This document shows, in pieces, positions 1 through 64,000 of a DNA stretch of 64,000 nt; the first letter of the stretch is position 1, and each line of letters begins with the position of its first letter. Position numbers and translations under genes: made by a program. This stretch comes from Nyssa sinensis (taxonomy: Eukaryota > Streptophyta > Magnoliopsida > Cornales > Nyssaceae). Location: contig CM018052.1 in assembly GCA_008638375.1 (NCBI GenBank), forward strand, positions 33,992,226 to 34,056,225, given 5' to 3'. Under the pieces are notes generated by a model. It was not told the DNA's origin. It saw only the letters and a list, made by a program, of their open reading frames with translations, and did not search any database.

Positions 1-550
1 ATGAATCTTTACTTTATGGATTTGAATTTGATCATGCACTAGTGCGTACGATCAGATGATTCAGATGGGGCCATTTCAGGACCCAGCCAGGGATAAAATA
101 TTGCCTCATCATCTTCCCCAGTGAGGGCGTGTTTGGCAAAATGATGAGCCACATCATTACAAAGTATGAATAATTGCATTTTATGATTAGATAATATGTT
201 ACATGTTTAGTTATAATAAGGCAGGCACATGATAGTCTCAAGAAAATATTGGATATCACATGAATACAAGGTAAAAATGTAACATAAGAAAGGAAAATGT
301 CATGCATAACCATTTTTCTCGTTTTATTTTCTCATTCTTAAATGAAAAGAAATGAAATGATTAATTGAGTTTACGGGTACAATTTAAAAAAGATTAAATA
401 TATACAACTTTATTTTGCGAGGGAAGAGAGGTTGTGACAGGCCCAAAATGAGATGGCAACAAATGTTGTTGTTGGATAAAAAATTGTTGCCATCGGCTAC
501 GGCCATTGTCAAGTTGTTTGAGGGCTACCAAAGCCATGCATGTGGGCGCT
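1..550. other. Downstream flank of the MATE gene, no gene seen
   Basis: AT-rich DNA with no recognisable coding region. Because the MATE gene reads on the minus strand and stops at 551-553, its 3' untranslated region and polyadenylation site should lie here, but I see no decisive poly(A) signal. The short open frames have no family features. Confidence 0.5.
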
Positions 551-3500
551 TCAGTTCTTCAAAAGAGGCGGCGCCTCCTCCTCCTCCTCCATAACGTCAT
601 TCCATTCATCCAAACGCATCCTTGCCTTATCCACCTGCAAGTTCCATAATTTATTAACTTGTTTATTATTATGGCTAAAATGTAGTAATTAATTTGAAGG
701 TATTCAGTTGTTACTGCATATTAACAGAATTCAGAAACAATTTTGTAAAAGAATAGAGGGAACAAATAGTAGCAAAAATGTCACAGTAGTATAGAATGAG
801 AGTAGGAGAGGAGGGGAAAAAAGTCTTGTGTAAGAATTATCATGATATCATATATATCACATGTGACAAATTGAGAATGACTATGAGAAAACTCCATATG
901 ACAAAGTGCAAAATGCGCCACTATGCAGTTACACAATTCAGCCCAGTCCCGCACCATGCACGAATGCGCCATCATGGGCTGACCCAAGTCCGTGTAACCA
1001 ATTTGCAACGAAATAAAAGACTCCTATCACACAAGATGTTACATATATACCACTTCAACTTTATTCTATTTTTTCTTTTCAATGTGGGAAGTCCCACTAC
1101 ATAAATAAGTTTTTAAACCACTTTCTTTAATTCTTTATTCTGAAAAAATTTCCAACACTATCTACCCGATGCAACTGATCATGTTTCACGTCTTGGTGCA
1201 ACAATAATACTATGAAAAAACAATATATTTGTTGGGACCGAAGTCAAAGAATGTTTTTCTGTTTTTGTTTTTGATAGGTTCAATCAAGAATGTTAGGTTC
1301 TCTTTTGTTAGAATAATTAATTGAATATTGTACCTCTTTATCCCAATCTGCCCGAAATGTGACCCACAATAAGATGATAGTCTGAATAGCTGTGCCTCCC
1401 ATCATCCCTGACCATATTCCCTACACAAAACATTAACAAAAGCAAAGCCTTATTTGTTTCTGCTGAACGTGATAAAGCCCTTTTTTATATACCAGCTAAC
1501 GGACCGAACCACCACCAATAACTAAGATTGCTTGGGGTTGGATGATCAATCAAATGTTGATAAAGTATGGCGAATATAGGTTGTTTAAGAAGAGAGAATT
1601 GTTGGTTTCTTATATTCATTTCTCTTTTCTATCGTGACATGATCTCGCCTGGTCAATCCAATCATGATGTTTTGCCACATTGGGGTTATGGGAGTGGAAC
1701 CCACTTCTTCACTGACCCACCTACTCCCCATGACACTCACCAGTCTTCTTCATTTGGCCGCATTGCATCCATATGGATCCAATAATCCATTGGTCGTACA
1801 TTAAAAGATGGATAAAATTGTTTTTTACCCTTTTATATATATATATATATAAATATATATGTATTGATCAGTGTAGTGACAACCATATGTATATACCTTG
1901 GCACCAAAATTGAAATAAAAGCCGAGAACTGAGCCCAACGGAATACCAACTAGATAATAACATCCAACGTTTACATAAGCAACAAATGCTTGCCATCCAC
2001 ACCCAACAGCGACCCCTGTAATCAATCATTTCACAAACAAAATACACATAATCCATCATATCTATCACAACAATAAATAAATGTGAAAGAAAGACACAGA
2101 TGTTTAACAACTAGCCCATATATGCTTACTAATGAGAATGTTAGGTTTGCTTATATTTTATTAGTTTGCGTGAACCAGTGATATGGATCGTATATATTTT
2201 GTCTGCCGCAAACATTCTATATTTTATAGTAAGAGTAATGGATACCACAAGTTTTGGGGATTTTCGTGTTAAAGCACTAATATTTCCATAACAGTTTTGA
2301 TAAGCATGGTTAGATGCATTAATCTGAGTCTCGCCTTTTCGTGTCGTGGACAAGTTATCACATCACTATCCCAGTGTAGCAAAAACCATTTTTGATCAGT
2401 TCACCTACTTCCTAACTATCACACTTTATCAAGAAATTCATCAAATATATATATATATATATATTTCCTGTAATTTCAACATTGGCACAGCCATAAAACA
2501 CTAACCATGGGTGTAAGACTTTCTCTCTTATGTGGGTAAGCATAGCTCATTGAATTTTAATTTTAATAAAAAATGGATTAATTGAGATGCTGATTTGAAA
2601 GAGAATAGATTGAATGAACCCAATTAATCAATTTTTGATCAAAGATTCATTAGGCTTGATGTACCTTAGTTACATGTTATTACAGAGGACATTAGTATGA
2701 TTTATTATGTACATGTGTCAGCCTCTCTTTTTTTATCAGCGAAAAAAAAAATTATTGATATAAAAATGAAGATTACAATCAAGAATACATCAATAAAACT
2801 ATTTTTTTTTGGGGGGGGGGGGAGGGGGGGGGATAAAAGTTGCATTATGCTTAACGCAAGCGTCTCAGCTAGGTTGGCATCCAAGAGAAAAACAAATGAT
2901 ATGCAGACCCATAGGAAAACACCCAAAGCTGGCAAGATGCCAACAGAAAGAAGAAGAAAAAAGAACAGTCGGACTAGCATGTCTGAGCCTATTTTGTAGC
3001 AATCTTTTCTGGGTTAGGATATGTCTTGCTAGTTCTTAAATATGAAGGTTGGTTCCTACTCTCGCTCAACCAATCGTAATCTCTCCCTTCTATTTAGCAA
3101 AGACAGACAGACAATTGAAAAAATTTATTATGAATTCGGGTATGCATAATATTATTTCATCTAATTTATGCATGATTCTGATTCTAAATGTGTATTGTTG
3201 CAATTAAAATCTTACAATAACATTTTTAGTAGGAACTCTTACCGGACAAAACAGGTTGGACGCCATTAAGCACGATAGAGATAGCCAATAATGGAGCAAG
3301 TTCTGAGACTGCGTCGGAGACGGTTGTGCCACCCGTGAATATATAACTTAATTCATGGCGAAATATGAGTGCGAGGATGCCCAAGATCACAGCGATGATA
3401 AGAGAGCTTGAAGTCACGATTACAACAGAAAATGCAGCAGATTTGGGATGACCTGCACCAAGCTCATTGCTAACCCTCACACTGTAATCAAATATCAACT

Positions 3501-3885
3501 GAATTTTTAGTTTCAACCTTAACCCAAAAAAAAAAAAAAATCACTAGCTCATCATGTTCAATTATGTAAGAATTTTTTTCTGGGATTAATTACAACCTGT
3601 GTAACCAGAAGTTATTTCATCAGAATGAAAAACTATACAACAATCACTGTGATTTCAACATTCATGATAGGTTTGACTAAAATTTATAAATATTCAAATC
3701 ACAGTACAATTCAAATGGATCGTGATGATGCAACCATCACATGAAATAATTTTTATTGATTTATAAGGGTCAAGATTAAAGTTTTTAATAAAGTGTTGGT
3801 TTTTGTAACCTTAAAATCGAAATACATAATTGTTATAGAGTGAAAATTATTTCAGTGACAATCACACCCATATAATTTGACTTAG

Positions 3886-3949
<64 letters not shown>

Positions 3950-4731
3950 AGCAAAGATAGGGAGAAAAAAAAAAAAAAGGGTGGGCTTCAAGGAAAACTG
4001 ACCTTGCAGCTGCATTGAACCCCACTGAAATCATGTACACCCATCCAACTATTGTCATGCTGCATGTGGAAACCATTGATTCATTATAAATAATATATGT
4101 GCAAAATGAGCTATCTATCTAAATCCTCATGCATAGAAATTACTTTGGTTTCAAGGCACTTATATATGTGTAATAGATTTAAGCCGGCATAATATATATC
4201 TGCAGGATGAGTTCTGGTTTCAAAAATTGAAATGGCATGATCACAAATGATTAAATTGAAAGTGAGACAGAAGGTTAGTTTGGCAGGACGAGGGAGAGAA
4301 GAATCATAGGGAAAGACGACATTTTTTCAAAAAAGATATTTAGATTAGAGAAGAATCACGGATTTAGCGTGCGATTTTGTCCATCACCAGCTCCTCACAA
4401 CATAAGCCGAAAACTCTTTAAAGAATAATTCAGCTTTTCATTTATATATTATTGAATTTAATCAGACAATTTTTAATGAAATAGAACTTATTATTAAATT
4501 TGAGTTCGAGTTTGAGTTTTATATATATAATCAGCTTATGTGAATAGATGTAAACTCGGGCTATCATATCATATGTTTAAATTTTCATATGGTGAGACTG
4601 TGATCCAATTTGTTGGTAGTCCCATACACTCCCATCCCACTAGTTGCAAATGCCAAACGACAAAGGTATACCACTTTGACTGTTTGTTTAGAATAGAATT
4701 TGTTTGGTACTTGTAGTCTCTTAGTTTCTTT

Positions 4732-4806
<75 letters not shown>

Positions 4807-7332
4807 ACCTCTATTCCCATTCCTTCAACTCTAGATGACAACACAAAGTTGATTGTTTGTTTTGAGAAATACAATTTGAATGCTTGTTAGTAGGATAGGC
4901 CCTACCGATGCAATCATCTATACTCCCTTGATAATAATACACCGGCAGATACAGACAATGCCAAAGGTAAAAGGAGTGATTGTCCCGCGGCTCACGTGCT
5001 ATGACACTATACACACGTGCTACGTCCCGTTAAAATAAGTGGAATATAACTCATGTAATATTCTACTAGAAGGTGACATAACTACATTCATGTCTCTGGT
5101 CACGAAAAATATACTTGGCTAGATGAGTCATTGTTTCTAAAATTTTCAAAATTTTATTTTTACCAGAAATTTTAGTAAATTCTTATGAATATAAAAATAA
5201 AAATGGAGGGGGGAAGAGTCGTGTTCTGTTAAAATATTCTTAAGAAAATCAGTAATAAAAATATAATATCAAAATTTTTAAAAAATTTATGAGTCATGGC
5301 CTCAAGAAAAATTTAAATAATACAATAAGGTGACCACGTATTTATTTAATAATATTCTATCATGTTTAATATAATTTATAATTTTAATAAAATATAATAT
5401 ATATAATAAAATATTATTAAAATAATACATTATTTTATGTATGCAAAAATACTTCTATAAGCCTGTATATGTCCTTCCGATCCGCCTTTAAATACAACTA
5501 AGTATCTTTAAGTTTGCAACTTAAAAAAGTGATAACTCAAATACAAGTACCGCTGCAATCATGCATCCAAATATAGTTGTCATATCCAGGTCATCCTGGT
5601 TTGATATGTATCTAGCATTGATATGTTTGATCCTAGAGTCATCCGGTTTTCAAGTGGGGTCCGCGGTGAAGAATGTTTTTAGTAAATAAAAAGATTAGGT
5701 GCACCACAGACACGTCAGCATAAATGATTAATCTACGGGACCTATCCTAATAAGCAGCAGTCAAATTGTAGTAATCTAAGAATTGTGTTTTATGGTCATT
5801 AATTATAATTATATTAATTATTTTTAAAAAAAATATTTTATTGATTAATAATTTTTATATCAGTCACATTATTCGGATAATAATAAAAAATAGTTATTGA
5901 TTATTGTCATATTAATTATTTTTTAAAAAATTATTTTATCAATTAATAATTCTCACATCAATCACATTATTCAGACACTTTTTTTTAGCCAAATATGAAT
6001 GGCCACATAACATTATTCGTGTTCTCAACTAAACTTCACTTCATAAAAGAGTAATTATTAATAAAAGCTAACGACATAAGTATCTTGTACAAATTTCGAG
6101 ATAAACCTCCGACGCAATTGCGACGGTTCAAACTTTATAATTTGATTAGCAGGTCTTATATACAGTAATTAAATGTTTGTTTATGCGGGAGAAAAAGAAA
6201 TTGCGGGGGTCACCTTGCCATTTTCCCATGCTCCAAATACTTCTTTTAATTTGTTCAAACGATATCTCTACTCTAAGCCTGTAATCCTCTTAAAAAGTTC
6301 TCTACCTAACCCACCCTATTTAAATTACAAATTTTGGACCATCGCGATTGGCAGGAGCATCGTTCTACCTTAATATTACGGTTGTTGGCACATGGGATTA
6401 TTTATCTAAGATCAGGTTCATTATCAACCAGTAGGATTTAGGAAACAGAGGATTTCTTACCAAACAGAGAGAGAGTCCAATGCCACCTCAGGATTTGGGA
6501 GCAGGCCAGCAATCAAGACAAGAATCTGATAGTACCAAGTCTCCAAGCAAAGCATCACCGCTGATGCAGTGGATAACTTCAGGAAATCCCAGAGTCCAGA
6601 AAAAGCCAGGGAACTAAGCCCGGTCCAAGTCTTCTTACATCGTGGACTCACCAAGATGTACACAAATTGTGCCACGACGACGATCCACCATGACAAACTC
6701 AACACCAGCGCCCCACCTAACAATCCCCACCCAATCTTGTACACCACGACCCATGTTAACAAAAGGTGCACCACAAGCGTAGCCGTTGATATGTATGCGC
6801 TGGGGAACACAATGCTCTGTGCCTGCAAGAATTTCTGGATGGGGAAATTGGCGGCGTATGCGAATAACTGAGGGATGAGGCCGTAGACGAACAATGCTGC
6901 TGCCGACGCAATTTCCGTTGATTCACCCAGTGCAATCAAGAGGGGCTTGGAGAATATGTAGATCAGCGTAAGTGGGACCGCTGTTGACATGAGGAGGATC
7001 GTTGATCTTTGTAGATATACGCCCAGCATTTCGTACTTGTGGGCTCCATATGCTTGGCCACACAGGGTTTCCACTGCACTTCCCATTCCAAGCTATACAT
7101 GAAAAATCAATCAGTAACATATATATCTATATATATATATATATGATGTATACACTTTTCTGTGCATGTATATAAAGTAACATATATATATATATATATA
7201 ATACATGACCGCTGTCTATACATTTATATGAATGTACATATAGAGAGTGACAAATTTAAAATTTTTAGTTAAGAGACATTAAAATGTTCAGACATTGAAA
7301 GAAATGTATATATATTTAAAATTTAGAAAGTT

Positions 7333-7363
<31 letters not shown>

Positions 7364-7804
7364 AAAAATTATAACAAAATTACTCATAAAAAATACAATA
7401 TCTAAATTTTAAGAAGCATAACTCGCTTTTTTCCCCTTGCATCCTCCATCGCATATTGACACATATAGATATAGACATATGAGGTATATTTTGGCTAACC
7501 ACATCTTCATTTTATTTGGGTGTTACCTTGTTGATAAGCCAACTCCATATCTACACCTCATATCTACACCTAATTTTTTTATAATCAATACCCATTGAAC
7601 TCTCCTTTTCATCATTAATGCTAGTACGAAATCCCTAACTTTTGAATGGGTGATTTGGCTAATAATTAAACAAGTTTTTGTTTAGCATTCATACTTTTTA
7701 AGAACTATATTTTCATTTCTTAAAACTGAAAATTGGAAACAAATTTAACATTTTTGTGTTAATCTTCTTAAAATACTTTTCATGAAAATATGCATAGAGG
7801 TGTG

Positions 7805-7841
<37 letters not shown>

Positions 7842-8166
7842 GGGGGACTACCATGAGGCCATAAGCAAAGATTTGGATGCCATTGTTACCAAGAGAAGCA
7901 GCAGCAAGTTGAAGATTGCCGAGATGGCCGCAGAAGATCTGCGTGGACATGGAGGTAATGTTGTTGAGCAAGTAAACAACAATTGCCGGAGCTGCGAGGC
8001 GAAAGAGAGTTTTAAGTTCGATGATGGTGGCACGTTGGAGACGCTGAAAGTAGGATAAGCTTGTGTCCGATAGTGCGTCTTCAAGGGCTGAGCTTATGGT
8101 CCCCGATAGGGATCGTTTGGATTGCAACATGAGTTCACTGAGCTCATCAACTTGAGTAGACTCCAT
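551..8166 (-). CDS. DTX40-like: MATE (DETOXIFICATION) efflux transporter, seven exons, 510 aa
   Basis: Multidrug and toxic compound extrusion transporter, a proton- or sodium-coupled antiporter expected in the vacuolar or plasma membrane. Exons in reading order: 8166-7852, 7092-6461, 4059-4003, 3481-3243, 2015-1897, 1420-1334, 634-551. All junctions are GT-AG, the phases agree, and the 1533 bases give 510 aa plus TGA. Family signatures: [15 protein letters not shown] and [18 protein letters not shown] in exon 1; [17 protein letters not shown] and [17 protein letters not shown] in exon 2; VGFNAAA across exon 3; [20 protein letters not shown] in exon 4; [20 protein letters not shown] across exons 4-5; [11 protein letters not shown] in exon 6. 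The order and length match the Arabidopsis DTX40 group as I remember it. The N-terminus before about residue 55 is the usual hydrophilic leader; the tail is acidic ([12 protein letters not shown]). The substrate cannot be told from sequence. No break is seen, so it looks functional. Confidence 0.95.
2811..2832. repeat. G-run (G12-A-G9) in MATE intron 4
   Basis: Twelve G, one A, then nine G directly follow a T-run. The pre-mRNA of the minus-strand gene would carry the C-rich complement; the plus DNA strand could fold as a G-quadruplex. Its exact length may be unreliable in an assembly. Confidence 0.7.
3889..3947. repeat. (AG)n microsatellite in MATE intron 3
   Basis: Fifty-nine uninterrupted bases of AG. 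It lies in the intron just 3' of the 57-bp exon 3 and is separated from that exon by a 15-A run. In the transcript the donor of this tiny exon is followed within about 60 bases by a long pyrimidine (CU) tract. Confidence 0.95.
4734..4803. repeat. Compound (TA)n(GA)n microsatellite in MATE intron 2
   Basis: About 28 bases of TA repeat run straight into about 42 bases of GA repeat. It lies within the intron, away from splice sites. Confidence 0.9.
5798..5980. repeat. Imperfect tandem duplication in MATE intron 2
   Basis: Two neighbouring AT-rich units (about 5810-5878 and 5910-5978) share the same order of segments: ATTAATTATTTTT, an A/T run, TTATT.ATTAATAATT, then ATCA.TCACATTATTC.GA. Both lie in the 2.4-kb second intron. 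They look like an old local duplication or a mobile-element remnant. Confidence 0.6.
7804..7851 (-). repeat. (TA)n(GA)nG6 tract abutting the 5' splice site of MATE intron 1
   Basis: On the plus strand this reads (TA)n, then (GA)n, then six G, ending at the exon 1 boundary. In the transcript the intron starts GTAGT, followed at once by six C, a CU repeat and a UA repeat. The donor is a weak match to the plant consensus, and the repeat can vary in length right beside it. Confidence 0.8.
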
Positions 8167-8450
8167 GCTCGGATCTTCTTCAGCAGGCTTTTAGGCCTTG
8201 GAGTTGGTGTCCTGATCTCTGGACAACTCTAGTTTTTAAAGGGAAGCCAGCGGCCTTTTGGTTTCTTTTTGTTTTGCTTTGTTTTGTCTGTGTGTTTGTG
8301 TTTTTCAAGTTATTTAATCTTGAACAAAAGAAGAAAATGTAAGCAACCCTATTGATTCTTGACCAATGAGCTTTTGCCACGTATGATAAAATTTGAAAAT
8401 AAATACATGTGGCAATTCCATGATAATCCCGCGGAGTGATTAACATTTCT
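8167..8450 (-). promoter_or_regulatory. Putative MATE promoter and 5' UTR
   Basis: Region upstream of the MATE start codon. Reading the minus strand there is a CCAAT box (plus strand 8362-8367) and an ACGTGGC-type core (plus strand GCCACGTA at 8376-8383), which resembles an ABA-responsive or G-box-like site. No clear TATA box is visible at a confident distance. Regulation by ABA or stress is inference from the motif alone. Confidence 0.35.
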
Positions 8451-10590
8451 CTATGATTATGTTTGATACATAAAAATGAAATAATAATTTCATAAAATAA
8501 AATAAAAAATAGAATAAAAATGATATAAAATAAAATAAAAATTATTCATTTAACCAAAATGAATATTTGAAATTTTTTAATAGAATACACATTTTATAAA
8601 ATAGACATTTTGAATCATGTCAAATAAAAATTAAAATAAATATTTTAAAATTTCTATTTTATTATGTCAAACATGACGTCAATAAAAAATAATTATTTAA
8701 TGAGACAGACACACAATTTCACTACATAACGGTGTCTCGAAAAATTTTCAAAATTTTTAAATCTTGAGAAAGTTTTAATTTTTATGATTTAAGAAAAAAT
8801 TAAATATTTATAAGATATTGTCAGACCACCTAACTCAATAATTTCTCTCTGACAGGAGGCTAAAAGCTTTTTGTATCTGAAAGAGTAAATAGACATGACA
8901 TGTTTGGGGGCACTTTGTACAACATATGTACTCTCTAATATATTTCAACTTTGATTGGCAGCTATTTTGCATTAAAAGCCCATGAAAGGAAATTAAGCCA
9001 AATGACATATAAAAACTTGAGACCTTACTAAAAATATATGTATGAAAGATTACGTGGATTATCAAAGCATTGTACAAATTGATTAAACAATGGATCCTTA
9101 AAATAAAGAGTTATTATTTGATATGTTATGATTATCTCTCGTAATTTTTATTATTATTTTTTAAAATTATAATAAAAAAATTAATTTAAATATATTCAAA
9201 AAAAATTAAAATTTATAAAAATTAATTGCATTATATAAAATAATAACGTAATATAACCGTTTTCTCCCCTGAAAGAAAGAAATTAAATAGTAATGGTGTT
9301 TGAATGGAAGAAAGCCAATTCAATCTGGCAACCAAATGAAAGATTACTGTCACTCTGCTAGAAAATGTTTAAGGTTGTAAAGTTGGACTCGCAAAATCAG
9401 GAAGCCATATCCTAATAGAATTTGTCCACCAAATTCATTAGTTTCTCTCCATTTCGAGTGAGGGTGGGATTCTCACCACACGTGAAACTTACTGCCTCTC
9501 ACAAATATTTTCGTTTCAACTTAAATGAAGAGGTGACGAACATGTGACGATAGTATGAAAACTATTATTGTAATTACTATCTTTGTGTCATCTCATAAAG
9601 TGTAATTATCATGTGGATAACACTATTGTAATTACTAATTTCTGTAAGAAAATACAATTAATTAGACGTTTACAATTTACTATGTCATAAATTCAAAAAT
9701 TTCGAGTTCAATCTATCATGTTTTTGGTTCATGAGATTTTTGTGTTATCTCATAAAGAGAAAGTGAATTAATTTAGCAAAGTTAGAATACTATTTTTTTT
9801 TTTTTAACAAAAACTAAATAAATAAAACAAGTCACTTAGACACCTAGTGCACCGAATTGTAAGTGTATTATAATTTACAATGTAGTAGTATATACAAAAT
9901 CAAGATTATCTCCGGAATGGATTCACAATCTACTTCAATCCCATTAAACTTGATTGAGTATGGTTAAATATTTGCTTAAAATTTGTGCATTTGCATGGTA
10001 CATTTGAATGCATAGCCATTTGGCTCTGAATATCTGTTTGTATAAGCTCTTTTGATTTACGAATTAAAGAAAAAAGACAATGAAGATTAAAATAATTTTT
10101 CTTACTTATTTTCCTACGTAGATAAAATTAAAAATTGGCATTATTTAATTCGTGAATTTAGTAGAAGAAAAAGAAAGAATATATAGATATATATATATAT
10201 ATATATATATATTATTTTTTAACTTTATTTGAGTAAAAATAAAATATGAACAAGAAATAATTATTTCCACCCTTTTGAACTTGTCTCTAATGAAATTTAC
10301 AAACAAAACAAAACAAAAAAAAAAAATTAATAATTGGTCGTGATGAATTCAAGCACGCCATATCCAACGGTCTTTGAGCAGACGAAGATTGAAGTGCGGG
10401 TTAGAATGGTTGATGGGGCAGAAGAATAACTGGGATGAGTTACTTTCAGCCTATAATGCCAAAGCTTTTAATTGTTCAAAGACGATTAAATTATGGCGGC
10501 TGGTGAATATAATAATGTATATATCACTATTCTCCAAACAAAAATGTACATATCACTCGTCTAATATTCTTACAGCTGGTCCCCAATATA

Positions 10591-10628
<38 letters not shown>

Positions 10629-11179
10629 AACATCGACCACTTGTGATTGTCCTGGACCCTTTACACCATATTCTTACTGGCTACCAGTCCAGATCCATCC
10701 ACCCTTTCCAAGAGTACGTGTGTATAGATATATATTTTGGAGCTTTTACATAATTTTTCTTGTTTAAATATATTTATATATAAAATAAAGTAAAAAAATT
10801 ACATTAATATTAAAAAAATAATTTATTTTAAATTGTCACTTTATTATTTTAGATCTTTAATTATATACAATCGATCCTAATATTACAATTTTTTTTATTA
10901 TGAAAAGAATGAGTTATTGTAATACATATATTACAATCTTATTCATAATTGAATAAAAATAATATTAACGTTTTCTGGTAATCTTTCTTTGGAGAAAGAC
11001 ATGGTGGCCAAACTAAGGAAGGGTTGTTGATGGTGTAAACTGATTCTAAGAAGCATGGAAATAACTTCCATCTGGTTCCCACAATGAATTCTAATAGTTG
11101 GGAAAAGAACAAATTAATCAGAGTTTCAAAATGCATATAGGAAAAGAACAAACTAATTAGAGTTTCCAAATACATAAGA

Positions 11180-11180
11180 G

Positions 11181-11245
<65 letters not shown>

Positions 11246-11246
11246 A
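11180..11246. repeat. Compound (AT)n(AC)n(AT)n microsatellite
   Basis: A TA repeat, then an AC repeat of about 26 bases, then a second AT repeat, all uninterrupted. Useful only as a polymorphic locus. Confidence 0.9.
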
Positions 11247-11617
11247 ACTACCCAAGTCACTCATAACCTAACTTTCAATGAACACATAATTTGTACTTAT
11301 CAAACTTTCCGAGGAAAAAAGAAGATTTGTTTTTACCTATACGTAGTATAAAACTTTCTTAAAAGTGCTTTTTTATAATTTTTACCGTTTTGCTTTAAAA
11401 ATAATAATTTAAAAAATAATATTATATTACAATATATGAATTACAATTAATTAATCAACTAAACATTCTAACATATTACAACCAAAAACCAATCAACCTT
11501 ACACAAATTCAAATCAGTAATCTCTCAAATATGTATCTTAAAAAACAATCCAAACCAACCCGTGACTAGGTGAAAATTATGTTTACATCTTCCTGATGGA
11601 GCGAGCTAGATTTTAAC

Positions 11618-12094
11618 ATTATGCTTGGATAACTAGAAAGAGAATGAGAACAAGAAAAGAGGACAATATTAATTATGAGAGAGAGAGAAAAGAGAATGCG
11701 ATTCCTCTTTTATGCTTAAATAACAAATGAAATAAAAAATAATACACCCCACTCATTTTGCTTGGAAATAATAAAAAAAAATAAGGAAAGAAAATAATTT
11801 TATACCTTTTTATTATTATGTCCTGAAATAAAAGTATCTTTTTTATTTTTTTTATTTTATAATTTTAATATTAGAATTAATATTATAAAAAAATCATTAA
11901 AAATTCTCTTTTCCTTCCGTCTCCATATACTTTTAAAATGCAAACAAATTAAATAAAATAAAAGTTAAAGAGAGCATCATCTCCCTTCATCTTCCTTCTT
12001 TTTCTTCCTTAATTTTAAACCAATTATAAAATAATCTCTCCCTCCTTTCCATTTCTTTTCCTTTCTTTTCAAATCCCTCAACCCAAACAAAATG
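11618..12094. mobile_element. Possible MITE with weak terminal inverted repeats
   Basis: The left end reads CATTATGCTTGGATAAC and the reverse complement of the right end reads CATTTTGTTTGGGTTGA, roughly 12 of 17 matching. Inside is AT- and purine-rich DNA with no coding capacity. A similar style of sequence recurs around 31960-32350. The size and ends suit a non-autonomous DNA element, but no target duplication could be confirmed. Confidence 0.25.
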
Positions 12095-13339
12095 TAAAAA
12101 TCAAAAATAATTTTAATAAATATTAAAAGTGATTTTACTTTAATTTTTGGATCAAAGCAAAATTACTCGCGCTTGTCTTATAGTTTGATAAATTACTCTG
12201 ACTACTCATTGATGCTCAAGTTCGGTAACAATTCACTCCTATTTGTCAATTGTTAGTTGATCTAATAGCTTGTCAGAAAGTTTTGGAGACAGAAAGAAAA
12301 AATGAATAATTTAAAATAAAAGAGAAGAAAAAAAATCCATCATCGTAATTGAATGTTTATGACAAGAAATGAGAAGAAAATAAATATATCTTATTTGAAT
12401 AGTTAGTAGGAAAGAAATCAGTCCAACAGTTCAGACAACAATCAGGGGATTCTAAAGAAAAGAATCTAAATGAAAACAGTAGAAAGATTAGTATAGAAAT
12501 CAACCATAATGCATGCCATAGTTGGAACTGGGAAGAGGGAGGAAGGAGGGGGAGGGATACATCTCTGCTTTTTCTGCACTCCAAATTTACATGGGCAAAT
12601 TTTAGTGGGGATAATTACATGAACTTCCACATTTTGTGAAATTTCTTTACAAAAATTTATGACACAAGCATGCGAGAATGATGAATAAATACAATCAGAA
12701 ATTCGAACGAAACTCACCTCCGAGTGTGCTTCTCTCCCAAGCATATTTCTTTCTAGGGCTTATATAGTTCAGACCTGAACACAGAAACGACCTTCATTGA
12801 TATAACTTCATCTCGTTTTTCCTTGTTCTTCAAGCACTGAAGTTCATCATGTGTAAGGAACAACTTCTCAGTATAACTAAAGGAGCAAGAATGGCTCAAT
12901 TGAAGATTTACAGGAGACTTGTGAGAACCACTGATGCGGCAAAGTGCAGAAGAAACATCAAAACTTCATCATAGAGAGCTGCGAAAAGCATGAGAATATC
13001 AAATCAAATTCAATGAGAATCATTACTAGTTTTTCTTCCACAAATTCAAAGCCCACAACAGCAACTGCAACTTCCTTGGGCTTATAAATTACGTCCATGA
13101 ATCTTATTCCTTTATTTTCCCTGACAGATTCTTCCTTTAGTTACAGGATAGAAGAAAAAAAGAAAAGAGAGAGTAGGGTCTGAACTTGTAATGAGGTTCC
13201 GTCAAAAAAAAAAGTTTCTATTTCACAATCTTCCTCACCCCTTCTCATCGCCTTGTTTTTTTGTTTGCAAAACATAATGTAGAGGACTTATGCAGTGATT
13301 ACTAGAACTTCAAGATTCACTATCACAGCAATCCTCAAC

Positions 13340-13517
13340 TGGATTTTATGTTCCACACATTTTGAAAAGAGAGCAAAACAGTATTCATGTAATATTCATG
13401 TAACTGACCCCAACAGTGGGAAAAAGGCTTTGCTAAGTAGAGCATATTTTAAGAAGAATCATCTGGATTTTATGTTTCACGTATTTTTAAAAGAGAGTGA
13501 AACAGTATTTCATGTAA
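13340..13517. repeat. Direct duplication, period about 122 bp, with a third copy piece at 14797-14858
   Basis: The segment beginning CTGGATTTTATGTT and ending ATTCATGTAA occurs at about 13340-13393 and again at 13462-13517. Between the copies is a block beginning CTGACCCCAACAGTGGGAAA (13402). A near copy of that block, with AATGGG instead of AGTGGG, recurs at about 14797-14858. The pieces therefore flank the LTR-like segment described next. Confidence 0.7.
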
Positions 13518-13929
13518 CTAACTGTAAGAAAAAATGAATAATTTATGTTGGCAATTCTTTTCCAAAAGGTTGTATTTCTTTATACAGTAATTTTGGATTA
13601 GTATTAAATCATGTAGTCTATTGCTAGTCATGAAGATCCAACTCGAGACACCTTGCAAATACAAAAATGTCCGAAGAAGTATGTATTCATGCATGTCAGG
13701 CATTTTTCATTAAACACGCTCCATGGAATTATACGTAAGTTTAGAAGTGAACATAACTGTAGTCAAATTAACCTTAAACTATAAGCTAATCTACTTGTGA
13801 AAAAAGAGTTTTTGGAAGTTTCTAAACTTATGTTAGTATTTTTGTATGAGCTATTTGGAAAATTGCGTACAGTTTTTCTGAAAATCGAAACTTGATTCCT
13901 GTAGCGTGATCGTCCAAACAGAAGGTCGT

Positions 13930-14790
13930 GTTCAAACGCGTGTCAATGTTTAGGAGCAATTCATTCCAATACTTGCCAGTTTCGTGCACATCTATTCCAA
14001 TTGTACTGATAAAAAAAAAACATCAATTCCAATTAGGTTTAGGTCTAAAACACCAATTTTTTAGTATAAATAGGTGTTATGTTATACATAATTAGAACCC
14101 TAACCTCTTGAAACACAGAAAAGACAGAGCATACTACAAGGTTTTGTTTCTTATAGTTCAAATTCTATATACCTAGTGTCGGTGTAGTACATGTAGGAGC
14201 ATATAGAAGAGCTAGAGTACGGGCTTTCATTGCATAGAGTTTGTACACTATGGAAAGTGGTGGATCAACTGATCGTGGATGGTACTAGAGTTGACAAAAG
14301 CTATTCAAGATTGAAGAATACAACGAGAAGCAGCAAATGGACTAATAGGTAAATCGCTGGAGGTAATAGGTTAGTTGTTTGTGGGTTAAAATTTTTGTGG
14401 GTTGAGGGCTTTATTGACATGTACCTCATTCTTTTTGACTAGTGAATTTTTGCATCTTGTGATGGGTTTTATTCCCTGTGAGAGTTTCCCACGTCAATCT
14501 TCATGTCTCTAATTTTTGTGATTGCATGATCTTATTGTTATTATTACTACCGTGATGATTTCATGAACTTAAGATCTAAGATATTTAACAGGAGAATATC
14601 TTCGATAGTAACCTATCTTGACTATTAAGAATATTTTAAATATGTGTTCCTTACTAGTTAAATAGTGATTTAATTAATTAAAAAGTTATATAAATATTTC
14701 CACACTTTTTATAAACACTTACTATCACTAATTTTTATATTGCACTGAAATTTGGAATGTTTTACTACGTGTCATATTCTCATTCACTTT
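13930..14790 (+). mobile_element. Probable solo copia-type LTR remnant
   Basis: It contains an AGTATAAATAGG box at about 14063, a leader-like stretch, and about 400 bases later the segment GGGTTTTATTCCCTGTGAGA followed by GTTTCCCACGTCAATC, which resembles the U5 region of plant Ty1/copia LTRs. No PBS, gag or pol follows, so it would be a solo or truncated LTR. The boundaries are approximate and no target duplication is visible. Confidence 0.4.
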
Positions 14791-15202
14791 CACACTGACC
14801 CCAACAATGGGAAAAAAGCTTTGCACAGTAGAGTATATTTTAAAAAGAATCAGCTGCTTGTCATGAATCCATAACTAATATAAATGTTAAGAGTGACTGC
14901 TGATCAGCAAAACAATTCTAAAGTGATTGCACTCGAGCAGGTGGATGTGAAAGGATGAGGAAAACAAAGGAGGGAGAGCACAGGGACTTCAGCTTAAGTT
15001 TTCATTGGATGAGATATTCTCTCCACAACATGCAATTTTTGACTAGGCATTCAAGTCATTCAGAAAAAATATTTTAATACTTATATATAAAAATAAAAGG
15101 AATATCTAAAATTGTACAAATTATCATGGCATTAAATTAATGAATCAAACTATAACACTGTGAGAGAGTAATCAAATACCGATTAATATTTTAGACAACT
15201 AT

Positions 15203-15665
15203 ATCGAATGATCAATTCATGTTTATGTCCGGAAAATCAACAATGGAAGCTATTTACTTATCAAGAAAACTTATGAAAAAGTATAGAGAAAAGAGAAAAG
15301 ATATCCACGAGGTATTTATTGATTTGAAGAAAGCGTATGATAGTATCCTTCGAGATCTAATATGGTGGGTCTAAGAAAAGACGAGTCACAAAACGATATA
15401 TCAAAACGATAAAAGATACGTATGATGGGACTGTAATTATCGTGAGAACAACTATTGGAGAAACAAGTGAATTTCTATCACAATAAGTCTACATCAGGAG
15501 TTAGCATTACATCATTTCTTTTCTACTTTAGTAATGGATGAGTGGACTAAGCATATAAAGGATGAAGTTTCATATTGTATAGCTTTTGTTGATGATATTG
15601 TTTTAATTAATAAAACTAAAAGATGGATAAATGATAAATTAGAAGTACAGAAAGAATCTCTAAAG
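15203..15665 (+). pseudogene. LINE (non-LTR) reverse transcriptase fragment
   Basis: Conceptual translation with several stops and frame changes shows the order typical of plant LINE reverse transcriptases: a SGKSTMEAIYLSRKLM-like start, VFIDLKKAYDS (motif A with catalytic Asp), a LHQE-like turn, then AFVDDIVLINKT (motif C, F-V-D-D instead of the usual F-A-D-D). No endonuclease or 3' tail is attached. The next recognisable sequence is the gypsy protease, so the LINE piece is truncated at both ends. Confidence 0.75.
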
Positions 15666-15679
15666 CCAAAATTGTTAAG

Positions 15680-18600
15680 ACATTAACCAATGCCACAACA
15701 TCTTTTGAACTTCTTGTACAATTAATCAAAAGGCCTACAATTTATTATTGATGGCGGAAACTGCGAGAATTTTGTTGATAAGAAGTTGGCGGATCACGTG
15801 AATCTACCTATAGAAAAGCATCATTCTCCTTATGTAATTGGTTGGATTAAGAAGGAACCAACAATGAAGGTAACATAAATTTTTTGTGTTCCAATTCCAA
15901 TTAGTAAACATTATCATGATCAAGTAATTTGTGATGTGGCATATATGGATGCTAGTCGTGCATAACGCAATATTATGTTGATATTACTTATAGAGGCAAA
16001 GATAATGTTTATATGTTCACATAGAGAGCACCCAAAATTTCCATGACCCTTTCAAAAAATGATTTTATGACTAACAGTCCTCCTAAGGTTAGGGGGGGAG
16101 GGGGGCAATCAATGTTAGTTTTGGCCAAGTCTGAACAGGATTCGTGAATGAAATCAAAGAGGAACAAGAGGTTTGTGTTTTTGGTAGTTAAAGTATTAGT
16201 GAGAGAAGATCCAAAGGCAGAAAAAATAATGGTTGTGCCAGAAAAAATGAAGTCATTGTTGGAGGAGTTTTGCGAGATAGTTTATGATGATTTGCCCAAT
16301 TGTTTGCCTCTAATAAGGGACATTCAACACTACATTGATCTAATGTCTTGTGCAAGCCTTCTAAATTTGGCACATTACAAAATGAGTCCAAAGAAAAATG
16401 AGATTCTGAGAGAGAACTTGCTAAAATAGGAGGTTCATTCAAGAGAGCATGATTCCTTGTATAGTTCCAACCTTTTTTAAGCCAACGAAGGATAGTAGTT
16501 GGAGTATATGCATAGAATTTAGAGTCATTAACAAGATCATTATCAAGTACAGATATCCTATTCCGCGCTTGGATGACAAGCTTGATATTCTTGAGGGTTC
16601 AAAGCTGTTTTCCAAGATTTATCTTCATAGTGGCTACCATCATATTCAAATTAGGTGTGGTGATTAATGGAAGACTGTGTTCAGGATAATGGATGGCTTG
16701 TATGGGTGGTTGGTGATGCCTTTCAGCTTAACCAATGTACCTAATCCCTTTATGTGAATCATAAACCAGATTTTGAGGCCTTTTGTTAGGAAGATTGTTA
16801 TTGTTTACTTTGATGATATCCTTAATTACTGCAAATCCGAGTAAGAGCACGTCGATCATCTGCAACAAATCCCAATAGTATTGTTGGAAAATAAATTGTA
16901 CATCAACCTTAAAAAGTGTAGTTTTATGACTAACAGTTTATTATTTTTGAGTTATGTGGTTAGTGCAGATGGCATTCATGTAGGTGAAGAGAAGGTGCAA
17001 GCAATTCGAGATTGGCCAACGCCCAAAACAATTGGTGACGTTCGGAGTTTTCATGTCCTAGCAACGTTCTATCACAGATTCATTCGCAATTTCAATGAAA
17101 TTACAACGCCAATCATACTATTTTTGTAGGAAGGGAATTTTAATTGGGTGAAGATGCAGAAAAGAGTTTTGCCTCAATTAAAGAGAAATTGTGCACCACT
17201 GCAATTTTGGCCTTGCCTAGCTTTGAGAAGATCTCTGAGGTGGAGTGTAATGCGAACGGAGTTGGCATTGGGGCAGTCTTGTCTCAAGAGAAGCAACCAA
17301 TGGCGTTATTTAGTGAGAAACTAAATAAGGCTCACCAAAAGTGGAGTACTTATGATCAGGAGTTCTATGCAGTCGGTCAAGCTTTCAAGCATTAGGAACA
17401 TTACCTTGTGCAACAAGAATTTGTGTTGTACACGGATCACCAAGCTTTAAAGTACATCAATAGCTAAAATCATTTAAACAAGATGCAGATGAAGTGGTCC
17501 ACATTCCTTCAAAAGTTCCCTTTGTCATCAAACACAAATTTGGTAACTTGAATCAAGTTACAGAATGCTTTAAGCAGAAGAGCTAGTCTTCTTGTGACCT
17601 TAGGTCAAGAGGTTGTGGGATTTGAATTATTGAAGGAATAGTACGAAGAAGATGCAAATTTCAAGGAGATTTGAGCCAAGTGCAAGGAGTCACAAATTGT
17701 TGCAAATTTCTTTATGTATAAGTTGTACTTGTTCAAGGGCAACCATTTGTGCATCCCTCAAACATCATTACGAAAGAAATTTATTCGTGATCTACATTGC
17801 AGTGGGTTGAGTGGACATGGGCAGAGATAAAACAGTGGCAAGCGTAGAGGAGTATTATTTTTTGACATAAGTCAAAAAGGATGTTGGTAACTTCGTTCTA
17901 AAGTGCTATACTTATCAAGTGTCTAAAGGTTAGTCACAAAAAACGAGTCTTTATACTCCTTTGCCAATTCCTAATTCTGTTTGGGAAGATTTATCTATGA
18001 ACTTTGTGTTGGGGCTACCTTAAACACAATGAGTATATTCTGTATTTGTAGTTGTTCACAAGTTCTCCAATATAGCACATTTTATTCCATGCCAAAAGAC
18101 TTTTGATACTTCACACATACCACGGTTGTTCTTTCGAGAGATTTTTAGACTTCATGAAGTTCCACAATCTATTACTTTAGATCAAGACATAAAATTCCTT
18201 AGCCATATTTGGGTCACTTTGTAGCGGATGTTTGATACTTCCTTGAAGCGTAGTACAACAGCACATCCACAAATTGATGGACTTTGGTAACATAGTTTGC
18301 AGTATTTGTGGAGACAAACCCCAACAATGGGATCATGCCTTGCCACAAGCAGAATTTGCATACAACGGCGTTGTTCACAGTGCCACAGGAAAGTCGCCCT
18401 TTACAATTATTTACATCACTCCACCAAAGCATATAGTTGACTTGGTCTGATTGTCTAAGGGGCCTGGTGTGAGTTTTGCAGCAGAAAACATGGAAAAACA
18501 CGCCCAAGCAATGCATACAGAGGTGAAGCAGAAATTGGAGAAGACTAATGCCAAATATAAGAAAGCTATAGATAAGCATAGGCAAGCCAAGGTACTCAAA

Positions 18601-18847
18601 GAAGGAGATTCAATTATGGTCTTCTTGCGCAAAAAAAAGTTTCCAGTTGGGAGCTACAGCAAGTTGAAGCCAAAGAAATACGGGCCTGGCAAAATTGTAC
18701 ACAAATCAATGATAATGTTGTTGATTTGCCAGAAAATATAGGCATTTCAAGGACTTTCAATGTTGCTAATCGTTATGAGTACAATGCAGAAGTGTCTCTC
18801 TAGCCAAAATACAACTCGAGATCGAGTTCTCTTCAAGTGAAGAGGAC
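15680..18847 (+). pseudogene. Decayed Ty3/gypsy pol: protease, RT, RNase H, integrase
   Basis: Domain order PR-RT-RH-INT marks Ty3/gypsy. Protease at about 15740-15965 has IIDGGNCENFVDKKLADHVN. RT covers about 16449-17130, with [21 protein letters not shown], an intact YFDDIL box at about 16805 and the TFYHRFIRNF end. RNase H (about 17144-17560) reads [13 protein letters not shown], where the usual catalytic Asp after Cys is Asn. Integrase (about 17640-18780) keeps [12 protein letters not shown] and a C-terminal [16 protein letters not shown], but reads VVVHKFS where family members have VVVDRFS. Many stop codons and frameshifts interrupt it. No gag and no 5' LTR are visible upstream, so the element is 5'-truncated. 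The exact lineage is not assigned. Confidence 0.88.
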
Positions 18848-19146
18848 TGATGTAGAACAATCGACGTTTGACTTCCTAGATCCTTGATGACCTGATAAAA
18901 CCCAAGGCGACTCGGAGATTTTTTTGACCCGTTTCTTTTTTGTTTTGGATATTTTTGTACTTTCCTATTTGGATTAATAGTCTTTTACCTCTATAAATAT
19001 AGTGCAATTAACTCTTATTAAAAATCTTTATCAATAATATTTTAATTTCAAAATTAGAGAATTCTTATCTTGTTGGGTGAATAATCCCCATGTTAAATTC
19101 AAGAAATTTGACATGTTCAATTCTTTTTCACGTTTTTGTGCTGCGT
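18848..19146 (+). mobile_element. Probable 3' LTR of the 15.7-kb gypsy element
   Basis: It starts TGATGTAGAACAATC directly after a purine-rich AAGTGAAGAGGAC tract that serves as PPT. It holds CTCTATAAATATAG (TATA-like, about 18990) and ends near the GTGCTGCGT motif seen at the end of related LTRs. The tandem units at 30969-31710 share its order of segments (TATAAATAT, TTTATCAATAAT, GTTTTTGTGCTGCG-like). The right boundary is approximate. Confidence 0.55.
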
Positions 19147-20053
19147 TTACTTAGGTAGAGAGAGTTAGTATTCTATATGTATTTTAATTTAAAGGTATTA
19201 GGGTAATTTTATTACATTCACTAAATGTGTTAAGAGACAAGAAGGGATGTTAGTGTAATTTTCAGAAGTTCAGGAATTTGTGTGTAATATCCATAAGCCA
19301 CAAGGAGGCCAATGTAATTTACCCAAAAAAATATGATAATGTCTGGTCTAAATAAGAAAATGGTCTAAATAAAGAAAATGGTTTTAAATAGAGAAAAATG
19401 ACAAAACAGGATTCATTAGCCAACCCCAAATAATTAGTGGCTTTGTTCAGTTGAGTTGAGTTGCATTCAGAATTGTTCTCAACTATCCTAACAACCAATC
19501 CCTGACTTAACCATATTATACCGTCTTATGTAATGCCAGTGCACAACAAGCTTTGGATCAAGTTGATGCAGAGGATACAAACAAGAAAAGGAGTAAACTG
19601 GGAATATCATAAGGAACATGTATTGGTCCTTGTGTACTCAAGTTTTGGGTTAAATCAAGTGTTGTTTTATATTTATTATAGTTTTATTTGTTGCAGGACT
19701 TCAAAATTTCATTGAAATAGGCCATAGTAATGGTCCCTAGGTCTTAGATCATGTTATCCAATAATAAATAAACCTGCGATTGTTTTTTTCATGACAAAGA
19801 TCTCTGCCCTTTGGTTCCACATCCATATCACGCAATAATGAATTGAGTTTGTATAGGCATTTTGGACGCCATTATTGAAATCACTTTTCAGGCTACAATT
19901 TCTAAAACTCCGCCCTTAATGGAGTCTTGCTAGGTCTAGAATAAAGTTGAAGTGTCAAAATTTCTTATTTTATGGTCTCAATCCTAACCCTTGGGGAGCA
20001 ATTTGGTGCAAGTTGAAGGTGTCAAGGACAAGAGGAAGGTTAAAAAGAACATA
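19147..20053. other. Intergenic, includes a SINE/LINE-tail-like motif
   Basis: No gene is seen. Around 19421-19465 lies a CCAACCCCAAATAATTAGTG stretch followed by TTGAGTTGAGTTG. Related motifs occur at 24937-24980 and 32521-32565, which suggests three scattered tails of one short repeat family. Confidence 0.4.
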
Positions 20054-20288
20054 TGTTAAGGTTGTAAGAAGATATAGTATTGATAAATTGATATATATTG
20101 TTGGTACATTCTCCATCAGCTTAAGCTTTCAGAACAACTAGTTGATTAGCATCATATCAAAGCCTTCGTTACGAGAGATCTTAAGTTCAAGTCTCTCCAT
20201 TTGCATTTATCCCTATTTGGTTTGTTTGTACTCTATTCAACTTTACATTTTTAGAGCTTTCTTTGTCTCTCCACTATGAGTCTGGAGT
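20054..20288 (+). mobile_element. TRIM-like element, left half (LTR, PBS-like site, internal region)
   Basis: A candidate LTR at 20054-20151 (TGTTAAGG...GATTAGCA) contains ATTGTTGGTACATTCTCCAT and is followed by CATATCAAAGCC, a degraded copy of the TGGTATCAGAGC primer site for initiator tRNA-Met. A short internal stretch (TTCGTTACGAGAGATCTTAA and onward) is cut by the copia LTR at 20289. The right half is at 24804-24892. There is no coding capacity, as expected for a terminal-repeat retrotransposon in miniature. Confidence 0.6.
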
Positions 20289-20459
20289 CGTTAGTGTAGT
20301 TAGGATTAAGGGTGGTTTAGTCATTTTCTTCTCTTGTTCAAGGGTTATTTTTACTCATTTTCTGTGATGTAACTTAGAGGTCTAAATATTGCAATAACAA
20401 TATTTTTCTCCCCTTTTCTTTTCTCTCTCTTCTTTTTGATTGGTTGTTCAAATTTATCA
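20289..20459 (+). repeat. Copia 5' LTR
   Basis: It runs from CGTTAGTGTAGTTAG to CAAATTTATCA. The expected first base T is C here, while the 3' copy has TGTTAG. It shares blocks such as ATTGCAATAACAAT and TTCTTTTTGATTG with the 3' copy. Confidence 0.85.
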
Positions 20460-20471
20460 TGGTACCAGAGC
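20460..20471 (+). other. Copia primer-binding site (initiator tRNA-Met type)
   Basis: TGGTACCAGAGC lies directly after the LTR end. It differs by one base from the common TGGTATCAGAGC. Confidence 0.85.
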
Positions 20472-20589
20472 CGATCAAGATCCAAAATTAGTTCAAAACA
20501 CTATAGAAGTCATTGGAGAGTGAAAGAGACTCAAATAGAGGTGCTGACATCATCATTTGTGAAAGGCAGATACTACAGTTTGCATCGCC

Positions 20590-23500
20590 TCTCCATGGTG
20601 AGTACTATGGTTATTTTTTCAGATTTTTTTTTTGGGATTGTTTGGTTAGGTTTTTCAATTTTCAAATGTTTTTTGGGGAAAAGGCCTGAAATTTTGTGAT
20701 TTGTAGATTTAGAGGTTTATTGTTGTTTTTGTTGCTTTCAATCCCCTCTAAGAGGTGCAATGAGGACTAATGAGGGTTCATTTGGGCTGCTCTTGAGCAT
20801 TTGAGTTTATTTTGATGCACAAAAGTCACTCCAAAAGGTCGCTAATCAGTCGGGAGGTTTTGTGGTCAGGTCCGGTGCATGTGTAAAGATGGATTTTGGT
20901 CTTTTGCAGCAGGTTAGGAATGGGTTTTGGTCTTTTGTAGCAGGTCAGGTTTTTAAAATTGGCCTCTGATGGGCGTGGTTTGTGCTCCTTGTTTGGTGTT
21001 GTTTGATCACTTGCAGCAGCAGGGATTTTACTTCTAAATTTTATTTTGGCTTCTGATTGTGGTTCTTATTCTAAGGTACATTTGGTTAATTGCAAGTCAA
21101 TCCCCTTCCAGTGTTGCATTGGTGGAATTTTGGGGGACTATGTTGTTTTCGTTTTCCATCTATTTTGTTCTATTCCTTGCTTGGTTATGGCAAGAGGTAA
21201 TTCAGATTTCGTTCAAGCAATGTTGCCTGGTCCATCTAAGCCACGAGTTAGAACACAACCTAAGCTGAAAACTAGAGTTGGTATTGATGAGTGAATCTTT
21301 TCTCGTGAGAAGAGTCATTGGAAGGCACAGTGCCTTAAATTGGTGAATAAGATAGCTAATGGACTACAATAGCAGTCTTCTAGAGTTAGGGATCACACTG
21401 CAAAAGTTATACCACCATTGGATGAATTATCTTCACCTGTTCCTACCTTGTCTTTGATCTCTAAGCAATTGCAGAAGCTTCTCTCTATCCAGCAGCCTAA
21501 TGCTCTTTTAGTCTCTCCTTTAGTAGGTTCATTTTTCATGATACCTTCAGGTATATCTCGGACCACTTAGGTTTTTGATTCAGGTACGACACATCACATA
21601 ACTAGTGATTCTTCTTTGTTTACCTCTACTTTTTCCCCTCCTTGTATATCTATACTTGCTACTAATGGCACTCTTATGTCCTTGGCAGGTATTGGATTTA
21701 TTGTCTCTCCCCAATTGTCTTTTCCCAATGTCTATTACTTTCCTCAACTCACTTTAAATCTAATCTCTACTAGTCAGTTATTTGATTATGGATATTTAGT
21801 TCATTTTTCCTCTTCTGGTTGTGTTGTGTAGGATTCCCATTCCAAGCAGTTGAACGGGACAAACCGTAGAACGGGAGGAGTGTATGTGTTGAAAGAGTTA
21901 CATGTACTAGTTGTTTCTGCTTCTTTTGTCGATTTATCTTCTTTTTGTTTGAGTCTTTAATCCTCTAGTTTCTATTTGTGGCATTCTCGCCCTAGACACA
22001 TTTCTAGTTCTTATTTACAGTTTTTTGTTTCAATTAATAACTTGGGTAACTTGGACTGTCATGACATTTCTAATTGTAGTGGATGCAAATTAGCTAAATT
22101 CATCGCATTGCCTTTTAATAAAAGTCCTTCTAGATTCTGGTTCTCTTGTCCCTTTTTATCTTGTTCATTTTGATGTATAGGGACACCAACTCCTATCTTT
22201 ACTAAAGAAGGGTCCAGATATTAGATTTCTTTTATTGATGATTATACTTGATATTATAGGGTTTATCTTATGAAGCGTCAATCTGATTTCTTCTCTATAT
22301 TTACTTTTTTCATGCTATGATATGTACCCAGTATTCCTCTGTTATTAAATGCTTTAGATGTAATTTAGGTAAGGAATATTTTTACCATGCCTTTCAAGAC
22401 TTATTAAAATTTTATGGCACTATTTAGCAATCTTCTTCTGCAGAAACTCATGGGCAGAACGGTGTGGCCAAACACAAACACAAGCATATCATGGAGACTG
22501 TACATTCTCTTTTGTTATCTGCTAATATCATTACTTTTGGAGTCTCTATGTGGTAAGCCTCTCGATTACTTCTTTTTAGGTGTTTTTGGTTGTACTTGTT
22601 TTGTTTTGCTTCCTAATACTCTTTGTACCAAACTTTTTGCTCATTCAATGACGTGTATATTTATTGGTTATGGTAAGGGCCAAAAAGGATATCATTATTA
22701 TGATCATGTTGCTCACAAGCACTATGTCTCTCGCCATGTGTTTTTTTATGGAGTATATTCTATTTTTCTCTATTCCTTCTAATTCTGACACTCTACACAA
22801 GTCATATCTTCTTTATTTGATCCCTTCACTGATAATATTCCTTCCGACTCCTATGTTAGTGATATGACCATTTCTAATGTCCCTTCTTCTGATTCCACTG
22901 TTATTCATCCTCTTATCATTCGTACTTACACTCGCAAGAACACAGTTGTCACTTCTGCAGGTACAAGTCCTTCACCTCTCTCCGTTGACTCTCAACTCTC
23001 GATCAGGTTAAAGACATGGATCCCACTTTTTCTTGCTATCCTAAGGTTTGATTTTTCTAATTCTTGTTATTCTGTTGATTTTTATTCTTTCTTAGCTTCC
23101 ATTCATGCTTTCTCTAAACCCACCTCCTATAAGGAGGTTGTTCTCAACCCTTTTTGGCGATAGGCTATGGATGAAAAGCTTTCTGCATTACATAAGATAA
23201 ATACATAGGAATTGGTACCTTTGCCCTCTAGTATACGTGCAATTGGTTGTAAGTTGTATACAAAAGCAAGACCAAGTCAAATGGCTCTATTGAGCGGTAC
23301 AAGACTAGATTGGTGGCAAAAGAGTTGACTCAAGAATATGGTATTGCCTACAAGGAGACCTTTACTACTGTTGCCAAAATGACTACAATTCACAATGTAA
23401 TAACAATGGCAGCTATTCGTCAATGGAGTCTTTCACAGATGGATGTGAAGAATGTCTTTCTCAATCGGGATTTGGTTAAAGAAGTTTACATGATTCCTCC

Positions 23501-24520
23501 CTCTAGACTTCCTCATAATCCCAATAAGGTGTGCAAACTACAAAAGGGATTGTATGGACTCAAATAGGCCCATGGGGCTTGGTTTGCCAAGTTCTCTGCA
23601 GTTGTGTGAGATTCGGGCTTTCGTGCTATTGCTCATGATTCAGCCCTCTTTCTTCGATCCTCTTCTACTGGATGTATTGCTCTCTTAGTCTATGTTGACA
23701 ACATGATCATCAGTGGTGATGATACAGATGGGATATCATTGTTGAAATCTCAATTACGACATCACTTTCAAATGAAGGATCCGGGTCCTCTACGGTATTT
23801 CTTAGGTATAAAGGTAGCATATTCTCCTAAACGTTATCTTCTCCCTCAGTCCAAGTATGCATCCGATGTTATTCAAAATGTTCTCTTGACAAATAATCGG
23901 ACAATTGAGATACCCATAGAGCTCAATCTTTATCACTTTTCTACAGATGGATTTTCATTTTCTAATCCTACCTTATATCGAGCTATTGTTGACAGCTTAG
24001 TTGATCTTACTGTTACACGGCCTAATATTGCTTATGTTATAAGTCAATTTGTTTCTTCTCTTACCATTGTACATTGGGTCGTTATTCTCCGTATTATTCA
24101 TTATCTTCGAGGTACCTTGCGTTAGAGTTTATAGTTTCATTCATCTTCTTTGTTGGCGCTTCGAGCTTATTCAGATGCAGACTGGGCTGGGAATTCCATG
24201 GATTGAAAGTCCATTACTGGCTTCTATATTTTTCTAAGCGATTCTCTTATTTCATGGAAAAGCAAGAAGCAGACAGTTGTTCATTCTTCTGTTGAGGTTG
24301 AGTATCGTGACACGGCTACCACGACGGCTAAGATAGTTTGGTTATGATGGTTGCTTGCTTATCTTGGCATTTCATTGTCTTCTCCTATGCCTATGTATTG
24401 TGATAATTGGAGTTCCATTTAGATAGCACACAACTCTGTGTTTTATAAACGTAACAAAAACATTGAGATCGATTGTTATTTTGTGCACCATCATCTTTAG
24501 CTTAGCACCATTTCTCTTCA
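20590..24520 (+). pseudogene. Copia gag-pol remnant
   Basis: Visible landmarks: a degraded zinc knuckle SHWKAQC at about 21310 whose first Cys is lost; protease VFDSGTTHHIT with D-S-G at 21578-21586; GAG-pre-integrase LWHSRPRH then NCSGCKLAKF at about 21976-22110; integrase pieces (IDDYT, then THGQNGVAKH at about 22450); RT from about 23290 (KELTQEYGIAYKETF, SQMDVKNVFLN) with YVDNM at 23692 in place of YVDDM; RNase H with SDADWAGNS at about 24170. Several stops are TAG where relatives have Gln, for example after LYGLK at about 23565. Confidence 0.88.
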
Positions 24521-24632
24521 CTTTCTTCCTTCTACTTTACTTTTTATGAAGTCTCACATTATTTCTCACTTTCACTTTTTTCTTGACAAACTCATGATGC
24601 TTCTTGCCGCCGCATCACAAGTTTGAGGGAGA

Positions 24633-24803
24633 TGTTAGTGTAGTTAGCCTTAAGGGTAGTTTAGTCATTTTCATCCTTTGTTCAACCCTAAATGGTCATT
24701 CTTATTCCTTTTTTGTGAGATCCGAATATTGCAATAACAATAATTTTTCTCTCTGTTTCTTTTCTTTCTTCTCTTCTTTTTGATTGTTCATTCAAATTTA
24801 TCA
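24633..24803 (+). repeat. Copia 3' LTR
   Basis: It runs from TGTTAGTGTAGTTAG to CAAATTTATCA, has the same length as the 5' LTR, and is preceded by a GAGGGAGA polypurine stretch. Confidence 0.88.
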
Positions 24804-24892
24804 ACACATAAGACTGAATGTTGAGAGTTTAATATACATTGTTGGCCCGTTTTCTAACACCTTGAGCTTTTGAAGTAACTGGTTGATTAACA
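24804..24892 (+). mobile_element. TRIM-like element, right half with 3' LTR
   Basis: Fifteen bases of internal sequence lead to a candidate LTR at 24819-24892 (TGTTGAGAG...GATTAACA). It matches the 20054-20151 LTR through CATTGTTGG, TGAGCTTTTG and TAACTGGTTGATTA, but is 24 bp shorter. The two halves together describe one miniature element interrupted by the copia insertion. Confidence 0.6.
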
Positions 24893-25822
24893 TATAGCTT
24901 TATAAAGAGTCGACCGGAGACGATCGATCCATGCAACCAACCCCAAGTAGTTGAGACTACGGCTGGCTAAGTTAAATTGATTTGAAGCCTAGTAAAAGAA
25001 TGATAACTATAATAACCTATATCTATTCAATCTCTATTTTAATGGTGTTGAAATATGAAAACTTGAATTGTGAAGTTTGTGATGAAACTTAACCTTTAAG
25101 GTTGGGTCCTAAGGAACCCTAAGTGAATTCCTAAATTCTTTTTCTCTTCTTCTAATTCTTCTCCTTCTCTTCTTTCTTTCGCTAATTATTGTTCATGTTT
25201 ACGATGCATAACCTCAAAACGGCCCTCACTTCGTGACCAAAACCCTACCGTACCAACCCTAATCATGCTAAACCTTTCCCCTACCTTCTGGCATTTAATT
25301 TTACACAAAAACCCTAGAATTCTTGTTCTTCACAATTTTCAATAATCAAAGTTTCAAATACTTCCAAACTTGCATTTCTAAACTAAGACATTTCCAATCC
25401 GTTTCAATTCACAACCCCTATAAATGGTCTACCTCTTAAAAACCCTTACCAAGGTTTACCATAACCAAAAGCCCCCATAAATCATTGTTACAAGATTTCT
25501 AGTGATGACCTACATTACAATGATTTCTCATAACTATATACGGCCTTACATTTTGAAATCATCTATCATGTATTTCTCTCTAGAATAAGACGCAAATTTT
25601 AACCGGGCATCTAAAAATTTTATCAAGCATCCAGCCAGCTTGATTACCCTCAATGCAGGTGCCTATCAAGGTCTACTGATCAAATGACTACGTATTTTAT
25701 GCCCTTATACCATTTCCAATGAACCCATTTCATATCACTTGACAATCCTCAGTGGGTTTTCATATTACTAGAATTCACCTTTTATGTCAATAATCACAGA
25801 TTATCAAACAACAATATGGCAC
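24893..25822. other. Intergenic, 3' flank of the GPI-anchored protein gene
   Basis: A SINE/LINE-tail-like stretch (CCAACCCCAAGTAGTTGAGA, about 24936) sits at the left. The rest holds no gene. The 3' UTR of the minus-strand gene should occupy the right part. Confidence 0.45.
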
Positions 25823-28800
25823 TTAATTATTATCAAAAGAAAGGGAAAAAAAAAAAAATATGGCAGTTAATTGCTTGGCTGCAATCCATGCAAGTCCCCC
25901 AATCAATCCATTGAACCAATGCCCCAAGCCTTTCTATAGCATTGAAGCAACAAATAATAACATATAAATAAAACTAATGGTCAAGGAAAACTAATTGGCA
26001 TGCTTACCACTTTGTCCAGATGTAGCTGCAGGAAGGGCAGGAATTTTGACAGCTGCAGTTCCCAAACAGATATAAATCAGTAAGGACATTAAATAAAACT
26101 GGAAGAGACCAAAAAAGAATTAGGATGACCACATATAATGAATAAAAGTAATGTGTTTACATACTTTTATTGCATGACGAAGCTGGTAATTGAGAACCAG
26201 AGGGCCAAGGAGCGGGAATGTTATCGTTCAAATCACAAACGAAGCTGACCCCCGAAGAATTATCAAATGTTGCATCTGAAGGCAAGCTAGGCAAAAGGCA
26301 ACCAGACTCTATTCCAGAAACAAATGGAGGCAAGTACAAGCTATCAAATATGGCAAGACATGCAAAAGATAAAGGAGGAATACTTTTTTTTTTTATAAGT
26401 AACACTGATCAAATTTTTAACAGCTCACTAACACTAATCAAGTTTATAAACAAAAGACACTAAACCAAAAATTCCATCTCCCCCGCCCAAACCTTTTTCT
26501 CTATTACTACTCATTTGGTTTTTCACTTAAAAGAAGCAGAGGAAATAATGAGAAAAGAAGATACCATTCTGTTAGTTCTTTAATTAAGGAAGAGTGGAGA
26601 TGAAGGGAAGGATGGGGCTCACCAAATCTCTTTTGCAAAAGACTTCTAAATTGTGCCGAAATGTTGCCCTTTTCTCCAAATCAACTCAAATAGATTCACC
26701 TTTGAGATAACATTTTCACTCAGCCCAGATCAATTTGTTTCCTCCTCAAACCAATCCACTTCCTTCTCTCTCCACTTTAGACAAAACAAGTGACAACTGG
26801 GTGATTTCAAATAATTGCTTCTCTTTTCCCTCACCAAATTTCCATTTAAAAAGAAATAGATGAGAAAAGGACATCCAATACATTGAATTATGCACATCAA
26901 GGGTAGTCTATGGTCTGTGTTAGGAATAAATTTGCTACATCTCTAGCACTGATATCAGCTCCAGGAAATTAAACATGGTTCCAGAATACAAAAGTAGGAC
27001 AAAGAGAAACAAAATTCTAAATACTCAATTTACCTTGAGCTCCAACTGGTGTGTATCAAATTGTAGATTCCCATATCAAATCAAAACAGCAAAATAAAAA
27101 ATAAATCATGTATTAGTATCAGCTTTGACTTGACTTGTAGAAAGGCTTTTTGTAAGGGGCACTATGAAACAAAACAAACCTTGGAGAGAAAAATCCTTGA
27201 GGCTAATACGACAGAGTTTATAAACATTTTTGGTAACGTTTACTTTCTGTAGTTTCATTCCAAGTGATGCAGCACAATCCAGAGCTTGCAAGTTGGTTAT
27301 GAAGCTCTGCTTCTGCAAGTGAGACACATAGCTATCCATTGCATTACAACATGCTGTCTGGTTGCTTATCCCATCACCACAGCCCTTGGTGACATGGCTC
27401 ATGTTGGGGAAAAGAAGAGGGCAAACTGAAACACATATGAAAAGAGATTAGGAAGTTAAAAACAAAAAGGAGAAAATGAATGACGCCAGCTGAATGGGAT
27501 TGGCACTTTTGCGTGAAATCAAGGGTACAGAAATAAAGCAAACATAAACATCACACCAAAGCAAATAATAAAAAAATTGATATCCTTCTCAGAAGGTTCA
27601 TTAAGTATCAATAAATAGATCAGGTGGACTCTACCAATGCCATTGTTAAATATGTAGAGCTCATGCATAGAGGTGATGAACAACAGAAGACAGATACACA
27701 CATGCATATCCCTGACATAAATGTAGGCAAAATCAAGCTATCATGAATACTTGCTAAGTATTCTTCTGCAAGTTATTACATTCTTTTTTAACCATCCTCC
27801 ACCCCCTGGAAAAAAAGAGGAAAAGATCTGCACTCGCAAGTTTCGGTTGCTTTTGCTATATGATATATTTTATTCTAGGAAATTTCACTAACAAATCCTT
27901 GAAGAATGATTGAGGATCCTTCAAATACCAACAGCAAAGGGTCTCATCATTCACAGAACTTGAACAAATCCAAATTACCAATCTAGTCTCAATTACAACA
28001 GACTAATCTAGAAGTTATCTTACTCCCAGCTCACCTTTGTTGACATTGCAATTAGATAGTCCTCTAAGAACTTCCTTTGCATGAGAAGGATCGAGTTTAC
28101 TTGCCAGCCACCGAAGTACAATACTTTTACAATCATTAACCCTAGATGAGTGGTCCGACAATGCATGGGATCCGTCAATGCTCAAAAGATCATAGGCTTT
28201 TAATGCAAGATTTGTAGCAGCTTCTGATATAGAATTCTGACAAATTTGTTTACAACATTCATTCACAGGATCAATCTTTTCACAGGCAACAAGAAGCTTA
28301 GAAGTATCCACAGTGCTCTCAAACTCGTTAATATATTTAACTGGGCAAGAACCTTCAGTGAGGTTAGATGGACGGATTGAGCATATCTGCTGTAGATTAT
28401 CACTGGCACCCTGACCCACCAGAATTTGCTCAAAATCTGAGAGGCAATGCTTTGCAAGGGTCCCATTTAGAGCAAGAATATTGGTGTCTTTACTGGATTG
28501 ACCAATGAGAATGACTAGAGTGGCTTCTAACTGTGGGCAACATATTACATTAGCTAGAAATGGTGCAAACACAGACAAACAATCAATTGAAGTCATCCTC
28601 ATTATGCTTTCAACAGCATCAAAGTTTAACATACAGAGTCCTGCAAGGAAGGTAAAAAAAAAAGGAAAGCAATCAAGGTTAAATATGATTTCACTTCTCA
28701 GCCAAATGGCTCTAAGAAGTTGAAGTGATAAGATATGTGAAACAAACCTGACAATTTTGGGACAGTGTTATTTGTAAAGGGTGTCAACGGTGAGGGTGCA

Positions 28801-29102
28801 AGAAGAGGCACAAGAGGCTGAGGAGCTGCACTTGGGGACATCTCAGGCAAAAGGGCATTTTCCCTTTTGCCCATTATCAAAGAACTTTTCATATAATTAA
28901 ACGGGCTGCAACAGGATTCATGGAGACCTGCAAGGAGAATAGATCAGTAAGACATGATCACTATCAAGATTACTGCATCTATTATCAAGTAAGGAAACCA
29001 AGAAAAAAATGATGTATAGGTTCCATATATGTATTACACAAAAACGTTAAGAAGTGTATGCTTAAAGCCTGCCACATGCAATGCATACAAAAAGATATCC
29101 TC

Positions 29103-29143
<41 letters not shown>

Positions 29144-32100
29144 CAAAGAGAGAGAGAGAGAGAATGAGTTCTGTATACAGTAGTATGTTACTGAACGCCA
29201 AAACTATTTAAGCTAGGGAAACATATATTCCACTCAAAGGAAAGTATTGCACATCGATTAAGAAACTTTAAACTGGTCACTTTTTTATTGCACATCGATT
29301 AAGAAACTTTAAACTGGTCACTTTTTTTGGGGGGTCATCTGAGTTTTAACCTGTAGACCATTTTTGCACCAATGCAAAGGGTGGGAAACGGAAGGCATTG
29401 TTGAGGCAATTTTTCTAAAATCTGAGAAATCAATCCTAGAATTTGATGGTTTTCTAGGTAAGTTCAATTCCCAAAACCACCTATAATGAACGTTGTTTAT
29501 AAAACTGAATGCTATATGTGGGGTCATTGAGTTTGACACTGATCATAGCAAAGGAGTCAAATCTGCAACAACAAAATAATAATAAAGGGTAGAGTAATTA
29601 GAATAATTAGCACTCGGGGTAGTTTAGTCTTTTTGTTCTTTTGTTTAACCCTTCCATAAAAGGTGGTTTTATTCTTATGTATAATTAGTTTTTCAGTAAA
29701 GCAAACAATGGCTCCAAATGTTTAAATTGCTTGAGAATGTACCAACAATGTATATCAACTATCAAGCTCTCAACACTCCCCCCCCCCCCAACGTGTGACC
29801 CTGGGCTCGCACATAGAGTGACAAAGAAACCACGGACAAATGTGAAGTAGAACAAAGTGCAAATGTAAACAAGGAATAAATGAAAACATAAACTCAAGAC
29901 CTCTCGTAATGAATGTTCTGACATTATGATAAATTTGAGTAATAAATCAAGAAAAAGAAGCGAGAAGAGAATTCTTATTACTGCAAATCTGCCTCAGAAA
30001 AACTAATTATACATAAGAATATAGAAGGTTTACCAATATTACCTGAAACGCGGATCGTTATGGTACATGGAACGGGAAAAGGAATATCATGTGTTATAGA
30101 ATGTGGTATGTCAGGGCCATGGAATAAAATTTCGCAATATTTCACGATATCAATTGATATATCGCAATTTTTGTAATTGGACGATATTTGAATGCGAAAA
30201 AAATTCATAAAATATTGCAATACATCGCACAATATCTTATAATATCACAAAGAAAATTTTTCAATTTTTAAATTTGAAAATTCTCATAATATCACTTCCA
30301 TATCGCGATATATTGCAAAATATCACATTATATCGCGTATATCGCACTTTTAACTCTAATATAATTGGAACTTAATGTTTTACATTATTAATATAAAAGA
30401 CTATGTATATTTAAATTTTATTTGATATGTATACATATTTGACCCTTATTTATGTTAATGTAATTAAATTTTATATAAATTATAATGATTAGTGTTCTTT
30501 ATATTCTCGTCAGCGTGTACTTATTCTTTGATTTCATACCATATACTTATCAAATATATGTTTATTTACAATATATTGACTTAGAATGATACATTAGCAT
30601 GTCAATTAATAATTCAAAAAATTTCATTCAAAATTTTCATGATTTAATATAAATATCCATCATTTAAAAAAAAAAAAAATTGCAATATCGATATGTAATT
30701 GTGATATATCCATTGATATATCTGTATTTTTGAACATGCGATATATCCTTTTTATCCATGTCTTATTCCTTAGTTAAGGGTAGGTTTTTTCGTATCGCTT
30801 TGTTAGAACCAATTTGGAACTTGATTTTATTTATAATAATATTTATATACACACAAACACAAAGCTAAAAAATTCCAACGAATCCAAGTAATGTAGGATA
30901 GAAATGGTACCCTAAAAATATGAATATATGTTTTAGAATTATTGTATGATTCTTTAGTTTTTTAAATTTGAATCTATCTTAAATTGGTGGTTTTAGATAA
31001 AATATCTATTATCTTTATTGTTTTCTATTCAAAATAGGATTCTTTAATCTATTAGGATTATGAAAAGGATAAGAGTTGTGATTTTTTAGTCAAAATAGTA
31101 GTATTCTAGCTTTATAAATATGATGCAAGAAACTTCTATTCTACAGTTTTTATCAATAATAATATAATTTCGAATTTTAGAGAATTTATTCTCTTTTTTA
31201 GTTGATTGCTTTGTTGGGTTGATTGTTACACGTTGTGGATATTGACATTGGTCGCATCCATCCTTTCACGTTTCTGTTTTGCGTCACCAAATTATTATAA
31301 AATAAAAATCCCAACGATGTATGTGTGCATTTTCTTGTTTGAGTTTATCTCAAATTGATGATTTTAGATAAAAATATCTATTATATTTATTATTTTCTAT
31401 TCAAAATAGGATTCTTTATTCTGTTAGAATTATGATAAGGATAGGAGTTGTAAATTTATAGTCAAAATAGTAGTATTTTAGTTTTATAAATATGATGAAG
31501 GAGACTTCTATTATGCAGTGTTTATCAATAATAATATAATTTTGAATTTTAAAAAATTTATTCTTTTTTTGAGTTGATTGCTTCCCATTGGGTTGATTGT
31601 TCCCTGTTGTGGATATTAACGTTGGTCATATCCATTCTTTCATGTTTCTATTCTGCGTCACCAAGCCATTATAAAATAAAATTTTCAACGATGTATGTGT
31701 ACATTTTCTTGTTTATTATATGATTTTTTTGGGACTCATATATTTTAGATTAGAACGCTAAATCTTGCGTTCCAAATCACTAATGATTCACTTTTTAGAT
31801 CGTGTGATCCAATTTACAATTTGTTAGGAGGAGTGAATTGCGGTACCTATGGATTAAACAAAAGAACAAAAAGATTAAACTAACCTTAATGCTAATAATT
31901 CTAATTACTCTGACAATAATAATAATAATGACGACCTCTCCTTTACAAAAAGATTTGAATTGAGGGAGTTGGAAGAAATAGAAAGGAAAGAAAAACGAAG
32001 GAAAGTTAATATAATGTTTGTTTTAAACGTGAGAATGAAAAGGATTGGGCAAACGCCCCCCATTTTGCTTTCCTCTAAAAATGGAGGAAATGGAGGAAAG

Positions 32101-33421
32101 AATAAGGGAGTTAGTAATAACCCACTTTGTCCTTATTGTCTATAACAAATTAATTCTAGTTATATGATCTCTGATCACATAATAATACATTTATTCCTTT
32201 CTTTAAGAAGATGAAAGGATTAGCACTATCCTCTCTTTTCGTTCCCTAATTATCCAAACAAGATGAAGGATTAACACTGTCCTTTATTTTCTCTTCCTCT
32301 TCCAACTACTATTATTTGTCCCTTTCCATTCCCTCCTATTTATCCAAATGCAGTAAGTGTCATGATTATTCAGGTTGAACATAAAGAAAGAATTAGGGGA
32401 AGAACCAAAAGTATGTGGTTGAGACTGGGAAAAATACATGCTAACATATGGATTAACAAAAAGGATAGCTCAAAACAGAGCAGACTGACCCCAAAAAAAT
32501 AAAAATAAAATAATAAATTAACCAAACCCAAATAGTTGAAACAAAGGTTTTGTTGAATTGACTCGCACTGAAAGGAAGACTAAAACCAAGACCGTGCTTC
32601 AATCAGCATCAATATTTTCATTCAGTCCCAGCACCATTTCAGTCAATTCTATTTTAATCTGACAGTGTTGTTTACACAATTTGGTTTCAGATTCTCAGCA
32701 GCAATGATTAAACGATGCAATTTGTTTTCAGACTATCAGCAGAAATGGTCTGTCACAACAATGGCATCTAGTGAAATCACAATTCCACCAACAAAGAAAG
32801 AAATTCTTCAATTCTTGCCTGATGTATGTGATGGTTAGTTATGAACACAGTACGCACTCAAACTTTTGAAATAGTACAAAAATAAAAATTAAATAAAATA
32901 GATTATCTCCTAGACCTTAAACTCAAAACCCTAACGTTGGCCTAACCTCGCAACAATGCCTCGTCATCCTAAATATACAATGCCAAGCTAAAAGACCTTC
33001 AATAAGCAAGCAAATAATGCATCCTGATATGGGAAGTAGTCAGAAAGTGTCAATGATGCAAAACAGAATAAGTTCAACAAATTACACAGCCAATCAAGTG
33101 AACTCAACAAATACAAACCAAAACCAGAGGTAACCCAACTCAAATCAAAGCCTGACCACAATAATCCGAATCGTTAAGTTCAACGAAACCCATTTCCCCA
33201 CACTCCCAATACATTACGAAATCAATCAAACCCAGTTGATATTCTTGAAAAATAAAGCAATTTCAAGTTAACCAGTTGAAAACCCACAGATCGTACAATA
33301 AACAAGAAAACTCATTAAGGAATCAAGACAGATAAGTCATGACTCGTGAATACTCACAGAGAAACAGCAAAAACACAATGAGAAGATTGAGATGGAGACT
33401 TCGGGCCACCTCTTCCCTCAT
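25823..33421 (-). CDS. SPARK-type GPI-anchored protein, At1g61900 family, seven exons, 463 aa
   Basis: Cell-surface protein of unknown function. Exons in reading order: 33421-33358, 28927-28748, 28640-28035, 27425-27180, 26308-26165, 26052-26008, 25929-25823. The 1392 bases are in phase with GT-AG junctions and end in TAA. Residues 1-26 form a signal peptide (NLLIVFLLFLCLHESCC). A Pro-rich linker follows (APQPLVPLLAPSPLTPFTNN), then a Cys-rich domain with ANVICCPQLEATLVILIGQS, KHCLSDFEQILVGQGAS, ACEKIDPVNECCKQICQN and NQTACCNAMDSYVSHLQKQS. Several N-glycosylation sequons (NNT, NGT, NLT, NVT) are visible. The segment CDLNDNIPAPWP and then VKIPALPAA precede a hydrophobic tail suited to GPI-anchor transfer. 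The order agrees with the Arabidopsis protein At1g61900. The last exon is the least certain: its acceptor was chosen to give a hydrophobic tail, and it crosses a T13 run. Exon 5 could also start a few codons differently. Confidence 0.9.
29104..29162. repeat. Compound (GT)n(AT)n(GA)n microsatellite
   Basis: A TG repeat of about 24 bases, a TA repeat of about 16 bases, a short break, then a GA repeat. It lies in intron 1 of the GPI-anchored protein gene. Confidence 0.9.
29247..29328. repeat. Perfect 41-bp tandem duplication
   Basis: The unit starting ATTGCACATCGATTAAGAAA and ending CACTTTTTT occurs twice in a row (29247-29287 and 29288-29328). The near-identity suggests a recent slippage or duplication event. 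Confidence 0.9.
29591..29651 (+). repeat. 61-bp inverted repeat, left arm; copia-LTR-like
   Basis: The sequence AGAGTAATTAGAATAATTAG through TTTGTTTAACCC pairs in inverted orientation with 31851-31911. Its middle (GGGGTAGTTTAGTC) resembles the start of the copia LTRs at 20289 and 24633, so it may be an LTR edge of a related family. Confidence 0.65.
29700..29935 (-). mobile_element. TRIM-like fragment, minus strand
   Basis: Read on the minus strand the order is: a degraded primer site near 29930, CATTACGAGAGGTCTTGAG, about 130 bases of internal sequence, a G10 polypurine run (29778-29787), then AGTGTTGAGAG and CATTGTTGGTACATTCTC as the start of the 3' LTR. These blocks match the element at 20054-24892, so this is a second copy in the opposite orientation. 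Confidence 0.6.
30969..31710 (+). mobile_element. Two tandem gypsy-type LTR-like units, period about 373 bp
   Basis: Each unit has, in order, TTCAAAATAGGATTCTTTA, a TTTATAAATATGATG TATA-like box, TTTATCAATAATAATATAAT, GTTGATTG, and GCGTCACCA near the end. Marker pairs 31031/31403 and 31281/31655 give the period. The same order occurs in the LTR at 18848-19146. No coding sequence lies between the units. Tandem LTRs can arise by unequal recombination between elements. Confidence 0.6.
31851..31911 (-). repeat. 61-bp inverted repeat, right arm
   Basis: The reverse complement matches 29591-29651 at roughly 87 percent by eye, sharing TAATCTTTTTGTTCTTTTGT almost exactly. The arms bracket the TRIM-like fragment and the tandem LTR units. 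Confidence 0.65.
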
Positions 33422-33766
33422 GCCTGCTTTCCCGCTCACACTTCCCAAGGAGACAGACACAGCCAAAGAAAATTGATCAAAAGGTGCAAGAACAGAAAAT
33501 AATAAGGATTCTTTAAGAAGTATTAGACTTAAAACTCAGAGAAATGGTGGGGATATGAGAAGAAAGAACACAGAGACAGAGAGAGTTGGGACGCCATGAA
33601 TGAGCGGCTGTGTGGGTAGGGACAAGAGCAGTAATCAGCAATAGCTGTCCGCGACCCCACAGAGAAGAGAAATTTAAGTCTGAAACTCAGTATAACACCA
33701 CTGATGCATTAAAGTCCACCAATCGCCTTTCCACACATTGTACCCGGTCGTTACTCACACGAGTGG

Positions 33767-33852
33767 CACGTGAGAACAGGATATCACATCCCGTGTCTGT
33801 GTGGCTGTGGGTTGTCACGTGCGAATGTCTTAAACGTGAAAAGGGACACGTG
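33767..33852. promoter_or_regulatory. Triple CACGTG (G-box/ABRE) cluster upstream of the GPI-anchored protein gene
   Basis: Palindromic CACGTG occurs at 33767-33772, 33816-33821 and 33847-33852, that is 346-431 bp upstream of the start codon at 33421. The third lies in ACACGTGTC, a strong ABRE form. Clustered ACGT-core boxes bind bZIP and bHLH factors and commonly act in ABA, light or stress responses; which of these applies here is inference. Confidence 0.6.
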
Positions 33853-33899
33853 TCTGCTTCTATTTGTAATCGTGGTTTTGATAGTCTATGACAGATAAA

Positions 33900-36142
33900 A
33901 AAATCGAATTAGATATTAAATATTTTATTATAGTATTTGAAATATATTCAGATAAAAAATTTAGATAGTGTTATGTTTTAATTTTATATTTAGATTCGTA
34001 TAATTATTAATAAAAATAATAAAATTTAATAGAATATTAAGTTTTTATTCTCAATAATATTTTTTTAAAAATCTTATAAAAAGTTTTTAAAAATTATTTT
34101 TAAAAAAATATATGTTTACAAATTTAAATAAATAAATAAATAAGAACAATAAAGAGATACAGATAAATAAGAGAAGGTTCAACAAATTTAATGATTTATA
34201 TTAATCTAAAATTCTACACATTTAAAATTTATTTAATAATCTAAAAGTATCATCAATAATGATGATAATATCTTATGGAAATATATATATATATATATAT
34301 ATATAGATAAGTGGCATCAGGTGATTGTTGAAAGCAATCTTCTCATTTCTCTATTTTTTTTCTTGCCATTTGATAATAAATGATGATTTTTTTTTCTTCT
34401 TCCATTGAGCATGGGACGAAAATAATTTCACTAGAGTAGTGAAATTATTTTTATTATACACTGGTGTGATATAATTATAACTAATTTTATCATAAATAAA
34501 TATTTAAATATAAAATAAAATATTATTTATTGTATCCTACCCTCTTATCCCGTTAAATGAAAATAAAAAGATAGCATATTTTTTTATAATCAGAGAAATG
34601 GTAACTGAACATGTAAGCGAAATGGCATGACCTGATTTTGTTAGTTTGAAACTCGGTGAAAATCAGTTTATATGTATGTATAATTTATTTTATTTGGAGT
34701 GTGACTAAATAATAAAGATGTTAAGAATAAAATTCAAACGTCTTAAATTCAAATCTCTTTTATATCAATCATTAATAACTAAAATTTAAAAGACTTAATT
34801 ATCACGACATAAATTAAACTAGAATACCTCCTAAGAGATGATTAGAAAAAATGTACAATTTATTGTACACTATTATTCAGATAAAACACAAAGTTCTGAT
34901 CCATATTCAACGATCCTTGGGTTGGCTCGAACTGAATTATAACTGAGCCGAGGTCCAGACCCAAATTTCGGATATTGGATTTTTATTTGGGCTATCTTTC
35001 GTTAAACTGCAGCCCCCACTTTTCATTGCAACCAACAATGGGAAACATTGATGTGTTGTAGCAGAAGATCATTGGTTCAGTTCTAAATATCCACTTTCCT
35101 GAGTTTCCTCCATGTCTATGTACGTAGAGCTCACTTTTTAAGTCCTATTTAGAGTTCACTTTCTTTAATAATTAATAAAATTTTAAAAAGTCAACTAAAT
35201 TTGACGGTGGATTATTAATAATTTTATTATTTAATAATTAATATTTTTTAAAAGCCTTTTTTTATCATATTAATTATTAGAAAGATAAAATAGTTATATA
35301 TTTACTTATATATATCTCATCTATGACGTATTTTAGTAAGTATATTTATTAATGTGATATAATTGAAATCAAAAGTATTATAAATGAGAAAAATTATGAC
35401 ATTAGAAAATATAACTTATTTACTTGAAATGGATATTAAGAGTTTTTTAATGCTATGAGTTTAGTATTATATATTTTTTTTTGAAAAACTAAAATATCGT
35501 TGAAAAGTTACATATAATATCTTATTTTTGTACCGAAATCATTTACATGTAAGAAACACTTATTGGTTAATGAAAATATGAAAAAAAAAAAAAAAAAAAA
35601 AAAACTTAATAATTAATAAATTTTAAATCTCTTATGTTTATTAATTATAAAATGATTAATTGTATACATTATTGAGATTTTTATTATTATTTTTTGTTGG
35701 TAAGTGAGCAAATACTATTAGAATTGTATGTATTATGTATGTGTGTGTGTATGCTTGTGTGTGTAGTGAGAGAGAGAGCATGTACATAAATGACTTATAA
35801 CAATCTTTAGATTTAGTAGAGATGATGTTGGAAGAAAGAAAGCATAAGGGCTCCCATTTACATACATGAAACTCGTTTTAAAAAAGTAATGTTAGTATAA
35901 GTTTTAGTGCATTTGAAATACGATGTTTTAATTATTGGGTGATCTCAAGATTGATTTTTTATTTATTCTAATTTCTTTATCTCTAATTCTTATGTCATCC
36001 AATAATTAAAATACATTATATATAATACGTTTAAAGTTATAATAACATTACTTGTTTCGAAATATGTTTAAAATTGGCTTATTTATCTCATTAACTAATG
36101 AACGAGCTTTTAACCTAATCGATTTTCACAGAAAGTAGCATT

Positions 36143-36176
<34 letters not shown>

Positions 36177-38125
36177 ATTTACCATAAACCATAAGTTTTA
36201 TGGACCATTTCCAATTACAGCACAGTAGAAGTGCACAGTAATCGATTTAGCACTAATGAAATATCACTAGACAGGCCAAGTAAGCTCAAGGGAAATAATG
36301 TTGTTTTTCAGGGCCAAACTTGGGCTGAAAAAGTTAGGTCCAATATCAAGTGGGTGGGGCCCAACATTTAGTATGATTATAACTTCACAGTGCTGGCCCG
36401 ACCAACAACAAGTTGTTTGTACGAAAACAGCGAGTTTAAATTCCTCACCGCCCAATTAAAAACTTATGAATATGAACTTTTTTATTTATTTTTATGATGA
36501 AGATGAGAGTGGGCCCGTCCAAATATCCTATGTCTATTCGTACATTGATGGATCGAAGAAATGAACCAGTGGCTCACGACACTCGTGAGCCCAAATGCTC
36601 ACTTTGTGTCCCTTTCCTGGAAAAGGTAAACCAGCCTAGAAGGTGTCGACCCTCATCCATCAAATTCAATACCCTCCCTTTTCTGTCTTGGCCACAGTCA
36701 ACTTGTGCCACTCTGGCCCATCTATCACCTTGCTTTAAAAGCAAGTTGATTTTTTTTAAAAGGGTAATGTTACATTGTTTAAAATTTTAACTAAAATGAC
36801 TACAGATGTTCAATTTAGTGGTACAAGTATTTATTCTTTATGTAATTATTTATACAAAAAAAAAAAATCTAAAAAGTATTACTTAAAAATGTAATAGTAT
36901 TTTGTGACTAAGGTCTCATCCGAGATGGTAAAATTTTCTCGTTCTTCAGAGATGACTCAAGTTTGAGATGCATGCACACGTGCATACCTAGATAAAATTT
37001 TTTTCTCTCTCATTGTTGTACTAAAAAAAGGAGGGGTAGATCACACTGACCAGTCCTGAGGTTTTTAAAAATTACAGTAACTTCTCTTGAGATTTTGAAA
37101 TTATATTGAATTCTTTTATTTTACCTGAAAAATTATAAATACTTTCTATAATTAGAGTTTTATTTCAAAATGACAAAATTGTTTCTTTCATTTTTTTTCT
37201 TCCATTTTTTCAATTTTGACCAATTTTTTTCATATTCAAATAAATATTGATTAACACTTTAAACTTATTTGTATATAATATGAAAATAAGTTATTTATTT
37301 TTATATAAAATAAAAATTATTTAAAACAAAGTTCTAAAAATTGATCAAAATTCAAAAAGAAATGTAAAAAGAAATATAAAATAGGCAATTTTGTCATTTA
37401 GGCAAAAAATTTAATTGAAAAAATATTTATAATTTGTTAAAAAAAATAAAGAGATCAATATAATTATTAGAATCCTTGTTATAAATAAGTGTAATTTGCT
37501 GTAAAAAAAATGTAATAACATTTTAGTGTTAAGAATCAGATGAAATGAGTGATGGATAGTTAATGAAAGTTTGTTACAATCATTTGGATACAATATTTTG
37601 AACTCAAATTTTAAAGCAATATAGCATTACTTTCCTAAAGTCTAATCTGTGTGGTCTGGAACAACTCCCCCCTCATTTGTCTATGTTTCCTTTATTCCGT
37701 ATTCACCCACTTCTTGAATTCAGCAAGACTTTATCTACTACTGGATTTGTTAACATTTTTTTTTGGAACTAATCTCTTTCTCAAAATTTTGTAATTTGTT
37801 ATTTTATTTTTCTATATATTGAAATTAAATCTCTTGTTAATGGCTCTAATTCACTACAACCAAATCAAAAGTAAAAATATAACAACTTATTTTCAATAAT
37901 TCAACATGTCCTCTTATTTATCACCCATTCCATGTAAACTATGCATTTTTTTTAAAGTACAACAATAGAATAGGAAGAAATTTTATCTAATTGTATGTGT
38001 ATGCGTTTAGTCTCAAATAAACGTGTGGGAAGACGGAGAGTAAATAAGTGGAAGTTTAATATATAAGTTGTAAAGTAACTTGATTTATGCTTAATTCATT
38101 AGCCCTTAAGTGAAATTATATATAT
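33900..38125. other. AT-rich intergenic spacer
   Basis: No gene is recognised. It includes AT microsatellites (about 34279-34305 and 36146-36160, the latter followed by GA repeats) and a run of more than 20 A at 35581-35604. A less AT-rich block at 36250-36750 has no family features. A perfect hairpin lies at 36571-36591. Confidence 0.5.
36571..36591. repeat. Perfect 9-bp inverted repeat with 3-base loop
   Basis: The left arm GGCTCACGA pairs exactly with the right arm TCGTGAGCC across CAC. It could be a dimeric factor site or chance. Confidence 0.5.
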
Positions 38126-38130
38126 ATATT

Positions 38131-38594
38131 TGATATACCATAAAGTGACAAACATATTTAAAGCATGACACGTGTTTGTATAAAGCTCTTCAGGATACAG
38201 ATCAAGAAAGATTATTTTATCTAGATCAACCAAGCACGGAGGGTTCAGAGGTATATGGTTTAAAACATAGCACCACATTCTATATCCTACTGATCTCAGA
38301 ATAAGAAAATAGAGTTCAATATGGTAACTACTATCTTCGGATATCTTCAAATTCTTACTTCTATGGCTCTTAATCCTACTCAACTTAGGATGTCTACGAC
38401 CTATAAATAAGGTCATAACGTATGCTTTTAATTTGTATTCAATTCATCTTTTAAATTACAATCTTTTTTTATTTACTGACTTTATCATCGGAGCAGCTAC
38501 CATCGGAGCCTTCCCAGTGACCCTCTAATATCAAGTTCTTAACAGGTAGCGAAAGGCGGGAGTTCATTTTGATAAAAAAAAAGAAGAAACATCA
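38131..38594 (+). repeat. Tat 5' LTR, 464 bp
   Basis: It runs from TGATATACCATAAAG to GAAACATCA. It contains a TATA box (CCTATAAATAAGG, about 38400). It is about 92 percent like the 3' LTR over the first 113 bases by eye. Confidence 0.85.
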
Positions 38595-38597
38595 GTT

Positions 38598-38615
38598 TAG
38601 CGCCGTCTGTGGGAA
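38598..38615 (+). other. Tat primer-binding site
   Basis: TAGCGCCGTCTGTGGGAA lies four bases after the 5' LTR. It differs by one base from the TGGCGCCGTCTGTGGGAA usual for Tat-type elements. Confidence 0.8.
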
Positions 38616-38681
38616 CAACAATCGTTTTTGCTAACTTTTCTTCAAAACAACAAATTTTTTGTCTTTTTCTTCCAAAAGATA

Positions 38682-40440
38682 ATGGCTCCCAGCCTTCATC
38701 CTTAAAACAATTCACAAAACTCTCAAAATCAGCCTCCTACTAGAAGAGGAAGGGGACAAACACCTATTCGTTTACAACAACAGCTTGATCGGATTCAACA
38801 ATAGTTTAATCAGATGCAGGAACAACTCACTACCATGTCACAAGCTCTGACTTCATTAGCTCAGAACCAATAGAGTAACCCTCATCTTCCTCCTCCTACT
38901 AACATTGTTTACAGAGGACCTCAGCCTCCCGCCACCACCATGGGTAGAGGATCTCCCAACAAGGGCCTGCCTAATATGCAACCGGTACACCCTCATAGTA
39001 CCGCCCATATGGGGGCTGATCCCTAGACGTCAACAACTGTGGGGAGAAAAATGCCCACGTTTCATTCAACTGTCCATTACCATAGCAGAACGAGGATACC
39101 AACTCTAATGGTCTCTAGAGCCAATCCAGCATTGTAGGAATTCCAACCTCCCGAGACTCTAGTCCCCCCAATCATGGGAGAGCAGCATCCTCCTGCTAAC
39201 ACCGGACAAATTCGTCCCCTAAGTTGAGAATCTGAAGGCGTAGGAGAAGATCAATAACGGGTACCGATCGCACAACAAGTCCTACCGAAATCCCCTCAGA
39301 GGGTAGAAAAGATAGTAGACTCCCAGGATCAGACGATCTCAACCAGAGGGTTCCATGCTCCTCCAGATCAAGATGAGCTAAGTAAATTGCTCGGTAGGTT
39401 CTCCACGCCATTTGCCTTTTACATAATGATAGAAGAGCGATCCAAGAAGTTTGTTGTCCCAAAATTCACCCTCTACGATGGGTCTAAGGACCCTCGGGAC
39501 CACCTATCTCACTATCAACACACAATGGCTCTATATGGAGCTACCGATGCTTTCATGTGTCGAACTTTCATGATGAGCCTCAATGATACCACCCTTAAGT
39601 GGTTCCACAACCTCCCTAAAAAATTGATTAGAAATTTTTATGAGCTTAGTAGGTTATTTCTTGACTGATTCTTAACAAGTAGAAAGTTGAGAAAATGACC
39701 AGAATTCTTGCTAACTGTAAAGCAAGCAAAGGGAGAATCACTTTGGGAATATATAGCTCATTTTAACATTGAGCTCACGGAAATAACCGATTGCAGTCCA
39801 AGTTTTCTAATGGCCGCCCTCACTTCAAGCCTTAGGCCTAGACGCTTCCAAGATTCCTTGACCAAAAGTCCTCCCATCGACATAACAACACTCATGGAAA
39901 AGGAACAGAAGTATATTAATCTTGAAGATACAAAAACCTCATTTCGAAAAGCAAAAGAACAAGTTCAAAAGGATGAGCAAATTCAAAAGAGGGATAACAG
40001 TGCTAACAAGAAGAGGATCAAGAGTCCCGACAAAAGAACAGCTCCTAAAGCCCAAAACAACTCAAACTCTGGGAGGTATGAGACTTACTCCCCTCTAAAT
40101 GTTTCTCTTACCCACATACTCCAACAGATCCAGACTCGTGAAAACTTGAAGTGACCAGAGCCACTAAAAAGCCAGCCCCGACTCAAGAAATCAGAACAAA
40201 AATTGTGATTTTCATAAAGAGCAGGGACACACAATCGAGAAATGTAGGGCTCTCAGGCAAGAAATAAAACATCTCATTAGGAGAGGACAACTGAGATCGT
40301 TTGTCCACCAGGACGGGAGGCAAAACCTTCGTGACGAAAGACCACCTCAAAGAAGGCAAGAACAAAGGCCTGAACAGAGGAAAATTCAGAATGATCAACA
40401 ACGGCAAAATAATCAAGTCATCTTTGTGCTTCATGTTGGC
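38682..40440 (+). pseudogene. Tat gag remnant
   Basis: Conceptual translation from the ATG at 38682 gives a Gln/Pro-rich N-terminus with several stops, then the retrotransposon gag core: KFTLYDGSKDPRDHLSHYQH (about 39465), MCRTFMMSLNDTTLKWFHNL, and a second block from 39708 (LTVKQAKGESLWEYIAHFN). A zinc-knuckle-like NCDFHKEQGHTIEKC is at about 40200. Frame changes separate the blocks. Many stops are TAG following Gln-rich context. Confidence 0.82.
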
Positions 40441-40639
40441 AATACGATGATAGAAGTGTTTAACCGAGCCAGGAAAATTTTTGCTCGGGAGGCAAGGGCA
40501 GAACCCAGTATCATCCAGATCTCGGCCTTTGAGAAAAAAGTGAAGTTAAAACTTCAGATCCAGTTTTCTGAATTAGACCTCATCGAGATACATGGTTCTC
40601 ACAGCGATGCTCTTGTCATCTCACTTAAAATCGCTGATT

Positions 40640-40920
40640 TTGATATATCAGAAGGGTTCTCGTGGATACTGAAAGTTCTATCAACGTATTATTCTATGAA
40701 CCCTTCACATACATAAAGCTCAACTCTACTGACATCAAGGTTATCGCTGCTGTCATGGTAGGATTCGACGAAAATTTCAGCATCTCAATAGGCAAAATCG
40801 ATCTACAAACCATGATAAGAGAAAGGGATAGACAGAGGACACTGATATTTGAATACATGGTTCTAGACACTAAATCTCCCTATAATGTCATTATTGGGAG
40901 GCCTTGGATCCACTAGATGG
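40640..40920 (+). pseudogene. Tat protease remnant
   Basis: DTESSINVLFYE replaces the usual DTGSS aspartic-protease site, and NVIIGRPWIH (about 40890) is the conserved protease end. The Gly-to-Glu change at the active site would inactivate the enzyme. Confidence 0.8.
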
Positions 40921-41329
40921 GAGCAGTTACTTCAATCCTTCATCAATGCTTGAAATACGAGCACAATAACAAAGTTTTCACCATCAAGGGTAGTCAGCCC
41001 ACTGCCTGGGAATGTCATGTCATTGCACTAAAAGAAAAGCCCTCCAAATAGCAATTACAGTACCCTCATGAAAGGGAAAGTTTTTCGTCTTTCAACCTTC
41101 ATGAGGTAGAAGAATGTCCTTCCCAAACTAACGAGCCGTTAAGTCCTAGAGGATGGGACAGCGCAGTCAAACCAATGGAGGAGCCCATCAAAGTGCTCAT
41201 CGACACTGAAAGAAAAGGAAAATACGTAAAAATTAGCTCAGCCCTGTCTTCTTCCTAGCAAAAAGATATTGTTAAATTCCTAAAAGATAACCTTTTGGTA
41301 TTTTCTTGAAAAACTAGAGATATGGAGGG

Positions 41330-42352
41330 AATAGATCCTGGTTTCATCTCTCACAAGCTGATGATAGATCCAAACCATCCCCCAGTAAGACAAAAAAGGT
41401 GAACATTTGCCCCTAAATGTCACAAAATCATCAATAAAGAGGTCTAGAGGTTGGTAAATGCTGGAATGATAAGAAAGGTGTTCTACTCAGAATGACTTGC
41501 TAATACAATTCTTGCAAAAAAGAAGAACGACAAGTGGAGGGTTTGCGTTGACTATATTGACTTTAATAAAGCTCGTCCTAAAGACAACTTTCCTCTTTCC
41601 AAGATTGATCAACTTGTTGATGCTACAGCAGGTCACAAACTTATGAGTTCAATGGATGCTTACTCTGGATACAATCAAATTCAAATGTATCCTCTAGACC
41701 AAGAGAAAACAACCTTCATATCAGAACTTGGTCTCTATTGTTATAGAGTGATGTCGTTTGGCTTGAAGAACGTTGGAGTTACGTACCAGAGGCTTGTAAA
41801 CAAAATGTTTGGCCCCCATATTAGAGAAACAATAAAAGTCTACATCGACGATATGTTTGTCAAAAGTGTTCATAAGGGTAACTACATCCAACACTTGAGC
41901 TAAATGTTTAACATCCTGAAGAAACAAAACATGAAACTTAACCCATTAAAATGTACCTTGGGGATCACAGAAGGAAAATTCTTGGGTTTTTAGTCTCTCA
42001 AAGAGGAATTAAGGCAAATCCCTTACAGATTAAAGCTCTAATTAAACTAGAATCACCTAAAACCAAGAAAGATATCCAACAGCTAAATGGAAGGATATCA
42101 GCACTGAATAGGTTTATCTCTAAATCTACGGATTAGTGCCTCCCGTTCTTCAAAGCCTTGAGGGGGATTAAGGCCCTAGAAGGGATCTCTAAATGTGAAG
42201 AAGCCTTCCAACAACTCAAGCAATACCTAGCTTCCGCTGAACTACTTTTAAAATTAGTGTCAGGGGAAAAAATTCTCATGTACTTAGCTGTGACAGAAAG
42301 TGGCATCAGCTCTATGTTAGTTGAGGAAGAAAAAGCCTTGTGTCCGTTATAG
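41330..42352 (+). pseudogene. Tat reverse transcriptase and truncated RNase H
   Basis: RT motifs in order: KWRVCVDYIDFNKARPKD (about 41530), SSMDAYSGYNQIQMYPLDQE (41644), FGLKNVGVTYQRLVNKMF, and YIDDMFVKSV (about 41841) with both catalytic Asp present. A frame change occurs near 41990, then SQRGIKANPLQIKAL follows. RNase H starts at about 42158 (KCEEAFQQLK, LYLAVTES-like) and stops in the middle of the domain at 42352, where the tandem repeats begin. Integrase is missing. Confidence 0.85.
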
Positions 42353-42800
42353 TGCTACAGGTCTGGTCCATTTCACTTAATGTACAAACCCCTAAAAGTC
42401 TCGTATCCATTACAAGTGCTACAAGTTTGGTCCATTTCACTTAATATACAGACCCCTAACAGCATTATGTCTGTTACAAGTGCTATAGGTCTGATCCATT
42501 TCACTTAATGTATAAACCCCTAAAAGCCTTGTATCCGTTACAAGTGTTACAAGTCTGGTCCATTTTATCAATGTACAGATCTTTCAAAACCTTGTATTCA
42601 TTACGAGTGTTATGGGTCTGGTTCATTTTTCTCATTCTACAAACTTCTAGAAAACCCCTGTTTTATTTACAAGTGTTATAGGTCTGTATATCGTGAATTA
42701 TCAACATGCAGATGTTAGAAAAAACTTATTTATTTATAAGTGTTGTGGTTCTATACATCCTGTTATTTAGACCTTTGAAATGCCTTACGAGTGCTTTGGA
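42335..42800 (+). repeat. Tandem array, period 63-64 bp, about six to seven copies
   Basis: Unit starts are near 42335, 42398, 42462, 42526, 42589 and 42653. Each holds a TTACAAGTGCTA-like block, GGTCTGGTCCATTT, and TGTACAAACCCCTAAAAG. Copies degrade towards the right. The first unit overlaps the last RNase H codons. Tandem repeats between pol and the 3' LTR are known for Tat/Ogre-type elements. Confidence 0.85.
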
Positions 42801-43901
42801 GTCTCTAAAGAACTTATATTTTCTACTGGCTTGGATATTAAAGAAATTATTTTAAAGTTAGACATACCACAAAGATATTGAACAAGACACAAGTTCTAGA
42901 ATGACTGAAATTTCATATATTAGCCCAAAAATAAAAAAATTACAAGATCAATATACATATATATATATATAATACAAAAACAACCCAAATCTACTCTTCA
43001 GCTGGCTCGACAATCTCTGAAGCAATAACTTGAGGGAGTTCTGGATCCACCTCATCTTTTTCGTCATCAACATCCGGCGTATCAATCTTAACTTGGGAGA
43101 CTTCAATATCATTTACTCCAATCAAATCTAAGTTGAGATACTTCTTACAGAGCTTCGCCCTAAAGGTTCAATATCCATGCTCAATCAGTTCGCCACCAAG
43201 ATCCTGGACTTCAGTCTTCAGATCCACTTCAATTTGGGCTCTAACGGCTTCAGCGTTGTCCTGAACCTTCTGGACAGAAGCAGCCTAGAAGTCTGCAAAC
43301 CTTTTTTTTAGGTTTTTCAGTTCGGTAGCGAGGGCATCCCTCTAGGATTCCAAAATGGAGTGGGAATTGGCAGCCCCTTTAAGTTTTTTCTCGACTGCCG
43401 CCACCGAAGATTGCGCAGTTCCCAACTGAAATCTGGCCTCATCGAGCTCAGATTAGAGGGTGTCAATCTGCTCGGGGTTCTCAGGGCAATCCATAATGGC
43501 TGCCAAGTCGTGCATGGCCTGGAAAACATAAACAACGCAATCAAGTCAGAATGAATTACGTGCAAAATACAAAACCAGGAAACTAAAAATAAGAAAAAGT
43601 AATGCAAAACTCACCCTCATATGAAAGGCCATCAGATCCTTGGCTATCCTCTAGAGCTTCAGCCCTGTGAATTTGCTTGGGCCCGTTGCCCAAAAGTCCT
43701 CATAGGCCTTCTTCACGGCTGTCACGCCGGAGTCATCAAACCTTGAGGATGTGGCAACTGATTTTCCCTTCTCCCTTCTCTTCTTTAGAGCAGAAGGTGT
43801 TGGGGGGCAGAAGAGCCTCCTAAATAAGAGAAACCCCCAAATCTTCCAAGACAGTTCTCCCGGAGGAGTTGGAGATTAACCTCATTCTTTTCACTTGAAG
43901 G

Positions 43902-43906
43902 GGAGG
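43902..43906. repeat. Target site duplication GGAGG, left copy
   Basis: GGAGG directly precedes the TGATAACTGG end of the nested element. The same five bases directly follow its other end at 51361-51365. Confidence 0.88.
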
Positions 43907-45111
43907 TGATAACTGGTTAAAAAGTGCATATTTATGTTATTAACCCTGAATATTCTTGCACTTTTATTATTTTAATTTCTCCAACCTATATGCATTTGCT
44001 AGTTAATTCTTATTTTATCTTTTTGCAGAGAAAGCTCGTCAAAGTTGATGATTTGGAGCAAAAAGGAGAATATTGGGCTTTGAAGTGCTAAAAGAAGTGG
44101 AAAACAAGTGAATTTGGGTTAGAAGAGAAGCTTGATCCATATATAGGTGGACTAGGGCCCATTTTAGCACTATAGGCTCTATTTTGGAACACTTTAGACT
44201 CCCTTTTTGGGCCCCTAATGTCTAATTACGGGATTTTATGTTATTCTCTTAAATTATTATTTTGTAAGGGTATTTTTGGAAAAAAGGGGATATTATTGTA
44301 ACCTAGGGTTTTGGAAAAGAGGGAGGCCGTCTTGGAGATCTAGAAAGGAGGAGAAAAAAGAAGGAGACAACTCTGAAGAAGAAGATGAAGAACTCCATGG
44401 CTATGGTGGTCTCCTCTTCCACTATCATGGGCTAAGTTCTCCTATTCCTAGGGTTTAGATGAAACCCTAGTCAAGTAACATTACTTCTTTGTATTTTATT
44501 TTTGGGTTAATTAATTTTAGATGTTGATTGTATAACGTTGAGATTTTATTAAAGCATTGATCGTATTATTCAATTGCATATAATCAATTTCTGTGATTTT
44601 GTTTATGTGGTTATACAATAGTAATATGTGTACATACATCAAAACCGTAGGACGAGTCATAACTCAGGGAAAACAAATTGTGACTATGACCTTAGAATTA
44701 GCGTAGACAATTTGTGTTGACCAAAGATGATTCGTGCTTAGGGTTTTGGTGCGTGATTTTCTTGATGATTGTATTGAGGCTTGTAGCCAAAATACGTCTT
44801 TTACATCCAAATTAAATGACCCAAGAATGAATACAATTGAAGCTAGTTACAAGATTAGTGGTAGATTCAACACCCTAGGAATTCTCTTTTAATTTGATTC
44901 CTCATTAATTCAGTTAAATATTTGCTTTAAGTATAGTTCTCATTTAATTTTAGGAAAGAAAATCAACAACAATCAATCTTTGTTAATTTGAGTTGAAATC
45001 AATCTCAACTTTGGTTTTTAAACAATTAACAGTCTTTGTGGGTTCGACCCTTACTTCTCTACTATACTAGTAGTTTAGTTTGGTAATTTGATTGATTTCT
45101 ACGACAGATCA
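43907..45111 (+). repeat. Left LTR of the Athila-like element, about 1205 bp
   Basis: It begins TGATAACTGGTTAAAAAG and ends ACGACAGATCA, five bases before the PBS. The length suits Athila-type LTRs. The first 318 bp (43907-44224) are the left arm of the inverted repeat. Confidence 0.82.
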
Positions 45112-45116
45112 ATTTT

Positions 45117-45134
45117 TGGCACCGTTGCCGGGGA
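45117..45134 (+). other. Primer-binding site of the Athila-like element
   Basis: TGGCACCGTTGCCGGGGA matches the TGGCGCCGTTGCCGGGGA site of Athila-type elements with one change, and follows the LTR end after five bases. Confidence 0.88.
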
Positions 45135-45402
45135 CTGTTGAATTGTTAAAAAATTAGTAGTTGATTTTTATTTTAATTCTTTATTTATTTATTTATTTAT
45201 TTTTTTTTTTTTTTTGCTATTATTCTTTTTCTTTGTCTTTGGTGTGCAGCAATCATAAAAAGCTAAAGAGAAGCGGAGTCGATTGGAGCAAACGCGGGTT
45301 GATAAAAAAAAAGAAGAAAAATTCTACCTGTTTTGCAATCTATCACGGTGAAATCTTTCCCTTCTCTTTGCATTTTATTTTTGCTACAGTTGGTATATTT
45401 GA

Positions 45403-48400
45403 TTGGATAGGTTTATTTGTTTTATGTTTGGTCGCCGTTCGTGCAACCCAGACTTAGAGAAATTAGACCTTGAGTTGGAAAGAACCTTGAGAGCTTTTCG
45501 TAGTTTGTCCATTAAGTCTGAGGTTTTAGGAAATCCTATTTCTATAGACATGGCTGATAATGGTGGACAACAACAACCACAACCTCTTAAGGCTCATTTT
45601 GTTCCTACAACATATACCAATCCTTCATGTATTCAAATGCCTACTGTAACTGGGCATTATGAAATTAGACCGCAAACTATTCAGATGTTACCATCTTTTT
45701 ATGGGAAATCAAATGAGGACCCATACCAACATCTGAATGAGTTTTTAGAGCTTTGCACCACTGTCAATGTGCAAAATCTGAGTGAGAATGCTCTTAAGTT
45801 AAGGTTGTTCCCTTTTTCATTGAAAGATAGAGCCAAACAATGGCTTGGTTCTTTGCCTACAAATTCCATAACAACTTGGACTCAACTCCAACAAGAGTTT
45901 TTAAAAAAATACTTTCCTATAGGCAAAACCAATGATATGAGAAGAGCCATCACAAATTTTACTCAACTTGATGGCGAGTCTTTTCATGAAGCTTGGGAGA
46001 GATTTTTGGACCTTCATAGGAAGTGTCCCCATCATGATATCATGCGTTGGCAGTTGGTACAGAGTTTTTATGACGGTATCACAGAACAAAACCGTCAAAT
46101 GATTGACTCTGCTTGTGGAGGGACTTTCCTCAACAAGAATCAGGATGAGGCATGGAATCTTTTTGAGACCCTTAGTGAGAATTCACAGCACCATGCCTCA
46201 GCAAGTCGGAGAGCTCCACCCACCTCCTTTAGTGTCCCTAAAAGAGGTGGCATTTATGAAGTTGGACAAGCTGTAGATGTCCAAGAGCAAGTTGCGGCGT
46301 TGTCTAGGAAATTAGACCAAGTTTTAGCTAGGGGACAAGTTTCTACTTCTGCTCCTGCCACTCAAGAGGTGTGTGCTTTATGTTCATGCCCAACTCATTA
46401 TGTGTCAGATTGTCCCTTAGCCCCGCAATATCCAGAGTTTGTGGAAGAGCAAGTTAATGCTCTTCAAGGTTTTTCCAAACCGGGTAATGATCCATATTCT
46501 AACCATTACAACCCGGGATGGAGAAACCATCCAAATTTTTCTTGGAGGCCTCAAGCCTCAAATCCTTCACTCTCACAAAATTCAAGGCCAAACGTGCCTA
46601 ATTCTTTTCCATCATCATCCTACCGTCCTCCTCCTCAACAATATCAACAACCACCTCCTCCCCCTAGAAATTCAGCTTTTGAGGACAAGGTGTTAAGTGT
46701 TTTGCAAGCTTTAGAGTCAAATCATCAGTCTAACACTCAATTGCTCCACTCACACACTCAGTCCATCTCGAAGCTAGAATCCCAAATGGGACAACTAGCC
46801 CAAGCTATGAGTAGAAGAGATGAGGGGCGTTTACCAAGTCAACCGGTGAACAACCCTAAAGGCCAATATGGGGTAGAGACTTCCAACCCCAATGATCAAT
46901 ATCATGAGCAAGCTAAGGCCATAACTACTCTTAGGAGTGGGAGAGTGGTAGATAACAAAGTTGAATATAAGGCGGAGGGTGAATTGATAAGTTCTTCTAA
47001 AAAGGATGATGGTGAGAATACAAATTTGCAGAAAGGGGATTCTTCATCCCCAAGTGATCCTTTGAGTGTTCCTGTAGCATCCTATGTGCCCAAGGCCCCT
47101 TACCCTTCCTGCTTGGCTGACCCTTCTCCTTTTGGGAAAAAGGGTACAAATATGGAGGAAATGCTTGAGATTTTTAAGCAAGTTAATCTTCTTGATGCAG
47201 TCAAGCAAATTCCTTCCTATGCCAAATTCTTGAAAGACCTTTGCACTCAAAAGAGAAAAGCTAAAACTCATGTGTCAAAGAAGGTCTTTCTGACAGAGCA
47301 AGTGAGCTCAATTCTCCAGTACCAAACTGCACCTAAGTTCAAAGATCCTGGAGCCCCCACAATTTCTTGTGTTATAGGTAATCACATTATAGATAGGGCG
47401 CTCCTTGACTTGGGGGCAAGTGTCAATTTGTTGCCATACTCTGTCTACAAGCAATTTGGGTTAGGTGAGTTGAAGCCTACGACGATGTCTTTGCAGTTAG
47501 CTGACAGATCCATCAAGATACCTCGTGGGATCATTGAGGATGTTTTGGTGAAAGTAGACAAATTCTACTTTCCAGTTGATTTCCTAGTTCTAGATATGGA
47601 GCCCGCTCATGACCCTAAGCGTCAGATTCCCGTCATCTTAGGTCGACCCTTCTTAGCTACTGCTAATGCATGTATTAATTGTCGAACTGGAGTGATGGAT
47701 ATTTCTTTTGGGAATATGACTGTGAGGCTCAATGTTTTCAATGCTTCACAACAACCTCCACATGAGGAGGATTGTTTTTTAGTGGATGTGATTAATGAGA
47801 TAGTTGAAGAATCTCTCCCTCAAATCTTGATTGAGGATCCTTTGGAGAGATGTTTGACTTACTTTGATAGTGATGCTTTCGATATTGATGCTTCTATTGA
47901 AGAAGTCAATTCATTACTTGATTGTTCTCCTTCTGTAGACTATCCTCCTTGGAAGTCTAGACCGGAACCCCTACCTAATCTTGCGAGCACCCCTGCTCTT
48001 CCATCTTTAGAGGTTCCTCCAAAGCTTGAGTTGAAGCCACTCTCGGCTACTCTTAAGTATTCATTCTTAGAACCCGATGACACTCTCCCTATTATCATTG
48101 CTTCTAATCTTCCAAGTGAGCAAGAGTGCCGTCTTCTTGAGGTTCCTAGAGAGCACAAGGGTGCTATAGGTTGGTCCCTAGCCGATTTAAAAAGGTTTGA
48201 TCCATCTATTTGTATGCACCATATTCATTTAGAGGAGCTTAGAAATGATGCATATGAGAGTTCCCGCATTTATAAGGCTAGGACTAAGGCATTCCATGAT
48301 TCTCACATTAATCGTAAGTCCTTTGAGCCCGGTCAAAAGGTGTGGTTATTTAACTCTAAGTTACGGTTGTTTCCTGGGAAATTGCGGTCTAGATGGGATG

Positions 48401-48573
48401 GTCCATATGAGGTTGTTCAATCTTGGTCTCATGGTGCGGTAGAAATTCATAACCCTCGGAGTGGCCAAACTTTCAAAGTTAATTGCCAAAGGTTGAAATT
48501 GTTTATTGATGGTATGGAGGAAGGGAGTTTGATTGAGGAGATTGGTCTTGAAGACCCAGTTTATATTGATTGA
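45403..48573 (+). CDS. Fused gag-protease-integrase C-terminus polyprotein, 1056 aa
   Basis: A single uninterrupted frame. The start at MFGRRS (45424) is more like Athila gag than the first Met at 45403; a further Met begins MADNGG at 45550. Gag: PSFYGKSNEDPYQHLNEFLE and RLFPFSLKDRAKQWLGSLPT (about residues 105-155). Zinc knuckle CX2CX4HX4C at residues 324-337. A Pro/Gln-rich linker follows. Aspartic protease at about 655-790 has LLDLGASVNLLP (catalytic Asp 669) and ILGRPFLATA. Then GAIGWSLADLKRFDPSICMH, which normally leads into RT, passes directly into LRNDAYESSRIYKARTKAFH (residue 946 on), normally the integrase C-terminal part, ending at 1056. RT, RNase H and the integrase catalytic core are missing without loss of frame. 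Translation of this fusion is inferred, not shown. Confidence 0.88.
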   Translation: MDRFICFMFGRRSCNPDLEKLDLELERTLRAFRSLSIKSEVLGNPISIDMADNGGQQQPQPLKAHFVPTTYTNPSCIQMPTVTGHYEIRPQTIQMLPSFYGKSNEDPYQHLNEFLELCTTVNVQNLSENALKLRLFPFSLKDRAKQWLGSLPTNSITTWTQLQQEFLKKYFPIGKTNDMRRAITNFTQLDGESFHEAWERFLDLHRKCPHHDIMRWQLVQSFYDGITEQNRQMIDSACGGTFLNKNQDEAWNLFETLSENSQHHASASRRAPPTSFSVPKRGGIYEVGQAVDVQEQVAALSRKLDQVLARGQVSTSAPATQEVCALCSCPTHYVSDCPLAPQYPEFVEEQVNALQGFSKPGNDPYSNHYNPGWRNHPNFSWRPQASNPSLSQNSRPNVPNSFPSSSYRPPPQQYQQPPPPPRNSAFEDKVLSVLQALESNHQSNTQLLHSHTQSISKLESQMGQLAQAMSRRDEGRLPSQPVNNPKGQYGVETSNPNDQYHEQAKAITTLRSGRVVDNKVEYKAEGELISSSKKDDGENTNLQKGDSSSPSDPLSVPVASYVPKAPYPSCLADPSPFGKKGTNMEEMLEIFKQVNLLDAVKQIPSYAKFLKDLCTQKRKAKTHVSKKVFLTEQVSSILQYQTAPKFKDPGAPTISCVIGNHIIDRALLDLGASVNLLPYSVYKQFGLGELKPTTMSLQLADRSIKIPRGIIEDVLVKVDKFYFPVDFLVLDMEPAHDPKRQIPVILGRPFLATANACINCRTGVMDISFGNMTVRLNVFNASQQPPHEEDCFLVDVINEIVEESLPQILIEDPLERCLTYFDSDAFDIDASIEEVNSLLDCSPSVDYPPWKSRPEPLPNLASTPALPSLEVPPKLELKPLSATLKYSFLEPDDTLPIIIASNLPSEQECRLLEVPREHKGAIGWSLADLKRFDPSICMHHIHLEELRNDAYESSRIYKARTKAFHDSHINRKSFEPGQKVWLFNSKLRLFPGKLRSRWDGPYEVVQSWSHGAVEIHNPRSGQTFKVNCQRLKLFIDGMEEGSLIEEIGLEDPVYID

Positions 48574-48845
48574 TGTTTTTCTCCTCGTGCTGTGTCTGGC
48601 TGAAGACATTAAACTTAGCTCTTCTTTTGGGAGGAAACCCAATTTTATTTTATTTTAGTTTAGTTTAGTTTAGTTTATTTTATTTTATTTTATTTTATTT
48701 TATTTTATTTTATTTTATTTTAATTGAGTTTTCTTTTTATTGTTTTGTAGGTGTTTATTATTTATTTTATTCTTATTGTTTTAAAAAAAAAAAAAAAAAA
48801 ACAAAAGAGGGGTCTCTCTTTAGTCATGTTTGTTTTCTGGACTAA
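48574..48845 (+). other. Post-ORF region with T-rich pentamer repeats
   Basis: After the TGA come about 80 bases of TTTTA- and TTTAG-type repeats (48640-48721) and an A-run at 48782-48800. No coding signal is seen. Confidence 0.7.
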
Positions 48846-49086
48846 AAAGCTCGAACAATTTCAGAAAGCTCGAGCATTTTCTCATGTTTTTTTTTCCAAA
48901 TGTTTCTGGTCCAGAAAGCTCGAGCACTCGCCAAAAAGCTTGAGCACTTTTTCATCAAAAATTGGTTAAATATTCTGCCCCGCAAAGCTCGAGCACTCTA
49001 AGAAAAGCTCGAGCTCTTTTTCTTCCCTCAAAGCTCTTAAGGTGCTGTCCCAAAAAGCTTGAGCTTTTCTCAGAAAGCTCGAGCAC
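48846..49086 (+). repeat. Array of nine AAAGCTCGAGCAC-like motifs
   Basis: Motif starts are at 48846, 48865, 48915, 48935, 48984, 49004, 49030, 49054 and 49074. Spacing is irregular (19-50 bp). Four copies contain the full AAAGCTCGAGCA; the others differ by one to a few bases or share only the left half. The core GCTCGAGC is palindromic. The spacers are T-rich and unrelated, so this is not a simple head-to-tail tandem repeat. A shorter AAAGCTCG also occurs in both LTR arms (about 44032, and inverted at about 51230). Confidence 0.85.
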
Positions 49087-49109
49087 TTTTAATTCAGTTC
49101 AAAAAAAAA

Positions 49110-49452
49110 AAAAATTATTTATTTATTTATTTATTTTTATTTATTTATTTTTATTTTTATTTTTGTTTTTATTTTTATTTTTATTTTTATTTTTATTTTT
49201 ATTTTTATTTTTATTTTTATTTTTTATTTTTTATTTTTTATTTTTATTTTTATTTTTATTTTTATTTTTATTTTTATTTTTTATTTATTTTTTATTTTTT
49301 ATTTTTTATTTATTTTTTATTTTTATTTTTATTTTTATTTTTATTTTTATTTTTATTTTTATTTTTATTTTTATTTTTTTTATTATTATTATTATTTATT
49401 ATTTTTTTATTTTTTATTATTATTATTTTTTATTTTATTTATTTATTTTTTT
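49110..49452 (+). repeat. (ATTTTT)n low-complexity tract
   Basis: About 340 bases of ATTTT, ATTTTT and ATT units. They create long open frames of Phe, Leu, Tyr and Ile that are not genes. Confidence 0.95.
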
Positions 49453-51042
49453 TGTGCATCGGAATGGCTTACGAGGATTGCAAAAATTTGTATAGAAAGC
49501 CGTTCCAAATACACTTCATTCTATTATGGCTTTGGTTCAGTTATTTCTCAGCCTACATGTGCACTTATTGGCATATTGATTCTCTTTTCCCAATTTGTTT
49601 TGTTATGCCAATATTTAAATTCTATGACCTTAATGATTTTTATTAGTCAATTTGTTATTGTAGGGATCCATGGGTTACCCAAAAGCTTCAAAAGGCCGTG
49701 CAATTGAAGTTTTTTCCCCTCTTGAACTAGGTGCACTCCTTCTCTTTACTTCTTTTTGTTCTATTTCATGTTGTTTGCTGTCATGTCCCCTTGAGGACAA
49801 GGTGTCAAATAAGTTGGGGGGAGTTGCTATTATTTTGCCTACTTGAGCTCAATATACTTCATGATTACAATTTTTTTGTTTTGAGCGTATTCATGTATTT
49901 CTGAGCTTGCATGAGAATCATTGTGATAGTTGTGCACTGTTAGTGATTTGTTTTTCCCTAACTTTCATAATTGGAGACAAATTGGGTTGCTACTCTTGTG
50001 ACTCTATGATTTGATGGTTAGACTGTGAGACTCTAGTATCATGATGGCATTTACTGAGACTTATAACCCATATTATGTAGAATTGAGCTTGAACTTTATT
50101 TTGAGGGTTATACAGTTTGCATATCTCCATTCTATCAATTGTCATTGTCACATGTCTAAGGTCAGTCAGTTCAGATGTCGGATGATACTTCTTGCCTTTG
50201 GGGAATGAAACTAGGCTCTTTTTCTACTTTGAGCCTGTTCGTTTGTTTCCTGCATCTTTACATTATTTACCTGATTGGAACCAAGTTGAGCCTTTATTAT
50301 TATATCTTTCTTTTCATAGCCAGTAGCCTCGCTTTGGGTGAAGAAGTTGGATGATTTTTCTTTGAGAAATTGGTGTTGGGAAAGTAGAGAAGTGAAGATG
50401 TACATTTTTCTTTTATTGTAATTTTATTCAGTATCAAAAAAAAAAAAAAAAAAAGAGACAAAAGAGAAAAAAAAAGAACAATCAAAAAAAAAAAAAGAAA
50501 AAAGAAAAAAAAATATATATTTCATTGCCTTTTCCTTTTCTTTTTGGTTTGCTCAAGTAGAAAAGTTGTGAGTAGTTTGGGAATGCTTTTATTGGAATTT
50601 TGGGAGTGGTGTTGCAATGTTCAAAAGAGATGATGAATTTGGAAAACTCCAGTTTATTCACTTCAGCTTCTTTGCTTATCACATGGAGATTATTGTTCAC
50701 TTACCCCTACATTATCTTTGACCCTGACCTAAGTTACAGCCAAAAACAAAGACCTAGCCGACCCCGAAGGTGTAGTAGTTGATGATTGAGGATGCGACTG
50801 TAGTGATCATGTGGCATTGGGAGTTGATTTTCGTAGTGGTTAGAATTCTCTCTATATTATTCTTGTTGTGCTTTCATTCATGTTTGCATGTGGATCACTT
50901 GATTTGTACTCAACAATTATTCTATCCACATGTATGAGAGGATACATATGCACCCCATCTCTGTGAGCTTCATTTGTGAGTGATATCTTTTGGTGAGATT
51001 TGGAGTCAAAGTAATGCCTGTTTGAAACGAAGTTTCATTGCC
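49453..51042 (+). other. 3' untranslated region of the Athila-like element
   Basis: Non-coding, with a purine run GTTGGGGGGAG (49813-49823) that looks like a polypurine tract after CTTGAGGACAAGGTGTCAAA, plus A-rich tracts at 50435-50515. It resembles the long region between pol and 3' LTR of Athila-type elements. It stops abruptly at 51042, where the inverted LTR segment begins. No second polypurine tract is visible next to that junction. Confidence 0.6.
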
Positions 51043-51360
51043 TAGACATTAGGGGCCCAAAAAGGGAGTCTAAAGTGTTCCAAAATAGAGCCTATAGTGC
51101 TAAAATGGGCCCTAGTCCACCTATATATGGATCAAGCTTCTCTTCTAACCCAAATTCACTTGTTTTCCACTTCTTTTAGCACTTCAAAGCCCAATATTCT
51201 CCTTTTTGCTCCAAATCATCAACTTTGACGAGCTTTCTCTGCAAAAAGATAAAACAAGAATTAACTAGCAAATGCATATAGATTGGAGAAATTAAAATAA
51301 TAAAAATGCAAGAATATCTAGAGTTAACACAATAAATATGCACTTTTTAACCAGTTATCA
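51043..51360 (-). repeat. Inverted 318-bp LTR segment (right arm)
   Basis: The reverse complement matches 43907-44224 over its whole length. About 200 bases on the inner side are identical, while about ten differences fall in the outer 115 bases. It ends CCAGTTATCA, directly followed by the target duplication. Confidence 0.9.
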
Positions 51361-51365
51361 GGAGG
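51361..51365. repeat. Target site duplication GGAGG, right copy
   Basis: Directly follows the GTTATCA end of the nested element and is identical to 43902-43906. Confidence 0.88.
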
Positions 51366-52832
51366 CTCGGCAAGGGAAGAAATTTTCCCAAATTTCTTCT
51401 TCTTCCCTAGCACCCATCCAGTCACTAGGGATTTCTTCAAACTCTCGGTCCGATCTCGCACCAAACTAGCATCCATCAAGTTTTTAGGGAAAAAGATGGC
51501 TTTGTGAGAGCGGTTGTTGGTCTAAAAGAGCCTCTTGTACTTTTATTGAAGATCGACGGTAAAGATCGATCTCTTCCAAGCTCTCTTATCTGCACAGAGG
51601 CACAGGATTAGGCTAAAAAAGGAAAAAAAATGTGAAAACCCAAAATGAAAAAAGTGCAAAACAAAAAAGGGAGTTCACCTTTAATGCCAGTCTTTTATGG
51701 GAAGGTTGAAACTTGACTGTCGAAGTCCTCGAACTCCCATCCTCTTTATACGAAGAAGTACCACTTCTTTCAAGTCTTGTTGGAAGTGGGTACAAAGGAG
51801 AGAGGTCTGAACCCTTGGTCGAAAAACATATAAAACATGCCCTCCGACTTTAGGTATTTCAAGTCCATGTTACTCCTAATCAAGGAGAGGTCTACCTCAA
51901 CATTGTTCAAGTATCCTAAAACTATGAACCCAAGTAAAGGTCTCAAACTGTTTATTTTCAAGTCAGCGGGGCAGATATTAAACCAATTAAAAATTTTCCT
52001 TATAAGAGGGTGGAAGGGTAACATAACCCCTATCTCAAACCACTTAAGGTAAGCACATATTTCACTTTGTTAAATACTGGCGAAGTGATCTAATAGTCTT
52101 TGTACCTTACAGGACACATTTGTAGGGAGATCAAAAGCAACCCTCAGAGCATCTATCATGCTTTAAGTCATGGTGCTTTCTCTTTCCTCCCTTTTGTAAG
52201 ATGTACCTAAGGACTCCCCACCGATGTTCGTAGGCTCTATGAAAGCCTCTATTATCCTGACTTCAGAATTAGGGGTTGGGTCACCGACAATCCTATTTTC
52301 TACATTTTTTTATGGGCTAGAAGGTTGACCTCTATCTGGTTGTGTATTCCCAAAGACTCTTTTGTTTCATGACCGGTGCTTGACTGAGCATCGGAGGCCG
52401 ACATGATAAGAAAATGAAGAAGAAAGGTAAAAGATGCAAAGAACTTTAAATGAGAATGTATTTGGAATTGAACTTGACTGCAGATGTGATCGGAGTTGAT
52501 TTTCTTAGGACGCCAGAATTTGCCTCACTAAAAGTTCTCTCTAGTAGTGTTATGCTTCTTAAAACGCTGAAATGTTAAAAGGAGGGGCGTCTATGTGTTT
52601 TCCCCCCTTTTTATGAAAATCTAACAAGTGTCACGTAGGAGGTCCTCGCTTTCGAACTGCTGTGATAGTTAGAGAAATGATGACCTCGTAATTCCAACTG
52701 ACAGCTGATGCAATGAATGTCGTATCAACGGCTGTCTCTTCGAAATACAAAGTGATGCATTTATAACTACTATGCGTGTAATGCCTCAGAAGCCCTAACC
52801 TCAGTGCTGATCAAGCCCCAAAATAGAGGCTC

Positions 52833-52850
52833 GGGGGGGGAGGGAGGGAG
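52833..52850 (+). other. Tat polypurine tract
   Basis: GGGGGGGGAGGGAGGGAG is followed by TAGC and the 3' LTR start. This is the second-strand primer expected at this place. Confidence 0.85.
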
Positions 52851-52854
52851 TAGC

Positions 52855-53158
52855 TGATATACCATAAAGTGACAAACATATTCAAAGCATGATACGTGTC
52901 TGTACAGAGTTCTTCAGGATACAGATCAAGAAAGATTATTTTATCTAGATCAATCAAGCATAGAAGGTACGCTTTCAATTTATGTTCAATTCATCTTTTA
53001 AATTACAATCTTTTTTTATTTATTGACTTTTGACTTTATCATTAGAGCGGTTACCATCGGAGCCTTCCCGGTGACTCTCTGATCTCAAGGTTTTGATAGG
53101 TAGCGAAAGACGGGAGACATTTTTTTATAAAAAAGAAGCAACATCAACATCAATATCA
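52855..53158 (+). repeat. Tat 3' LTR with internal 172-bp deletion
   Basis: It starts TGATATACCATAAAG and runs parallel to the 5' LTR to about GAAGG (52968), then jumps to TACGCTTTCAATTT. The missing part contains the TATA box. The end has ACATCA, ACATCA, ATATCA where the 5' LTR has a single ACATCA. Confidence 0.82.
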
Positions 53159-53163
53159 ATATT

Positions 53164-54132
53164 TTCTTAAGACTATTTATTAAACAATAATACTACGTGC
53201 TTCAAGTTTTGCGTCACAACTATCACATCATCTATGATACAAAAATTAGTTAAAAAGTTGATACGCATAACGTTACTCTATTTAATGTAAGACTCATTAA
53301 AATAAAATAAAAAAAGATTGAGTAAAATAAATTGATTAGTACAACATTACTCTGTCTAATGTGAGACTCGTTAACCATAAAACTAACCTCAATAAATCCC
53401 ACTACATGTGAAAAATTATGCATACATCATATTAAGGCGCATGTGGTAGCTCAAATTTTCACTTGTACAATTCAAATGAGGCTATCTAGTTACTATAGAG
53501 TGATTAGTTATTTGAATTAAAAACTGAAGATAATATTTTCAACTAATTCCAATAATTTCTAACCACTCACCCAAAAAAAAAAAGTGGAATCCAAAAGCTT
53601 CTGAAATTTGGGTTTACATAGAAAGTATTTGGTGTCCCAGAACTACCATGTAGCCATCCAAGGACGGGGCATGAATTTATTTTAGGGTTGCAAATTTCTT
53701 TCCTGAATGTTGAATCTTAAATTTAAAAATTAATTAAGTATAAAAATTTAATATTGATCATTCATATTTTTAATAAGTAATTATATTTATTGATATCAAG
53801 GAATTTATACATTAAACAAAAATTTTAATCAAATAAAAAGAACTTAAATGGGCGTGAATATTCTCAATAATATCTTAACACTGAACTGTTTTTCGTTCAT
53901 AGATCAAAGCTTTCCAGACACAAAGTGAGCTACACCCATTGTGCCGAGATTATAGACACAGTTCTTCTCAAATACAACAGAGACCTCAATCAGGATGGTG
54001 TTTGGGCTCAAGCCTGCTGGGTGGACTTGTTGAGTCTGAGTCCACTCGGTCGAGTCATTGCCCAAGGAAAAAAATATTTATATAGCAATAACAATAAACA
54101 ACAGCATCTTAATTTTAGCAGCCTAACAATGA
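53164..54132. other. Intergenic, 3' flank of the S40 gene
   Basis: No gene is seen. An approximate repeat of AACATTACTCTGTCTAATGT-type sequence occurs at about 53270 and 53343. The 3' UTR of the minus-strand S40 gene should lie at the right. Confidence 0.45.
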
Positions 54133-54747
54133 TTAACCATCGAACCCGGTTTGACTCCACACTGCATCCCGAACCCGGCTCAAGTCTCGACCCTTGAGCG
54201 TCCGGCCCACACCTTCAAAAACCGAGTTGGCGGCCATATGATAGCTCCGCGCGTACTCACGCGCCAAGTACTCGTGCGGTGGAACCATCTCGGAGTCCGG
54301 ATCGTCGGGGCAGTCATCCGAGTCATGTAACGACTCAACCGAGTCGACTCGATAAATTTTCGACCAATCGGGCACGTTTAGTGGGGCCGATGTGGCCATG
54401 TGGCGTTGTCGTGGAGGTGCCACGCTGTCCTTGCCGCGAAACTGGTGCACAATCCTTGTAGTCGCCGTTTTGCTGGAATCGTCGAACGCCAGCGATAGCC
54501 CGCCCACGTAGGAGTGGTCTCGGGGATCACTCCGGCGGCTGCTTCCTTTACTCCCCGGAGTATCGCGTGGGGACCACTCGCCATTCGTTGAGTGATCGTC
54601 CACGTTGACCATGTCATCTACCATCGACCACACATCTCCTTCGCCGAGCTCCGATAAGTCGGAAACCGTCCCTTGGCCTTGACCGTAACCATAGCTCCCC
54701 AACAAGCGGTCGCTGCCACTCGTCGCCAGTTTCCGACCCTTCGCCAT
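54133..54747 (-). CDS. S40 senescence-regulator family protein (DUF584), 204 aa
   Basis: Intronless, ATG at 54747 and TAA at 54133-54135. The N-terminus MAKGRKLATSGSDRLLGSYG and the ELGEGDVWSMVDD block match the S40/Senescence_reg family. The C-terminus carries the family end EGVGRTLKGRDLSRVRDAVW. The middle is Ser/Asp-rich with WSPRDTPGSK and a PLNVPDWSKIYRVDS block, also typical. The length is within the family range. Members are mostly nuclear and have been linked to leaf senescence and stress responses, but their biochemical activity is not established. The gene is clearly GC-richer than its surroundings. I see no break. The subtype (S40-4 to S40-7 like) is not assigned. Confidence 0.94.
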   Translation of the reverse strand: MAKGRKLATSGSDRLLGSYGYGQGQGTVSDLSELGEGDVWSMVDDMVNVDDHSTNGEWSPRDTPGSKGSSRRSDPRDHSYVGGLSLAFDDSSKTATTRIVHQFRGKDSVAPPRQRHMATSAPLNVPDWSKIYRVDSVESLHDSDDCPDDPDSEMVPPHEYLAREYARSYHMAANSVFEGVGRTLKGRDLSRVRDAVWSQTGFDG

Positions 54748-54847
54748 ATGTCATCACCACAATCTCCGGCCACCCAACTCCTGAAAGTAACTATTGCTCC
54801 ATTAGAACCAGCTCTTAACATAGACTGGACTTTGAAGCCTCGACTTG

Positions 54848-54855
54848 TATATATA
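54848..54855 (-). promoter_or_regulatory. TATA box of the S40 gene
   Basis: TATATATA on the minus strand about 100 bp upstream of the start codon, implying a leader of roughly 70 bases. Confidence 0.6.
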
Positions 54856-55064
54856 ACATTTTATTTCAGGCAGCAAGGGCTGCCCCACTTTCATTTCATT
54901 TCATTTGAATTTGGGGTTCATTTTGTCTGCATTTCGTTAACACTCCAATCAAAAAAAATATACGACGATTGGTGAGGAGAATAAGAGGCGGGCACGACAC
55001 TGTAAAAAGAAATACAAAAGTAGTTGTGCTAGCCGAGCCCCAAGCGCGCCCATAAGCTCGTACA

Positions 55065-55094
55065 GACACGCGCTAAATACTAATGATGACGTCA
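55065..55094. promoter_or_regulatory. Putative distal S40 promoter sites
   Basis: Palindromic TGACGTCA (55087-55094), a bZIP-type site, and ACGCGC (about 55069), a CAMTA-type core, lie about 320-350 bp upstream of the start codon. Activity is inference from motif form. Confidence 0.4.
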
Positions 55095-56924
55095 TGGTTG
55101 GCCGCCCCTACAATAATTTGAAATAATATAATTATGTGTGACAGAATTTTGTATTAACATTTCATTATAGTATTGGTAATGTATTAAATAATATGATTGA
55201 TAGATTAATATAATTTGCTTAGATTGTAATTAGTCCTCCTTGAATAAATTATGTTACCTTGCCCTTATTAATTCTAGGCTGATTATTGTAATTTCATTAT
55301 TTATGGTTAATCTCCAAGAAATCTATATATACAAAATCAAATTACAATAATTATTATATGAGTATAATAGGCATATGAAATAACTTTTTCACACAATATG
55401 TGCATTTAAAAATTTTTTTTCTCAATTAAATTTGTAATTATCATTTGTTTACTTTCGAAGTATAATCACTTAAATGATCAATTTGATACTTTAAATGATA
55501 TTTGAAAAAAAAAGACTTTGTTATTCAAATAAAACTTTGGTTCCAAAAATTTAGATTTATTATTAAAAAAAATACAAACACATAATTATTTTATTTGAAT
55601 TTAATGTAAAATATAATAAGGTTAGATATTTTTAAAAAAATGAAATAAAACTTTGTTGAGTTGAGTTCGATGTTTGTAAAGGAGATTCAATTCCCTCCCC
55701 TTATATTTTTTCTTTTTGTAAACATGCTTTCTTTATGTTTTTGGAATCAAAATTAACACAAAATATTTATAAAGTCTTTGACTAAATAGCCAAACATGTT
55801 TTTCAAAGCAATTTTTGTAAATACAGAAGTAATTATGCAAAATGAGTTTCAAATAATCTCAAGTTTTTATAGAAATATAGGTTTTTTTTTTTTTTATAAT
55901 GGTAGATATAAGAGATTTGGTTCCAAAAATTTTCTAAATCTTTATTTTTTTATCATTATAATTATTAATTATTATTTTTGAAATATTAGAAGTTAGTCTT
56001 CTAATTTTTTATTTTTACCAAAACTTTATAAAATTATTTTTTTAAAATGTCTATTTAAGTTTTAAAAATATTTAAATAAATATTTTAAAACATCTAAAAA
56101 CATACCCACTTATTTCAAAAATTTATTAAAAACGTAATAATAATTGAAGCAGATAATTCTACCGCTCATCCATACGCAACCGATAAATGTTTGGGAGTTA
56201 ATGCTACTGTACGTGCGGCTGTCGCTGGAATTATTGAGGGCCCTTCTAGCGTTCGGGTGGGACCCTAACGTGCAGTGACCGGACTTCTACGGGACCCGCT
56301 TGAACTGGTAGGGTTTGGCAGATGTGGACCCCTTTACTCCAACTTGGAGCTAGTGCTGGACCATTCATTTCAATCAAGCATCCTATGCTGGGCTAGACTA
56401 TTCATTAGACCGACGGCTTCAAGTTTTTTCAGATCATATTGGTATGGTTAATGTTACTGATCTGTTGTGTGTGAGCCCAACAATTATTTTGGAACCCATG
56501 CTATATTATAGAATCTCTATTTGTTTTGGAGAAAGAATCGCAGTGCAAAATGATACAATACTACATATTAGTTAGGGCTAAAATAAATAAATATACTATA
56601 CATCTCTCAATAAAGAGAATAAGAATACAACTCGTGATCTCTTGCAACTAACCAGACTAGCTCGGTTAGTATTGATAAAAACTCTTATTTTAAAATATTG
56701 GTACCATACCAATAATTATTACATAGAGCATGAGAATAAGTCATTTTAATTTTTTTAACTATTTCTAAATAACTTCAGTTGATTTATAAACAAACTTTAA
56801 CTTCGTTAGTTTCTCCTTAACCTCTCCATTTAAGAAATTGAGATTTTAAATTCTTTGAGGGATAAAGTGTGTGTCTGTAATTTACCTATCTAAAAATAAA
56901 AGCTTGAATTAACCTGAGATTCAT

Positions 56925-57265
56925 CTGACTCTAATGGAGCTGAGTAGTAAATCGAGCTTCAAATTATTTTCAATTAAGTTTGTTTTCTTTATTTCTAGAG
57001 AGGATCCTAATTGAGCTGAGCTGAGTAGTGGATTATTTAAACTTAACTCAAGCTTTAAATTATACTAAGTTTGATTTGTTTAGATCTCAAACAACTTGAT
57101 TATCAATTGATTGAGTAGTGGTTTATTTAAACTTAACTCAACTTTCAAATTGTGTTCAAGTTTGATTTATTTAGATCTCGAACAATTCGATTATGAGCTG
57201 AGTTGACTAGTGGGTTATTTAAATCAAATTGTTTTCAAAAGTTTGATTAGTTTATTTCTAGAATT
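56925..57265 (+). repeat. Degenerate tandem repeat, about 85-95 bp unit, four copies
   Basis: Each unit contains a GAGCTGAGTAGTGG-like start, a TTATTTAAACTTAACTCAA-like block, AAGTTTGATT and TTTAGATCTC-like ends. Starts are near 56938, 57013, 57108 and 57197. Confidence 0.7.
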
Positions 57266-57395
57266 GATCTTGAATGAATTTCTAGTTGAATTATTCATGA
57301 GCTATACTAGAGCAGTTTAATTTCTTTCCTATCTAATATTAGACTACGTGTATTTTTTTGGTAAACATTAGACTACTAATTAACTTATCAAGCTG

Positions 57396-57462
57396 AATTC
57401 GATAAATTAGTGAATTTCAAAAAATGTTATTTGATAAATTAGTGAATTTCAAAAAATGTTAA
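57396..57462 (+). repeat. Tandem duplication of about 32 bp
   Basis: GATAAATTAGTGAATTTCAA followed by AAAATGTT occurs twice in succession, essentially unchanged. Confidence 0.85.
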
Positions 57463-58602
57463 AGATTGATTGTTTATCTCGTAAGTCGGTGTCAAACAAG
57501 AATCTAACTTAGTGGATCATGAGCCGGCTCCAAATAATTTGGCCTTATATATGAAAAAACTTTCACAACTCTACTTTCGTGTTTGTGTTTACACAAAGTT
57601 ATTCTAGTCTTTTGACAAAACATTTAAAATAACTTCTGTATAAATTATAATTTTCAAAACACATAAAAATTAATATATTGAAAAATTAATTACAAGCTAT
57701 TTTCTTTTCATCTTAACTCTCATCATGCACAATATACTAAACCCTAATTAGTTACTATACATATATATATATATATTGTTAACATTTCAAACACACTAAA
57801 ACATATTTTAAGAAGTTATCACAATTAAAATCTACTTATCACCTCCCTATCTCTTCATTTGATTCTGTTACATTTTTGTCAAATCAAAAGAAAAGAAAAG
57901 ATACAAAAAAAAAGAAGCTTACATTTACAATGGATTGGAGTTGCTTGCAAGGTACAATGGCCACATGCAGCATGTGATACTTAAGATAACATACTATAAA
58001 TGCATATACATATACATATATATATATATATATGTGTGTATAAAAGATACACCCGCACACACAAATACAACATATTATATGTTTCATTACATTATTGTAT
58101 ATATACAGACACACATGACATGACACAGGAGCCCTAAACCAAAGTGGGAACCACCACTCGTGTCCTTATAAAACAAGACAGCCCAAAAGAACAAACCCTT
58201 AAATCAGTAGTTGATTTCGTCATGCAAGAGGAGACTTCCCGTGGCCATTGCATAATTGTAATTGTAAAGACAAGATTTGGAGTGGTGGCAGGCTGCATTG
58301 TTCAGAATCAGAATCTCACCTCCCACCCCACCAACTTGATTTCCATGTGATCTCATTCATTGGTTTCCAGATGGACACATTTTTATATTGTGACTGATTG
58401 CACTCTATCATTATCTTATTCACATTTAATTTTTTTTTTTTTTTATAAATATCACCAGATGCCTATATTTTATGTGTTTAATCAGATATAGTGGATCGTA
58501 GGTTTAATGATGAGTGTACTATGATTTTGATATATAATAAATTGTTTATTGTTATTTTAATGTGTTAAAATGTCACCTTGTTTTATTAGTTTAAATTCTG
58601 AT

Positions 58603-58605
58603 ATG

Positions 58606-58654
<49 letters not shown>
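58603..58654. repeat. Compound (GT)n(AT)n microsatellite
   Basis: A TG repeat of about 18 bases runs directly into a TA repeat of about 34 bases. Confidence 0.9.
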
Positions 58655-58659
<5 letters not shown>

Positions 58660-60366
58660 CTTGAGTCTCTTTTGTTAAATGTCATTTATTAGATTGGACA
58701 ATAAAATTGGAATTTAAAAATCAATAAGTGATTCATCATAGTATCATATCATTCAATAATAATAAAAAATTATATTTTCATTCTTATATAATATTTTTGG
58801 GTCCTCAACAAGAAAAAAAAAATTCTCAACTTCTGAAAAAACTATTTTTCTCAATATATGCACGAAAAAATTCTAAAAAATTAAAAAGTTCTCAACAATT
58901 TTTTGTACCAATTTTTTTTTTTAAATGATAGACATTAGATGGAAGAAAAAAAATATTTAAGCAATATGTTTGAGATTTATTGTGATTGTGACATGTTTTT
59001 TTTATAGAGCGATTAAGAGATATCTTTAATCAATTTATATGCATCAGACTAAATTTTTTTTTCTATAACATGATTCTTATAATTAGAAAATACGTTGTTA
59101 TTAAATTTTTTTTAATTCTTTTTGCTGTTAAATATATTTTTATTTTATTTCTTATTACATTAAAATAATATCAACTAGGATGTAGGATTATTTTATTCTA
59201 TTTTAATAAAATATAATCGCTCAATAAGATTAATTAATTTGAATTTAAATAAATGTCCACACTTTAAATAGTATATCAAATATCTAAATCAGTAAAACAA
59301 GGAAGCTTTGTCGTTTAGTGAATGGCCAGCCAACAGACTGTGAATCTTGCACGAGCTACGAGAACGTGTGATCCATGTGGATCTTCCAATGTGCGGAGAA
59401 TGTGGGATCACTGATTCAGTTTTGGGAGTATAGGTACAGCACGCGCTTTATTTGGAGCGTGATTGCACTTCCACTGTGGTAGATAGTGGATTCCACAATT
59501 TTAATGCGGCACCACTGTTATTTAAATCTTTCATTTATTCATTACCGTGGAAACATCGTAGTTAAAATATTATTATTTTTAAATAAAATATTAATATTTG
59601 AGTTTCATACCGTACATGAATATATTTAAAATAATTTTTCTTTTTTTATTGCTGTATTTTAAAATAAATAAATAAAAATGCTATGGTGACACGAGAACAC
59701 ATCTGATATATGTGCAACTCATACCCGCTATTTTTATATTTATTTTAGTATCTTCAAACTTATATTTTTACATATTTACATTTTTACTCTAATCCTATAA
59801 TCTTGAAATTATAAAAAAAATCACATATCAATTTTCATATTTTGATATTTTTAATCTATTGTCTTTAAATTTATCTTCATCTTGACATGAATAATGATTT
59901 AAAGATCAATTAAATTTTTTTTTTTCAACTTTTAAATTTACAAATGAAAATCATCTTCATATCATTAAACTTGAAGATAAAGGTTAGATTTATGTTTTTC
60001 TATCCCCACCTTTAAATATGAAGTTTTAAAAGTGGGTTGTAGATACTCTTACACAAATGATAAGAATAATACTTAATTCTAAATTAGACAGGTATAATTT
60101 CTTCTTATTTGAATTTGTGTTTTAAACTTAATTTGTCATATATATATATATATATAATACATTTGTATTTTTATTTTTAATTAAAGAACAAATGGGTGAT
60201 AATTTAGGCTTGTTTGGTTTGCTGGGCTCTTTTGGATCAGCGGTAAAAAATTATGATTTAAAAAAATGTTTTTCAATAACTTAATAAAACATCTGTTATA
60301 AGCTTATTATAAATTAGAAAAGTGTGATTCATAAACTAATACCTCAGTTATAAAAAAAATATATAT

Positions 60367-60383
60367 AGGGTTTAGGGTTTAGG
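60367..60383 (+). repeat. Short telomere-type motif
   Basis: AGGGTTTAGGGTTTAGG, about two and a half units of the plant telomere repeat. It is too short to be an interstitial telomere tract and may be a telo-box or chance. Confidence 0.5.
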
Positions 60384-60984
60384 TAGGCCAGCCAAACATT
60401 GCCCCTACTTGTCCCCATCTCATCCCACTTGAGGTGTGATGTTGCCATAACATGAGTGATGTTGCCATAACAAATGGATGTGTGTTCCCCTCAATAGAAT
60501 TACTTTGGTGCACAACTTCCTAATTGAAATAGTGTTTCCATACATCTATATATACATTTCTAAATAAAGATATATATATATATATATATATATATCATAT
60601 GTGTGTGATGTTCTCAATAATTTTAATAATATAATAACTTTCACATAAATTACACAAAATACTAAAATTATAAAAAAATTTACAACTGTAATAGATTCAT
60701 GAAACATTTTTCTTATCAATTTGTAATGGATTCATGAAACATTTTTTCTATCAAAATCATTTTACACAAATTTGCATTTGTAAAAATAAAATAAAAAAAC
60801 CATCCCACAAGACATAAGTACACATGAGAATTCAAACTTAAGATTTACATTTTTCTATATAATTGCTACAGCGAAGTGAATGATATAGTTGATTAATTCA
60901 TCTTTTCCAACTTTATAATTTATAAACAACTGCATTATTATAAATCGTAATCATATCAAAACAATCACATTATTGCATGTTGTA

Positions 60985-61018
<34 letters not shown>

Positions 61019-61071
61019 TAGAGATTCCCATTAGTATTAGGGATCATATGACAAGTAACACTCGAACTAAA

Positions 61072-61310
61072 CTAATGATCATTAAATTCCCACTTGTGAG
61101 AATCTTGTCCTTCCAGAACCCCCAAAAGGTATTCCATCATCTTTGACAGCAATGCCACGTTTGGATTGCTTCGATTGACAAATATCAGTTGCTCAAGCTC
61201 ATCCATTGAAAATGCTCACTGGACAACCGTAGTCAATATATTCCTCATCTAAATGAACAAGGTCCTCACACTTGTGATATATAATCGGCAGTATAATCTT
61301 TTTAAGACTA
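61072..61310 (-). pseudogene. Possible protein-coding remnant of unknown family
   Basis: On the minus strand an open frame at 61206-61072 reads MDELEQLIFVNRSNPNVALL through to WEFNDH and a TAG. Just upstream, in another frame, is HKCEDLVHLDEEYIDYGCPV then SIFN. Codon composition looks protein-like in both, and the two join if one base is shifted. I do not recognise the family. It could be a frameshifted exon of a decayed gene or a chance frame. Confidence 0.28.
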
Positions 61311-61366
61311 AGGTTCTAATGATATTATATTGTCGTCACTGTAACCCCTGTCAACTTCATGGGTTG

Positions 61367-61368
<2 letters not shown>

Positions 61369-61403
<35 letters not shown>
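61369..61403. repeat. (AT)n microsatellite
   Basis: Uninterrupted TA repeat of about 35 bases, just upstream of the possible coding remnant on the minus strand. Confidence 0.9.
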
Positions 61404-61407
<4 letters not shown>

Positions 61408-61761
61408 AAACCTCTGGTAGGGAAAAGCGTAGCCTCATATTCATTCGATGTTACATGTAGCTGTCTGTTGAAATGTCACTGTAAATACCAGTTACAATTA
61501 TGACAGTTAACAGAAGTTTTTTTTGTGATAAGACTCAAAGTTGTGGTGGTAGTAGGAGTGGCAACTCCATTTCTTATATATGTTCATTCTTTCATCAATG
61601 TATGTAGCACTAAATGTCTTGTTTGGCCATAAGAAATGAATGAATGATTTGTTTGGCATCTCATCATTTAATCCGAAGTAGTATTACACAAACCTTGGGC
61701 TTCAATTTTTTTTTTCTTTTTCTTAATTTTATATTATTAACTAGGCAAATGTAGAATGTGT

Positions 61762-61763
61762 GC

Positions 61764-61819
<56 letters not shown>
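61762..61819. repeat. Compound (GT)n(GA)n microsatellite
   Basis: A GT repeat with one GC interruption runs into a GA repeat of about 38 bases. Confidence 0.9.
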
Positions 61820-61822
<3 letters not shown>

Positions 61823-63317
61823 ATTTATTAAAAATAAAATAAATTTATTAATATTAAGAATACAGTATTAACATATATATATATATATATATATATAATG
61901 TCATAGATAGATTTTTTTTTGAACTCTCAAATAAGTTATGATAATTTTGTTGGGTCAAAATCAAAAAGTATAATTACAGACATATCATATTGGGATTACA
62001 ATTAGGAATTTTTAGCATTTTTTAACTAAAAATTATGCTAAAGTATTATATTGATAATTTATAATATTAGGAGACTCAAGATTTATTAATTATTAAGTTT
62101 TACTATAATTTTTATTAAGGAAAATATTTTCTTACAAGTATAAAGATTTTACTATAAAAATATGACATGCATAGTATTTACAAGGGTAATGAATATCTTC
62201 CTTAAAAACTATATATCATATCTAATTGAAATTATAATAAAACTCATAACTTTTTTGTTATTAACAAACTTAATATTGCTAATAATGTTTCTATAACATA
62301 TACATAAGTAAATGTATTTTGTATTCTAATAATTAATACTATAACTGAACTTTAAATTTTTTTTATTAGATAATAAAATTTCTAATTATTCACCATATAT
62401 AAAACGAAGTTAGTTACTCAAAAAAGTTATTAATTAATAGAGATTATTAATTTATTGAATATTAATTATTAGACATTGAAAGTATGTTAGTAAAATTAAC
62501 GTATATTATTTTTTAAAAGATTATTAAGTTATTAAATTTTAATTATTAGAGGGTTGATAATATGTTAATAAAATTAACATATACTATGTTTTTTAGTGAA
62601 AAATCAAATTTTTACTTATGTTTTCATAAGAAAAATACTAAAATTTCCTAAAATAAAATTTTTAATACAAAAAATTTATCACAAATTGTTTGTATCTAAA
62701 AGATCTAAAGAATAAATTTTTATTACAAAAATGTATAATTATAAACTTACATCTTAACACTGTTAAAAAATATTATTGATTAGACTAAAATATACCTCAA
62801 GATATATTTTAAAAAAATAGTTGATAAAATAAATTTCTCAATTCCAAAAAAAAAAAATAACAATTGTTATTTATTTAGAAGGCCTAAAAAAGAAATTTCC
62901 ACTTTATAAAAAGTTGTGATTTTTTTGTATTAAAGAAGTTATTTTATATATTTTTAGCATTTTTTTTGAAAATATAATTTAAAAGCTATTTTAATCTAAT
63001 CAGTAATTTTTTTAACGGTGTTAAAATGAAAGTTAACTAACAATTGGACTTTTTTATATTAATTTTTTTTTTTTTTGAGTTTTTTAGATAGAAAAAATGT
63101 ATTATGAACTTTTAGATTAAAAAATTTATGTTAGAAACTTTTTAGTATTTTTCTCAAAAAATTATTTATCTTTTTCCCATACTACAGGAAAAGGAACTAT
63201 ATTTTATCTGCAACCTAGCAAAATACACAAAATTATTCTAGTTGACATGGGTTGATGAGGAAAAAAAAAATGTTCGTTTATGTTAAATACGGTTAACTTT
63301 CATAAAAAGACAAATAT
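61820..63317. other. Very AT-rich spacer, includes an imperfect duplication at 62440-62595
   Basis: No gene is seen. Two adjacent units of about 78 bp share ATTATTAA.TTATT, TTAATTATTAGA, and ATGTTA.TAAAATTAAC. An AT microsatellite lies at 61872-61897. Confidence 0.5.
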
Positions 63318-63389
63318 GTGGCTGTAGTTTAGTGGTAAGAATTCCACGTTGTGGCCGTGGAGACCTGGGCTCGAATCCCAGCAGCCACA
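63318..63389 (+). tRNA. tRNA-His (anticodon GTG)
   Basis: The full cloverleaf can be drawn. The acceptor stem GTGGCTG pairs with CAGCCAC (63382-63388), with discriminator A at 63389. The D arm follows (GTTTAGTGGTAAGAAT). The anticodon stem is CCACG/CGTGG with loop TTGTGGC, anticodon GTG at 63351-63353. The T arm is CTGGG/CCCAG with loop CTCGAAT. There is no intron. Internal promoter boxes A (TAGTTTAGTGG) and B (GGCTCGAATCC) are present. A CAA at 63311-63313, just upstream, fits the usual plant tRNA start region. It is of the nuclear type rather than the organelle type. The 5' extra G of tRNA-His is added after transcription. Confidence 0.98.
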
Positions 63390-63396
63390 TTCCTTC

Positions 63397-63410
63397 TTTT
63401 AAATTTTTTT
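63397..63410 (+). terminator. Pol III terminator T-runs after tRNA-His
   Basis: A T4 run at 63397-63400 and a T7 run ending at 63410 follow the tRNA within 25 bases. Confidence 0.75.
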
Positions 63411-63830
63411 GCCATCAACCATACAATAATAAATTTTTTTGCCATCTCAACCATACAATAAGTTCTTGAGAAGATGATGCTTTAACAGATGCATTGGAAT
63501 CCCTCTTTTTTTTGCCATCAACCATACAATAAGCTCTTGAGAAGATGATGCTTCAACAGATGCATTGGAATCCCTCTTCACATGTTTATTGCAAGTGCTA
63601 ACAAAAGCATATTAGTTAACATTTTTGTCCTCACTCTGTTTATTTAACTTTTTTCTTTCTTTGTAAAGTATTTATTTTTTTCAACTGCAGCTAACCAAAA
63701 GACTAGTCACAATTAACCACTGCTTTAGCATATGGCAGGAGGAGAAGAGAGTGTTTTAACAGATGTATTGAAATCCCTCCTCACACGCTTAGTGCAACCG
63801 CTAACACAAGAAGATTAGTTAACATATCCA
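63401..63830 (+). repeat. Short tandem array downstream of the tRNA
   Basis: Units starting GCCATC..AACCATACAATAA begin at 63411, 63441 and 63514 (periods of 30 and 73 bases). The second and third units continue with CTTGAGAAGATGATGCTT, ACAGATGCATTGGAATCCCT. A more diverged piece of the same order recurs at about 63752-63825. No coding sense is found. Confidence 0.75.
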
Positions 63831-64000
63831 TTGTGAATGCTCTCGCAGCCATAGTTCCTACTTCAATCATGTGATATAAAATAGATTCTCACCATTAACC
63901 CAAAAAAATAATAAATAATTTCTGTTGGAATTTCCATCTTAATCCATTATATAAAAAAATTCTAAATTTAATTTTAAAAGAATTTTGTATCAGTTTCGTA

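What the first reader, a model, noticed from the sequence alone, without database searches (positions are those of the whole stretch)
43902..51365. Retrotransposon integrated with inverted, rather than direct, LTR ends
The left end is a complete Athila-type LTR, but the right end is a 318-bp reverse complement of the first 318 bp of that LTR. Both outer ends are the same U3 terminus (TGATAAC / GTTATCA), and GGAGG flanks the unit on both sides. The exact duplication argues that integrase inserted this molecule as it stands, using two U3 ends instead of one U3 and one U5 end. Direct LTRs are the rule for this class. A self-primed or template-switched reverse-transcription product is one explanation. 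If related copies share the structure, it would be a replicating family with foldback-like ends.
Basis: partly seen in the sequence, partly recalled or inferred. Interest (0 to 1): 0.85.

Follow-up and report, generated by a model that had tools for sequence, protein, structure and literature searches.

The report
One-off retrotransposon insertion with inverted ends
In a plant genome, one copy of a jumping element that normally has two same-facing ends was inserted with its two ends facing each other, most likely through a single copying accident, which suggests that the insertion enzyme can use the same kind of end twice.

Summary
A 318-bp inverted copy of the LTR start closes the right end (97%, no gaps), flush with an exact 5-bp GGAGG duplication. 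The unit sits inside an older Retand-like element; a relative of that element in the same genome is uninterrupted there. So this was one integrase-type insertion of a molecule with two U3 ends. The unit is a non-autonomous Athila-type element (gag-protease frame open; RT, RNase H and integrase core deleted). Among 88 listed LTR starts of its family, 19 pairs face the same way and only this one faces inward; 9 of 10 direct pairs checked have 5-bp duplications. The inverted junction has one hit in the 1.0-Gb assembly: a one-off, not a family. Three siblings show 7-bp microhomology at the junction and the 375-376 bp, PPT included, that were lost. The left arm is a mosaic of two U3 haplotypes, the right arm is one haplotype, and both share a variant found nowhere else in the assembly. 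Best reading: template switching at microhomology in a particle holding two different RNAs, copying onto a U3 strand and running off at its exact end. The two-U3 insertion is firm; the molecular step is inferred.

The parts
43902..43906 (.). left target-site duplication GGAGG
43907..45111 (+). complete left LTR, 1205 bp, TGAT...ATCA
   Evidence: the end agrees with siblings' ACGACAGATCA just before their duplications
43907..44012 (+). U3 tract (LTR 1-106) of X haplotype in the left arm (1-29 are the same in both haplotypes)
   Evidence: 9 of 9 diagnostic columns X; 0/77 differences from L037, L038, L040, L041 at 30-106
44039..44224 (+). U3 tract (LTR 133-318) of R haplotype in the left arm
   Evidence: 9 of 9 diagnostic columns, 133-223, are R
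44170..44170 (+). private variant C at LTR 264, left arm
44140..44145 (+). TATA-like motif in left U3 (LTR 234)
45117..45134 (+). primer-binding-site-like TGGCACCGTTGCCGGGGA
   Evidence: naming it an Athila-type PBS is recalled
45424..48573 (+). open gag-protease reading frame fused in frame to the integrase C-terminal tail; RT, RNase H and integrase core absent
48229..48240 (+). in-frame pol deletion junction at a short LE/LEE identity
   Evidence: same junction in sibling L064, 99.8% over 501 bp
48574..51042 (+). 3' non-coding internal region, truncated before the PPT
51043..51049 (.). 7-bp microhomology TAGACAT shared by sibling internal sequence and reverse-complement LTR 312-318
51043..51360 (-). 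inverted U3 arm (LTR 318 to 1), R haplotype at 18 of 18 diagnostic columns
51097..51097 (-). private variant C at LTR 264, right arm
51122..51127 (-). TATA-like motif in the right arm, facing inward
51361..51365 (.). right target-site duplication GGAGG
38131..38594 (+). 5' LTR of the host Retand-like element
52855..53146 (+). 3' LTR of the host Retand-like element, internally deleted
42986..43906 (-). C-terminal, coiled-coil-like part of the host element's antisense frame
51361..52404 (-). N-terminal part of the host element's antisense frame, weak Transposase_28 match

Best explanation
A non-autonomous Athila-type element was reverse-transcribed by enzymes supplied in trans, in a particle that held two different family RNAs (U3 haplotypes X and R). 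A growing plus strand that had reached TAGACAT, 375-376 bp short of the 3' LTR, paired with ATGTCTA at positions 312-318 of a U3 strand of R haplotype. It copied that strand backwards and ran off at its PPT-defined end. This made a linear molecule with a U3 end on both sides. Integrase joined both U3 ends to one target 5 bp apart, inside an old Retand-like element; the TGAT shared here by U3 and U5 ends may be why it accepted them. Shown: one insertion, two U3 termini, microhomology, the mosaic left U3, the shared private variant, one copy in the readable assembly. Inferred: co-packaging, which strand was nascent, run-off on strong-stop DNA, why integrase accepted the ends.
For: Exact flush 5-bp duplication and a relative, L067, in which the two flanks are contiguous: 94 columns across the joined flanks in one frame, 45.7%, E 1.6e-17. 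Siblings L004, L005, L007 run through TAGACAT and on for 375-376 bp to TAAGTTGGGGGGTG and the LTR. At 18 X/R columns the left arm is X at 9 of 9, then R at 9 of 9; the right arm is R at 18 of 18. C at LTR 264 is in both arms and in 0 of 32 other aligned LTRs; its 30-mer has 2 hits in the assembly, both arms. RT, RNase H and integrase core missing. Junction: one hit.
Against: A later gene conversion could have made the X tract in the left arm, so two RNAs are not proven. Microhomology also fits end joining. No reads were seen. The left LTR from 319 to 1205 differs at 32 to 73 of about 880 bases from each of the 32 LTRs compared, and its source was not found. Some genome stretches are withheld as N (L063), so uniqueness holds for the readable assembly only.
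Confidence: 0.6

Rival explanations
1. Single-RNA snap-back: the strand switched onto its own U3 (self-priming), giving identical arms; later a gene conversion from an X-type copy overwrote part of positions 1-132 of the left LTR.
For: Both arms share the private C264 and are identical at 107-318, 0 of 212; the 7-bp microhomology exists within one molecule.
Against: Needs an extra event; the X tract has a single switch point between 106 and 133 and no return to R before the LTR end (1-29 are uninformative), as one template switch would give.
Confidence: 0.22
2. End joining: two incomplete cDNAs, or the free distal ends of two cDNAs whose U3 ends had been co-integrated at one target, were joined by microhomology-mediated repair.
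For: 7-bp microhomology; the right arm ends at a non-terminal LTR position.
Against: Both arms share a variant seen nowhere else in the assembly, which points to one template molecule or one particle rather than two unrelated cDNAs.
Confidence: 0.13
3. Post-insertion rearrangement: two opposite insertions, or a larger inverted dimer, trimmed by deletion.
For: Deletions in nested plant elements are common (recalled).
Against: Two sites would share a flush 5-mer only by a chance of about 0.002, and the host frame is continuous across the joined flanks. A trimmed inverted dimer that was itself inserted by two U3 ends is not excluded.
Confidence: 0.03
4. Assembly artefact.
For: Repeat-rich region; no reads seen.
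Against: A false join would not be expected to give a flush 5-bp duplication and a private variant in both arms.
Confidence: 0.02

Closest known systems
Non-autonomous Athila elements (PMC2410132: abstract and sections 5 and 7 read)
   Same: Gag frame kept, pol lost, families still multiplying, recombination between families
   Different: Described there with paired LTRs; this copy has one LTR and an inverted U3 fragment
Template-switching complexes of Triticeae (PMC1950507: whole text read)
   Same: Abnormal template switch between co-packaged RNAs, one insertion, 5-bp duplication
   Different: Those have three LTRs in a chimeric tandem; here the switch reversed strand sense and made two U3 ends
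DIRS-1 (PMC5633606: passages read)
   Same: Inverted terminal LTRs, transcription from both
   Different: Tyrosine recombinase and a replicating inverted design; here an integrase-type 5-bp duplication and a single copy
Locust Gypsy-25 (PMC8786324: passages read)
   Different: The passages give no junction, duplication or mechanism, and I could not check the claim; it may be loose wording
Autointegration products (PMC2644782: two passages read)
   Same: Aberrant use of cDNA ends
   Different: Reactive CA ends attack internal DNA and give deletion or inversion circles; here both joined points are internal

Membership tests
Athila lineage (Ty3/gypsy) | gag and protease related to Athila-type polyproteins | tested here: met
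   PF03732 E 3.6e-21, PF13650 E 2e-5; 90% identity over 90% of the query to an 1841-aa polyprotein with gag, protease, RT and integrase domains. The label Athila is recalled from PBS and layout; no tool named it
Athila lineage (Ty3/gypsy) | RT, RNase H, integrase encoded | tested here: not met
   In-frame deletion of about 790 residues relative to P0001 (numbering); so non-autonomous
Athila lineage (Ty3/gypsy) | direct LTRs | tested here: not met
   Not in this copy; siblings have them: 19 same-direction pairs, 10 checked, 9 with 5-bp duplications
Athila lineage (Ty3/gypsy) | 5-bp target duplication | tested here: met
   GGAGG
Athila lineage (Ty3/gypsy) | env-like frame (not in all Athila elements) | not tested
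   After 48573 one search lists three frames of 183-204 aa, running through the low-complexity array; none was searched
DIRS-like (tyrosine recombinase) | tyrosine recombinase frame | tested here: not met
   Pfam shows gag and protease, and weak integrase-tail matches, in the only long frame
Foldback or TIR DNA transposon | replicating family with inverted ends | tested here: not met
   One hit of the junction pattern
Retand (host element) | antisense frame with Transposase_28 between pol and 3' LTR | tested here: inconclusive
   PF04195 E 1.7e-4, 22.2 bits, under the 26.2 cut-off; layout as in the passages of PMC11963269

The most novel reading that the evidence does not exclude
Two-U3 insertions made by strand-reversing template switches in heterozygous particles are a recurrent but overlooked class in plant genomes, missed because LTR finders demand direct repeats. 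Their two inward-facing U3 promoters would make double-stranded RNA over the gag frame, so some may act as natural silencing triggers of their own family.
Probability: 0.2. Interest if true: 0.7.

Novelty: new variant of a known kind. Interest (0 to 1): 0.5.

Why it matters
It is a natural record of an integrase-type insertion with two U3 ends, with both source haplotypes still traceable in the same genome. It suggests that U3 and U5 ends can be interchangeable for a plant Ty3/gypsy integrase. It also gives a recognisable signature (facing U3 ends with a 5-bp duplication) that could be counted across genomes to measure how often reverse transcription reverses strand sense.

Tried and rejected
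Autointegration rejected: both joined points (51042 and LTR 318) are internal, not a terminal CA. The GGAGG beside 43907 looked like the polypurine tract of an upstream element; rejected because the three siblings read have TAAGTTGGGGGGTG there and the left flank belongs to the host Retand-like element. Random mutation as the cause of the 9 arm differences rejected: they cluster (200,000 permutations, 2e-5 and 5e-5) and match haplotypes.

Led nowhere: viral contigs and genome-contig scans (no relatives); protein searches with the two host-frame pieces (at E up to 0.001, at E up to 10: no hits). Never answered: a census of all U3 starts in the genome; a search for the source of LTR 319-1205; the pol-deletion pattern; a search for empty sites by the left flank (the relative L067 came instead from sequence next to L002); a fetch of more of the C4 sibling. 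One search failed because that fetch had not come.

Literature: ten counted searches; one search was rejected for a bad term and not counted. In the titles and abstract starts that they listed I saw no integrated plant LTR element with two U3 ends; one locust paper speaks of inverted LTRs. The library lacks most subscription journals, so this is weak evidence of novelty.

Rows dropped and limits: one search left out 4 of 36 other LTRs (L029, L035, L036, L039) because the exact 20-base start was absent; one search used 4 X and 7 R LTRs and only columns unanimous within each; L027 was misaligned. In one search, of 6 loci compared 3 held internal 3' sequence (L004, L005, L007); L002 and L008 are left LTRs and L006 showed no internal match. 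Duplications were checked in 10 of 19 direct pairs. The host LTR count of 45 in 298 comes from an alignment that ran slightly beyond the LTR ends. In one search the joined flanks also matched L067 in other frames, the longest 300 columns at 32.7%, E 3.6e-36; the window's frame shifts between pieces, so the frame claim rests on the 94-column match.

Full report
What is there. The unit 43907-51360 begins with a complete 1205-bp LTR (43907-45111, TGAT...ATCA) and ends with a 318-bp reverse complement of the first 318 bp of that LTR (51043-51360; 97.2%, no gaps). GGAGG flanks it flush on both sides.

What it inserted into. The flanks belong to an older LTR element: LTRs 38131-38594 and 52855-53146 (45 of 298 aligned bases differ, in an alignment that ran slightly past the LTR ends), an RT relic at about 41109-42247, 64-bp tandem repeats at 42331-42686, and an antisense frame with a weak Transposase_28 match (E 1.7e-4, under the cut-off). 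That layout is the one described for Retand elements (PMC11963269, passages). The insert splits the antisense frame. A relative without the insert lies at C20:14836500-14840450 of the same genome (L067): left flank 43163-43905 and right flank 51435-52285 match it in order, 54% and 62%, with 64 bases between the two matches, where the window has 70 if one GGAGG is counted. The antisense peptide read across the joined flanks matches L067 over 94 columns, 45.7%, E 1.6e-17, with the insertion point inside the match. This shows one insertion with a 5-bp duplication. Two unrelated opposite insertions plus a deletion would need a chance 5-mer match (about 0.002) and a deletion that leaves the host frame continuous.

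What the unit is. The 1056-residue open frame holds gag and protease and then the tail of integrase. Against a full-length relative, P0001 (1841 aa, 90% identity over 90% of the query), about 790 residues (RT, RNase H, integrase core) are missing in frame, joined at a short LE/LEE identity. A sibling at C4 has the same deletion junction (L064, 99.8% over 501 bp), so the deletion is shared with at least one other copy and not part of the odd event. Non-autonomous Athila families that keep gag are known in Arabidopsis (PMC2410132, abstract and sections 5 and 7). The Athila label for this unit is recalled from its PBS and layout.

How the siblings look. The first 318 bp of the LTR gave 41 matches, 40 of 1243 candidates having been scored. 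Of 88 LTR starts listed pairs lie within 25 kb: 19 in the same direction, 1 facing, which is this unit. Of 10 same-direction pairs whose outer ends I read, 9 have an exact 5-bp duplication and one (C20:14840451/14847961) does not. So the family ordinarily inserts with direct LTRs and 5-bp duplications.

One-off or family. The 26-base junction pattern has exactly one hit in the 1.0-Gb assembly with up to 3 mismatches, and none for the reversed control. This is one event, within the readable assembly. It argues against a replicating family with this structure. Whether the same process made other insertions with other junctions was not settled: the census did not complete.

The junction. Siblings L004, L005 and L007 follow the unit's internal sequence through TAGACAT (51043-51049) and then continue 375-376 bp, ending in TAAGTTGGGGGGTG, to the 3' LTR. 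TAGACAT is also the reverse complement of LTR 312-318. The two parts therefore meet at 7 bp of shared sequence, as expected for a template switch or microhomology-mediated joining. Neither joined point is a terminal CA, so autointegration does not explain it.

The two arms. The 9 differences lie at LTR 30-106 only, far more clustered than chance. They are haplotypes that exist elsewhere: an exact 29-base match to the left type occurs at 7 places, this one included, while 19 of the first 26 other LTRs compared have the same nine diagnostic bases as the right arm (L027 was misaligned there). At 18 columns that separate haplotypes X (4 LTRs) and R (7 LTRs), the left arm is X at 9 of 9 (30-106) and R at 9 of 9 (133-223); the right arm is R at all 18. 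Both arms carry C at LTR 264; 32 of 32 other aligned LTRs have T, and a 30-mer with that C has two hits in the assembly, the two arms. Apart from that shared base, neither arm shows a change of its own against haplotypes X and R, which suggests a young insertion.

Reading. The shared private base ties the two arms to one template; the X tract in the left arm brings in a second source. A particle with two different RNAs and repeated template switching accounts for both in one cycle, and recombination between co-packaged RNAs is described or proposed for plant LTR elements (PMC1950507, whole text; PMC5668417, abstract). A plus strand that reached TAGACAT, paired with the matching bases of a U3 strand and ran off at its PPT-defined end would give the exact second U3 terminus. 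The U3 end (TGATAAC) and the U5 end read inward (TGATCTG) share TGAT here, which may be why integrase accepted two U3 ends; this is inference. RT and integrase must have come in trans. A single-RNA snap-back followed by gene conversion is the main rival.

What it may do now. Each arm keeps a TATA-like motif at LTR 234 and both face inward, so sense and antisense transcription through gag is possible; no RNA data were seen. Without a 3' LTR in direct orientation and without a PPT it should not be able to complete ordinary reverse transcription; this follows from established knowledge and was not tested.

Noticed in passing
window 49118-49453: A (TTTATT)n-like array of over 300 bp inside the inner element's 3' non-coding region, with an A-rich tract at 50436-50513.
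   Followed up: no
window 48850-49095: Several repeats of a motif like AAGCTCGAGC in the inner element's 3' non-coding region.
   Followed up: no
window 37099-37465: Imperfect palindrome of about 367 bp, 71% self-complementary.
   Followed up: no
window 30967-31714: Two head-to-tail copies of about 375 bp, 86% alike.
   Followed up: no
window 16461-17524: Ty3/gypsy RT relic found by tblastn with Athila-type polyproteins.
   Followed up: no
window 23610-24122: Copia-type RT fragment, PF07727.
   Followed up: no
window 6460-7092, 28018-28767, 54136-54750: Likely plant gene frames on the minus strand: MatE, SPARK and senescence regulator domains.
   Followed up: no
LTR positions 14-59 (43920-43965): U3 hairpin whose loop holds six of the nine arm differences; both haplotypes fold alike.
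   Followed up: partly
G000:C20:14840451 and 14847961: A direct LTR pair 7510 bp apart whose outer 5-mers do not match (TTCGG, AGAAC), so possibly rearranged.
   Followed up: no
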